Shown: positions 1 to 64,000 of the stretch, one piece after another | How the letters are laid out: every line of letters starts with the position of its first letter | How positions within the stretch are numbered: the first letter of the stretch is position 1 | NCBI GenBank assembly: GCA_033439255.1 | Contig: CM065890.1 | Coordinates: 62,001 to 126,000, forward strand | Direction of reading: 5' to 3' | Length of the DNA stretch: 64,000 bases | From: Hericium rajendrae | Lineage: Eukaryota > Basidiomycota > Agaricomycetes > Russulales > Hericiaceae | The notes under the pieces: generated by a model | Told to the model about the DNA's origin: nothing | The model's database searches: none | The model's input: the letters and a program-made list of their open reading frames with translations, nothing else | Made by a program: the position numbers and the translations under genes

Positions 1-865
1 TGTCTGAACTTTGTAATGTGTCTGATTATATTTTTATGTCTGACTTGATAAAAAAATCTGAAATGTCTGACAATAGACACCTGTAGGATTTATATCTGAC
101 ATTTGTAATATGTCTGATGTTTAATACAAAGTCTGATTATATTTGTTATGTCTGACAATATTTGAAACTCTGAAAGATCTGAGAATGCCTAACAATAGAC
201 ACTTGTAAGACTTTGTCTGAACTTTATAATATATCTGACTATATTTTTTGCATCTGACTCGATATAAAAATCTGAAATGTCTGACGATAGACACCTGTAG
301 GATTTAGATCTAACCTTTGTAATATGTCTGATGTTTGATACAAAGTCTGATAATATTTGTTGTGTCTGACAGAATTTGGCACTCTGAAAGGTCTGAGAAT
401 GTCTAATGATAGACACCTGTAGGATTTTGTCTGAACTTTGTAATATAGTCTGACTATATTTCTTATGTCTGACTCAATATAAAAATCTGAAATGTCTGAC
501 GATAGACACCTGTAGGATTTAGATCTGACCTTTGTAATATGTCTGATGTTTGATACAAAGTCTGATAATATTTGTTGTGTCTGACAGAATTTGGCACTCT
601 GAAAGGTCTGAAAATGTCTAACGATAGACACCTGTAGGATTTTTATCTGAAAATTGTTGATTTATCTGAAAAAATGTTCAATCTCTGACAAAATTACCAA
701 TGTCTGAATATTTTTGAAGATCTGATAGCTCTGATAGCATCTGAAGCACATCTGAAAGTGAAAAGTATCTACTCATCATTTTATGCATATTTTGGTCCAG
801 ACAATTGAAAAAATTCAGACAAATCAGATTGTCAGACAAGTTAGTAAATATGGCTTTTGCTGATG
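1..865 (+). mobile_element. P0: transposase-side end of a Plavaka-type DNA transposon (partial)
   Basis: The stretch is packed with TCTGA/CAGA words and ends in CTGATG at 860-865. Its last ~170 bp closely match the transposase-side end of P1 (24890-25059), so this is the right-hand end of an alpha-subfamily element whose body and transposase lie left of the window. It stops abruptly against Ty1/copia coding sequence at 866, so P0 inserted into that retroelement. The first two bases after it are CA; the partner duplication lies outside the window. Short reading frames here are translations of repeats and are not annotated. Confidence 0.85.
61..640. repeat. ~216-bp tandem subterminal repeats of P0
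   Basis: The motif GATAGACACCTGTAGGAT, with small variants, recurs near 66, 190, 285, 408, 501 and 621. Spacings alternate at about 95 and 122 bp, so the true period is about 216 bp, with roughly three units each holding two motif copies. Such arrays flanking the terminal repeat are where CACTA-type transposition proteins are known to bind; binding here is inferred. Confidence 0.75.
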
Positions 866-1146
866 CAGAGAAGTGTGCTACACGGTTGCTAGGCAAAGTT
901 CATTCAGACCTAGTCGGACTGATGCGCGTTCAATCTATCCAAGGATTTTCATACGTTGCTACGTTCCTCGACGACTTCAGCAGTAGAGGAGTCGTCATGT
1001 TCCTCAAACAGAAGTCTGATTTCACTCAGGCTTTCGAGTCATATTTGGTCAGAGCTGAGAAGGAGACTAGCCAAAAGCTGTTGATCTTTCACTCTGACCA
1101 AGGGGGGGAATATATGAACACAATCCTGGATAAGCACTTCAAAGAA
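866..1146 (+). mobile_element. Ty1/copia fossil, integrase-core fragment
   Basis: The plus-strand translation shows integrase core hallmarks of Ty1/copia polyproteins: a LDDFSSR stretch and a SDQGGEY stretch. The fragment is only 281 bp long because P0 abuts it on the left and P1 was inserted on its right. The rest of the same element resumes at 25060. The 5' LTR, gag and protease regions are not in the window. This is a broken relic, older than both P0 and P1. Confidence 0.85.
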
Positions 1147-2368
1147 CATCAGTAAACATCAAATTTACTGACTTGTCTGAGATTTGTCTGAAATGTATCT
1201 AATTTTATCTAATTTTATCTAAATTTAGGTTGTCAGATAGTCAGACAATCCTACGAGTGTCTATCGTCCAGATACTATCAGATACTTTCAGATAAACTGT
1301 TCTGATGTCAGAAAAAAGTCTGACTATCAGATCAGAAGTCTGACATCAGAAAAATCTCTAATATTAGACTAAAGTCTGATTATCAGATCAGAAGTCTGAT
1401 ATTAGACAAATCTCTAACATCAGACTAAACTCTGATCATCAAAAATTTGTCTGACATCAGATTTCTAATCTGATAGTCAGACTTTAGTCTAATATTAGAT
1501 TTTGAAACTGATAGTCAGACATATTCTGACATCAGATATTTGTCTGATGTCAGATTTATCCATCTAATTTCAGAAAATTGTCTGACTATCAGATTGTAGT
1601 CTGATTATCAGACATACTCTGACTTCAGAATAGAATCTAATGTCAGTCATTTTTAGTAAGTCAGATAGAGTCTATGATTATTTACAAGCAAGCTTCAATA
1701 GCTTAGAGTTGTTAAAGTGCAAGTCTATATTGATATTTAATATGATTGAAGTACCATTAGATCAATCAGACATCTCAGAACTTTGCAAGATAAAAAATCA
1801 GATAAGATCAGACTTATTACAGTCAGTTCAGATATATTTCATGTTATATCAGATACAAGTTAGTTATATTTTCAGAATAGTTAGAAGTGATTTCAGACTC
1901 TTCAAAAGCACTTTCAGCTCAAAATTAGATCTCTCAGACTAATATTCAGACACTCAGAATCACACCAAAATGTCAAAACCACTGCACTCTAAAATTATGC
2001 AGGTAGATCAACTAAAACGCCCAATGCAACATAAACCCAAAAAAGTAGGCCATAGATGAAAGTAAATTAACAGTAAAGTAAATCATTAAGATCATTAAAA
2101 GAGTCAGATGTATCAGCAGAGCTAAATCAGGAGTTAGCTCAGAACAATCAGACAAAATTAGATACACTCACATAAAATTAAGAAGCTTCAGATTCTATTC
2201 AGAAAAAAGAGTTAAGAGTTAGCTCAGAACAAAAATCAGACAAATTAGACAAACTCAGACAAAATCCAAAGAGTCAGGTCCTACATAAGATTAGGTCAGA
2301 ATAAACTCAGATAAAAAATTGAAACACAAACTAGGAGGATTTTCAATTTAATCTCTAAAAAGCTCAAG
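1147..2368. repeat. P1 partner-side subterminal region
   Basis: There is no gene here. TCTGA and CAGA words occur every few bases, and GTGTCTATCGTCCAGA lies near 1256, which shares the TATCGTC core seen in other copies. The stretch from about 1640 to 2360 aligns with 50300-50990 in P5 and marks the 3' flank of the partner gene, including a conserved sequence near 1965 (AATCACACCAAAATGTCAAA) also present near 50593. Confidence 0.8.
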
Positions 2369-3356
2369 TCAGATCATTATGCAGACAGAGAGCAGAAACA
2401 CAAACTCTTCATCTGCACTCATATAGTCTAAGAGTGCTATTCTTCTAAGGCTACTAGCATCTGGTACCTGAGACTCAATCCCAGGTAGCCTTTTGCCCCT
2501 GGAAGAGCTAACCTCCAGAACAAGCTCCATGATACCTTCCCACTTCTTATCAGAAAGCTCATTAATGGCCTTCATATAGTGCATGCAAGCTGCACCCCAG
2601 TTACGAGAGCTGAACTTCCTATCAGGAAGATCTCTAAGATGAAGAGGAAGCTCTGGAGTAGGTAAGATCCTGAACAAAGCACGTTCAACCTACACAAAGT
2701 CAGCAACAACAATTAAAAAAATTTAGAAGAACTTACAGCCACCACAGCCAGGCAAAGAGCAGCCTTAGGCCAGCCTTTCTGCATGAAACCAGCAGGAATC
2801 TGAGAGATAGAAGAATTATGGGCATATGCAAGAGTCTTGATAATCATGGAGTTCCTGAACATGCCAGAAACACTCTGCAAAATTTATTAGCAAAAGAAAC
2901 AGAGAAAACAAAGAACATACTGAGCCTCCACCCTCCTTTAGCTCAAAGTCAAGGAAGATAAATGGATAGGATCCACTATCCTCAGCATCATCATCCTCAG
3001 CACGAGTGGGAGTCTCAGGCTCCCACTCCTGTCCAAGGTGAAAGCATGCAGCAGCAAGGATACAATTCGGCTCATGCTTCTCATGCTTCTCGAAGGTCAG
3101 ATTGGTGACCCAGTGGTCTGGCAGATAGTCGCGCACAACATGGATAGCTGTCTTACCAAAGTGCTTTTGCCAGTTGTACGTGCGCTGCAAAACCTGTCAA
3201 AGAAATGATTATCAAAAATAAGAAACAAAAGACAGCAACTCACCAGACGATAAGCACGATCCTTTTTATGATATTGATGAGGGTCATCAGGAAAGCACCT
3301 GTCATACAATTCTTGCACAAGATCAACCATCTTGGGAATGTTGAAGGGATCTGGAA

Positions 3357-3578
3357 CATCAGAAACCCTACAAACTATCTTATAAAATCTTATAAAATCT
3401 GATTGAAATCTGAAGAAACTGGTAGCAACATTCAGATTCATCAGGTAGTCAGACACCTAAGACAGGTGTTATCTGTCAGAAATAATCAGAAATAACTTAT
3501 AAGATTTCAGATTTATAAGAACAATCAGATACAATCAGATACATCAGACACAGCAGAAAGTTTGTAGGGTTTCTGATG
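3357..3578. mobile_element. A1: 222-bp MITE, family A
   Basis: It has termini CATCAGAAACCCTACAAACT and its inverted counterpart, with an AA duplication at 3355-3356 and 3579-3580. The uninterrupted version of this exon in P5 (around 51985-52005) lacks the insert and one copy of AA, which confirms both boundaries. It differs from A2 (12536-12757) by only about one base, so it is young. It interrupts the exon for the N-terminal half of the conserved domain. Confidence 0.92.
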
Positions 3579-4249
3579 AAATATGCCACACATGTCACGC
3601 CAAAGTGGAATGAAAAAATCATTCCACTGTGGCAGTGACACGGGTGCATCATCATTGGTGCTACCACGGCAGCGACTAGATGTCGACTGGCCATCAACAT
3701 CCGTCGTGCCGTCCGAAGAGTCCTACAATTAATTCAGTAACATACGAGAATGAAATAAGTAGATATGCACTGAGTCATCCTCTGTTGTGCCAGAAGGAGT
3801 ACGACTCTAACAGAACAAAAGAATATAAGCTAATAACAATAATTGACAAAATTTGATACTTTACCATGTTTCTTAGAGTCTTCGAGCCCGATGATGCATA
3901 GCACGAGGCAGAGGGAGTCTTCACAGGAGTTTTGCTTAAAGAGGAGATCTTCGCAGGAGTCTTGGGTGCAGAGGAAGACTTCGCAGGAGTCTTGGGTGCA
4001 GAGGAAGACTTCGCAGGAGTCTTGGGCACAGAGGAAGACTTTGCAGAAGTCTTGAGTGCAGATCGAGGAGGCCTAGGGGTAGTAGGGGGATCCAAAGGTG
4101 CAGTCTGCACCTCAGCGCATGGGGCAATAGCATCCTCAAACATATGAGCAATCCTTGCATGCACATTCTCCTCAGGCTCGATATCGCTGCTCTCGACTTG
4201 CTGCACAACGAGGCTCCCTTGCGCAGTGTCGACGGGGACTTCGTCATTG

Positions 4250-4736
4250 TGTAACGGATGGTTTATCAGTTACTACTATAGTCTTCTACTTTCTTACTCT
4301 TTTCTACCTGGCTTACTTTTCGAGTTTTGCAGAGTTTCCTTATTAGGATAGCTGAGTTTGAATCATGTACTTAGAGCGAATTTCCTTATTGGGAATAAGC
4401 ATCTATCTTGCCAACACACCACCATCTGTCTGCTTTTGTCTCAGTCTCTGCTTGTTCTCCTCATATCTGAAAGGTTCTCTTGGGATCCAACCCTCAAAGG
4501 AAGGTGTGTGGCCCCCAAAACCCTCATTAGGAGGTCTATATCTGCTGCTGGCCCTCAGAGGAGGTGCCAGCTCATCACTCATCTGCTTGGCTGCAGGACT
4601 GAGGCATCCTCGGTTCTGTTAGTTCTAGCTCGTGGACTCTCTCTAGGAGGTCTACGACACCTTTATACCCTCCTCACTCGCTCGCCTACCTTGGACTTCC
4701 CGGGCAGTAGCGGCTCGACCTCTATCGTCTGTTACA
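4250..4736. mobile_element. Solo LTR (LTR retrotransposon fossil)
   Basis: This 487-bp segment begins TGTAACGGATGG and ends CGTCTGTTACA, the TG...CA ends of an LTR. It is flanked by a perfect 5-bp duplication CATTG (4245-4249 and 4737-4741). No internal retrotransposon sequence is attached, so it is a solo LTR. The family cannot be set from the LTR alone; Ty3/gypsy is a guess. It sits in the acidic-repeat exon of the P1 partner gene, so it is younger than P1. Confidence 0.82.
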
Positions 4737-4741
4737 CATTG

Positions 4742-5180
4742 TCCTCGGGCTCCGTGTTGCTGCCTTCACCTTGTGCGGTATCAATGGGGATGTCCTCGTC
4801 GTCCTCGGGCTCGGTGTCACTGCCCTTGACTTGCTGCAAAATGATGGTGCCCACTGCACGGTGTCGACAGGGATGTCCTCGTCATCCTCAGGCTCGGTGT
4901 CGCTGCCCTCGTCTTGCCACGTACTGACGATGCCCCCTCGCATGGTGGGGATGTCCTCGTCGTCCTCAGGCTCGGTGTCACTGCCCTTGTCTTGCCGCAT
5001 AATGGTGATGCCCCCATGCAGGGTGTCAACGGGGATGTCCTCGTCGTCCTCGGGCTCGGTGTCGCTGCCCTTGTCTTGCCACGAAATGATGCCCCCTTGC
5101 ACGGTGTCGATGGGGACTTCTTCATCGTCCTCGGGCTCAGTGTCGCTGCCCTTGTCTTGCCGCGTAATGGTGATGCCCAC
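4742..5180 (-). repeat. Acidic TEPEDDE coding repeats of the P1 partner gene
   Basis: On the minus strand this encodes repeats built around GSDTEPEDDEDIPVDT with short variable linkers (about 75-93 bp per unit, five to six units). It continues beyond element D at 5476-5690. The opposite strand gives serine-rich frames (SSSSGSVSLP), which are shadows. The array is strongly acidic and probably disordered. The frame is lost toward the 4742 side. Confidence 0.8.
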
Positions 5181-5182
5181 TC

Positions 5183-5473
5183 CATCAGTAAATCAGCATT
5201 TGTCTGAATGGTGTCTGACTTTGTCTAATCTGATCTGATTCTGTCTGATTCTGTCTGGTCCAGATGATCAGACAATCAGACCAATTAGACGGGTCCCTAT
5301 CGTCAAGTGCCTTTCAGACATTTTTGTCTGATGTCAGACTGAAGTCTGAGTCTATCTGGGCTCTATATAATAATAATCTATATGTAATTCCATCCATATG
5401 TGGGTCAGAAGTTTAGACATTTCAGACAACTGTCAGACAGTCAGACAGTCAGACATTTCCCCTTTTCCTGATG
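5183..5473. mobile_element. D: 291-bp deletion derivative of a gamma element
   Basis: It is bounded by CATCAG and CTGATG with a TC duplication (5181-5182 and 5474-5475). Its left ~130 bp align with the partner-side end of P4/P6, including GGGTCCCTATCGTCAAGTG. Its right ~45 bp resemble the transposase-side end of P4, including the GTCTGACTGTCTGAC run. It is therefore a gamma-type element that has lost its interior, plausibly mobilised in trans. Confidence 0.85.
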
Positions 5474-7302
5474 TCGCATGGTGTCGATGGGGATGTCCTC
5501 GTCATCCTCAGGCTCGGTGTCACTCCCTTCGACTTGCTGCGTAACGTGGTCTCTCTGTGTGGTGCTGACGGGGACTTCCTCGTCGTCCTCGGGTTCGGTG
5601 TCACTACCTTCAGCTTGCGGCGGATCGGAATCTGGGCGAGCATTGTGCACACGAGCCTCCTGCTCAGTCTCCACCTCTATCATGCTAGGAGCAGGGCGGC
5701 AGGGCTGAATCACGTAGATCGAGTGAATAGAACAGTTAGTGATGTAGTATTGTACGAAAAGACTTGAAACCCACCTTAGGTGTCGTACTCTGTTTCTTGC
5801 TGGAGCTTGATCCTTTCGTGATAGTGGGAAGAGGTGGCTGCACCTGCAAGGATACATATTTACAATAGATGTTAGCATGCACACATAGGAAATAACAAAA
5901 TTACATACTTGAAGCTTCCCTGCCCCTCGAGTAGGATTACCGTGAGTTAGCTTCGTCGTCGAACGAGGGAGCGTCGAGGACTTGGAGTTGGAGGCTGACG
6001 CCTTCGACGTGCTGGACGTGCTGGCAGTTGGCACCTTCGACGTGCTAGCACCCGATACCTTGGTGATAATTTCGACGGGTGGAGGTGGAAGGACACGCTA
6101 AATCACACAAATCGTTAGCACATGGACAGGAGATACCACAAACAACGACGTACCTTCAATTTCGCAGCCCCTCGCACAGAGGCTGCTTTGAGCTCGTCAT
6201 CCTCGTCGTCCTCGAAAGCCCCCACCTCTGCATCCTTGCGTCCACGACCAGCACGTTTTGTCGAGGAAGGCTGTGTTGACTTGCCGGGGGTCGAGATCTT
6301 CGACTTGGAGCTGCCTGGCAGCGTGTCGCGCCATTCCGGCCGTATTCTGCGGGGTCTGTTGAATAGAAAATTAGTAACCGAACCCAACATGATAGAAGAG
6401 GAATCAAGATATCGAGTGAACGCAAGAGGCGAAAGATGAGGAGCACGAACGAAACGTGCAGAGCAGAAACGAATGAGGTGAGTGTTAAGGTGAGCGCCAC
6501 CAACGATCAACGAGCACTTGTACAACGAGCGCCCATCTGTCGAAAACTTGGAGGTAAACATCGCACAACTTACTCTTCGCTGAAGCTTACTCGTTTGATC
6601 AGCTTCCCCTTCCCCTTCGCATTCATCTTTGCTCTGGCCTCTTCGCTGCCCACTTCGAACCTCGTGTTATCCTCTGACCCGTCTCCTGACTCAATTCTGA
6701 CATCCGCAACATTCGTTTTTTCGAACTGGGGCCCACTTTCGTGAAGTTTGGAAGTTGACTTGCGCGAACGATCGGTGCGATTGGTGCGATCGTCTTCGAG
6801 AGGAGCTGCAGGGCATCATCAGAAGGTATGTTTATGATTCTTTCGAACTTGATGATGATTACTGATCTTGATCGGCATCCATCGCATCCTCGACTCTCGC
6901 TCCTCGTCGGCCTCGCTTGACATCACTCCCTATATCTCCCGCCTGCCTCTCGGCACCCTCATCGTCTCCCATCCCCTCGCCAACATCCAATGCGGACTTG
7001 CGCCGTTTACGACCATCCTGCAGAGTTGCAGGGCCATCCTCCCCATCTGTTTCCCCCTCTGTTCATGTGCGCTTCGGGGCCATCTTGCCCTTGGACTTGG
7101 AGGACACCGGTATCACAACTTCGGCCCGGCCTTGCGAGCTGTTGCGAGCCCGGCCTCTCTGCTGAGAGGATCTAGCTGGTGCTGTTTGATAACGGCATTA
7201 GGTGAGTGCAACATTATGATGATATATACTTATTGAACTGACCATTGGCTGCTTGTATATCACCAACATCGTTGGTGGTGTCAGCATCGGCCTCCTTCAC
7301 TG

Positions 7303-9359
7303 CATCAGCAAAGGCTAAATTTCATGAGTGATCTAACAACATGACTGGTCTGGAAAATGTCAAGTGTCTGAAATCAAATATGCATAAAACAATGAATAGA
7401 TACTTTTTTACTTCAGATATGCTCCAGATACTATCAGAATTATCAGATCACCAAATACTTTCAGATATAGCTAATTTTGTCAGAAATTTTACATTTTTTC
7501 AAAAAAATAATGTATCTCAGACCAATACTCAGAAACAATTTATCTCTCAGACATAATCATTTCAACCTCTAGTGTTCAAACAAAATCAGCGCTATTAGAC
7601 TTCAAAATTCTATCAGACATAGAGATTATTGTCAAATATTGTGTAAAATAGCAGACAAAATCATTTAGGTGTCTGTTTTTCAGACATAATCATTTAGGTG
7701 TCTGTTTTTCAGACCCAATCATTTAAATGTCTATATGTCAGATAAAATCAGAGCTATTAGACTTTCAAATTCTGCTAGACATAGCAGATATTGTGTGAAA
7801 TAGCAGACAAAATCATTTAGGTGTCTGTTTTTCAGACATGATCATTTAGATGTTTGATTTTCAGACACAATCATTTAAATGTCTATGTATCAGATAAAAT
7901 CAGAACTATCAGACTTTTAGATTCTATCAAACATAGGAATTATTATCAGATATTGTGTGAAATAGCAGACAAAATCATTTAGGTGTCTGTTTTTCAGACA
8001 TGATCATTTAGATGTTTGATTTTCAGACACAATCATTTAAATGTCTATGTATCAGATAAAATCAGGACTATCAGACATTTAGATTCTATTAAACATAAGA
8101 ATTATTATCAGATATTGTGTGAAATAGCAGACAAAATCATTTAGGTGTCTGTTTTTCAGACCCAATCATTTAAATGTTTATATGTCAGATAAAATCAGAG
8201 CTATTAGACTTTTAAATTCTGTCAAATGGCATAGAGATTTTTGTCAGATATTGTGTAAAATATTATATCTAATCATTTAAATCTTTATTCTTCAGATACA
8301 ATCAGATAGTTCAGATATTGATATCTTGCCAGATATAGTGCTTACACTCAAACATTACATAAAAAGTCAGACTAGTTTCAAATCTCAGATATAATCAGGT
8401 AGACCTTCTTTGTTTAGACAAAATTAGAGGTATTTCAAACTTTATACATATATCAAAATTCTTGAAATCTGTCAAACATTTTATCAACAGTTACAAAGTC
8501 ATCAGAAACCCTTACAACTTTCTGATGCATCTGATTTCAATCTGATTGATCTGATTTTTGAAGAAATAGATATTTGAGAGTTGAAATATAAACAGTTACA
8601 ATATTTCATTCTTTATATATATAATACATAGCTCAGAAGTCCTTTAAAACATTTTTCAGATTAATCAGATTGAAATCAGATTGAATCAGACAGAATCAGA
8701 TGCATCAGAAAGTTGTAAGGGTTCCTGATGAAGGTATTTTTTTTTAAACAAAGTCAAGCAGATATTCATTATTTAGACAGTGTCAAACATATCAGAAGTG
8801 TGAACATTTATTAGAACTACTCAATCAAATTAGACTGGAAAAACATTTCAGCAAAGAGATAAGTTTCAGATGTGATCAGATGACTCATAATTATTTAGAC
8901 CATTCAGAATGTTTACAAGTATCAGATCTTTATCACAAGTCAGACTTTTGGAAAAGACTCAGAAATAATAACATTCTCAGACAGAATCTTTATTATTTAG
9001 GCTTTATTAGGTCAATCAGATTTTATGAAATTTGTCAGATTTTTATGTCAATATCAGACATCAGATAAGTGTCAGAAGACTAAAATACATCAGACATTGT
9101 CAGAAAAGTCCTAATTTTCAGAACAAAGTCAGACATTTCAGATATAAACTTAGATATGTTGAGACACAAAGATTTTAAAAATTTAATTCTATTATTGGCT
9201 GTAGTTGTTCCATAGCAAAACAAGATAAAACTTTACTGTTATAGATCTAATACTACTAAAACATTCATCTTTTTATCACTGCTGACTTAGTATATATATA
9301 CAAATAACTATAGCACTTACCTGTTATCACACAGCATATTAAAATATCCAAATACTCAA
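7303..9359. repeat. P2 transposase-side subterminal region
   Basis: This is a gene-free stretch of beta-type subterminal repeats. TTTAGGTGTCTGTTTTTCAG and variants recur between about 7660 and 8160, linked by AGATATTGTGTGAAATAGCA-type words. The whole region aligns with 28973-30534 of P3, which lacks MITE C. Small frames here are repeat translations. Confidence 0.82.
8499..8731. mobile_element. C: ~231-bp MITE, family C
   Basis: It has termini TCATCAGAAACCCTTACAAC and its inverted counterpart. The duplication AG (8497-8498 and 8732-8733) is supported by the uninterrupted P3 sequence near 29900-29915. Internal words (GATTGAAATCAGATTGAATC) extend the inverted repeat, and the centre is AT-rich. 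The ends resemble family A but carry an extra T. Only one copy is seen. Confidence 0.87.
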
Positions 9360-12348
9360 TCAGAAGGCTATTTCATTGGCATGATGATCAGAGAACTTGT
9401 TTACATAGTATGTATAGAAGGCATCTAAGGAATAAGTATATTCAAAGTCAAAAGGAAGAAACTCTTCTCCAAAAACAGGCATCAAGTGAGCTCCTCGCAA
9501 AATTGTGTCAACATGAATTACTGAACGAATATTCTTGCCATCTTCATCAACTTCTCGCTCTACAACCCACATTTTAGTATTAGGATCTGGCTGATCTCCA
9601 ATGGGAATAAACCACTCTATATATGCACAAGGATATATGACAGTGTTATGTTTGAATGAAAAAAAACATCAGAACTCGTCCCACATAAAGTCCTTGCATT
9701 CCTGGCAACTCTGGATTATTTTCAACAAAAACACAATCTCGACGTGCAGGTCCATGTCTCCACTCAGGTGTAGATCGAATACGATGACGATGCATATTTG
9801 TAAGCCCTGATAAATCACTTGGAGAATGATACACAGCAATTGCAGAGTGAAAAATATCAATTGTGTATGGTGCACGAGGAAGTTGAGACTCTTTAACATT
9901 TGCTGATGAATGATCAGGATGAAGTTGTTCATATAAAAACCATTGAATCATCTTTGACAGCTCAGGATACTCCAAATAAGTTTCAAGCTTATAAAGCTGT
10001 CGAGGATATTTGGATGCTCATGTTTTGGCTAGGGAAACACTTGCCATATACTCTGGCACATTATGAGCAGGTGCTCCATCCACATGATGTTTTGTAGCTC
10101 TCCTAGTATCCTCATTATTCTCATCTTCATCATCAAATTCAATCTCATCTTCAAAGTCTGAATCAGATTTAGAATCATCAGAATCTGAGTCAAATTTGAC
10201 CTCAACAAGATCTAGGGGCAAATCAAGCATGCCACGAGCAACAAAGTCATTTTTGGCTGCAGCCAATTTATCAAGTCTCTGATTTGTGAGCAGCATCTGA
10301 CCCAGTGCATTAAATCTACTAGAGCGTCGCCATGGCTCTTTTACAGCTTTGATGTGTTTGGCCTCAGTTATAGATGTGCAAAGTCCATTTGGCACACCAA
10401 ACAGCTGAATAAGTTCAATATAATGCATCAGAGCATGCTGTTTTGGCAGAGAAAATCCTTTGCGAACTTCAACATCTTTGAAAATAACTCGCTCTTTATG
10501 AAATTCTTCAAGTGCAGCTTCCATAGCATTTAATGTAGTCTCATCAATAACAGACCTTCGTGCAAGGTAGCAGAACTCCATAAATGCAGCAAGAGCTCGG
10601 ACCATCTGATCTGGAACATGCCCTTGAATTGCAGGCAGCCACACTTTCATTAAAGCTTTAGAGTCATCACCAGTCCACTGCTGAAAACCACGTCCATCAG
10701 GAAATCGACGCAACTCTGGAAATGAAGGAGCAGCAGCAACCCTCCTATCAATATCTGCCATAATTTCAGTAGCACGACCTGGTCCATGTTCTTTGATCAA
10801 ATAGTCTTCAACCCAAGCCACTAAATGATCTTTGAAAACACCTTTGATCACTTGATGCAAAAGATCAAATACAATAAGCTCATGAATATCAGCTCGAGGA
10901 AAATAATATGTGAATGGCTAAAAAATAAAATTAGAACAAGTCTTTTTGTTTTGGTTGACAGAACTTACCATAATATTAGGAACTATGCCATAGTCATCCC
11001 ACAGTTTTCCTGCCTTAGTACCCTTATTTATCAAGGATTCTGTATGTGTATGACTTCGGGTTTCTCCACCATTATCTAGATCATTTGGTCGAGCCAAGCA
11101 TTTTGGACACTGTTTTGAAACAATACATGATATCAATACTTGTTCTGGATAATCTCCAATATAAGGTCCAAGACCATAGACTGCACGACGAAGATGTCCA
11201 TCAGGACAGCGAACAATCTCTGGAGTAGTCATGCCAGGACGCAAATGTTCAAGAATTGTACGCAAAGACTGATGTATCAAATGTCTACGAAATCTACAAA
11301 AAGCTGCCTGATTTTGAAATTTTCTATCTATCTTTCCAAGAGACAAGAATCCTAAGATGCTCACAGCATTTCGATGGGCTCGACAAACATTATTATGCAC
11401 ATTTCCAGGTGACATATATAGTGGCCAAAATTCAGTATGTCCCATAGCAACAGAAACAGTAGTCTTGTCACTGCCCAAGATTACTGACACAAACATAGCT
11501 CCTTTATTTGTTGGATCTTCAGCCACAATTGTATCAGCCTGCTTCCATGACCAATCTCCAGTCATAAAGTCTGTCCACTGTCGTTCACTATTTTCTTTGA
11601 ACTCTTGTCTTGGAGCATAGTCAAATTCTCCAGCAAAGTCAGGATTTTTTAGCTGGTTATGTATAAGTGTGCGTGGATTGCGATACCAGACTTCAAATTC
11701 TTTTGACATCCATGCAGGTGGTTTTTTAGGTAGCTTGCCATTGTATTTTACTGAAAAACACAGCCATTCAGCATCTCCATGCTTAATTGAATCAAGCACT
11801 GCATGAAGATCATCTTTATTTGCATATGGATATGCTTTGGTTGTTTTTGCCCAGAGTCCCATAAGACGATTGAATTTTTTCTCAGAAACTGGCATCTCTC
11901 GAAATAGCAAATCTGCAGCCTCAAATTCAACTCGATTTCGAAATGGAGACCAATCATTTGAATCAGGAATATCCTTTGGATGTGGAGCTGCACCATCATC
12001 AAGATAATTTCCAGTATTATCACAAGGTCTCCCATTTAGATTTGGATGCATCATATTTTTTGTGCCAGGCTGTGCATTTGAACTCTCTGCATCATTATCA
12101 TGTTCACCATAATGTGGATCAGCATCAAACATATTTGGCTGCTCATATTGTGGTGATTTTGGATCAGTTGGAGCTGTAGGTGGATGGTAAGGTCCCTCTG
12201 CAGATCTATGCAAGTCAGGATGTATTGCATCTATATGCTGTCTCAAGCCTCTAGCACTGATAAAGCCACGTCGACATCTAGTACCCACAGGCTGTGGACA
12301 TATATATGTACAGCATTTATATGATTTTTGATCTGAAGGAGGTGCCAT
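9360..12348 (-). pseudogene. P2 Plavaka transposase, two exons, inactivated
   Basis: Exon 1 is 12348-10969, the intron 10968-10918 (GTAAGT...TAG), exon 2 10917-9360. The start is taken at MAPP, aligned in all copies. Visible parts: a C2H2 finger (C-x7-C then H-x4-H, residues ~15-45), the HPNLNGRPCD motif, FRNRVEFEAADLLFRE, DFMTGDWSWKQAD, ILGSDKT, GNVHNNVCRAHRNAV, RPGMTTPEIV, a CPKC cysteine pair, QWTGDDSKALMKV, SITEAKHIKAVKEPWRRSS, an acidic D/E/S block, and a C-terminal segment ending NKFSDHHANEIAF. The acidic residues of GSDKT, IGDYPEQ and SITEAK are candidate catalytic positions (inference). An in-frame TGA at 10020-10018 replaces the CGA of P3, and one extra A in a run near 9659-9666 shifts the frame, so it is dead as read. 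Confidence 0.9.
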
Positions 12349-13307
12349 TGGTATAGCCAATAATATAGAACAGTTATGCAACTCCAAGTATATTTTTTGT
12401 AGTCAGAGACTGCTCTGCTAAACACACAGCTGTCAAATATCCTAGAATGACAGAATTATGATGCAGTGTAGATCTCAGAGTCTAGCCCAATAGCTCAGAT
12501 GCACAGTATTTCAGGTTACAACTGACTATGCAGTGCATCAGAAACCCTACAAACTATCTTATAAAATCTTATAAAATCTGATTGAAATCTGAAGAAACTG
12601 GTAGCAACATTCAGATTCATCAGGTAGTCAGACACCTAAGACAGGTGTCATCTGTCAGAAATAATCAGAAATAACTTATAAGATTTCAGATTTATAAGAA
12701 CAATCAGATACAATCAGATACATCAGACACAGCAGAAAGTTTGTAGGGTTTCTGATGTGTGAAGTTCTCAGTCTGCAAAGGGCTTCGTAAAAATGCACAA
12801 GAATATATCAAAGACCAAGTGCGTGTGATGTATAGTCAAAGACCAAGTGTGCAATAATATATCCCAAGACTAATTGCATAGGCACATGCAAACAGACCGA
12901 GTATGCGTGAGTATATCTGTGCGTGATATGTCAAAGACCAGGTGCAGGGAGAAGTGTACAAGTCGTAGTTGCCAAAGCTCAAGGTGGGTCCCGAAACAAG
13001 ACAGACTAGATATGGAGAAGCCTCAAGGTGTAAAGAAATGCAGGCAAAATAGATGTTGGTTGGGCAGAGAAAGGACTAGTTGGGATAGCCATAGCACGAG
13101 CAAGAACACTGAAGTCCAAGAGAGCAAAAGCCTTGATGAAACGTGCAAGGCAAAATGTCACGTGGTACAAGTGAGATGCAGCGGCAGCACAAGCGAGACG
13201 GGTTGTTGCTTGCCACCTAGTTCACTCCGCTGTCCTGCTAAGTCCACTCCATTGACCTCGTAGGACTCCTTTGTCTTGCTATTCTCTCTTTCGTTGTTCC
13301 TGCAGAC
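12349..13307. promoter_or_regulatory. P2 central bidirectional promoter region
   Basis: This is the gap between the divergent start codons of the P2 transposase and partner gene. It holds MITE A2 and three copies of a CAAAGACCAAGTG-like word near 12809, 12837 and 12931. No convincing TATA box could be fixed for either gene. Promoter function is inferred from the divergent layout, which is the same in P1, P3, P4 and P6. Confidence 0.5.
12536..12757. mobile_element. A2: 222-bp MITE, family A
   Basis: It has the same termini and length as A1, with about one base difference. The duplication is TG (12534-12535 and 12758-12759). It sits upstream of the P2 transposase start, in the shared promoter region, where it could affect expression of either gene. 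Confidence 0.9.
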
Positions 13308-16300
13308 ATGCCACCAAAACCTCGTCGGCTGACTTCACAACAGGAGAAACAAGGTACTCACCAAGGATCTTCCAATGCCACGGTGGACAATGGGAAGAAG
13401 AGACGGTGGACTACCGAGGAGCAAATGGCCGACAAAGCTGCCCAGAAGGCCGCGGAGACAGCAGTGCATGCTCGCAAGAAACAGCGTGCGTGCGAGGAGC
13501 ACAATTCGGAGCCAGACATGTCGACACGGTCCCTAGTCAACGTTGATGACGAGGACCAACCTGCAGACACAGGTAAGTGACTTTATCGAACCTAAAATGT
13601 ACATATACTCACTACTGAATTAAACACACAGTGGTGTCTTCCAAGTCCAGCGCGAGAAGTCGTGGGCCTGCTCGAACAAACCCCGAGGTTGTGATCAGCA
13701 CCTCATCTCAAACTTCAAAGGCAAAACGCATACGTACGGAAGTCGAGACCGAGGCAGAAGATGCCCCGCAGGAAGAAGGCCGTAAACAGCACAAGTCAAC
13801 TGAAGGAAATGTGCTTGAGGGCGAAGCTGCTGTGCCCAAAGGCGGGCGTGGTCATCCAGCTCGACAGTCGGATACCACGGATGGAGGAAAGGCGACGAAA
13901 CAAGGAGGTGCGATGGAGGAAGGAGATGCGACGCTGCTCGAGCAAGATAACGGTAAGTTTCAAATCATTCACAAGATAGAATAGTACGACTCACCTTATG
14001 TGACAGAACTTATATGCACCCCTGTGCGTGGCTGTTCTAAGGCTGCACGACTAGATACCCAGCTGCTCGAGAACGAGCAGGGTCAAGATCAGGAAGGTGA
14101 GACAGATTTGTTCCATCGCCCAGAATGAACACTCAAACTCACCTTGTTGACAGAATCCCGACCCTCCCGCAAGTCCGATCGAGGCGATCGACCTGCTACG
14201 CATGCCCACTTGAAGGCTCGACAATCGGAGATGATGCTGCGTGAGAACGAACAGTGTCAAGTTGATGGTCAGTCCAAGCTTGCCTCATCGCTAAGAATCA
14301 GGACTAAAACTCACTTTATTGACAGTATCCGGCCCCTCTCGCAAGTCTGATCACCGAAAAGAGCTCCAAGGTCGTGAAGACTTGAAGAAAGGCAAGCAGA
14401 GAGAGACGAACGAGTCAGTTCGTGACACAGACGCCAAGTTTGAAGGCGCGGGGGCGATTGAGTATGACCAGGAAGAAGCAGATGATGGTAATGTCGGAGA
14501 TAGCGAACGTGACGCGCAAGAGGGGGGCAGAATGTCAGAAACGGGCAAGACGAAGGCGAAACGAGTGAGTTTCAAGGATGGAGGAGCGTCAGACAAAAGG
14601 TAAGTTTTCCTTATCGATTGCGAGCGCCTGTGCTGCCAGAACGAGCGCCCACATCAGGAACCCTTTCAGTCTTCTTAGTGACCTTGTTGGTCTGGTTTGG
14701 GTCTGGTGGATCTGGTTTTTGTCTGGTTTGTCTGGTTTTCATCTGAATTGATAGAAAACCAGACAAACCAGATGAAAACCAGACAAACCAGACAAAAACC
14801 AGATTCACCAGATCCAAACCAGACCAACAAGGTCACTAAGAAGACTGAAAGGGTTCCTGATGCATGTCAGAACGAGCGCCCGTATCTGTTGGTTCACGGG
14901 CATGCCTTGCGCACACGTCTTGCACGTCTTATCTCACACTGAGCCCATCTCTGTCTACTTTGACTGTATTCTTTTGTCCTATGCTTACAACTTTACCTTC
15001 AAGATCTCGCGGTATTTGTCCCGATTGGCAGTCCAAACTGCCTGGGGCCTCGAAGACCTCAACCTCCATCACACCTCGACGTTCCGGCAATCCGAAAACG
15101 ATTTCCAGCATGCGTTCTGGCCAAGCGAAACCCGGAGGTCGTAAGAACATCGAGCAGCAAGAGTTGGCCGATGATTCGGAGGGTGAGGATGACACGTTGG
15201 AAGTGATGTTGATAGGAGCCGAGCCGCGATTGAAGGTACGTCGTTGTTTTTTTTCTCTTGTGATGTCTTCTAACGAGTTTTCTTTCTGTCCATCTTCGGT
15301 CACTCTTGTCGCCATAGATCCAGGACAATGTGCAGATTATTCACAAGATAACTCAAGCCCCCGATTCATCCAGCAAGACAAAGGTATGTTGTAACTCTTG
15401 CAATTTTGAATGTTTCGTGTGCTAACTTCTCATTGTCTCATTCCTCGTATACCGCACTTTCTTATAGGTTCAAACTCCATCCCAAAGTGTTCAAGCCTCA
15501 AACTCTTCAAGTGGATCCTCTCGGAAGCTACAGGTATGTTGTATCTCGCATTTTCAGACGTTTCGTGTGCTAACTATCTAATCATCTCATCCTTCGTGTC
15601 CCGCACCTCTTACAGGCCAAGCCCCCCTCCGAAGCCATTTAGGCCTCAAAGTCTTCGGGGGAGTCCTCTCAGAAACCCCAGGTACGTGTTCTGCCTTTCC
15701 ACTTTGTTTCATTCGTGCTTCATCCGCTAACGCTAACTCCTTCCATTACACGCGTCGTATTTTGCATGTTCTGCAGGTGAAACCCTCGTCATAGAAGTCC
15801 AAGGTATGTAGTGTGGTTGTTCTTTTTGTTATGTTCTTTGCTGGCTAATAGTTTGTTATTCCAGAAATCCCCCGCAACACTTGTAAAGAAGCAGGAGACG
15901 ATGTCGAACAAGGCGTTTGGGAAACAGGTACATTGTATCTATTTGCCATTGTAACAACATTCTGACTAGCTACTTCTATATAGAAGGCCTTCCCTATTTC
16001 CTCGTCTACCCCCACCACGCCTACCCCCGAGCCAAGCACCAGCAAGGTGGACCATGATGACATGCTTACAGAGGCCGGTGCCCCTGCAGACTCAGACTGG
16101 GACAGCCCGGATACGAGCACGGCGAAGGCGGAAAAGTATCTCAAGTCTGGTGCGAAGGCCATCACAGAACCCGCGAGCGATGAGGATGCCAGCGCAACCG
16201 AGCCCGATGTCGACCTGGAATGGCAAGTCGTGCCAGTTGGTCCCGACGGAAGTGTTCTCAAGTTCGAGTCGGACCCAGAGGAACAAGATGTGCACGATGG

Positions 16301-17811
16301 TGAGGACATAGAGCCAGAGCTGGAAGGCCAAGGTGATGAGGATGGCGAGGAGGGTAGCCAGACCGAATCCGATGTCGAGTGGGATACATATGTTCAACAG
16401 GGCATGCAAGGTGTTCAAGGTGAGCAAGACAGGCAAGATGTGCAAGACGAGGAGGACGACGGGGATGCCAGCAAGGCCGAATCTGATATTGAGGCCGAAG
16501 ACATACCTGCAACACCGGCCTCTATTAACAAGATACCATCACGCACCATGTCAATCTCCAGGACTCCATCAAGCTCCAAGGCACTGTCTGGTGCCCGTAC
16601 GCCAGGCAAAGTGGTATACGTTTTTATCTTTCATCATTTATTATTACTGACTTGTATTCTTTTGTTATTGCAGAGCCGTACTCCATCTGCCGCAACCGTG
16701 CATAATTATTTACTATATTCTTGTGTGATACTAACTTCTCTTAATCTTAAGGATGCTTCGGAGATTTCAACATCCAGTCGCAGTCGTGTCACTGCCAGCA
16801 ACGATGATGCGCCCGTGGATTTGGACCAGTGGAAGACCTGGTTCATTCCATTGTGGCGCGATATGCTCGGCACCTTTCCTGATCCCTTCGACTCTGATCA
16901 TGTGGTTGCTGACATCCAAGGTCTCTATGATCAGTGCTTTCCTAGCACCCCCCATGACTTTTCTGTGAAGGGGGACCTTGCTTTCCTTTTGGTAAGTCTT
17001 ATCATTTGTCATTTTCTTTCGATAATTATTTTCTGCAGGTTAAGCAGCGCACTTATGACTGGAGGAAGCCATTTGCTCCTATCACTGAGCTGGTTGTTGG
17101 CAAGTACCTGCCAAAGCACGAGATCACTTTGAAGACATTCAAGAGGGGTGAGAGGCATGAGCAGGACCGTATACTTGCTTGTGTCCGCTTTCACCTTGGT
17201 CGGAAGCCTGAGTGCCGCACAAGGGCTGATCAGGATGAAGCCACTAATACTGGAACATATCCCTTCATTTTTGAGACCTTCAAGAAGGTTGATGGTGCAG
17301 CCCCAGTATGTTCTTTCTTGTTTCTATTTCTTTTATTGACAAGTTTTGTAGGTTCATTCTGGTATGTTTAGAAACTCTATGATCATCAAAACTCTTGCCT
17401 TTGCCCATCTGGTTCCTATCTCCCATCTTCCTGCTGCCTCTAGGACAAATAAGTGGCCTAAGGCTGCTCTCTGCCTGGCTGTAGTTGCTGTGAGTACTTT
17501 TGATTTTTGTTGTTGTTGTTGCTAACTTTGTGCAGGTCGAGCATGCCTTGTTCAACCTCTTGCCTCCAGAGGAAGCTCCTCAAAGCATTATTGAGGATCA
17601 GAGGTTCAGCTCTAGCAATTGGGGAGCTGCTTCTCGCCACTACATGAAGGCGATTGATGCTCTTTCTGATCAGAAGTGGGAGTTGATCATGGAGTTGGCT
17701 GAGACAGCCTGTGCTTCCAAGCGTAAGAAGCATCCTCAGACTGAGTCTGGTGTTTTGGATGCAGGTGCTCGTTGCCGGACAGGACTTGTGGATTATTTGT
17801 CTGATGATTAA
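13308..17811 (+). CDS. P2 partner protein (basic N-terminus, acidic repeats, DUF6532-like C-terminus), many exons
   Basis: Exons that could be fixed: 13308-13572, 13632-13952, 14007-14096, 14154-14267, 14326-14599 and 15004-15235; then a run of micro-exons to about 15930; about 15984-16614; a short SRTPSA exon near 16677; about 16752-16991; 17039-17307; about 17352-17490; and about 17537-17811. Modules: KKRRWTTEEQMA (start), RTNPEVVIST, repeated LLE.E/D.. exons, KRVSFKD, CPDWQSKLPG, an acidic D/E block (16050-16500), then the conserved domain (LDQWKTWFIPLWRDML, RTYDWRKPF, MFRNSMIIKTLAFAH, FSSSNWGAASRHYMK). There is no signal peptide or membrane segment; a nuclear location is inferred. No inactivating change was noticed, but not every junction was checked. 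It diverges from the transposase. The DUF6532 match is from memory; the function is unknown. Confidence 0.72.
14652..14862. mobile_element. B1: 211-bp hairpin MITE, family B
   Basis: The ends are CATCAGGAACCCTTTCAGTC and the inverted match, with a CA duplication (14650-14651 and 14863-14864). The two arms of about 94 bp are complementary with about two mismatches, so nearly the whole element folds into one hairpin. It lies in the intron between the KRVSFKD and CPDWQSK exons of the P2 partner gene, so splicing may remove it. Confidence 0.93.
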
Positions 17812-19182
17812 GAGTTTGTATTTCTTTTCTCTTCTTGCATAATAATCTGACTTCATTTTTTAGAGCTTGAATGATATCCATATAGTTTGTGTTTTGTTCT
17901 TTTAACTTTGAGTCTGCTCTGATTTAATTTCAAATAGAATCTGACTTGTCTACATTTGTCTGAGTTTGTACTTTGTCTGATTTTTCTCTGAGCTGACTTC
18001 TAACTTTGATCTTTTTCTTATGAACAGGATTTGATGCCTCTGAATTTTGTTTGAGTATGTCTGATCTTGTCTGATATTGGTCTGAGCTGACTTCTCATCT
18101 AGTTTTCCTCTCCTAATACATCTCATGTTTTAATGACTTTTAATGCTTTACATTTACTGTCAAATCCCTTTCACCTATGGCCTACCTTTTTGGGTTTATG
18201 CTGTATTGGGTGTTTTAGTCGTTTTACCTGCTTAATTTCAGAATGCAGTGGTTCTGATAATTTGGTGTGATTCTGAGTATCTGAATACTGGCTGGAAGGT
18301 CTAGTTGTAAGCTAAAAGCTCTGCTAATTATTCTGAAAATACAACTGAGTTGTTTTGACTTAAGTCTGAACTAGACTGACTTATATCTTGCAGAAGATGA
18401 AATATATTTGAATTGGCTCTGATGAGTCTGACATAGTCTGAAATTTATCTTATAAAATTTTAAGATGCCTAAATGAGTCTGATACCATTAGAATTTTAAC
18501 TTATAACACTCAAGAATATCTTATTGATCTCATAATACTTCAACCAAGGCAAATATCAATATAGACTCTACTTCAAAATTAGCTCTAATGAGTCTGAGAT
18601 ATTCTGTAAACTTTTGAAATGTCTGAATTAACTCTAATGGATCTAATTTTTCAACTTGAAAGACTCTGAAATGTCTAACTAATCTGATAGCATTTTACTT
18701 GAGTCAAATATCAACATAGACTTTAACCTTGACAAGTCAAAAATGCTAAAACTTGTTTGTATAACAGTAAAATTTTATCAAAGTGACTGACATTAGATTA
18801 AATTCTGACAATCAGACCAAACTCTGATATCAAACCAAATTCTGACATTAGACTAATAAATCTGATGTCAGACATTTTCTGATTGTTAGATAATTTCTGA
18901 CATCATCAGAAAATCTCTAACTATTAGATAGTTTCTGACTGTCAGACAATTTCTGACTATCAGAGATTGTCTAATGCTATCAGAATTTATCTGACATCAG
19001 ACTCTTGATCTGAGAGTCAGACTTTGATCTGATAACAGATCATTTTTTCTAATATGATCTGATGTGATCTGAAAAACAGCACCCTAAATGACAGTCCTGA
19101 TAGAAATCAGACAAAATCAGATAAAATTAGACTATTTTTAGACCATTTTCAGACCAATCAGGAAATTTGAGGTTTACTGATG
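17812..19182. repeat. P2 partner-side subterminal region
   Basis: There is no gene. An A/T-rich 3' flank is followed by dense TCTGA/CAGAC words and ends GGTTTACTGATG. From about 18780 to 19080, alternating phrases such as TCTGACATTAGAC and TCTGACTATCAGA form many short interleaved inverted repeats. Confidence 0.8.
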
Positions 19183-19611
19183 CACCTTCTGTGTCCTCAG
19201 GTATCTCAACCTCCTCCTGACGACGTCTAGGTGTCTTTCGACCCTTGGACTTTGTCGTCGAAGTGTCTGGTTCGCATACATAATCGAATAGTTGAGTAAG
19301 CTAATACACAAAGACTAGTGCATGTGCTCACCTTCTGTGTCCATAGGTATCTCAGCATCAGTGGGACCATTGTCAACGTCACCACGTCGACGTTTCGATC
19401 CGGCAGGCTGCGACTGGGAGGTCTCACACGCACTCTGTGACTTACGAGTAAGTACAGCCGCGTCGTGGGCTGCTTTCTCCGTAGCTTCATCGGCCATCTG
19501 CTCTTCAGCAGTACGCCGTCTCTTCTTTCTATACTCTGCAAAAGTCGGACAGTCTCGGTGAGTGTTCTTATCATTTCCTTGAGCCGTTGACTTACGAATC
19601 TTGGGTGGCAT
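19183..19611 (-). pseudogene. P1 partner gene, 5' exons
   Basis: The start codon is at 19611 (MPPKIRKS). Exon 1 encodes a basic KKRRRTAEEQMADEA motif and SKRRRGD and ends near 19334 at GAAG/GTGAGC. The next exon (~19254-19183, KSKGRKTPRRRQEEV) is cut by P2. Across P2, the sequence below 7302 reads AVKEADADTTND. The upstream frame (MTSLVPLV...) is not conserved in other copies, so the MPPK start is preferred. The gene diverges from the P1 transposase at 20415. Confidence 0.75.
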
Positions 19612-20414
19612 TGATGCAGTAGACAAGAGCAAGGAGGTAAAGCGAGGGAATAGAAACGGTATCAGGACACCAGCGAGGACAAGCAAGACAAGTGGAACGA
19701 GACTTGTCATCTCACCACAACACAGCTCTCACGTGAGTCCTCGGCTCTCACCTCCAGCGCTGCCTCTCCGTCTTCGTGAGCCACACAAGCATTGCCTTCA
19801 ATATATTCTACCTCTGCCATCTTGCATCTCATCAATATCATCTTCATGTTATCCTCTGGACCTTGTATTCTTGATATCAATCCCCTTCACTCTTGTGCCT
19901 GCCCTCTTGCTCTGTTTCTGTTCTTTCGCGTGTTTGCTGCCTTGTTATTTGTCCATTTCTCATTCTGAGTCTCCTCAAGCCACAGCCTTCAACCGATATC
20001 ACTTGCTAGCACTTGCGCGTCTCTACGTGTTGCTCATACACTCTAGTCTGTTCTGTTTTGGGTTGACATTATCTTCCTGCCCGCTTCACAATCCTTGGTG
20101 TAGGACAAATTCCCACTTTGAACCTTGCATTACACTTGTGTGCTACGTGATCTTTGGTGACCCTGTGTCTTGATATCTCTCGAGTCTGCACACTGCTCAT
20201 TAGCTCTCCAAGTCTTTTGGCTCTGTGTTAGACCTTTGCACATATCATATACTTTCTGCAAAAATTGTGCAGCTTCAAGCTTAATTGATTTTTGATTTTT
20301 ACTGCTTTGTGACTTGAAACACTGTGGCATTATTCTGTGCATTTGGGCTACATCTAAAGAAACATCTTTCAGTGATAACTATATTTAAAGACAGTGATCT
20401 CATTGGTTGCACAG
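19612..20414. promoter_or_regulatory. P1 central bidirectional promoter region
   Basis: This ~800-bp gap lies between the divergent starts of the P1 partner gene and transposase and is CT-rich on the plus strand. No tandem array like that of P4/P6 and no clear TATA box was seen. Promoter function is inferred from position only. Confidence 0.45.
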
Positions 20415-20761
20415 ATGGCACCTCTGAGACGAAAACTCTATAAACCTCACACATATTTCTGTCCAAAACCTATGGGTTCTAGGTGTCGAAATGGATTTAT
20501 AAGTGCTGGTGGCTTGGCTCGGCATATAGATGCAGTACATCCAGACTTGCACAGAGACGAAATTTTGGCAGAGTCTTATCTTCCAGCTTTAGCTCCACCT
20601 TGAGCTTCAACTCATGCGCCATCTCCAGAACAGCCAGATATATTTTATGCTGATCCACATTATGGTGAAAGCAATAATGGAGAAAATTTAGAGGCACAAC
20701 ATGGTACTAAAAATATAGTGCATCCAGATCTGAATGGAAGACCATGTGATAATGCTGACAA

Positions 20762-20972
20762 CATCAGGAACCCTTTCAGTCTTCTTAGTGACCTTGTTGG
20801 TCTGGTTTGGGTCTGGTGGATCTGGTTTGGGTCTGGTTTGTCTGGTTTTCATCTGAATTGATAGAAAACCAGACAAACCAGATGAAAACCAGACAAACCA
20901 GACAAAAACCAGATTCACCAGATCCAAACCAGACCAACAAGGTCACTAAGAAGACTGAAAGGGTTCCTGATG
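20762..20972. mobile_element. B2: 211-bp hairpin MITE, family B
   Basis: It has the same ends and hairpin as B1, with an AA duplication (20760-20761 and 20973-20974). The uninterrupted codons are visible in P2 near 12000-12010. It sits in exon 1 of the P1 transposase, between the RPCD and NYLDD motifs. Confidence 0.93.
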
Positions 20973-21717
20973 AATTATCTTGATGATGATGCAGCTCCAC
21001 AGCCAGAGAATATTTCTGATTCAAATGACTGGTCTCCATTTTGAAATCGAGTTGAGTTTGAGGCTGCAGATTTATTATTTCGAGAGATGCCAGTTTCTGA
21101 GAAAAAATTTAATCATCTTATGGGACTCTGGGCAAAGACAACTAATGCAAATCCATATGCAAATAAAGATGACCTTCATGCAGTACTTGACTCAATTAAA
21201 CATGGAGATGCTGAATGGCTATGTTTCTCAGTAAAATATAAGGGCAAGCGACCTAGAGATTCACCTCCATGGATGTCAAAAGAATTTGAAGTTTGGTATA
21301 GAAATCCACGCACAGTTCTGCATAACCAGCTAAAAAATCCTGACTTTGCTGGAGAATTTGATTATGCTCCAAGACAAGACTTTAAAGAAAATGATGAACG
21401 ACAATGGACAGACTTTATGACTGGAGATTGGTCATGGAATCAGGCTGATACAATTGTGGCTGAAGATCCAGCAAATAAAGGAGCTATGTTAGTGCCAGTA
21501 ATCTTAGGTAGTGACAAGACTGTTGCTTCTGTTGCTACAGGACATACTGAATTCTGGCCACTATATATATCACCTAGAAATGTGCATAATAATGTTCGTC
21601 GAGCTCATCGAAATGCTGTAAGCATCTTAGGATTCTTGTCTTTAGGACAAACAGATAGACAATATCAAAATAGTGCACCTTTTCGTAAATTTCGTAGGCA
21701 TTTGATACAACAATCTT

Positions 21718-21928
21718 CATCAGGAACCCTTTCAGTCTTCTTAGTGACCTTGTTGGTCTGGTTTGGATCTGGTGAATCTGGTTTTTGTCTGGTTTGTCTG
21801 GTTTTCATCTGGTTTGTCTGGTTTTCTATCAATTCAGATGAAAACCAGACAAACCAGACAAAAACCAGATCCACCAGATCCAAACCAGACCAACAAGGTC
21901 ACTAAGAAGACTGAAAGGGTTCCTGATG
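21718..21928. mobile_element. B3: 211-bp hairpin MITE, family B, opposite orientation
   Basis: It has a TT duplication (21716-21717 and 21929-21930). Its loop is the reverse complement of the loop in B1, B2 and B5. The uninterrupted site is readable in P6 near 62676-62700. It lies in exon 1 of the P1 transposase, upstream of the TTPEIV motif. Confidence 0.93.
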
Positions 21929-22219
21929 TTTACACACAATTCTTGAGCATTTGCATCCTAGTATGACTACTCCAGAAATTGTTCGCTGTCCTGATGGACA
22001 TCTTCATCGTGCAATTTATAGTCTTGGACCTTATATTGGAGATTATCCAGAACAAGTATTGATATCATGTATTGTTTCAAAATGATGTCCAAAATGCTTG
22101 GCTCAACCAAAAGATCTAGATAGTGGTGGAGAGACTCGAAGTCACACACATACAGAATCTTTGATAAATAAAGGTACTAAGAAAGGAATACTATGGGATG
22201 ACTATGGTATAGTTCCTGA

Positions 22220-22441
22220 CATCAGAAACCCTACAAACTTTCTGCTGTGTCTGATGTATCTGATTGTATCTGATTGTTCTTATAAATCTGAAATCTTATA
22301 AGTTATTTCTGATTATTTCTGACAGATGACACCTGTCTTAGGTGTCTGACTACCTGATGAATCTGAATGTTGCTACCAGTTTCTTCAGATTTCAATCAGA
22401 TTTTATAAGATTTTATAAGATAGTTTGTAGGGTTTCTGATG
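22220..22441. mobile_element. A3: 222-bp MITE, family A, opposite orientation
   Basis: It is the reverse orientation of A1/A2, with a GA duplication (22218-22219 and 22442-22443). The uninterrupted version is seen in P6 near 62971-62984. It inserted nine bases before the 3' end of exon 1 of the P1 transposase and leaves the GTGAGT donor intact. Confidence 0.92.
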
Positions 22442-24068
22442 GATATTATGGTGAGTTTTATGAACTATAACAAAAATTTGACTTGTTCTAATTCTATCTT
22501 CTTAGCCATTCACATATTATTTTCCTCAGGCTGATATTCATGAGCTTATCATATTTGACCTTTTGCACCAAGTGATCAAAGGTGTTTTCAAAGATCACAT
22601 AGTGGCTTGGGTTGAAGATGATCTAATCAAAGAACATGGACCAAGTCATGCTACTACAATTATGGCAGATATTGATAGGAGAATTGCTGCTGCTCCTTCA
22701 TTTCCAGAGTTGCGTCGATTTCCTGATGGACGTAATTTTCAACAGTGGACTGGTGATGACTCTAAAGCTTTAATGAAAGTGTGGCTGCCTGCCATTCAAG
22801 GACATGTTCCAGATCAGATGATTCGAGCTCTTGCTGCATTTTTGGAGTTTTGCTACCTTGCACGAAGATCTGTTATTGATGAGACCACACTAAATGCTAT
22901 GGAAGCTGCACTTGAAGAATTTCATAAAGAACGAGTCATCTTTAAGGATGTTGAAGTTCGTGAAGGATTTTCTCTGCCTAAACAGCATGCTTTGATGCAT
23001 TATGTTGAACTTATTCGGCTGTTTGGTGTGCCAAATGGTCTTTGTACATCTATAACTGAGGCCAAACATATCAAAGCTGTAAAAGAACCATGGCGACATT
23101 CTAGTCAATTTGATGCACTTAGTCAAATGCTGCTCACAAATCAGAGGCTTGATAAATTGGCTGCAGCTAAAAATGACTTTATTGCTCGTGGTATGCTTGA
23201 TTTGCCTTTGGATGCTGTTGATATCAAATATGATTCTGACTCAAATGACTCTAAATCTGAATCCTCATCAGACTCTGAAGATGAGATTGAATTTGATGAT
23301 GAAGATGAAGATAAGGAGAACACTGCAAGGGCCACTAAACATTATATAGATGGAGCACCAGCTCATAATGTGCCAGAGTATATGGCAAGTGTTTCTCTAG
23401 CCAAAACATGAGCATCCAACTATCCTCGACAACTTCATCTGCTTGAGACTTATCTTGATTATCCTGAGTTATCTGAGATGATTCAGCAATTTTTATATGA
23501 TCAACTTCATCCTGATCATTCATCTGCAGTTGTAGATGAGTCTAAACTGCCTCGTGCTCCATACAAAGTTGATATATTTCACTCTGCCATTGCTGTATAT
23601 CGTTCTCCTAGTGATTTATCAGGGCTCACAAATATGCACTGTCATCGTATTCGCTCTACACCTGAATGGAGACATGGACCTGCACGTCGAGATTGTGTAT
23701 TTGTTGAAAATGATTCAGAGTTGCCAGGAATGCAAGGACTTTATGTGGGACAAGTTCTGATGTTTTTTTCATTTGTGCACAATACAGTCACATATCCTTG
23801 TGCATATATAGAGTGGTTTATTACTGTTGGAGATGTACCAGATCCTAATACTAAAATGTGGGTTGTAGAGCGAGAAGTTGATGAAGATGGAAAGAATGTT
23901 CGCTCAGTGATTCATACTGACACAATTTTACGAGGAGCTCACTTGATGCCTATTTTTGGAGAAGAGTTTCTTCCTTCTGACTTTGAATATACTTATTCTT
24001 TAGATGCCTTTTATACATACTATGTAAACAAGTTCTCTGATCATCATGCCAACGAAATAGCCTTCTAA

Positions 24069-25059
24069 TTTATTTAGATTTCTTTTAAATTGTATGACAA
24101 TAGGTAAATGATAAAGTTGTACTAATTACTACTATTTTATATTAATAGTGGCTTGAAGTCAAATGATTCTATAAGTTCAAAAAAATCATTTTTACCTTGT
24201 TCAATTATATAATAGTTATACTCAATTGATAAAGCTAGCTGTTTAAAGATCTCTGTATCTCAAGTTATCTAAGATTATGTTTAATATGTCTGACTTTTGT
24301 CTGACAATCATGATTTATCTAATTATGTCTAAAATGCTACAGTTTTCTGATACATGATTTGATGTCTGATAGTAATACAAAGGTCTGACTAATATTAAAA
24401 GGTCTGACTGAACTGATTTGAGTCTGAATAATGACTAATTGTATCTGAACAATAGATATTAGTCTGACTTGATCTAACAAAATCAATGTTTCTGACTTTT
24501 TATATAATGTCTAATATAATTTAAAAGTTCTGATCTATATATAATCTCTGAAGTGTCTGATGATATCTGATGATAAATACTTATAGGATTTTTGTCTGAC
24601 TTTTGTAATAAATCTGACTTTTTATATGTAGGCTGATGATATCTCTTATATCTGACAGAGCTCAAAAGTCTGAGAGATCTGATTATGTCTGGATGATAGA
24701 CACTCATAGGATCTTTGTTTGACTTTTGTAATATATCTGACTTTTTATATGTAGGCTGATGATATCTCTTATATCTGACAAAGCTCAAAAGTCTGAGAGG
24801 TCTGATTATGTCTGGATGATAGACACTCATAGGATCTTGTCTGAAAAATGTCAAATTTTCTGAAAATATATCCAATCTCTGATAAAATTATCAATGTCTG
24901 AATATATTTCAAGATCTGATAGCTCTGACAGCATCTGAAGCACATCTGAAAGTGAAAAGTATCTATTCATCATTTTATGCATATTTTGGTCCAGACAATT
25001 GAAAAAATCCAGACAAATCAGATTGTCAGACAAGTTAGTAAATATGGCTTTTGCTGATG
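24069..25059. repeat. P1 transposase-side subterminal region
   Basis: There is no gene. TCTGA words become dense from about 24270. The motif GATAGACACTCATAGGATC recurs near 24693 and 24817 in units of ~120 bp, with a diverged copy near 24567. The last ~170 bp match P0 almost exactly and end GGCTTTTGCTGATG. Confidence 0.85.
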
Positions 25060-28000
25060 AATTGGGTATCATGCACCATAAAACTATGCCGTATATGCCT
25101 CAGCAGAATGGACGTGCGGAGCGCTGGAACCGTACCTTTATGGAGAAAGCCCTGTCTATGTTACACCATGCAGGCTTGTCTCTCAGTTTCTGGCAGCTAG
25201 CGGTTGATACAGCAGTTCACATATACAACCGCACTCCCACTCGTGTACTAAAATGGAAGACGCCGATGGAGATTTGGGATGCTGGTCACATTCCTGACGT
25301 CTCGTACTTCTGCGTTTTTGGTTGTAAAGCCTACGTACACATTCAGAAGGAGCATTGTCACAAGTTGGAGCCTAACTCCAAGGAAATGACATTTGTGGGT
25401 TATGAGGACAGTTCTAAAGGTTATCGTTTCTGGAACTCTACAACTCGGTCCATTGTCTTGTCTGGTGAAGCAAGATTCGATGAGACTTCCTTCCCTTCAC
25501 GACCTACCCAGAAAGCACCCCCCAGTGCTCCTACTCCTCCTTTACCCAACCTGAGTCTCTCTGATTTATTCAATGATGAGGACTTAACTCCACCACAGAG
25601 GCCTGTACCCACTTCAGCTGACACAGCTGAAGATGATGAGGATGATGATCTCCAGCCCCCAGTCCTTAAGAAGGAAGACAATTCTAAGGTTACACCTAAT
25701 ACTACTCCACCTACTACACCGCGCAAGCCACAGCCACCTCAGACACCACCGCCTCGACCTACTACTCAATGGGTTGATGAAAATGCCCTAGCACATATAC
25801 CACCTATGATTGAACAGTCTCCTCCTGTAGCTGATCCTGTCACACTGCCAGCTTGTCCACGGCGGGTGAATTCTGGTCAACAGGCTCCCAGGCTTGGAGA
25901 TCAGTATAGTGGTTTAACTGCCACTCAGATCCAGCAGTTGGACCTTCGTAGGCACATACCAGAAATGGAGAATCGTCCAGCCAGTTCCGTGCCCCCGACC
26001 CAGGGCATGGTGCGACAGTTGGACTTTAACCCTCCTAATCTCAATGCGCTGCTAGAAATGGGTGTTACTCGAGATCCCCATGATTATTCGGAGGCAATGG
26101 CTTCGTCAGACTTGGTGAAATGGCGTGAAGCATGTCAGTATGAAATGGACCAGCTTCATAAGCTCGGTACATGGGAGTTAGTAGATTGACCTCGAGATAG
26201 GAAGATCGTAAAGAATCGTTGGGTTTTCAAGGCTAAGACCAATGGCATTAATCGTGCACATCTAGTAGCCAAAGGGTTTACACAGGTTCATGGGGTAGAT
26301 TACATGGAAACTTTCAGTCCAGTTGCCCGCTTCGAAACTATATGTTTCCTTCTTGTGTTAGCTGTGCAGGAAGATTGGGAAATACATGGCATGGATGTCA
26401 AGTTGGCATTCTTACATGGTGAGCTGGACGAAGAGATCTTCATGGAGCAACCAGAAGGTTTCGTGACCCCAAGAATGGAGGACAAGGTGGCTCGATTGCT
26501 AAAAGCTATCTATGGCTTAAAGCAGGCATCCAGAGTTTGGAATGTTCAAATCAATGCTCTCTTGAAGGAAATTGGATTTACCAGGACCTATTTGGACACT
26601 GGTATATATGTCTATCGTCGACAGGAGGGGAATATAGTGATCATTTTGGTCTTGTATGTCGACGACATGGCAATCATGGGCAATTCGCTTCCAGAAATCA
26701 ACCGTATTAAGACCTTGCTCAAGACTTGGTATGAGATGTCAGACTTGGGAGAGTTGAAAGACTTCCTTGGCATGCGTATCATGAGAGATAGGTGCAAGAG
26801 AACATTATCAATCGACCAGAAGACATATCTGGAAGAGGTCCTTGAACGGTTTGGAATGGATGAGGCGAACCCTGCCCGCACCCCTTTGCCTGCTGGCTGC
26901 ATGTTGATAGCATCCACTGAGGAAGTGGATAATGCACTCCGGACTTATTATCAGTCGCTCATTGGCAGTATGATGTACTTCGCCATTGGCACTCGTCCAG
27001 ATGTTGCATACACTGTCGCTCGCTTGGCACAGTACAGTACAAATCCCACTGAGAAGCATCTGAATATGGGCAAGTACGTCTTGAGGTACATTAGGGGAAC
27101 CCTCGACTACTCCATAGTTTATGATGGCTTTGCAGAGGAAGCTCAACTGTTATGCTACACGGACTCTGACTTTGCTGAGAATCGGGATGACCGTCACTCT
27201 ATCTCAGCGTTTGTTTTCAACCTGAGTGGTGGCGCTATCTCCTGGATGTCTAGGAAGCAGACTAGTTCTGCACAATCCACAGCAGAGGCAGAGTACATAG
27301 CAATGGTGGAGGCCGCCAAGCAGTTGCAGTGGTACCATAACTTGCACCTAGAGCTCGGACTACCAGACCCCACTCTCATCGACATGCGTTGTGATAACCG
27401 TGCTGCAATTCTTACTGCAGGCAATCCAATGGTCGGGAGAAACATGAAACATGTGGAGGTCAAATACCACTTCATCTGGGAAGCTGTAGAGAAGGGACTC
27501 GTTCACATAGTACCAACCCCATCGGCTGAGAACATCTCTGACGCATTGACTAAGTCTTTGCCATATGATTTGCTTACTCGGTTCAGTGGGAGTATGGGTC
27601 TGATCCGTCGTAGGGATTAGTGGGAGTCATGGTTCGACTAGCCCATCAAGTGGGAGTGTTGAAATTGGTTGATGACGCTAGTCTCGATGACAACAATTAT
27701 GGAAAGATCTGGAATGATCTGGACTTTGGTGATTGCAGAATCACATGGAACATTTACATAGCCTTACTGTACAGGTTAGTAATATGCTCTGACATACGCT
27801 TACTGATACCTTAGTGAGCTGACTGATGCTGTTCCCATGCGATGAGCAATCCATTATGCTATGCTGTACGATTACTGTACAATTTCTGATTGGTAGATAT
27901 GCAGAGCCCTCAGTACTATATAAGGGCTCCCTCGTTCGCTCAGATACCTCAGTCTTTCACATCACAGACTGAGGTGAGCATATCTTGCATTACTTATGAG

Positions 28001-28139
28001 TTTCATCTTTACTGACTCTACTTGTAGTATAGACTAACGTCTCTCTAAGGTACTGCAATATAGTCTTTCACATCACAGACTGAGTATAGACTAATGTCTC
28101 TCTAAGTCGTGTTTCTTCACGAAGTTCGACTCTCATACC
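25060..28139 (+). mobile_element. Ty1/copia fossil: integrase end, reverse transcriptase, RNase H, 3' LTR
   Basis: This is the right-hand part of the element whose fragment lies at 866-1146; P1 separates them. In order: end of the integrase core (PQQNGRAER, ~25096), a proline-rich linker (~25500-25900), reverse transcriptase (MDVKLAFLHGELDEEI ~26390; YVDDM ~26655), RNase H with the copia SAQSTAEAEYIA signature (~27275), and a 3' LTR from 27657. The order integrase before reverse transcriptase fixes Ty1/copia. It is broken: the insertions of P0 and P1 plus at least one interruption of the frame. It is the oldest datable element here. Confidence 0.92.
27657..28139 (+). repeat. 3' LTR of the copia fossil (right boundary uncertain)
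   Basis: It begins TGTTGAAATTGG directly after a purine-rich AAGTGGGAG tract, as expected for a polypurine tract. TATATAAGG near 27918 is a plausible promoter. GTCTTTCACATCACAGACTG occurs twice (near 27952 and 28062). The end near 28139 is a guess, because no second LTR or flanking duplication is in the window. Confidence 0.55.
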
Positions 28140-28972
28140 ACCACCCTCCTCTCCTCTTGTCCCTCCGCCATTCGTCTACTCACTGACTCGTCGCATCAAA
28201 CACAGGAGGGTCTCGATAGGGTGAAGAGGGGTCAAGGTAAGTAAAATTAAACTCTTTATTAGCATTCTTCATACTAATAAAGAGAGTATCACCCATTTGA
28301 GAATGAGCAATACTCTCTCGTTCTTCCACTTCTGTGATGCCTCGCTTGACTTTCCCTCCCCCGTCGCCATCTTTCCACCATGTCGCCTTCTTTCTGCTGC
28401 TCCGTCAGTGCAACACCTGCTTCTCAACCACATCACCGGCAGCCTCGACCTACTGCGCATCACCTACCCCATGCCTATGCCCATGCCCATGTCCACGAGC
28501 CTCTCGCCTCCCGCGCTCCATGCATTGATGACAGCGTCCACGTCCACGTCGTCATGCCTTGTTGCTGTGGCAACAGGGTGTGATGTCATTCGCCTGCACC
28601 CTCACATCCTCTCAACAACACCTGCACGTTCTCAACAGATCCGTGCGGGCTAACCAGACTTACCAACCCTGCGCACCACCACCTCGCCATCGACAACATG
28701 CCCACAGCCATGACACGTGGCTAGGTGCACCCAGCCATGCACTTCTGTGGCTAGGTGTGCCCAGCCACGCACTTCTGTGGACAGGCCAGCCAGCATGTGT
28801 ACGCACTCCTGCATGATCACACATGGTAATGCATGACATGCAAGCTCACGCGAGGCCCCAACAACCTGCACCTACATCCTGAGCCCACCATGCCATCTCC
28901 TCGACACCCCTGCTGCCATCACCACTGTCACACCTTATTGCTACAGCAACAAGGTGTGACTTGAGGTCTCTT
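28140..28972. other. Unassigned spacer between the copia LTR and P3
   Basis: This is C-rich sequence with no recognised gene. Several overlapping open frames on the plus strand (28297-28816) have no recognisable domain, and three frames are open together, which argues against coding. It holds a 30-bp unit repeated twice at 28718-28777 (TGGCTAGGTG...) and inverted repeats. It may be original host DNA or the remains of another element; it is the only part of the window that could be host sequence. Confidence 0.5.
28927..28960. repeat. 34-bp near-perfect palindrome
   Basis: It runs from GTCACACCTTATTGCTA to its near-complement AGCAACAAGGTGTGAC. A related half, TTGCTGTGGCAACAGGGTGT, lies near 28562. 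It sits 12 bp before P3 begins. It may be a hairpin, a small element's remnant or a regulator site; nothing in the sequence decides. Confidence 0.6.
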
Positions 28973-30534
28973 CATCAGCAAAGGCCAAATTTCATGAGTG
29001 ATCTGACAACATGACTAGTCTGGAAAATGTCAAGTGTCTGAAATCAAATATGCATAAAACAATGAATAGATACTTTTTGACTTCAGATATGCTCCAGATA
29101 CTGTCAGAATCATCAGATCACCAAATACTTTCAGATATAGCTAATTTTGCCAGAAATTTTACATTTTTTCAGAAAAATAATGTATCTCAGACCAATACTC
29201 AGAAACATTTTATCTCACAGACATAATCATTTCAACCTCTAATGTTCAAACAAAATCAGAGCTATTAGACTTCAAAATTCTATCAGACATAGAGATTATT
29301 GTCAGATATTGTGTAAAATAGCAGACCTAATCATTTAGGTGTCTGTTTTTCAGACATGATCATGTAGGTGTCTGTTTTTCAGACATGATCATTTCAATGT
29401 CTATGTATCAGATAAAATCAGAGCTATTAGACTTTTAAATTCTGTCAGACATAGAGATTGTTGTCAGATATTGTGTAAAATAGCAGACCTAATCATTTAG
29501 GTGTCTGATTTTCAAACATGATCATTTAGGTGTGTGGTTTTCAGACATGATCATTTCAATGTCTATGTATCAGATAAGATCAGAGCTATTAGACTTTTAA
29601 ATTCTGTCAGACATAGAGATTGTTGTCAGATATTGTGTAAAATATTAAACAAAATCATTTAGATGTCTGTTTTTCAGACATGATCATTTAGATCTTCATT
29701 CTTCAGATACAATCAGATAGTTTAGATATTGATATCTTGTCAGATATAGTACTTACACTCTAACATTGCATGAAAAGTCAAACTAGTTTCAAATCTTAGA
29801 TATAATCAGGTAGACCTTCTTTGTTTAGATACAATTAAAGGCATTTCAAACTTTGTGCATATATCAGAATTCTTCAAATCTGTCAAACATTTTATCAACA
29901 GTTACAGAGGTATTTTTTTTAACAAAGTCAAGCAGATGTCTATTATTTAGATAGTGTCAGACATATCAGAAGTGTGAACATTTATCAGAGCTACTCAATC
30001 AAATCAGACTGGAAAAACTTTTCAGCAAAAAGATAAGTTTCAGATATAATTAGATGACTCATAATTATTCAGACCATTCATAATGTTTACAAGTATCAGA
30101 TCTTTATTACAAGTCAGACTTTTAAAAAAGTCTGAGAAAGAATAACATTCTCAGACAGTATTTTTATTATCTAGGCTTTATCAGGTCAATTCAACTTTAT
30201 GATATTTGTCAGATTTTTATGTCAATGTCAGACATCAGATAAAGTGTCAGAAAACTAAGATACATCAGACATAGTCAGAAAAGTCCTAATTTTCAGAAGA
30301 AAGTCAGACATTTCAGATATAAACTCAGATATGTTGAGACACAAAGATTTTTAAATTTTAATTCTATTGTTGACTGTACTTGTTCTATAGCAAAATAAGA
30401 CAAAACTTTACTGCTATAGATCTAATACTACTGAAACATTTATCTTTTTATCACTGCTGACTTAGTATATATATACAAATAACTATAGCACTTACCTATT
30501 ATCACATAGCATATTAAAATATTCAAATACTCAA
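28973..30534. repeat. P3 transposase-side subterminal region
   Basis: There is no gene. It has the same beta-type repeats as 7303-9359 in P2 (TTTAGGTGTCTGTTTTTCAG near 29334, with variants to 29690) and provides the uninterrupted version of the MITE C site. The final ~200 bp before the transposase stop are unique A/T-rich 3' flank. Confidence 0.82.
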
Positions 30535-33500
30535 TTAGAAGGCTATTTCATTAGCATGATGATCAGAAAACTTGTTTACATAGTATGTATAAAAGGCATC
30601 TAAGGAATAAGTATAGTCAAAGTCAAAAGGAAGAAACTCTTCTCCAAAAACAGGCATCAAGTGAGCTCCTCGCAAGATAGTGTCAACATGAATTACTGAA
30701 CAAACATTCTTGCCATCTTCATCAACTTCTCGCTCTACAACCCACATCTTAGTATCAGGATCTGGCTGATCTCCAATGGGAATAAACCACTCTATATATG
30801 CACAAGGATATATGACAGTGTTATGTTTGAATGAAAAAAACATCAGAACTCGTCCCACATAAAGTCCTTGCATTCCTGGCAACTCTGGATTATTTTCAAC
30901 AAAAACACAATCTCGACGTGCAGGTCCATGTCTCCACTCAGGTGTAGATCGAATACGATGACGATGCATATTTGTAAGTCCTGATAAATCACTTGGAGAA
31001 TGATACACAGCAATTGCAGAGTGAAAAATATCAATTGTGTATGGTGCACGAGGAAGTTGAGACTCTTTTACATTTGCTGATGATTGATCAGGATGAAGTT
31101 GTTCATATAAAAATCGTTGAATCATCTCTGACAGCTCAGGATACTCCAAATAAGTTTCAAGCTTATAAAGCTGTCGAGGATATTTGGATGCTCGTGTTTT
31201 GGCCAGAGAAACACTTGCCATATACTCTGGCACATTATGAGCTGGTGCTCCATCTACATGATGTTTTGTAGCTCTCTTAAGATTCTCATTATTCTCATCT
31301 TCATTATCAAATTCAATCTCATCTTCAAAGTCTGAATCAGATTTAGAATCATCAGAATCTGAGTCAAATTTGACCTCAACAAGATCTAAGGGCAAATCAA
31401 GCATGCCACGAGCAACAAAGTCATTTTTGGCTGCAGCCAATTTATCAAGCCTCTGATTTGTGAGCAGTATCTGACCCAGTGCATTAAATCTACTAGAGCG
31501 TCGCCATGGCTCCTTTACAGCTTTGATGTGTTTGGCCTCAGTTATAGATGTGCAAAGTCCATTTGGCACACCAAACAGCCGAATAAGTTCAATATAATGC
31601 ATCAGAGCATGCTGTTTTGGTAGAGAAAATCCTTTGCGAACTTCAACATCTTTGAAGATAATTCGCTCTTTATGAAATTCTTCAAGTGCAGCTTCCATAG
31701 CATTTAATGTAGTCTCATCAATAACAGATCTTTGTGCAAGGTAGCAGAACTCCATAAATGCAGCAAGAGCTCGGACCATCTGATCTGGAACATGTCCTTG
31801 AATTGCAGGCAGCCACACTTTCATTAAAGCTTTAGAGTCATCACCAGTCCGCTGCTGAAAACCACGTCCATCAGGAAATCGACGCAACTCTGGAAATGAA
31901 GGAGCAGCAGCAACCCTCCTATCAATATCTGCCATAATTTCAGTAGCACGACCTGGTCCATGTTCTTTGATCAAATAGTCTTCAACCCAAGCCACTAAAT
32001 GATCTTTGAAAACACCTTTGATCACTTGATGCAAAAGATCAAATACAATAAGCTCATGAATATCAGCTCGAGGAAAATAATATGTGAATGGCTAAAAAAT
32101 AAAATTAGAACAAGTCTTTTGGTTTTGGTTGACAGAACTTACCATAATATTAGGAACTATGCCATAGTCATCCCACAGTTTTCCTGCCTTAGTACCCTTA
32201 TTTATCAAGGATTCTGTATGTGTATGACTTCGGGTTTCTCCACCATTATCTAGATCATTTGGTCGAGCCAAGCATTTTGGACACTGTTTTGAAACAATAC
32301 ATGATATCAATACTTGTTCTGGATAATCTCCAATATAAGGTCCAAGACCATAAACTGCACGACGAAGATGTCCATCAGGACAGCGAACAATCTCTGGAGT
32401 AGTCATACCAGGACGCAAATGCTCAAGAATTGTGCGCAAAGACTGGTGTATCAAATGTCTACGAAATCTACAAAAAGCTGCCTGATTTTGAAATTTTCTA
32501 TCTGTCTTTCCAAGAGACAAGAATCCTAAGATGCTCACAGCATTTCGATGGGCTCGACGAACATTATTATGCACATTTCCAGGTGACATATATAGTGGCC
32601 AAAATTCAGTATGTCCTGTAGCAACAGAAACAGTAGTCTTATCACTGCCCAAGATTACTGGCACAAACATAGCTCCTTTATTTGTTGGATCTTCAGCTAC
32701 AATTGTATCAGCCTGCTTCCATGACCAATCTCCAGTCATAAAGTCTGTCCACTGCCATTCACCATTTTCTTTAAAGTCTTGTCTTGGAGCATAGTCAAAT
32801 TCTCCAGCAAAGTCAGGATTTTTTAGCTGATTATGTAGAAGTGTGCGTGGATTGCGATACCAGACTTCAAATTCTTTGGACATCCATGAAGGTGGTTTTT
32901 TAGGTAGCTTTCCCTTATATTTTACTGAAAAACACAGCCATTCAGCTTCTCCATGTTTAATTGAGTCAAGCACTGCATAGAGGTCATCTTTATTTGCATA
33001 TGGATATGTCTTAGTTGTTTTTGCCCAGAGTCCCATGAGACGATTGAATTTTTTCTCAAAGACTGGCATTTCTCGAAATAACAAATCTGCAGTTTCAAAT
33101 TCAACATCAGGAACCCTTTCAGTCTTCTTAGTGACCTTGTTGGTCTGGTTTGGATCTGGTGAATCTGGTTTTTGTCTGGTTTGTCTGGTTTTCATCTGGT
33201 TTGTCTGGTTTTCTATCAATTCAGATGAAAACCAGACAAACCAGACAAAAACCAGATCCACCAGACCCAAACCAGACCAACAAGGTCACTAAGAAGACTG
33301 AAAGGGTTCCTGATGAACTCGATTTCGAAATGGAGACCAGTCGTTTGAATCAGGAATATCCCTTGGATGTGGAGCTGCACCATCTTCAAGGTAATTTCCA
33401 GTATCATCACAAGGTCTTCCATTTAGATCTGGATGCATCATATTTTTTGTGCCAGGCTGTGCATTTGAACTCCCTGCATTATTATCAAGTTCACCATAAT

Positions 33501-33674
33501 GTGGATCAGCATCAAACATATTTGGCTGCTCATGTTGTGGTGAATTTGGATCAGTTGGAGCTGCAGGTGGATGATAAGGTCCCTCTGCAGGTCTATGCAA
33601 GTTAGGATGTATTGCATCTATATGCTGTCTCAAGCCTCTAGCACTGATAAAGCCACGCCGACATCTGGTACCCA
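30535..33674 (-). pseudogene. P3 Plavaka transposase, main body (split by P4 and B4)
   Basis: Exon 2 is 32091-30535, the intron 32142-32092, and exon 1 runs from 32143 up to 33674, broken by B4 (33105-33315). It is then cut by P4 and resumes at 44747-44809. Unlike P1 and P2 it has CGA, not TGA, at the codon near 31192, and a shorter A-run near 30833-30840, so exon 2 is fully open to NKFSDHHANEIAF. It has all family motifs: FRNRV, DFMTGDWSWKQAD, ILGSDKT, HNNVRRAHRNAV, TTPEIVRCPDGHLRR, CPKCL, SITEAKHIKAVKEPWRRSS. One oddity is QQRTGDD where other copies have QQWTGDD. It is inactivated by insertion only, as far as can be seen. Confidence 0.92.
33105..33315. mobile_element. B4: 211-bp hairpin MITE, family B, in P3 transposase
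   Basis: It has an AA duplication (33103-33104 and 33316-33317). The uninterrupted sequence is visible in P2 at about 11925-11940. It has the same loop orientation as B3. It lies within the FRNRV/EFE motif of exon 1. A long frame that starts inside it (hydrophobic VWFVWFSS) is MITE translation, not protein. Confidence 0.93.
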
Positions 33675-34968
33675 CATCAGCAAAAGGGCAATCTTCTGAC
33701 TGGTCTGACTGTCTGACTCTTGTCTGAGATTTCTGGATAGGTCCATTTCTCTGATTTACATATGAATAAAATAGTGTGTAGATCATTTTGTAAAATTAGA
33801 CAAATATCAGACCTGTCAGATTTTTGAAAATCTACTAGACATAGCTAATCTTGTCAGACATTTACTAAATCCTCAGACAATTGCTATGTTTCAGATACAA
33901 TTAGACAGGTCCCTATTGTCAAGTATATTTCAGATACTTCAGACTTCTAATATCTGTCAGATATAAGTAAACTTGTCAGATAATAAAAAACTTATTAGAC
34001 AATTACAAGTTTTAGATATGATTAGATGAAACTCTATCATCAAGTATATTTTAGACACTTCAGACATTTTGCATTCATCAGATGCTATTGTTTTTGTTAG
34101 ACAAACAATGTTATTCAGATACAATTAGACGGGTCCCTATCGTCAAGTATATTTTAGATACTTCAGACTTCTGATATCTGTCAGATATAAGTAAACTTGT
34201 CAGATAATGGACAACTTCTCAGACAGTTATAACTTTTCAGATACAATCAGACAGGTCTCTATCATCAAGTATATTTTAGACACTTCAGACATTTTGCATT
34301 CATCAGATGCTATTGTTTTTGTTAGACAAACAATGTTATTCAGATACAATCAGACAGGTCCCTATCATCAAGTATATTTCAGACACTTCAGACTTCTAAT
34401 ATCTGTTAGATGTAAGTAAACTTGTCAGATAATAAGAAACTTTGTAGATAATTATAACTTTTCAGATACAATCAGATAAGTCTCTATTATCAAGTGTATT
34501 TTAGATACTTTAAACATTGTACATTCATCAGATGCTATTGTTTTTGTCAGACAAACAATATTATTTAGATACAATCAGACAGATCTCTATTATCAAGTAT
34601 ATTTTAGAGACTTCAGACTTTTAATATCTATCAGATATAAAGAAACATATTAGATAATAAAAAACTTCTCAGACAATCATAACTTTTCAGATACAATTAG
34701 ATGAATCTCTATCATCAAGTGTATTTTAGACACTTTAGAGTTTAGTATATTTATAATTTGTTAAAGTTTGTATTAGATTTTAGACAATCAACTTATCTCA
34801 GATATATTCAAACAGATGTTTGTTGTTAGATAAAATTTTTGAGTCATTTTCTTGAGACTTTATATTAAAAATCTAAAAGGATGAGAGTTTTTACACAGAA
34901 ATAGTAACATTACTTAACCTAATTGCACTTATCACACTGTAAAGATATAAAATAACACATCAATCAAT
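33675..34968. repeat. P4 transposase-side subterminal array
   Basis: There is no gene. A motif close to GGTCCCTATCGTCAAGTAT recurs about eight times near 33910, 34032, 34131, 34253, 34357, 34471, 34579 and 34706, spaced ~100-125 bp, each followed by a TTTTAGACACTTCAGAC-like phrase. This is the clearest candidate for ordered binding sites in the window. Confidence 0.85.
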
Positions 34969-37900
34969 TTAAAATGCTATTTCATTAGCATGATGATCAG
35001 AAAACTTATTTACATAGTAAGTATAAAAGGAATCTAAGGAATAAGTATGTCTAAAGTCAGTAGGAAGAAATTCTGCTCCAAAAACAGGCATCAAGTGAGC
35101 TCCTCGCAAAATACTATCAACATGGATTACAGAACGAATATTGTTGCCATCTTCATCAAGTTCTCGCTCTACAATCCACATTTTGGTATCAGGATCTGGC
35201 TCTTCTCCAACAGGAACAAACCACTCTACATATGCACAAGGATATGTGACTTTGTGATATTCAAATGAAAAGAATAGAAGAACTCGTCCAATAAAAAGTC
35301 CCTGCATTCCTGGTAACTCTGTGCCACTTTCAACAAAAATGCAATCTCGACGTGAAGGTCCATATCGCCATTCTGGTGTAGAACGAATGCGATGACGATG
35401 CATGTTTGTCAGACCTGACAAATCACTAGGAGAACGATATACAGCAAGAGCAGAATGAAATACATCAACTCTATATGGAGCTCGAGGAAGTGCAGATAAT
35501 TCTAATTCTGCTGATGAATGATCAGGATGAAGTTGATCATACACAAATCTTTGAATCATCTCAGAAAGCTCAGGATAACCAATGTGACCTTCAAGCCTAT
35601 GAAGTTCTCGAGGATAATGAGGTGCTTTCTTTCTAGCTAAAGTTACATTTGCCATATATTCTGGCACATCATATGCTGGTCCTCCATCTATATGATGCTT
35701 TGTAGCTTTTTCTTTATCTTCATTAAGTTCATCTTCATCTTCAAGTTCTGAATCTGATTCAAGATCTGAATCTGATTCAGATTCAGAGGAGTCTGGTTCA
35801 TAGTCTGAGTCTATTTCTGATTCAGAGGAGTTTAATATAGATTTAGAATTATCAATGTTGACAAGATCTAGAGGCAAATCAAGCATGCCACGAGCTATGA
35901 AGTCATTTTTAGCTGCAGCAAGTTTGTCAAGCCTCTGATTTGTGAGCAGCATCTGCTCGAGTGCATTAAATCTGCTAGAACGTCGCCATGGCTCTTTTAC
36001 AGCTTTGATGTGTTTGGCCTCAGTTATAGATGTGCAAAGTCCATTTGGCACACCAAACAGCCGAATAAGTTCAACATAATGCATCAGAGCATGCTGTTTA
36101 GGTAGAGAAAATGCTTCACGAATTTCAACATCCTTAAAGATAACTCGTTCTTTATGAAATTTTGCAAGTGCAGCTTCCATAGCATTTAGTGCAGTCTCAT
36201 CAATAGTTGACCTTCGTGCAAGATAGCAGAACTCCATGAATGCAGCAATAGCTCGAACCATCTGATCTGGAACATGTCCTTGAATTGCAGGCAAATATAC
36301 CTTCATCAAAGCCTTAGAGTCATCACCAGTCCATTGCTGAAACCCACGTCCTTCAGGAAATCGACGCAGTTCTGGAAATGAAGGAGCAGCAGCAATTCTT
36401 TGATCAATATCTGCCATAATTCCAGAAGCACGAGTTGGTCCATGTTCATGAATCAGATAATCTTCAACCCAAGCTACCAAGTGATCTTTGAAAACACCCT
36501 TGATTACTTGATGCAAAAGATCAAATACAATAAGCTCATGAATATCTCCTCTTGGAAAATAAAATGTGAATGGCTAAGAAAATAAATTAGAATAAGTCAA
36601 AACTTTATATTTTAGCTAGTTGTACTCACCATGATATCAGGAACTATGCCATATTTATCCCAGAGATCTTTTGCCTTAGTGCCATGATTCATTAAAAATT
36701 CTGTATGTGTATGACTTCGAGTTCCACCACCTCCATCATCTAGATCTTTTGGTCGAGACAAGCATTTTGGACACCAACCTGAAACAATACAAGATACCAG
36801 CACTTGTTCAGGATAATCTCCAATATAAGGTCCAATCCCATAAATAACACGACGAAGATGTCCATCAGAACATCAAACAATCTCTGGAGTAGTCATGCCA
36901 GGACGCAAATGCTCAAGAATTGTACGCAAAGACTGTTGTATTAAATGCCGACGAAATTTACGAAAAGCCACATCATTTTGATATCGTCTATCTGTTTTTC
37001 CAAGAGATAAAAATCCCAAGATGCTTACAGCATCTCTATGAGCTCGACGAACATTGTTATGCACATTTCCAATTGAACCATACAGTGGCCAAAATTCATT
37101 GTGTCCTGTAGCAACAGAGACTGTAGTTTTATCACTGCCTAGAATTACAGGCACAAACATAGCACCTTTGTTAGTTGGATCTTCAGCCATAATTGTATCA
37201 GCTTGTTTCCATGACCAATCTCCAGTCATAAAGTCTGTCCACTGTCGTTCACCATTTTCTTTAAAGTTTCGCCTTGGAGCATAGTCAAATTCTTTAGCAA
37301 AATCAGGATTTTTTAGTTGGTTATGCACAAGTGTATGTGGATTGCGATACCAGACTTCAAATTCTTTTGACATCCATGAAGGTGGGTTTTTAGGTAGCTT
37401 TCCCTTATATTTTACTGCAAAACAAAGCCACTCAGCATCTCCATGCTCAATTGAATCAAGCACTGCATGGAGATCATCTTTATTTGCATATGGATATGCA
37501 TCAGTAGTTTTGGCCCACATTCCCATAAGACGGTTAAATTTCTTCTTAGAAACTGGCATCTCTCGAAAAAGCAAATCTGCAGCCTCAAATTCTACTCGAT
37601 TTCGAAAAGGAGACCAATTATTAGAATCAGGAATATCCTGTGGATGTGGAGCTGCTCCATCATCAAGATAGTTGCCTGCACTATCACATGGTCTTCCATT
37701 GAGGTCAGGATGCATTATATTCTGAATTCCAGGCTCTGCAGCAATATCATCCATGTCATCATCTTCAAGTTCACCATAATGTGGATCAGCATAAAATATA
37801 TCTGGCACTTCTGATGAGGATGAACGAGACAATGGCCGAGGTGCAGGTTTCAAAGGCACATTGAGAGCATCATCATCTCTGTTTAATTCAGGATGTATAA

Positions 37901-38018
37901 TATGAATATGCTGCTGCAAGCCTCCAAGTGTCACAAAGCCCCTCCGACATGTAGAAGTCAAGGGTTGTGGGCAGACAAATATACGAGGCTTGTATTGCTT
38001 TCGGCGAGGAGGTGCCAT
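34969..38018 (-). pseudogene. P4 Plavaka transposase, two exons, one in-frame TGA
   Basis: Exon 1 is 38018-36630, the intron 36629-36574 (GTGAGT...TAG), exon 2 36573-34969; this would be about 997 codons plus stop. It starts at MAPPRRKQYK, followed by a C2H2 finger (CPQPLTSTC...H-x4-H). The motif order is the same as in P2 and P3, with a longer acidic SESESDSD block before the C-terminal part. A single TGA at 36875-36873 replaces the Arg codon after TTPEIV; everything downstream stays open. P6 carries the same TGA, so both copies arose from a source already bearing it, or mobilised by a transposase supplied in trans. Confidence 0.92.
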
Positions 38019-39418
38019 TATAGCAACTGAGACAATCAGAAGTCTCTGCTTCAATTATGCAATCTCAAAATTTCAACACAGGATATATCACAGCACAGTA
38101 GCACACAAGAATTATTCGCACTCAGACACAAGATATCCAAGCAAGATCTTCAAGTTAATGGATCACGCTTGAAGAAACAGAGCACGACAAGATCAAAGCA
38201 AGCTGGCAGTCCCAAGTCAAGATCAAGATATATCTGATGTGAGACAAGCACGTATGTTGGAATAGGCTCAAAAGCGGCAAGACCACAGTGCCTTTGCACC
38301 AATCAAGGCAAAACAGTTGGTAGCAAGTCCAAATGCCCAAGAGTGTCTTCACACACCCAAAATCGTGGCACTGCAAGTCAAAATAAGTCAGTTCCAAGTT
38401 TTAAGGCCGAGAATGCCCCACACCAAGCAGGGCAGTCACATCGAAAAGCATCCGCGCGGTCAGCAGTATGGGAGAAGATGCCGTGAGGCACGATATATGT
38501 GCCCCACAGCATGCGCGAAGTCAGCAATACAAGAAGAAGCCGCGGGGCACGAATATCGTGCCCCGTGGTCTGTGCGCAGCCAGCAATATGAAAGAAGATG
38601 CTGTGAGGCACGACATACGTGCCCCACAGCATCCGCGAGGTCAGCAGTACGAGAAGAGACCGTGGGGCACGAAATACGTGCCCCACGGTGTGCGCGCGGT
38701 TAGGTATACGAGAGAAGAGACCATGGGGCACGAATATCGTGCCCCGTGGTCTGCACGCAGCCAGCAATACGAAAGAAGATGCTGTGAGGCACGATATACG
38801 TGCCCCACAGCATCCGCGAGGTCAGCAGTAGGAGAAGAGACCGCGGGGCACAAAATACGTGCCCCACGGTGTGCACGCAGTCATCAGCACGAAAGGAGAC
38901 AGCGTGGAGCACGATATTCGTGCCCCACGGGTGCGCGCAGTCAGCAGAAGGAAAGGAGAGACCGTGGGGCACGAATTCCCTGCCTCACGGTCAGCTGCAT
39001 AAACAAGAAAGCATGGAGCACGTATCTCGTGCTCCACGATGTGCGCAATGCACTCGCCAGAACCAGAAAAATAACAAAACAAGTAGAATGAACTTACTGC
39101 AAAATGCGGGATACGAGGCACGGAGAGATGTGCGAGATGCAGGGATTCACGTTGAGCACCGGGGCACGAAGGCGTACGAGCAGGGGTGTTCTGAAGATGG
39201 ATGAATAGAGGCGAAGATACGGGCCGGGGGGAGCGTGCCGAAGGACGGGGGCTGTATGCAAGGCGAAGCGAGACTGGACTTACGTGAGCTCAGGACAGAG
39301 CAACGTAGAGACGGTTGCTTACCTCTGCTGTCGTCCTCTTGTTATTTCCGTTCGCCGTCTCTCTCGCTACACCAGCTCCTCTTACTCTTCGTTGCGTGCT
39401 TACTGCGTCTTGCTATCT
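38019..39418. promoter_or_regulatory. P4 central bidirectional promoter region
   Basis: This 1.4-kb gap between divergent start codons is longer than in P1 or P2 because of the tandem palindrome array at 38447-39050. A CT/pyrimidine-rich stretch (39330-39400) precedes the partner start, as is common near fungal transcription starts. Frames open on both strands across the array are repeat artefacts. Confidence 0.6.
38447..39050. repeat. Tandem array of ~10 palindromes, ~60-bp period
   Basis: About ten units, each centred on a palindrome like GGGCACGAATATCGTGCCC, lie near 38486, 38545, 38605, 38664, 38725, 38787, 38846, 38908, 38967 and 39013. Linkers resemble ACGGTGTGCGCGCAGTCAGC plus AGTACGAGAAGAGA. 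Paired changes on both arms (GAGGC/GCCCC, GGAGC/GCTCC) partly keep the dyad. The position between two divergent genes suggests regulator or transposition-protein binding sites. The same array is in P6. Confidence 0.88.
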
Positions 39419-42400
39419 ATGCGACCAAGGAGGGCTCGTGGGTCAGCTGCTGCTGCTGAGAAACCCCAAGAGCAGACTCACCAGACGTTGCCCAAGAACA
39501 GCGTCAAGAAGAGACGCCGTACAACGGAGGAGGTGATGGCGGACGAGGCTGCCGAGAAGGCTGCCCAGCGCGCTGATGAAAGTCTTCGCGCACGCTCACA
39601 GGGAAAGGCGAGATCGAAAGAGCAGCCTGTGGATGCGGACGGTGGTGACGCAGAGTCGGATATGGATGTCGATGGTCAGTCAGTGTTTTCACGGAGCATA
39701 TCACTTTACTCACCTAGGATATCTGCGTGTTCTAGCACCAGAGACCTCACAAACGACGCGAACAGCACCCCAAAGAGCACGTCGAACGTTGCGTGCTCGT
39801 CCAGAGGTCGTGATCACCTCCGCAGCTGGCTCGAAGGTGGTGCCGAAACGTGTGCGAGCCGCGGGTGAGACCGACGTCGAGGAATCGCGTGGGACCAAAG
39901 ATGCCGGACACAAGAGACACAAGTCTCGGCCGTCAACGGGCGACGGAGGTGGAAAAGCCGAGACAGGGGCGGGGGGACGCAGTGAGCAGGGCACGGAGAA
40001 CGGGACAACGGAGGCTGGTGGGCAGGAAGACACGATCGAAGAAGATCAAGGTAAGCACTTAACTCTTAGCCATATACAACGGTTGGACTTACCTTTGAAC
40101 ACCCTATCGCAGCTCCTCGAAACGTCGATCGTCGCGATCGCACAGATCGGACACCGAAACCGTCGAAACCGTCGAAGCACCCTAGGAAACCGAGCGGGAG
40201 CAGTGTTGAGGATAATGAAGTCCCGGATGAAGGTGGAGCAGTCAAGGAGGATGCACAGGACGGGGATGAGGATGGTTATGAGGCTGGACAAGACGATGAC
40301 GGCGCGAGGGAGAGATTGAAGAAGAGGAAAAAGGTCTCCTTCAAGGAGGGAGGTGCGTCGAAGACGAAGACAAAGGTTCCTGATGGCAGGTGAGTTGTTA
40401 CTTATCGGGCGCTCGAGTGATTTGCGGGCGCTTGCACCGTTTGCGTGCTGCTCGGCGCCTGTTTTAATTTATTTCTCGTCGAGTTCCAACACAGTCTCGC
40501 GATCGAGACTCAGATCCTCGTTTTTCAGCTGTACAACACGCACATCACTATTCTCTCTCCGAATGCTTGTCCTTACTGGTATGCTGACACATCTTCCATT
40601 TAGAAAACATGGTATCCTCCCTGATTGGCAGTCAAAAATCCCCGGAGCAGCACAGTCAACATCTTCCTCCACCACAGCACCCCCGAAGTCGGACTCTACA
40701 TCGACGACTCCTTCCCGTTCGACGAAGAATAAGCGCCGCTCTTCAAAAAAGGCAGGCGACGAGCAAATCAAGATCAATGTGCTGGAGGATGAAGACGAAG
40801 ACGATGCGGAGGAGGCTGCATCAGTACGGGCAGCCCAGGATAGCAAACGAAAGGTGCGTTTTTCCTTCTCACTCATGCTTGTCTGTTTGGTGACTATCTT
40901 ATTGCAGCAGCTCAAAATACCGGTTCAAGTTATCATGAAAACCGTCACCTCCCCACGATTATCTCGAGACAAGGTATCTACGAACATGGCTATGCGAGGG
41001 GTGCGTTTTTGCCTCTTCCTTTTCTTTTGGCAAGTGCGGGTTTGGTGCAGGAGGTCGGGGACGACGTGGGATTCGGGGACGTGTCCGCGCGAGTAGATCG
41101 GCATCGATCTCGTCGATCGACTTAGCGAGTCGTGGGGGTTGCACGCGGGTTGTGGGTCATGTAGCGCGGCGTCGTGCAGGTGTGCTCGCTGACGGCGAGT
41201 ATGACGTGCGAGTCGTCATGGGGCTTGCTCAATGTGGGCAATCTGTCGTTGTTCACGGGATATCTGACACTAACACTTTTTTTAACGATACTGTAGGAGA
41301 ACAAACTCGCCAACAAGCAAGCCACCAACGCAGCTGCACAAGGCAATTCAAGTTCCGGCAAACACAAGGTACGTTTTAGTCGTTATAAGCTGTTCTCTAT
41401 TACTAACCCTTTCTAACCAAGGGCCAAGCCGATATCCAGCAAACCTTAAAAGACATTGCACGAGGCAGTTCAAGCAAGCAGAAGGTATGTTTATATTCAC
41501 TATAATGTTGTTAGTATCCGGTCTCTAATGCACTAAAGTACAAACAGGATGCCCCACTTGCCGCGAGCAAGGCCTTGTCTGGCAGCAAGGCCCCAGCAGT
41601 CCCGAGCGAGACCAAGCCCGAGACAGATGAGGCCGCGCAGCCCATCGTCAAAGCCCCGGCACTCCAGAGCGAGACCGAGCCCGAGACAGATGAGGCCGCG
41701 CAGCCCACCGTCAAAGCCGCGGTTCTCCAGAGCGAGACCGAGCCCGAGACAGACGAGGCCGCGCAGCCCATCGTCAAAGCTGCGGTTCTCCAGAGCGAGA
41801 CCGAGCCCGAGACAGACGAGGCCGCGCAGCCCATCGTCAAAGCTGCGGTTCTCCAGAGCGAGACCGAGCCCGAGACAGATGAGGCCCTGCAGCCCTTCAT
41901 CAAGACTGGGGATGTCCTGCGCAAGACCAAGCCTGAGGTGAACAAGGATGTCCAGCCCGTTGTGCAAGTGCCAGAACTCCCGAGTGAGACAGAGCCTGAG
42001 ACGGATGAGTACGCGCCGCCTCGCATCCGGGCCCCTCGTCTCCCGAGTGAGACAGACCCGGATTATGATGATATAGAGGCCCGCAAGATGTTCGGGTATG
42101 CAGCGGAGGCTGCTCGCGAACACCCTCTCAGAGGTAGCATTGACAGGGAAAGTGATGCGGACATGCCGTCGACCTTCTCCATTCCTCCTCCCTCTCGCCA
42201 TACACCATCTTCTATGAAGATCAATGCTCCTGCGCAGACTCCTGCACGCACAGTATCTGCCAGCAAGGCCTCACTGCCTGCACATACACCTTCTAGTAGG
42301 AAGGCTGCTCTGCCTGCTCGCACGCCAATTTCATCTACATTGAAGCTTGCTCATACGCCATCGTCATCTGTCGTAAGTTCACTCTGATTTCTTTATTCAT

Positions 42401-43543
42401 CACTGACTCTTATATTCTCTAGTGTCGTACTCCTTCCAACATCACTGTATGTTTTTTATTCTGTTCTTTTGCCTCTTTCACTAAATGATATTTGTCAGTC
42501 GACATCGAGTCGCTCTAGCTCTAGCCACACTAATGACAAGCTCCCTATTCCAGTAGACGAGTTCAACAACTTGTTCATTCTCATGTGGAAAGACTTCCTG
42601 GGCATTCGCTCAGAGCCATGGGTGATTAGCGGTTTGATTCCTCGCATGCAACAGCTGTGGAATTCGTGTTATCCTCTTGTGCCGCATGTAGTCTCTAACA
42701 AAGATGATGCTGTCTTTGGTGTGGTGAGTTTCATGTCTATTTTTTTTGTAGATGCACTTACATTTTTTTTTCTAGACTCGGCAGCGGACCTATGAGTGGC
42801 GGAGCCACTTTGCGTCTGTTGCTAAGGCTGTTGTTAAGGAGGAGTGGGCTCTATCTCTTTTAGGCTGTAGGGAGATTGCAAAGCCTGGTGAGACTGATGA
42901 AGACCTGAAGCATGAGTGGATGCACTTCAAACTAGGTCGGTTTGATGATCCAGCTGATCCTGAGGATTCTGGCACCATGCCTTTTATTTTTGGAGAGGTC
43001 ACTTACGAAAAGGATCATTCATTGGTATGTTTTCTTCTTTTAATTTTTCTAAGCTAAGGTTTGTTTCTATAGACCATCAGTGGCATGTTTAGGGGTGATA
43101 TGGTGCTCAAGACCTTTGGTCGAGCTCATTTGTCTATTGTTGAAGCTCTTCCTGCTGAGTCTAGGCAGGATGGATGGCCCAGATCAGCTCTTTGCCTGGC
43201 TGTTGTTGCTGTGAGTGTCTTTCTGACTCTTCTTATAGAAGCTGATTTTGTGCAGATGGAGCGAGCCTTGTTCCTCAATTTATCAGTGAATGATCGTCCT
43301 GCCAATCTCAAAAACCCTGATGATATGGACTTTTCTGCTGGTAATTGGGGCTCAGCTTCTGTGCATTATATGAACACCATCAATGCTCTTTCTGACAAGA
43401 AGTGGAAGCTGATCATGGAGGGTGCTCAGGAGTATAGCATATCTAGAGTCAACCATAATCGTGGTCCTGTTGACTCTGAGCCTCAGGATGCTAGTGGCAG
43501 TCGTCGTCGCAATCTTATTGAGTACATGAGTGATGATGAATAG
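39419..43543 (+). CDS. P4 partner protein (gamma), many exons, DUF6532-like C-terminus
   Basis: It starts at MRPRRARGS. Exons: 39419-39674, 39736-40050, 40113-40390, about 40613-40852, then short exons, about 41549-42374, a short CRTPSN exon, about 42499-42723, 42775-43023, about 43073-43211 and 43255-43543. Modules: KKRRRTTEEVMADEAAEKAA, RARPEVVITS, LKKRKKVSFKE, LPDWQSKIPG, eight 63-bp acidic repeats, an S/T-P-K-rich stretch, then FNNLFILMWKDFLGI, RQRTYEWRSHF, MFRGDMVLKTFGRAH and FSAGNWGSASVHYMN, ending EYMSDDE. It is predicted soluble and nuclear. No disabling change was noticed. P6 has a nearly identical copy (Arg7 to His is one difference). The role is unknown; it may bind element ends or act on silencing. 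Confidence 0.75.
41599..42062 (+). repeat. Eight 63-bp acidic coding repeats (SETEPETDE type)
   Basis: In frame, 21-residue units run SETEPETDEAAQPIVKA plus four variable residues. The third to fifth units are nearly identical; the last three drift (RKTKPEVNKD, SETEPETDEYA, SETDPDYDD). The unit differs in length and wording from the alpha arrays (GSDTEPEDDE), yet TEP(E/D)xDE is shared, so the array has been re-amplified separately in each subfamily. The mirrored array in P6 is at about 57551-58014. Confidence 0.85.
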
Positions 43544-44746
43544 TTTGGTTTCTTCTTCTTCTTCTTTTAAAGTGATCTGACTTGTATTTTTTTTTAGAAT
43601 TTGATCTACAAATTGATATCCCTTTAGTTTGTCCTTTTCTTTTATTCTGCTGTTATTCTTACTTAATCTTGAATAGAGAACCTTGAACTTTGAACTTTCT
43701 TTTAGTTTGTCTGTTTTCTATCTTTTATTTTTCATCTGATCTAACTTTTAGATTAGCCCTTTTCTGATACAGCTGCATTTAATTTCTCTAATAGTTTGTT
43801 TTGTTTTGCTATTAATACTTTCATCTATGGCCTAGTATTTGGGTTTATGTTGCATGGGCGTTTAGTTGTTTACCTGCATAATCTAGAATGCAGTGGTTCT
43901 GATCATCTGGTGTGATTTTGACTGTCTGATTAAGTTCTAATATAATATGAGCATTCTGATAGCTAAAATCTATCTAATCATTTGTTTTGACTGATTTGCT
44001 CTAAGTGATGCTGAATATGTCTGATTTGTTTAATTTTTGTCTAAGATTATATCTAATTTGTCTGAACTCTTGTCTAATAATTTCTGATGTATCTGACTTA
44101 TCTAATACTATATAAGTCAAGTCTGATATCATGCTCAGAGGAGAATCTGAATGATAAGGTTGCTCTGCCATAATGAAAAAAATATCTTTAGGTAGCATCT
44201 AATTCTAGAAAAAAATCTAGCTTTAAAATAAGTGCTAGCCTTTAGATAACCTCTGACCTTTTAGATAACCTCTGACCTTCAGATAAACTATAATCTTCAG
44301 AAATACTCTACACCTCTAGATAAAGTCTGACTATCAGATGTACTCTGATCTTTAGATAAAATCTAAATTTTTAGACAAAACATGATACTCAGACAAAGTC
44401 TGACATCTAGAGAATATCTAATTTCAGACATAGATCAGAGAAATATCAGAGTTTGTCTAACTTGTAGATAAATTTGATATTCAGATAATATCTAATGTCT
44501 AGATAGATTCTAAATCTAGAAAAAATCTAACTTTAGACTTTTGTCTAAAATTTAGATAGCTGTCTGAGATCCAGATAGCTGTCTGAGACTCAGAGAGCTG
44601 TCTAAGGTTAGATACTTTTATCTGAAAAACACTTGACGATAGGGACCCGTCTGATTGGTCTGATTATCTGATCATCTGGAGCAGACTAAATTAGACAAGA
44701 TCAGATAAAGTCAGACATCATTTAGACAAATGCACGTTTACTGATG
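43544..44746. repeat. P4 partner-side subterminal region
   Basis: There is no gene. The 3' flank includes a phrase near 43890 (TGCAGTGGTTCTGATCATCT) shared with P2 near 18245. TCTGA/TCTAA words are dense from about 44020. GATAGGGACCCGTCTGATTG lies near 44638, about 100 bp from the end: a single copy of the motif arrayed at the other end. Confidence 0.82.
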
Positions 44747-44809
44747 CACAGGCTGTGGACATATATATGTACGGCATTTATATGTCTTTCGATTCTGAGC
44801 AGATGCCAT
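44747..44809 (-). pseudogene. P3 transposase, N-terminal codons separated by P4
   Basis: It starts at 44809 with MASAQNRKTYKC and reaches CPQPV of the zinc finger at 44747, where the CA duplication and P4 begin. The match to the P2 start (MAPPSDQKSYKC) fixes the start codon. Confidence 0.9.
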
Positions 44810-45734
44810 TGGAATGATCAATTTCACCCAAGTCCCAAAGATTTTAGACTTGGAATATTATTATCACAACAACAACTCGAGCACAGCAAGTAATCGCAAA
44901 ATGCAAGCTTCGACCTTCAAGCAACAGGTCTCTGAGCCTTCAAAGATCAATGTATTTCAAGTCACCGAGAGTCACACTATCACTGTCAAATCTGAGAATA
45001 GAGATACTGCAGCAATATCAAATATGCAGGTTGTCAAGATGTAACCAGTATCAGAGCAACGTAGTACGCAGTGTTATTTGTGAATCAACCAAGATGCAGG
45101 TCATGCAAATTTCTTCGAAGTAACCACCCAAAGTAGATAAAGTGCAGCTACATCAGGAACCCTTTCAGTCTTCTTAGTGACCTTGTTGGTCTGGTTTGGG
45201 TCTGGTGGATCTGGTTTTTGTCTGGTTTGTCTGGTTTTCATCTGAATTGATAGAAAACCAGACAAACCAGATGAAAACCAGACAAACCAGACAAAAACCA
45301 GATTCACCAGATCCAAACCAGACCAACAAGGTCACTAAGAAGACTGAAAGGGTTCCTGATGTAGAAATATGAGATTACAAGACAGATGATGAGCGGGCAA
45401 AGAGATGAGAGTCGAGAGGTAAGATGGTGCAGAGATGACCTAGGTGTAGAGGGCCAGGCTTCAAGAGAGCACCAGAGTTCAAGTAATGTCACCAGTGGAG
45501 AACGCAGCTACACAAGAGACAAGGAGGTCCGCGGCACGAGAGACAAGGAGGTCCACGGCATGAGAGACAAATAGAGACACAGCGCGAGGGACAAGCCGCG
45601 AAGAGTCACGTGGTATCAGAGAGCTGGCGGTGAAGCGAAGCGAAGACGGTGGTTGACAAGTCAGTCCCTCACTGCTCTGCTGTCGTGTCGCAGGTGCACC
45701 TCTGCCCTCACTGCTCCTCTCTGTTCCTGCGGAC
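44810..45734. promoter_or_regulatory. P3 central bidirectional promoter region, with B5
   Basis: This is the gap between the divergent P3 transposase and partner gene. It contains MITE B5 and an imperfect tandem repeat GAGAGACAAGGAGGTCC (45510-45570). There is no palindrome array. Promoter function is inferred from the layout. Confidence 0.45.
45151..45361. mobile_element. B5: 211-bp hairpin MITE, family B
   Basis: It has a TA duplication (45149-45150 and 45362-45363), the same hairpin and loop orientation as B1 and B2, and sequence nearly identical to B1. It lies in the P3 promoter region about 370 bp before the partner gene start. Confidence 0.93.
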
Positions 45735-48700
45735 ATGGCACCGAGCACCCGTCAGTCGACAGCTTCGAGTTCAGGCAAAGGACATGCTCACCAAGACTCT
45801 TCGACGGCAATGCAAGGCACCGGCAAGAAGAGGCGACGCACCACTGAGCAGCTAATGCTCGAAGAGGCTGCTGCGAAGGCAGCTGAGGATGCTGCAACAG
45901 CAGCTGAGAAGGCTTCCCGTGCTCGCAAGAGACCGCGTGGGTCCGTCGAGGATGCCGAAGAGACGAGTGACGTGGAGACTGTCATCCAAGACATGGCTAG
46001 TAAGTCAATGTTGCATCTAACATGAAAGTGTACTCAACGAACACGCACAAACCAGGGTCTTCACTTGCGAAGAAGCGCCGTAATGCCCCTCGAGGGCAGC
46101 GTATTGATGTCGAGAACGTTGCCCAGGCCGTATCTGATGTTGTGCCCATGGCCGGTAAGTCAGCATTTCAGTTTTCTAACAATAGAGAATACTCACCTAA
46201 GTACGGCGGCGCGCGCACAATAGGATCTTCGATTGCGAAGAAGAACCAGCGGGATTCGACTCGCGGACAGCTGGAGGTAGTGATTAGTACCGCGTCTTCG
46301 ACAGGCAAGCGGGGACATACCGAAGGTGAACCTGATCCCCAGGATACACAGGGATTGCGAGATGAAACCCGCAAACGGCGTAAGTCGGGGGTAAGTAGTC
46401 TTGAAGATGAAGCAGCAACAGGGAGGTTGAGGAATGGAGGACGGGCACGAGGGGAACACAATGAAGCCTTGCTCGAGGACGAGCAAATGCAAACTGACAG
46501 TAAGTTTTCATCGTTGTTTAAGATGACTTATTGAACTCACCTTTGATGCAGACCCCGCACCCAAATGGCATAAATCGACGGAGTCGGGAGTGAAGTCGGG
46601 GCGTGGAGGACACAATGTGGGAGATGATGATGCACTGCTCGAGAACGAGCAAGTGCGAGTCGACGGTAAGTGTTCTGTATCATCGCCGACAATCAAGCAT
46701 ATAATTTACCTTGGATATCAGAGCCCACACCCTCAAATGACTCCGATCAGGCCGATCTCGCAGATCCGACCCCCAGCAAGCCCCCACGCCGCAATGATTC
46801 GACGAAGGCTGGCAAGAAACGCCAGATCGAGCCAGATCGTGGCTCAGATCTAGAGTTCGAAGACCCTCGGGGCGAAGACGAGTTCGAAGAAAGTCGAAGG
46901 GAAGGAAGGGATGAGGGAAACGACGGAGGCAGCGAAGCCGAGGAGGAGTACACTAGAAAGTCGGCGAAGGGCAAGGGCAAGGCGAAGGCGAAGAAGGTCA
47001 GCTTCAACGATGAAAGGTAAGTACTCCTTACCTCTTTCTAGAACGAGCGCCCGCACGTGAGTTCGACAACGAGCGCCCGTAATTGTTGGTTTACGACTTG
47101 CGTGGCTCGTCTCATGCTCTGCACGTCTCTTACTTCACGCTCTGCACGTCTCCCACCTCACGCTCTGCACGTTTAGTGCCGTGGTTGGACTGGTACGTTT
47201 TATTCGTTATGCTGACTACTTTACCTTTCAGATCTCGTGGCCTTCAACCCGATTGGCAGTCCAAAGTCCCCGGAGCACCCAAGACCCCTCTCTCGACCAC
47301 GAAGCAACGTGCTGAGGGTCCCCAGACGCTGAAGATGCCGCCTAAGAAGATCAAGCACAGCGGCCGCCAGAAGATCGAGCAGCAAGAGCTCTCGGAGGAC
47401 TCGGATGCTGAGGACGACACGCTGGAGGCGGCGTCGATACGACGCGAGGACCGTCAAACGGTGAAGGTACGTCGTTATCTTCTAATTCGTGGTCTCGTTC
47501 TAACGTCCCCGTTTTCATACAAGGACTCACAACATAGCTGAAGTCATTCACAAAGTCTCTCAGCCACGTGGATCGGTCCAGGGGAGTAAGGTACGTGTCT
47601 CTCGCAGTATCAATGCTTGTTTTTCATTCTAATTATTTTCGTTCGCCCATCCCTTCACCCATTGATCTTCTCACAGGGTAAGAAGCCGGCAGACAATGTC
47701 TAGAACATCTCGATTGCCTCGGGCTCAAAGGTATGTGATCCACACCTTATCTTGGATCATTTATTATTCTAACCGCTTTGACTGCTGGTGCCCGACATCC
47801 AGAATGTCTCGGTGCCATCAGCTTCGAAGACGATGCCCTCAGCTTCAAAGGTACGTAATTCATACTTGACTCTCGATAGGATCTGGCGCTAACTACTTTG
47901 CTCCTTTTCTCCATCTTCTTACAGGGTAAGAAGCCAGTGCACGACGGGCAGAACATCTCTGTTCCTACAGCTCAGAAGGTACGCAGTTCATTATCGATTG
48001 TTTCCTGTACTGATGTTTTCTTTTTTCGCTCTCCATGTTCTTATAGAGTAAGGGGCTGGTGCCAGAGGTGAAGACCTCGACTGCCCAGGTAATGTTTCGA
48101 TTGCTTGTCCCATTTGTTCTTGACTTGCTAACAGTTTTTTTAGAACACCCTCAGAATGTCTGCACAGGACTTGGCAATAATCTCAAAGAAGTCTGCTGGA
48201 AAAAATGTATGTCGCATATATCTTTTGTCGCTATCGTATCAGTCTGACTAACTACTTTTAGAATGCCTTAAATGCTTCATCTACCCGCACGATGCCTACG
48301 TCTGAAGCAAGTACCAGCAAGGTGGATGAAGACTCGGACTGGGACAGCCCGGATACGAGTGAGGCGAAGGCAGCAAAGTACCTCAAGTCCAATGCGAAGG
48401 CCATCGCAGAAGCTGCGAGCGATGAAGATGCCAGTGCGAGTGAGCCCGATGTCGACCGGGAATGGCAAGTCGTGCCAACTGGTCCCGACGGAACTGCTCT
48501 CGAGTGCGAGTCGGACCCAGAGGAACAAGGCATGCATGACGGTGAGGACATGGAGGTGGAGCTGGAAGGCCAAGATGACGAGGATGGCGAGGATAGCAAG
48601 ACAGAATCCGATACTGAGTGGGATGCATTTGTTGAGCAGGGCACACAAGGTGTTCAAGATGAGCAAGACGGGCAGGCTGTGCAAGATGAGCAGGACCACG

Positions 48701-49854
48701 GGGATACCAGCAATACCGAATCTGATACCGAGCCCGGAGTTGTGCTTGCAACACCCGCCTCTGTTAATAAGACACCATCGCGCGTGCTGTCAAGCTCCAA
48801 CACTCTGTCAAGTTCCAAGACACCATCTGCTGCCCGTACACCAGGCAGAATGGTATAGTACTTTTATCTCTTGTTGTTTATTATGACTGACTTAAATTCT
48901 TTTGTTATTATAGAGCCGTACTCCGTCTGCCAGAACTGTGCATAATTATTTATTATTTTCTTGTGCAATACTAACTCCTCTCAAGGATACTTCGGAGGTT
49001 TCGATGTCCAGTCACAACCGTACTACTGCCAGCAATGATGACGCGCCCGTGGATTTGGACCAGTGGAAGACCTGGTTCATCCCGTTGTGGCGCGACATGC
49101 TGGGCACCTTTCCTGATCCTTTCGACTCTGATCATGTGGTCGCTGACATCCAAGGTCTCTATGACCGATGCTTTCCTAGCACCCCTCATGACTTCTCTGT
49201 GAAGGGGGACCTTGCTTTCCTTTTGGTAAGTTCTTACCCTTTGTCATTTTCTTTGATAATCATTTTTTGCAGGTTAAGCAGCGCACCTATGACTGGAGGA
49301 AGCCATTTGCTCCTATCGCTGAGCTTGTTGTCGGCAAGTACTTGCCAAAGCACGAGATCACTTTGAAGACATTCAAGAGGGGTGAGAGGCATGAGCAGGA
49401 TCGTATCCTTGCTTGTGTCCGCTTTCACCTTGGTCGGAAGCCTGAGTGCCGCACAAGGGCTGATCAGGATGAAGCCACTAATACCGGAACATATCCCTTC
49501 GTCTTTGAGACCTTCAAAAAGGTTGATGGTGCAGCTCCAGTATGTTCTTCCTTGTTTCTATTTCTTTTATTGACAAGCTTTGTAGGTTCATTCTGGCATG
49601 TTTAGGAATTCTATGATTATCAAGACCCTTGCCTTTGCCCATCTGGTTCCTATTTCCCATCTTCCTGCTGCCTCTAGGACAAATAAGTGGCCTAAAGCTG
49701 CTCTCTGCCTGGCTGTAGTTGCTGTGAGTGCTTTTGATTTTTGTTCCTGTTGTTGCTAACTTTATGCAGGTTGAGCGTGCCTTGTTCAATCTCCTGCCTC
49801 CAGAGGAAGCTCCTCAAAGCATTATTGAGGATAAGAGGTTCAGCTCTAGCAATT
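45735..49854 (+). pseudogene. P3 partner gene (beta), cut by P5 in its last exon
   Basis: It starts at MAPSTRQSTASSSG, followed by KKRRRTTEQLMLEEAA. Modules match P2: exons ending LLEDEQ and LLENEQ, KKVSFND (~47000), QPDWQSKVPG (~47245), a series of micro-exons (47540-48220), an acidic block (48300-48700), TPSSSKTPSAARTPG, then LDQWKTWFIPLWRDMLG, RTYDWRKPF, MFRNSMIIKTLAFAH and ERALFNLLP. It stops at FSSSN where P5 begins at 49855; the remaining ~85 codons must lie beyond P5, outside the window. Apart from that insertion no break was noticed. Confidence 0.78.
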
Positions 49855-51006
49855 CATCAGTAAACCTCAAATTGTCTGACTTGTCTGAGATTTGCCTGAA
49901 ATATATCTAATTTTGCTTTATTTTGCCTAAATATAAGTTGTTAAATAGTCAGACATTCCTACAGGTGTCTATCGTCCAGACATCATCAGACCATATCAGA
50001 AAAAATTGTCTGACATTTGTCTGATGTCAGATTTCTTTGTCTGATATCAGAATATACCTGACTATCAGACTTTAATCTGATGTTAGAGATTTGTCTGACT
50101 CTCAAACTAGAAGTCTGATATTAGACTTTTAATCTGACAGTCAGATATATTCTGATAGTCAGATATATTCTGATATCAGAGAGTTGTCTGAGATTAGAAT
50201 TATTGGTCTGATTTTAGAGGATTGTCTGACTATCAGATTGCTGCTTGACTATCAGACATGCTCTGATTTTAGAATAAAATCTGATCTCAGTTTATTTTCA
50301 GATGAAGTCTATACATCTTTACAAGCAAGCTTCAATAGCCCAAGGTTATCAGAGTTAAAGCTTGCATAGATGTCTAACATGATTGAAGTGTTGTCAGATC
50401 AATCAGACATATCAGAACTCTCTAAGATACAAAATCAGACAAGATCAGACTTATAACAGTCAGTTCAGATATATTTCAAGTCATATCAGACACAAGTCAG
50501 GTTTATTTTCAGAATAGTCAGAAGTCATTTCAGACTCTTCAAAAGCACTTTCAGCTCAAAATGAGATTTTTCAGACTAATATTCAGACACTCAGAATCAC
50601 ACCAAAATGTCAAAACCACTGCACTCTAAAATTATGCAGGTAGATCAACTAAAACGCCCAATGCAGCACAAACCCAAAAATGTAGGCCATAGATGAAAGG
50701 AAATTAACAGTAAAGTAAATCATTAAAGTCATTAAAAGAGTCAGATGTATCAGCAAAGCTAAAGCAGAAGTCAGCTCAGAACAATAAGACAAAATCAGAC
50801 ACACTCACATAAAATCAAGAAGCTTCAGATCCTGTTCAGAAAAAAAGAGTTAGAGTCAGCTCAGAACAAAAATCAGACAAATCAGACAAACTCAGACAAA
50901 ATTCAGAGTCAAGTCCTATATAGAATTAGATCAGAACAGACTCAGATAAAGAAATGAAACACAAACTATAGGAGGGTATCAAATCTAATCTCTAGAAAAA
51001 CTCAAG
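49855..51006. repeat. P5 partner-side subterminal region
   Basis: There is no gene. It holds TCTGA words and the alpha motif TACAGGTGTCTATCGTCCAG near 49960, then a 3' flank aligned to 1640-2368 of P1. Short open frames here have no conserved content. Confidence 0.8.
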
Positions 51007-54000
51007 TCAGATCACTATGCAGAAAAAGAAAAGAAACACAAACTCTTCATCTGTACTCATATAGTCTAAGAGTGCTGTTCTTCTAAGGCTATTAGCATCT
51101 GGGACCTGAGACTCAACCTCAGGTAGCCTCCTGCCCCTGGAAGAGCTGACCTCCTCAACAAGCTCCATGATACCTTCCCACTTCTTATCAGAAAGCTCAT
51201 TGATGGCCTTCATATAGTGCATACAAGCAGCACCCCAGTTGCGAGAGCTGAACTTCCTACCAGCAATATCTCTGAGATGAAGAGGAACCTCTACAGTAGG
51301 TAAGACCCTGAACAAAGCACGTTCAACCTGCACAAAGTCAGCAACAACAACAAAAAAATTAGAAGGACTTACAGCCACCACAGCCAAGCAAAGAGCAGCT
51401 CTAGGCCAGCCCTTCTGCTTGGAACCAGCAGGAAGCTGAGAGGTACAAGAGATATGAGCATATGCAAGAGTCTTGATGATCATGGAGTTCCTGAACATGC
51501 CAGAAACACTCTGCAAAATTTGTTAGCAAAAGAAACAGAGAAAACAAGAAACATACTGAGCCTCCACCCTCCTTTAGCTCAAAGTCAAGAAAGATAAAGG
51601 GATAGGATCCACTATCCTCAGCATCATCATCCTCAGACCGAGTAGGAGTCTCCCACTCCCGTCCAAGATGAAAGCGTGCAGCAGCGAGGATACGATTTGG
51701 CTCGTGCTTCTCATGCTTCTCGAAGGTCAGATTGGTGACCCAGTGGTCCGGCAGATAGTCGCGCACAACATGGATCGCCGTCTTACCAAAATGCTTTCGC
51801 CAGTCGTACGTGCGCTGCAGAACCTGCCAAAAAAATGATCATCAAAAATAAAAATAAAATAAAAAAGACAGCAACTCACCAGACGATAAGCACGATCCTT
51901 CTTATGGTATTGATGAGGGTCATCAGGGAAGCACGAGTCGTACAGTTCTTGAACGAGATCAACCATCTTGGGAATGTTGAAGGGATCCGAAAACGTGCCA
52001 CACATGTCACGCCACAGCGGAATGAAATAATCATTCCAAACTGGCAGCGGCACGGGTGCATCATCGTTGGTGCCACCCCGGCGGCGACTAGATGTTGACT
52101 GGCCATCAACATCTGTCGCGCCGTCCGAAGAGTCCTACAATTAAAGTTAAGTCAGTAACACACAATACGAGATAAGTAAATACGCACCGAGTCATCCTCC
52201 ATTATGCCAGAAGGAGCACCAATCTAAAAAATAAAAGAAGCTTAGTTAGTAACAATATGTAACATAATATGATGGTACTTTACCGCTTTTCTTGGAGTCT
52301 TTGAGCCTGATGACACATGGTGTGGAGCAGTCAGAGTCATGCTCGTAGATCGGGGAGGGCCTGTCTTGCTTATAGAGGGTGTCTTTGCGGGGGTCTTGGG
52401 TGCGGAGGCCTTCGCGAGGGTCTTGGGTGCAGAGGCCTTCGCAGGGGTAGCCTTTGCTGGAGTCTTGGATGCAGAGGAAACTTTCACGGGGGTCTTGGAT
52501 GCAGAGGAAGCTTTTGCAGGGGTCTTGAGCATGGATCGGGGAGGCACAGGAGTAGCAGGGGCATCCAAGGGCACAGACTTGTGTGCGGCAAGGGCCTGCT
52601 TGAAGATGTTGCCGATCCTTGTGTGCACGTTGTCCTCGGGCTCGGTGTCGCTGCCGTTGCCTTGCGCGGTGTCGACCGGGGCTTCCTCGTCGTCCTCGGG
52701 CTCAGTGTCACTGCCCTTGCCTCGCGCGGTGACTTCCTCGTCATCCTCGGGCTCGGTCTCACTGCCCTCGTCTTGCTGCGCAATCCGTCCGCCTTGCACA
52801 GTGTCGACCGGGGCTTCCTCGTCGTCCTCGGGCTCAGTGTCACTGCCCTTGCCTCGCGCGGTGACTTCCTCGTCATCCTCGGGCTCGGTCTCACTGCCCT
52901 TGTCTTGCTGCGCAATCCGTCCACCTTGCACGGTGTCGATAGGGGCTTCATCGTCATCCTCGGGCTCAGTCGCACTACCCTCATCTTGTTGCGCAATCCG
53001 TCCGCCTTGCACGGTGTTGACCAGGGCTTCCTCATCGTCTTCGGGCTCGGTGTCGCTGCCGTTGCCTTGCGCGGTGTCGACCAGGGCTTCCTCATCGTCC
53101 TCGGGCTCAGTATCACTGCCCTTGTCTTGCTGCGTGGCGAGGTCGCCTTGAACGATGTCGACTGGGGTTTCCTCGTCGTCCTCGGGCTCGGTCTCACTGT
53201 CCTCGACTTGCTGCACAGCCAGGCTGCCTTGCGCGGTGTTGACCGGAGCTTCCTCATCATCCTCGGGCTCAGTATCACTACCCTGCTGTGCATCAAGGTT
53301 GTCATGGATGGGGACCCGCTTGACAGAGCTTGTATTCGGAGTCTGTGGGGAGACAGAAGCAAGACGGTAGGAACGGGGAGAGCAAGCCAAGGCGACGCGA
53401 TCGGGGCGACGTGATCGGGGCGACGCGATCGGGGCGACGGGAACAGGGCGATGGGAACGGGGCAGCGAGAACGGCGTGACGGGAACGGGGCAGCGGGAAC
53501 GGGGCAAGTGAGAAGGGGAAGGGGGCAGTGGGACGATGTTAAGTCATGCGCGTTTGAGCACGGTAGAGACATTAGTATGTACTTATATGTAACAAGATAA
53601 CACGACATACCTTCTGTTTGGAACCACCTTGCCCGCTTGAATTGCTGACTTGTTCGTTGATGGACACCTTGCGGGCGGTAGACGAAATCTTCCTGATGAC
53701 TTCTACAGGTGCGGGTAGCTGTGATAATATGTAGAATAACAAACATTTAGTTAGCAATGAGAAGTGAACCAGAAAAAAAGAACACGACGTACCTTTAACT
53801 TGGCCTGTGCGCCATCTCGCATAGCAGCAGCCTCCAGACTATCATCCTCCTCCTCGTTCTCGGACACTGCCTCTTCCACACGGTTCTTGCGTGCAAGCCT
53901 GGCTGCTTTCTTCGATCGAGAAGACCCTGCAGTTGACGGGTTCGATGGTTGAGACGAGCCGGAGGTGGAGGTACGCGGCACGTTGTCGCGCCAATTGGGG

Positions 54001-54865
54001 AGCAATCCGCGGCCTGTTCTGTGAGGTAGGGGAGTTGGAGAGTAAGCATAGTCAGTATAATGTGAAAGATACAGATGTACAGTATAGACGAGGGTTGAAT
54101 CGTACAAGTTTGTAGACTACAAGAGGAGAGCTGGAGAAAGGGTGAACGAGCGCCGAAACGAGCGCCGTAGAACGAGCGCCGGCCTGTCGAAAATTGTAAA
54201 GTCAAACAAACACTTACTGTTCGTCGCTGAAGCTGACCCTTTTCTTCAGCTTCCCCTTCCCAGTCTTACGGGTTTCTTGCTCGTTCCTTCCATCTTCTCC
54301 TTCTTCCCATCGTTCGTTAGCTCCAAATTCGATTTCCATCGTGATATCTCCCTCGACATCAAGCCCACCATCGTCGAGGCTCGATTGTTCGATTCCGGCC
54401 CCATCCCTGCGACGTTTGGAGGATCTCTGCGGCGGATTTGCACGATCTTCGAGATCGTTGTCGAGGGGAGCTACGAGAGTGAGCAAAAAGGTGAGTATCT
54501 CGTGTTCACTCGATATCGAAAGGTAACTTACGTTGATCGACCTCCATCTCTTCGACACTCGTTTCACCCTGGTCTCGTCGATGTTTGACGCCCTTTCCTC
54601 CACCTCCGACACTCTTTCCCGCACCTTCGACACTCTTCTCCGCACCTCCTGCACCCTGACCAGACTTCCGCCGTTTCCGCCCCTCCTCCACTGTCCCATT
54701 GAGCTCTTCCACGTCCATTTCGTCCTCGCTCCGCACACGTTTGGCCCCGGTCTTCGACGCCACGATTTTCTTCTTCGAGCCCGAACCGTTCTTCGTCGAC
54801 GCTGCAACTTTGCTCTTCGCCGTGCTTGTGATCACGACTTCGGGTCGTGCTTTTTCGCGACGCTT
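51007..54865 (-). pseudogene. P5 partner gene (alpha), cut by P6 near its 5' end
   Basis: On minus, from the cut: KARPEVVITS and EEGRKRRKSG (54865-54531), an exon ending KLKKRVSFSDEQ (~54470-54220), LPNWRDNVPR (~54020-53795), a short serine/glutamine exon (53720-53610), ten acidic repeats (53300-52625), SKTPAK-type repeats (52560-52330), then the conserved domain (about 52140-51885, 51826-51560, 51512-51372 and 51329-51007) with WNDYFIPLWRDMCG, RTYDWRKHF, MFRNSMIIKTLAYAH and FSSRNWGAACMHYMK. It is the best-preserved alpha version and serves as the uninterrupted reference for A1. Exon 1 with the KKRRR motif should lie beyond P6. Confidence 0.78.
52625..53300 (-). repeat. Ten acidic TEPEDDE repeats of the P5 partner gene
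   Basis: The units share GSDTEPEDDEEAPVDT and differ in linker length (17, 20 or 27 residues). Two neighbouring units with the short VTARGK linker suggest duplication of a two-unit block. The complementary strand yields serine-rich frames, which are shadows. Confidence 0.85.
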
Positions 54866-56069
54866 CATCAGTAAACGTGCATTTGTCTAAATGATGTCTG
54901 ACTTTATCTGATCTTGTCTAATTTAGTCTGCTCCAGATGATCAGATAATCAGACCAATCAGACGGGTCCCTATCGTCAAGTGTTTTTCAGATAAAAGTAT
55001 CTAACCTTAGACAGCTCTCTGAGTCTCAGACAGCTATCTGGATCTCAGACAGCTATCTAAATTTTAGACAAAAGTCTAAAGTTAGATTTTTTCTAGATTT
55101 AGAATCTATCTAGACATTAGATATTATCTGAATATCAGAATTTATCTACAAGTTAGACAAACTCTGATATTTCTCTGATCTATGTCTGAAATTAGATATT
55201 CTCTAGATGTCAGACTTTGTCTGAGTATCATGTTTTGTCTAAAAATTTAGATTTTATCTAAAGATCAGAGTACATCTGATAGTCAGACTTTATCTAGAGG
55301 TGTAGAGTATTTCTGAAGATTATAGTTTATCTGAAGGTCAGAGGTTATCTAAAAGGTCAGAGGTTATCTAAAGGCTAGCACTTATTTTAAAGCTAGATTT
55401 TTTTCTAGAATTAGATGCTACCTAAAGATATTTTTTTCATTATGGCAGAGCAACCTTATCATTCAGATTCTCCTCTGAGCATGATATCAGACTTGACTTA
55501 TATAGTATTAGATAAGTCAGATACATCAGAAATTATTAGACAAGAGTTCAGACAAATTAGATATAATCTTAGACAAAAATTAAACAAATCAGACATATTC
55601 AGCATCACTTAGAGCAAATCAGTCAAAACAAATGATTAGATAGATTTTAGCTATCAGAATGCTCATATTATATTAGAACTTAATCAGACAGTCAAAATCA
55701 CACCAGATGATCAGAACCACTGCATTCTAGATTATGCAGGTAAACAACTAAACGCCCATGCAACATAAACCCAAATACTAGGCCATAGATGAAAGTATTA
55801 ATAGCAAAACAAAACAAACTATTAGAGAAATTAAATGCAGCTGTATCAGAAAAGGGCTAATCTAAAAGTTAGATCAGATGAAAAATAAAAGATAGAAAAC
55901 AGACAAACTAAAAGAAAGTTCAAAGTTCAAGGTTCTCTATTCAAGATTAAGTAAGAATAACAGCAGAATAAAAGAAAAGGACAAACTAAAGGGATATCAA
56001 TTTGTAGATCAAATTCTAAAAAAAAATACAAGTCAGATCACTTTAAAAGAAGAAGAAGAAGAAACCAAA
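54866..56069. repeat. P6 partner-side subterminal region
   Basis: It mirrors 43544-44746 of P4, including GGGTCCCTATCGTCAAGTG near 54964. There is no gene. Confidence 0.85.
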
Positions 56070-59000
56070 CTATTCATCATCACTCATGTACTCAATAAGA
56101 TTGCGACGACGACTGCCACTAGCATCCTGAGGCTCAGAGTCAACAGGACCACGATTATGGTTGACTCTAGATATGCTATACTCCTGAGCACCCTCCATGA
56201 TCAGCTTCCACTTCTTGTCAGAAAGAGCATTGATGGTGTTCATATAATGCACAGAAGCTGAGCCCCAATTACCAGCAGAAAAGTCCATATCATCAGGGTT
56301 TTTGAGATTGGCAGGACGATCATTCACTGATAAATTGAGGAACAAGGCTCGCTCCATCTGCACAAAATCAGCTTCTATAAGAAGAGTCAGAAAGACACTC
56401 ACAGCAACAACAGCCAGGCAAAGAGCTGATCTGGGCCATCCATCCTGCCTAGACTCAGCAGGAAGAGCTTCAACAATAGACAAATGAGCTCGACCAAAGG
56501 TCTTGAGCACCATATCACCCCTAAACATGCCACTGATGGTCTATAGAAACAAACCTTAGCTTAGAAAAATTAAAAGAAGAAAACATACCAATGAATGATC
56601 CTTTTCGTAAGTGACCTCTCCAAAAATAAAAGGCATGGTGCCAGAATCCTCAGGATCAGCTGGATCATCAAACCGACCTAGTTTGAAGTGCATCCACTCA
56701 TGCTTCAGGTCTTCATCAGTCTCACCAGGCTTTGCAATCTCCCTACAGCCTAAAAGAGATAGAGCCCACTCCTCCTTAACAACAGCCTTAGCAACAGACG
56801 CAAAGTGGCTCCGCCACTCATAGGTCCGCTGCCGAGTCTAGAAAAAAAAATGTAAGTGCATCTACAAAAAAAATAGACATGAAACTCACCACACCAAAGA
56901 CAGCATCATCTTTGTTAGAGACTACATGCGGCACAAGAGGATAACACGAATTCCACAGCTGTTGCATGCGAGGAATCAAACCGCTAATCACCCATGGCTC
57001 TGAGCGAATGCCCAGGAAGTCTTTCCACATGAGAATGAACAAGTTGTTGAACTCGTCTACTGGAATAGGGAGCTTGTCATTAGTGTGGCTAGAGCTAGAG
57101 CGACTCGATGTCGACTGACAAATATCATTTAGTGAAAGAGGCAAAAGAACAGAATAAAAAACATACAGTGATGTTGGAAGGAGTACGACGCTAGAGAATA
57201 TAAGAGTCAGTGATGAATAAAGAAATCAGAGTGAACTTACGACAGATGACGATGGCGTATGAGCAAGCTTCAATGTAGATGAAATTGGCGTGCGAGCAGG
57301 CAGAGCAGCCTTCCTACTAGAAGGTGTATGTGCAGGCAGTGAGGCCTTGCTGGCAGATACTGTGCGTGCAGGAGTCTGCGCAGGAGCATTGATCTTCATA
57401 GAAGATGGTGTATGGCGAGAGGGAGGAGGAATGGAGAAGGTCGACGGCATGTCCGCATCACTTTCCCTGTCAATGCTACCTCTGAGAGGGTGTTCGCGAG
57501 CAGCCTCCGCTGCATACCCGAACATCTTGCGGGCCTCTATATCATCATAATCCGGGTCTGTCTCACTCGGGAGACGAGGGGCCCGGATGCGAGGCGGCGC
57601 GTACTCATCCGTCTCAGGCTCTGTCTCACTCGGGAGTTCTGGCACTTGCACAACGGGCTGGACATCCTTGTTCACCTCAGGCTTGGTCTTGCGCAGGACA
57701 TCCCCAGTCTTGATGAAGGGCTGCAGGGCCTCATCTGTCTCGGGCTCGGTCTCGCTCTGGAGAACCGCAGCTTTGACGATGGGCTGCGCGGCCTCGTCTG
57801 TCTCGGGCTCGGTCTCGCTCTGGAGAACCGCAGCTTTGACGATGGGCTGCGCGGCCTCGTCTGTCTCGGGCTCGGTCTCGCTCTGGAGAACCGCGGCTTT
57901 GACGGTGGGCTGCGCGGCCTCATCTGTCTCGGGCTCGGTCTCGCTCTGGAGTGCCGGGGCTTTGACGATGGGCTGCGCGGCCTCATCTGTCTCGGGCTTG
58001 GTCTCGCTCGGGACTGCTGGGGCCTTGCTGCCAGACAAGGCCTTGCTCGCGGCAAGTGGGGCATCCTGTTTGTACTTTAGTGCATTAGAGACCGGATACT
58101 AACAACATTATAGTGAATATAAACATACCTTCTGCTTGCTTGAACTGCCTCGTGCAATGTCTTTTAAGGTTTGCTGGATATCGGCTTGGCCCTTGGTTAG
58201 AAAGGGTTAGTAATAGAGAACAGCTTATAACGACTAAAACGTACCTTGTGTTTGCCGGAACTTGAATTGCCTTGTGCAGCTGCGTTGGTGGCTTGCTTGT
58301 TGGCGAGTTTGTTCTCCTACAGTATCGTTAAAAAAAGTGTTAGTGTCAGATATCCCGTGAACAACGACAGATTGCCCGCATTGAGCAAGCCCCATGACGA
58401 CTCGCACGTCATACTCGCCGTCAGCGAGCACACCTGCACGACGCCGCGCTACATGACCCACAACCCGCGTGCAACCCCCCACGACTCGCTAAGTCGATCG
58501 ACGAGATCGATGCCGATCTACTCGCGCGGACACGTCCCCGAATCCCACGTCGTCCCCGACCTCCTGCACCAAACCCGCACTTGCCAAAAGAAAAGGAAGA
58601 GGCAAAAACGCACCCCTCGCATAGCCATGTTCGTAGATACCTTGTCTCAAGATAATCGTGGGGAGGTGACGGTTTTCATGATAACTTGAACCGGTATTTT
58701 GAGCTGCTGCAATAAGATAGTCACCAAACAGACAAGCATGAGTGAGAAGGAAAAACGCACCTTTCGTTTGCTATCCTGGGCTGCCCGTACTGATGCAGCC
58801 TCCTCCGCATCGTCTTCGTCTTCATCCTCCAGCACATTGATCTTGATTTGCTCGTCGCCTGCCTTTTTTGAAGAGCGGCGCTTATTCTTCGTCGAACGGG
58901 AAGGAGTCGTCGATGTAGAGTCCGACTTCGGGGGTGCTGTGGTGGAGGAAGATGTTGACTGTGCTGCTCCGGGGATTTTTGACTGCCAATCAGGGAGGAT

Positions 59001-60195
59001 ACCATGTTTTCTAAATGGAAGATGTGTCAGCATACCAGTAAGGACAAGCATTTGGAGAGAGAATAGTGATGTGCGTGTTGTACAGCTGAAAAACGAGGAT
59101 CTGAGTCTCGATCGCGAGACTGTGTTGGAACTCGACGAGAAATAAATTAAAACAGGCGCCGAGCAGCACGCAAACGGTGCAAGCGCCCGCAAATCACTCG
59201 AGCGCCCGATAAGTAACAACTCACCTGCCATCAGGAACCTTTGTCTTCGTCTTCGACGCACCTCCCTCCTTGAAGGAGACCTTTTTCCTCTTCTTCAATC
59301 TCTCCCTCGCGCCGTCATCGTCTTGTCCAGCCTCATAACCATCCTCATCCCCGTCCTGTGCATCCTCCTTGACTGCTCCACCTTCATCCGGGACTTCATT
59401 ATCCTCAACACTGCTCCCGCTCGGTTTCCTAGGGTGCTTCGACGGTTTCGACGGTTTCGGTGTCCGATCTGTGCGATCGCGACGATCGATGTTTCGAGGA
59501 GCTGCGATAGGGTGTTCAAAGGTAAGTCCAACCGTTGTATATGGCTAAGAGTTAAGTGCTTACCTTGATCTTCTTCGATCGTGTCTTCCTGCCCACCAGC
59601 CTCCGTTGTCCCGTTCTCCGTGCCCTGCTCACTGCGTCCCCCCGCCCCTGTCTCGGCTTTTCCACCTCCGTCGCCCGTTGACGGCCGAGACTTGTGTCTC
59701 TTGTGTCCGGCATCTTTGGTCCCACGCGATTCCTCGACGTCGGTCTCACCCGCGGCTCGCACACGTTTCGGCACCACCTTCGAGCCAGCTGCGGAGGTGA
59801 TCACGACCTCTGGACGAGCACGCAACGTTCGACGTGCTCTTTGGGGTGCTGTTCGCGTCGTTTGTGAGGTCTCTGGTGCTAGAACACGCAGATATCCTAG
59901 GTGAGTAAAGTGATATGCTCCGTGAAAACACTGACTGACCATCGACATCCATATCCGACTCCGCGTCACCACCGTCCGCATCCACAGGCTGCTCTTTCGA
60001 TCTCGCCTTTCCCTGTGAGCGTGCGCGAAGACTTTCATCAGCGCGCTGGGCAGCCTTCTCGGCAGCCTCGTCCGCCATCACCTCCTCCGTTGTACGGCGT
60101 CTCTTCTTGACGCTGTTCTTGGGCAACGTCTGGTGAGTCTGCTCTTGGGGTTTCTCAGCAGCAGCAGCTGACCCATGAGCCCTCCTTGGTCGCAT
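56070..60195 (-). CDS. P6 partner protein (gamma), near-identical to P4 copy
   Basis: It starts at 60195 (MRPRRAHGS) and ends EYMSDDE at 56070. Exon layout and modules are those of the P4 gene in mirror image: KKRRRTTEEVMADEA, RARPEVVITS, KKRKKVSFKE, LPDWQSKIPG, eight acidic 63-bp units (about 58014-57551), the S/T-P-K stretch, and the DUF6532-like domain in the last four exons. Differences seen include Arg7 to His and one base in a G/C run near 58480 in a region whose splicing is unclear. It appears intact. Strong similarity to P4 across introns as well as exons points to a very recent copy, so conservation here says nothing about selection. Confidence 0.75.
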
Positions 60196-60562
60196 AGATA
60201 GCAAGACGCAGTAAGCACGCAACGAAGAGTAAGAGGAGCTGGTGTAGCGAGAGAGACGGCGAACGGAAATAACAAGAGGACGACAGCAGAGGTAAGCAAC
60301 CGTCTCTACGTTGCTCTGTCCTGAGCTCACGTAAGTCCAGTCTCGCTTCGCCTTGCATACAGCCCCCGTCCTTCGGCACGCTCCCCCCGGCCCGTATCTT
60401 CGCCTCTATTCATCCATCTTCAGAACACCCCTGCTCGTACGCCTTCGTGCCCCGGTGCTCAACGTGAATCCCTGCATCTCGCACATCTCTCCGTGCCTCG
60501 TATCCCGCATTTTGCAGTAAGTTCATTCTACTTGTTTTGTTATTTTTCTGGTTCTGGCGAGT

Positions 60563-61166
60563 GCATTGCGCACATCGTGGAGCACGAGATACGTGCTCCA
60601 CGCTTTCTTGTTTATGCAGCTGACCGTGAGGCAGGGAATTCGTGCCCCACGGTCTCTCCTTTCCTTCTGCTGACTGCGCGCACCCGTGGGGCACGAATAT
60701 CGTGCTCCACGCTGTCTCCTTTCGTGCTGATGACTGCGTGCACACCGTGGGGCACGTATTTCGTGCCCCGCGGTCTCTTCTCCTACTGCTGACCTCGCGG
60801 ATGCTGTGGGGCACGTATATCGTGCCTCACAGCATCTTCTTTCGTATTGCTGGCTGCGTGCAGACCACGGGGCACGATATTCGTGCCCCATGGTCTCTTC
60901 TCTCGTATACCTAACCGCGCGCACACCGTGGGGCACGTATTTCGTGCCCCACGGTCTCTTCTCGTACTGCTGACCTCGCGGATGCTGTGGGGCACGTATG
61001 TCGTGCCTCACAGCATCTTCTTTCATATTGCTGGCTGCGCACAGACCACGGGGCACGATATTCGTGCCCCGCGGCTTCTTCTTGTATTGCTGACTTCGCG
61101 CATGCTGTGGGGCACATATATCGTGCCTCACGGCATCTTCTCCCATACTGCTGACCGCGCGGATGC
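60563..61166. repeat. Tandem palindrome array in the P6 promoter
   Basis: This is a mirror copy of the P4 array (38447-39050): about ten palindromes of the GGGCACG...CGTGCCC type at ~60-bp spacing, between the divergent P6 partner gene and transposase. Confidence 0.88.
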
Positions 61167-61595
61167 TTTTCGATGTGACTGCCCTGCTTGGTGTGGGGCA
61201 TTCTCGGCCTTAAAACTTGGAACTGACTTATTTTGACTTGCAGTGCCACGATTTTGGGTGTGTGAAGACACTCTTGGGCATTTGGACTTGCTACCAACTG
61301 TTTTGCCTTGATTGGTGCAAAGGCACTGTGGTCTTGCCGCTTTTGAGCCTATTCCAACATACGTGCTTGTCTCACATCAGATATATCTTGATCTTGACTT
61401 GGGACTGCCAGCTTGCTTTGATCTTGTCGTGCTCTGTTTCTTCAAGCGTGATCCATTAACTTGAAGATCTTGCTTGGATATCTTGTGTCTGAGTGCGAAT
61501 AATTCTTGTGTGCTACTGTGCTGTGATATATCCTGTGTTGAAATTTTGAGATTGCATAATTGAAGCAGAGACTTCTGATTGTCTCAGTTGCTATA

Positions 61596-64000
61596 ATGGC
61601 ACCTCCTCGCCGAAAGCAATACAAGCCTCGTATATTTGTCTGCCCACAACCCTTGACTTCTACATGTCGGAGGGGCTTTGTGACACTTGGAGGCTTGCAG
61701 CAGCATATTCATATTATACATCCTGAATTAAACAGAGATGATGATGCTCTCAATGTGCCTTTGAAACCTGCACCTCGGCCATTGTCTCGTTCATCCTCAT
61801 CAGAAGTGCCAGATATATTTTATGCTGATCCACATTATGGTGAACTTGAAGATGATGACATGGATGATATTGCTGCAGAGCCTGGAATTCAGAATATAAT
61901 GCATCCTGACCTCAATGGAAGACCATGTGATAGTGCAGGCAACTATCTTGATGATGGAGCAGCTCCACATCCACAGGATATTCCTGATTCTAATAATTGG
62001 TCTCCTTTTCGAAATCGAGTAGAATTTGAGGCTGCAGATTTGCTTTTTCGAGAGATGCCAGTTTCTAAGAAGAAATTTAACCGTCTTATGGGAATGTGGG
62101 CCAAAACTACTGATGCATATCCATATGCAAATAAAGATGATCTCCATGCAGTGCTTGATTCAATTGAGCATGGAGATGCTGAGTGGCTTTGTTTTGCAGT
62201 AAAATATAAGGGAAAGCTACCTAAAAACCCACCTTCATGGATGTCAAAAGAATTTGAAGTCTGGTATCGCAATCCACATACACTTGTGCATAACCAACTA
62301 AAAAATCCTGATTTTGCTAAAGAATTTGACTATGCTCCAAGGCGAAACTTTAAAGAAAATGGTGAACGACAGTGGACAGACTTTATGACTGGAGATTGGT
62401 CATGGAAACAAGCTGATACAATTATGGCTGAAGATCCAACTAACAAAGGTGCTATGTTTGTGCCTGTAATTCTAGGCAGTGATAAAACTACAGTCTCTGT
62501 TGCTACAGGACACAATGAATTTTGGCCACTGTATGGTTCAATTGGAAATGTGCATAACAATGTTCGTCGAGCTCATAGAGATGCTGTAAGCATCTTGGGA
62601 TTTTTATCTCTTGGAAAAACAGATAGACGATATCAAAATGATGTGGCTTTTCGTAAATTTCGTCGGCATTTAATACAACAGTCTTTGCGTACAATTCTTG
62701 AGCATTTGCGTCCTGGCATGACTACTCCAGAGATTGTTTGATGTTCTGATGGACATCTTCGTCGTGTTATTTATGGGATTGGACCTTATATTGGAGATTA
62801 TCCTGAACAAGTGCTGGTATCTTGTATTGTTTCAGGTTGGTGTCCAAAATGCTTGTCTCGACCAAAAGATCTAGATGATGGAGGTGGTGGAACTCGAAGT
62901 CATACACATACAGAATTTTTAATGAATCATGGCACTAAGGCAAAAGATCTCTGGGATAAATATGGCATAGTTCCTGATATCATGGTGAGTACAACTAGCT
63001 AAAATATAAAGTTTTGACTTATTCTAATTTATTTTCTTAGCCATTCACATTTTATTTTCCAAGAGGAGATATTCATGAGCTTATTGTATTTGATCTTTTG
63101 CATCAAGTAATCAAGGGTGTTTTCAAAGATCACTTGGTAGCTTGGGTTGAAGATTATCTGATTCATGAACATGGACCAACTCGTGCTTCTGGAATTATGG
63201 CAGATATTGATCAAAGAATTGCTGCTGCTCCTTCATTTCCAGAACTGCGTCGATTTCCTGAAGGACGTGGGTTTCAGCAATGGACTGGTGATGACTCTAA
63301 GGCTTTGATGAAGGTATATTTGCCTGCAATTCAAGGACATGTTCCAGATCAGATGGTTCGAGCTATTGCTGCATTCATGGAGTTCTGCTATCTTGCACGA
63401 AGGTCAACTATTGATGAGACTGCACTAAATGCTATGGAAGCTGCACTTGCAAAATTTCATAAAGAACGAGTTATCTTTAAGGATGTTGAAATTCGTGAAG
63501 CATTTTCTCTACCTAAACAGCATGCTCTGATGCATTATGTTGAACTTATTCGGCTGTTTGGTGTGCCAAATGGACTTTGCACATCTATAACTGAGGCCAA
63601 ACACATCAAAGCTGTAAAAGAGCCATGGCGACGTTCTAGCAGATTTAATGCACTCGAGCAGATGCTGCTCACAAATCAGAGGCTTGACAAACTTGCTGCA
63701 GCTAAAAATGACTTCATAGCTCGTGGCATGCTTGATTTGCCTCTAGATCTTGTCAACATTGATAATTCTAAATCTATATTAAACTCCTCTGAATCAGAAA
63801 TAGACTCAGACTATGAACCAGACTCCTCTGAATCTGAATCAGATTCAGATCTTGAATCAGATTCAGAACTTGAAGATGAAGATGAACTTAATGAAGATAA
63901 AGAAAAAGCTACAAAGCATCATATAGATGGAGGACCAGCATATGATGTGCCAGAATATATGGCAAATGTAACTTTAGCTAGAAAGAAAGCACCTCATTAT
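61596..64000 (+). pseudogene. P6 Plavaka transposase (3' end outside window), one in-frame TGA
   Basis: It starts at 61596 (MAPPRRKQYK). Exon 1 is 61596-62984, the intron 62985-63040, and exon 2 runs from 63041 past the window end. The protein matches P4, including the TGA at 62739-62741 after TTPEIV. It is open elsewhere in view; the C-terminal ~215 codons are not visible. Confidence 0.9.

What the first reader, a model, noticed from the sequence alone, without database searches (positions are those of the whole stretch)
7303..19182. Two-gene Plavaka unit with a conserved divergent partner gene
Seen: in P1, P2, P3, P4 and P6 a Plavaka transposase and a second, many-exon gene diverge from one central region, and P5 shows the partner gene in the same place relative to its end. 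The partner protein keeps its module order (KKRRRTTEE, PEVVITS, KKVSFKD, PDWQSK, acidic repeats, basic S/T-P-K block, C-terminal domain) across three diverged subfamilies. Known: plant CACTA elements pair a transposase (TNPD) with a DNA-binding helper (TNPA), and some Mutator-like elements carry an anti-silencing protein (VANC). Inference: the partner is a helper or anti-silencing factor that acts on the subterminal repeats, so the DUF6532-like domain may be a transposon function in these fungi.
Basis: partly seen in the sequence, partly recalled or inferred. Interest (0 to 1): 0.86.

Follow-up and report, generated by a model that had tools for sequence, protein, structure and literature searches.

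The report
Two-gene mushroom transposon with partner protein
A fungal jumping-gene family carries, besides the enzyme that moves it, a second conserved gene of unknown role, and the middle of the element is both unusually diverged and unusually free of the DNA decay that marks the rest.

Summary
Confirmed and extended. The window is a nest of PlavakaB-type DNA transposons: six elements (E1, EA = the finding's 7303-19182, E2, E3, E4, E5) plus one further end (1-865). All 6 carry the partner gene; both genes are seen in 5 of 6 (E4's transposase side lies beyond the window). All 3 elements with both ends in view (E1, EA, E3) hold both genes between CATCAGCAAA and CATCAGTAAA termini; E1 and E3 have 2-bp target duplications, EA shows none. 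The partner's C-terminal domain is open in every copy, is under purifying selection (dN/dS 0.08 and 0.23 within subfamilies), and is a divergent, below-threshold match to DUF6532 (E3: no match). A DNA-acting helper fits dense, inward-oriented TCAGA arrays at 10 of 10 ends but is untested.

New here: (1) in 2 of 2 close pairs the compared shell parts (ends, transposase, partner C-domain) are 83-98% identical, while the partner's N-terminal half, introns included, is near saturation; (2) that half keeps normal CpG content, while ends and MITEs have almost none and the transposase lacks synonymous CpG; (3) all 9 substitutions between two recent copies are CpG changes. Anti-silencing is therefore a serious rival. 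No fungal survey was possible.

The parts
7303..19182 (+). Element EA (the finding's unit), complete between both termini, nested in the partner gene of E1
   Evidence: CATCAGCAAA / TTTACTGATG termini; flanks TG / CA, no 2-bp duplication
9366..12348 (-). EA Plavaka transposase (PF18759); one in-frame stop in exon 3, at the same codon as in E1
13308..17811 (+). EA partner gene: N-terminal modules 13308-15235, acidic/STPK 15984-16613, C-terminal domain 16752-17811; MITE inside an intron at 14652-14862
   Evidence: DUF6532 18.0 bits E=0.0029
7303..9365 (+). EA transposase-side subterminal array, 60 inward vs 5 outward TCAGA, 1 CpG; holds a MITE-like insertion 8500-8730
17812..19182 (+). EA partner-side subterminal array, 36 inward vs 12 outward TCAGA, 1 CpG
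1147..25059 (-). Element E1 (outer), partner 19611-19183 plus 7302-2406 (minus), transposase 20415-24068 (plus, in-frame stops); inserted in a copia element with TSD AA
   Evidence: copia PF07727 and PF25597
28973..49854 (+). Element E2, visible part: transposase (minus, 44809-44749 and 33674-30535) broken by E3; partner (plus, 45735-49854) broken by E4
33675..44746 (+). Element E3, complete, TSD CA, inserted in the E2 transposase; 11,072 bp
34969..38018 (-). E3 transposase; one in-frame TGA shared with E5
38447..39046 (+). E3 centre: 9-10 copies of a ~60-bp tandem unit with a 33-bp dyad (GGGGCACGAATATCGTGCCCC core)
39419..43543 (+). E3 partner gene, 13 predicted exons, 1018 aa, no in-frame stop; C-terminal domain exons 42499-43543
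49855..54865 (-). Element E4, partner gene and partner-side end; broken by E5
54866..64000 (-). Element E5, near-identical inverted copy of E3 (9 substitutions and 2 indels over the 9.1 kb in view), runs off the window

Best explanation
Shown: this is a two-gene PlavakaB element, roughly 10-12 kb without nested inserts, in which a Plavaka transposase and a second, many-exon gene diverge from one central region and move as one unit. Inferred: the partner is an element-encoded nuclear accessory protein that acts on the element's own DNA, comparable in role to TNPA of plant CACTA elements. Most likely the conserved C-terminal DUF6532-like domain works with the transposase at the shared ends (the oriented TCAGA arrays that begin with the terminus itself), while the long, probably disordered N-terminal arm (basic NLS-like blocks, an invariant RVxF-like K[RK]VSF site that could dock protein phosphatase 1, acidic repeats, S/T-P-K repeats) tunes expression or chromatin state of the element and evolves as a separate cassette.
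For: Partner in 6 of 6 elements, inside both termini in 3 of 3 complete ones, 2 of them with clean 2-bp TSDs. C-domain open in all 6 copies (E2 cut by E4; E1 read with its MITE left out); dN/dS 0.084 for EA-E2 and 0.231 for E4-E1. C-domain introns as well as exons are shared between close relatives together with the ends. TCAGA runs inward at 10 of 10 ends, 23-60 copies against shuffled totals of 1.7-3.8 on average. CACTA precedent: conserved transposase, dissimilar DNA-binding partners on subterminal repeats (PMC2613891, passages).
Against: No recognised DNA-binding domain: the full E3 partner and the EA N-terminus have no Pfam match at E<=1. The subterminal motif is the same in all subfamilies although the partner C-domain has diverged to 36-56% identity between them, so partner-motif co-divergence is not seen. 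The transposase has its own possible C2H2 finger (PF00096, E=0.22, below cut-off) and could bind the ends alone. No expression, binding or excision data.
Confidence: 0.5

Rival explanations
1. The partner is a VANC-like anti-silencing factor: it keeps the element's interior (its own 5' part and, in E3, the promoter) free of CpG methylation so that the element can be expressed.
For: CpG o/e 0.80-1.21 in the partner N and middle regions of E3, EA, E2, E4 against 0.35-0.44 in transposase and 0.00-0.14 at ends. NCG codons 0 of 415 in E3+E2 transposase against 128 of 426 in partner N. 9 of 9 E3-E5 substitutions are CpG to TpG/CpA, so these copies are being CpG-deaminated. VANC proteins likewise have conserved domains plus variable regions with tandem peptide arrays and diverse exon structure (PMC5735166, passages).
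Against: No methylation data. The EA and E1 centres are not CpG-rich (o/e 0.45, 0.47). A GC-rich 5' gene half unmethylated for ordinary reasons would look the same. No enzymatic domain found.
Confidence: 0.27
2. Host-silencing evasion is mainly passive: the diverged core escapes homology-dependent methylation because it has few close copies; the protein itself has a modest regulatory role.
For: Regions nearly identical between EA and E2 are CpG-poor, diverged regions CpG-rich (29 windows, Spearman -0.46, p=0.013). The 8 MITEs counted have no CpG. Once duplicated (E3/E5), the core is accumulating CpG changes.
Against: Only CpG-containing sequence can show CpG changes; correlation does not give direction; windows are not independent; the EA centre is diverged but CpG-poor.
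Confidence: 0.13
3. The partner is a passenger, for example a captured host gene without a role for the element.
For: No known function; sub-threshold domain match.
Against: Present in 6 of 6 elements from diverged subfamilies with kept C-domain frame, modules and low dN/dS.
Confidence: 0.06

Closest known systems
PlavakaB elements (Kojima 2025, PMC12730594)
   Same: PF18759 transposase, CATCA..TGATG termini, 2-bp TSDs, CxxC and H(3)H motifs (CPKC, HALMH, read by eye)
   Different: The abstract, passages and section 4.2 that I read name TET/JBP as accessory gene and no DUF6532-like partner; its supplementary sequences could not be read
CACTA/EnSpm (TNPD + TNPA)
   Same: CMC-type transposase, subterminal repeat arrays, second protein much less conserved than transposase (passages)
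   Different: Partner here is a separate divergent gene, not a splice product of one gene; termini and TSD differ; no homology to TNPA shown
VANDAL / VANC anti-silencing system
   Same: Conserved domain plus hypervariable region with tandem peptide repeats, changing exon structure (passages)
   Different: Different transposase; no binding or demethylation shown; the repeat-rich ends here are CpG-free
Pfam PF20149 DUF6532
   Same: 4 of 5 distinct copies give it as the only Pfam match at E<=1, over overlapping parts of the domain
   Different: All below the 24-bit gathering score; E3 none

Membership tests
Plavaka (PlavakaB) | PF18759 transposase domain | tested here: met
   parts of EA, E1, E2, E3; first 374 aa of E3, 244 bits
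Plavaka (PlavakaB) | Termini CATCA..TGATG | tested here: met
   3 of 3 complete elements; definition from PMC12730594
Plavaka (PlavakaB) | 2 or 3 bp TSD | tested here: met
   E1 AA, E3 CA; EA none visible: 2 of 3
Plavaka (PlavakaB) | CxxC and H(3-4)H between second D and last E | tested here: met
   CPKC and HALMH read by eye in the translations; catalytic residues not tested
DUF6532 (PF20149) | Gathering score 24 bits | tested here: not met
   18.0, 17.4, 16.3, 13 bits; E3 no match
CACTA TNPA | Protein binding to subterminal repeats | not testable with these tools
   arrays present, binding unknown
CACTA TNPA | Made from one gene with the transposase by alternative splicing | tested here: not met
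   separate gene on the opposite strand; definition from recall and passages
VANC | Encoded by a Mutator-like element | tested here: not met
   transposase is Plavaka; that VANDAL is Mutator-like is mainly recalled
VANC | Sequence-specific loss of DNA methylation | not testable with these tools
   only indirect CpG evidence
PP1 docking protein (RVxF) | RVxF motif conserved in place | tested here: met
   K[RK]VSF in 5 of 5 rows of A2; the RVxF definition is recalled, from no call; binding untested

The most novel reading that the evidence does not exclude
Plavaka elements are built of two evolutionary layers: a homogenised shell (ends, transposase, partner C-domain), which the host CpG-methylates and erodes, and a hypervariable core (partner N-terminal arm, with the intergenic centre) whose coding part stays CpG-rich. 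The core would act as an identity cassette that lets each lineage escape homology-dependent methylation and anti-silence its own copies, with a DUF6532-like domain as a transposon function linking core to shell.
Probability: 0.2. Interest if true: 0.85.

Novelty: new variant of a known kind. Interest (0 to 1): 0.62.

Why it matters
Plavaka is a common DNA transposon group in some mushroom genomes (28 families annotated over three A. bisporus homokaryons, PMC7473861, passage), yet little is known of how it is controlled. A conserved second gene gives a concrete candidate, would give the uncharacterised DUF6532-like domain a context, and the core/shell pattern makes fungal transposon-versus-methylation conflict testable from sequence and bisulfite data.

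Tried and rejected
Database searches for relatives: transposase and partner domain against viral contigs and genome contigs gave none; these hold viruses and prokaryotes, so this says nothing about fungi. PDB sequence search: one match at E=0.47, taken as chance. First intron comparison used gap costs so lax that shuffles averaged 0.75-0.82 identity; repeated with stricter costs and splice sites dropped.

Rejected: CpG hypermutability as cause of the core divergence (139 of 521 differences CpG-linked in the EA-E2 N2-5 region); relaxed amino-acid constraint as the cause (introns show the same contrast). Considered: a fixed higher synonymous rate of the partner could explain its C-domain dS being about 2-4 times the transposase dS across pairs, but not the gradient within the partner; dS in the N-terminal parts rests on poor alignments (31-54% amino-acid identity), so the introns carry that argument.

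Full report
Layout. The window is fungal-type DNA (spliced genes with short introns, Plavaka and copia elements) with no whole genome held. Self-comparison and reading of the sequence show a nest. A copia-type element was hit by E1 (1147-25059, TSD AA) and, by eye, by another element of which only the transposase-side end is in the window (1-865). EA (7303-19182, the finding) sits inside E1's partner gene. E2 starts at 28973; its transposase is broken by E3 (33675-44746, TSD CA) and its partner by E4 (from 49855), which in turn is broken by E5 (from 54866). Termini are CATCAGCAAA on the transposase side and CATCAGTAAA on the partner side. Kojima 2025 (PMC12730594; abstract, passages and section 4.2 seen) gives CATCA..TGATG and 2-3 bp TSDs for PlavakaB. 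The terminal-repeat scan listed 11 short CATCA..TGATG pairs: 8 are MITEs of 211 or 222 bp with 2-bp TSDs; one more (8500-8730) looks like a MITE but has no duplication in that parse, although E2 lacks it; two (1344-1549, 18904-19182) lie in subterminal arrays and are probably chance. EA's flanks are TG/CA: either no duplication or one that has decayed; the E1 frame reads through the site.

The two genes. Transposase parts match PF18759 strongly in EA, E2 and E3 (main exon pieces E=1.9e-106 and 1.1e-107 for EA and E2; first 374 aa of E3 2.3e-72) and by its last 36 residues in E1 (1.4e-12). Partner genes were modelled with a simple splice-aware script. E3 gives 13 exons and 1018 aa without a stop; exon choice in the intron-rich middle is uncertain in all copies and differs between my two parameter sets. 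The aligned N-terminal regions (5 rows; E5 left out as a near-copy of E3) share 17 invariant columns of 517, among them K-x-V-S-F. The C-terminal domain is open in 6 of 6 copies (E2 is cut by E4, E1 read with its MITE left out).

Domain identity. PF20149 DUF6532 is matched by EA (18.0 bits, E=0.0029), E4 (17.4, 0.0042), E1 (16.3, 0.0096) and the truncated E2 (13, 0.099), all under the 24-bit cut-off; E3 has no match. The full E3 partner has no Pfam match at E<=1. I read this as distant kinship, probable but not established. In print, searches for 'DUF6532' and 'PF20149' found one paper, PMC8955403, where a passage lists PF20149 and PF18759 among domains said to be found in two Ganoderma species and otherwise in parasitic and symbiotic fungi. 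The search 'Plavaka' found 11 papers and listed 10; I read passages of seven of those 10. None of these passages mentions a DUF6532-like partner; they do mention TET/JBP genes (PMC12730594) and Plavaka-flanked gene clusters with tyrosine recombinases in Amoebidium (PMC11244446). The original description (Iyer et al. 2014, recalled) is not held.

Selection. Partner C-domain: EA-E2 dS 0.267, dN 0.023 (ratio 0.084); E4-E1 dS 0.243, dN 0.056 (0.231); between subfamilies dS 0.97-1.36 with ratios 0.34-0.54, where dS is near saturation (pairwise alignments give dS 0.93-1.42). Transposase ratios are 0.19-0.42.

Core and shell. For EA against E2, identity by region is: transposase-side end 0.915, transposase 0.93-0.98, centre 0.462 (five shuffles: mean 0.42, maximum 0.457), partner N1 0.613, N2-5 0.534, P[D]W exon 0.651, intron-rich middle 0.479, acidic/STPK exon 0.827, C-domain 0.917. 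The first 180 bases of the centre are no better than chance (162 of 1000 shuffles reach them). E1 against E4: partner-side end 0.83, C-domain 0.912, middle 0.734, then 0.50-0.60 for the N-terminal parts; their centres and transposases cannot be compared. Introns, as near-neutral DNA, agree: EA-E2 transposase intron 41/42, C-domain introns 101/111, four N introns 120/213; E1-E4 C-domain introns 100/111, three N introns 156/270. N introns were paired by order in the models, which is uncertain for E1. They remain above shuffled sequence (0 and 1 of 1000 shuffles reach them), so they are homologous but old. Between subfamilies the C-domain introns fade too (EA-E4 0.75; EA-E3 0.55, no better than shuffles), while transposase introns keep 0.85 (EA-E1) and 0.69 (EA-E3). 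Different parts of one element thus look of different age; recombination between lineages is the simplest cause, and the same region is the old one in both pairs available. Only two close pairs exist here, so the pattern needs a survey.

CpG. Ends hold 0-4 CpG against shuffled means of 20-41 (8 ends). Transposase third positions avoid NCG in E3+E2 (0 of 415; G in GTN/CTN/GGN 43 of 308), while partner N uses it freely (128 of 426); the EA exon 3 piece shows a share of 0.03 of 111. CpG across codon boundaries is 0-1 against 8.5-16.8 expected in the transposase parts, 33-39 against 30-43 in partner N, 20-56 against 24-64 in the middle, and 3-11 against 20-25 in the C-domain. CGN arginine codons persist in the transposase (share 0.53-0.81), as expected if mainly synonymous CpG were lost. 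CpG o/e is 0.80-1.21 in partner N and middle of E3, EA, E2, E4, 0.24-0.60 in C-domains; the centre is 0.94 in E3 but 0.65 in E2, 0.47 in E1 and 0.45 in EA. The copia element is at 0.55. All 9 substitutions between E3 and E5 are CpG to TpG/CpA (5 on the E3 copy, 4 on E5; 2 indels besides), with 8.5% of bases lying in CpG; by my reading of the contexts there is no preference for TCG (TCG 3, ACG 3, GCG 2, CCG 1). Kojima 2025 states that hypermutation is not detected in Agaricomycotina while CG methylation is nearly restricted to transposons in A. bisporus. Ordinary deamination of methylated CpG fits; methylation itself was not observed.

Repeats. Read inward from the terminus, TCAGA outnumbers TCTGA at 10 of 10 ends (5 transposase-side: 31-60 vs 2-6; 5 partner-side: 23-43 vs 12-16; E5 is a near-copy of E3), with shuffled totals averaging 1.7-3.8. 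The E3 centre carries 9-10 ~60-bp units, each with a dyad; over ten copies 87.9% of the cells of the 14 named pairs match, with changes on both sides in 6 pairs (23 of 500 shuffles reach that) and 10 cells (4 of 500), but the number of further pair types is not above shuffles (344 of 500). Tandem copies are related and the structure was drawn from their consensus, so this is suggestive only. It was not found in the EA, E2 and E1 centres.

Reading. The two-gene unit is secure. That the partner acts on the element's own DNA is the most economical function, with TNPA (passages) and VANC (passages) as models. The CpG-free ends argue against TNPA-style demethylation of subterminal repeats; the CpG-rich, fast-changing partner interior resembles VANC systems. 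I give the helper reading 0.5 and active anti-silencing 0.27.

Noticed in passing
35614-44746 and 54866-64000: E3 and E5, inserted at two different sites, share the same in-frame TGA in the transposase, so at least one probably moved with transposase supplied in trans (or the stop is tolerated).
   Followed up: partly
38447-39046 and 60568-61167: Nine to ten tandem ~60-bp units with a long dyad symmetry in the centre of E3/E5, symmetry largely kept despite sequence change between units.
   Followed up: partly
3357-3578, 12536-12757, 14652-14862, 20762-20972, 21718-21928, 22220-22441, 33105-33315, 45151-45361: Two MITE families (222 and 211 bp) with CATCAG ends, 2-bp TSDs and no CpG at all, probably mobilised by PlavakaB transposases.
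   Followed up: partly
8500-8730: MITE-like insertion (CATCAGAAACCCTT / CATCAGGAACCCTT ends) in the EA transposase-side end, absent from E2 at the same place; no 2-bp duplication in the scan's parse.
   Followed up: no
5184-5475 and 4247-4740: Two further insertions in the E1 partner, seen by eye: one with a CATCAGTAAA-type end, one with a TGTAACGGATGG..TCTGTTACA-type end of another kind.
   Followed up: no
7303 and 19182: EA lacks a visible target duplication (TG/CA flanks) although the disrupted E1 reading frame is continuous across the site.
   Followed up: partly
43211-43255 and 51328-51372: The last intron of the partner is 45 bases and open in frame in both E3 and E4, so retention would give an in-frame 15-residue insert.
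   Followed up: no
1-865: Transposase-side end of a seventh PlavakaB element, by eye inserted in the same copia element as E1.
   Followed up: partly
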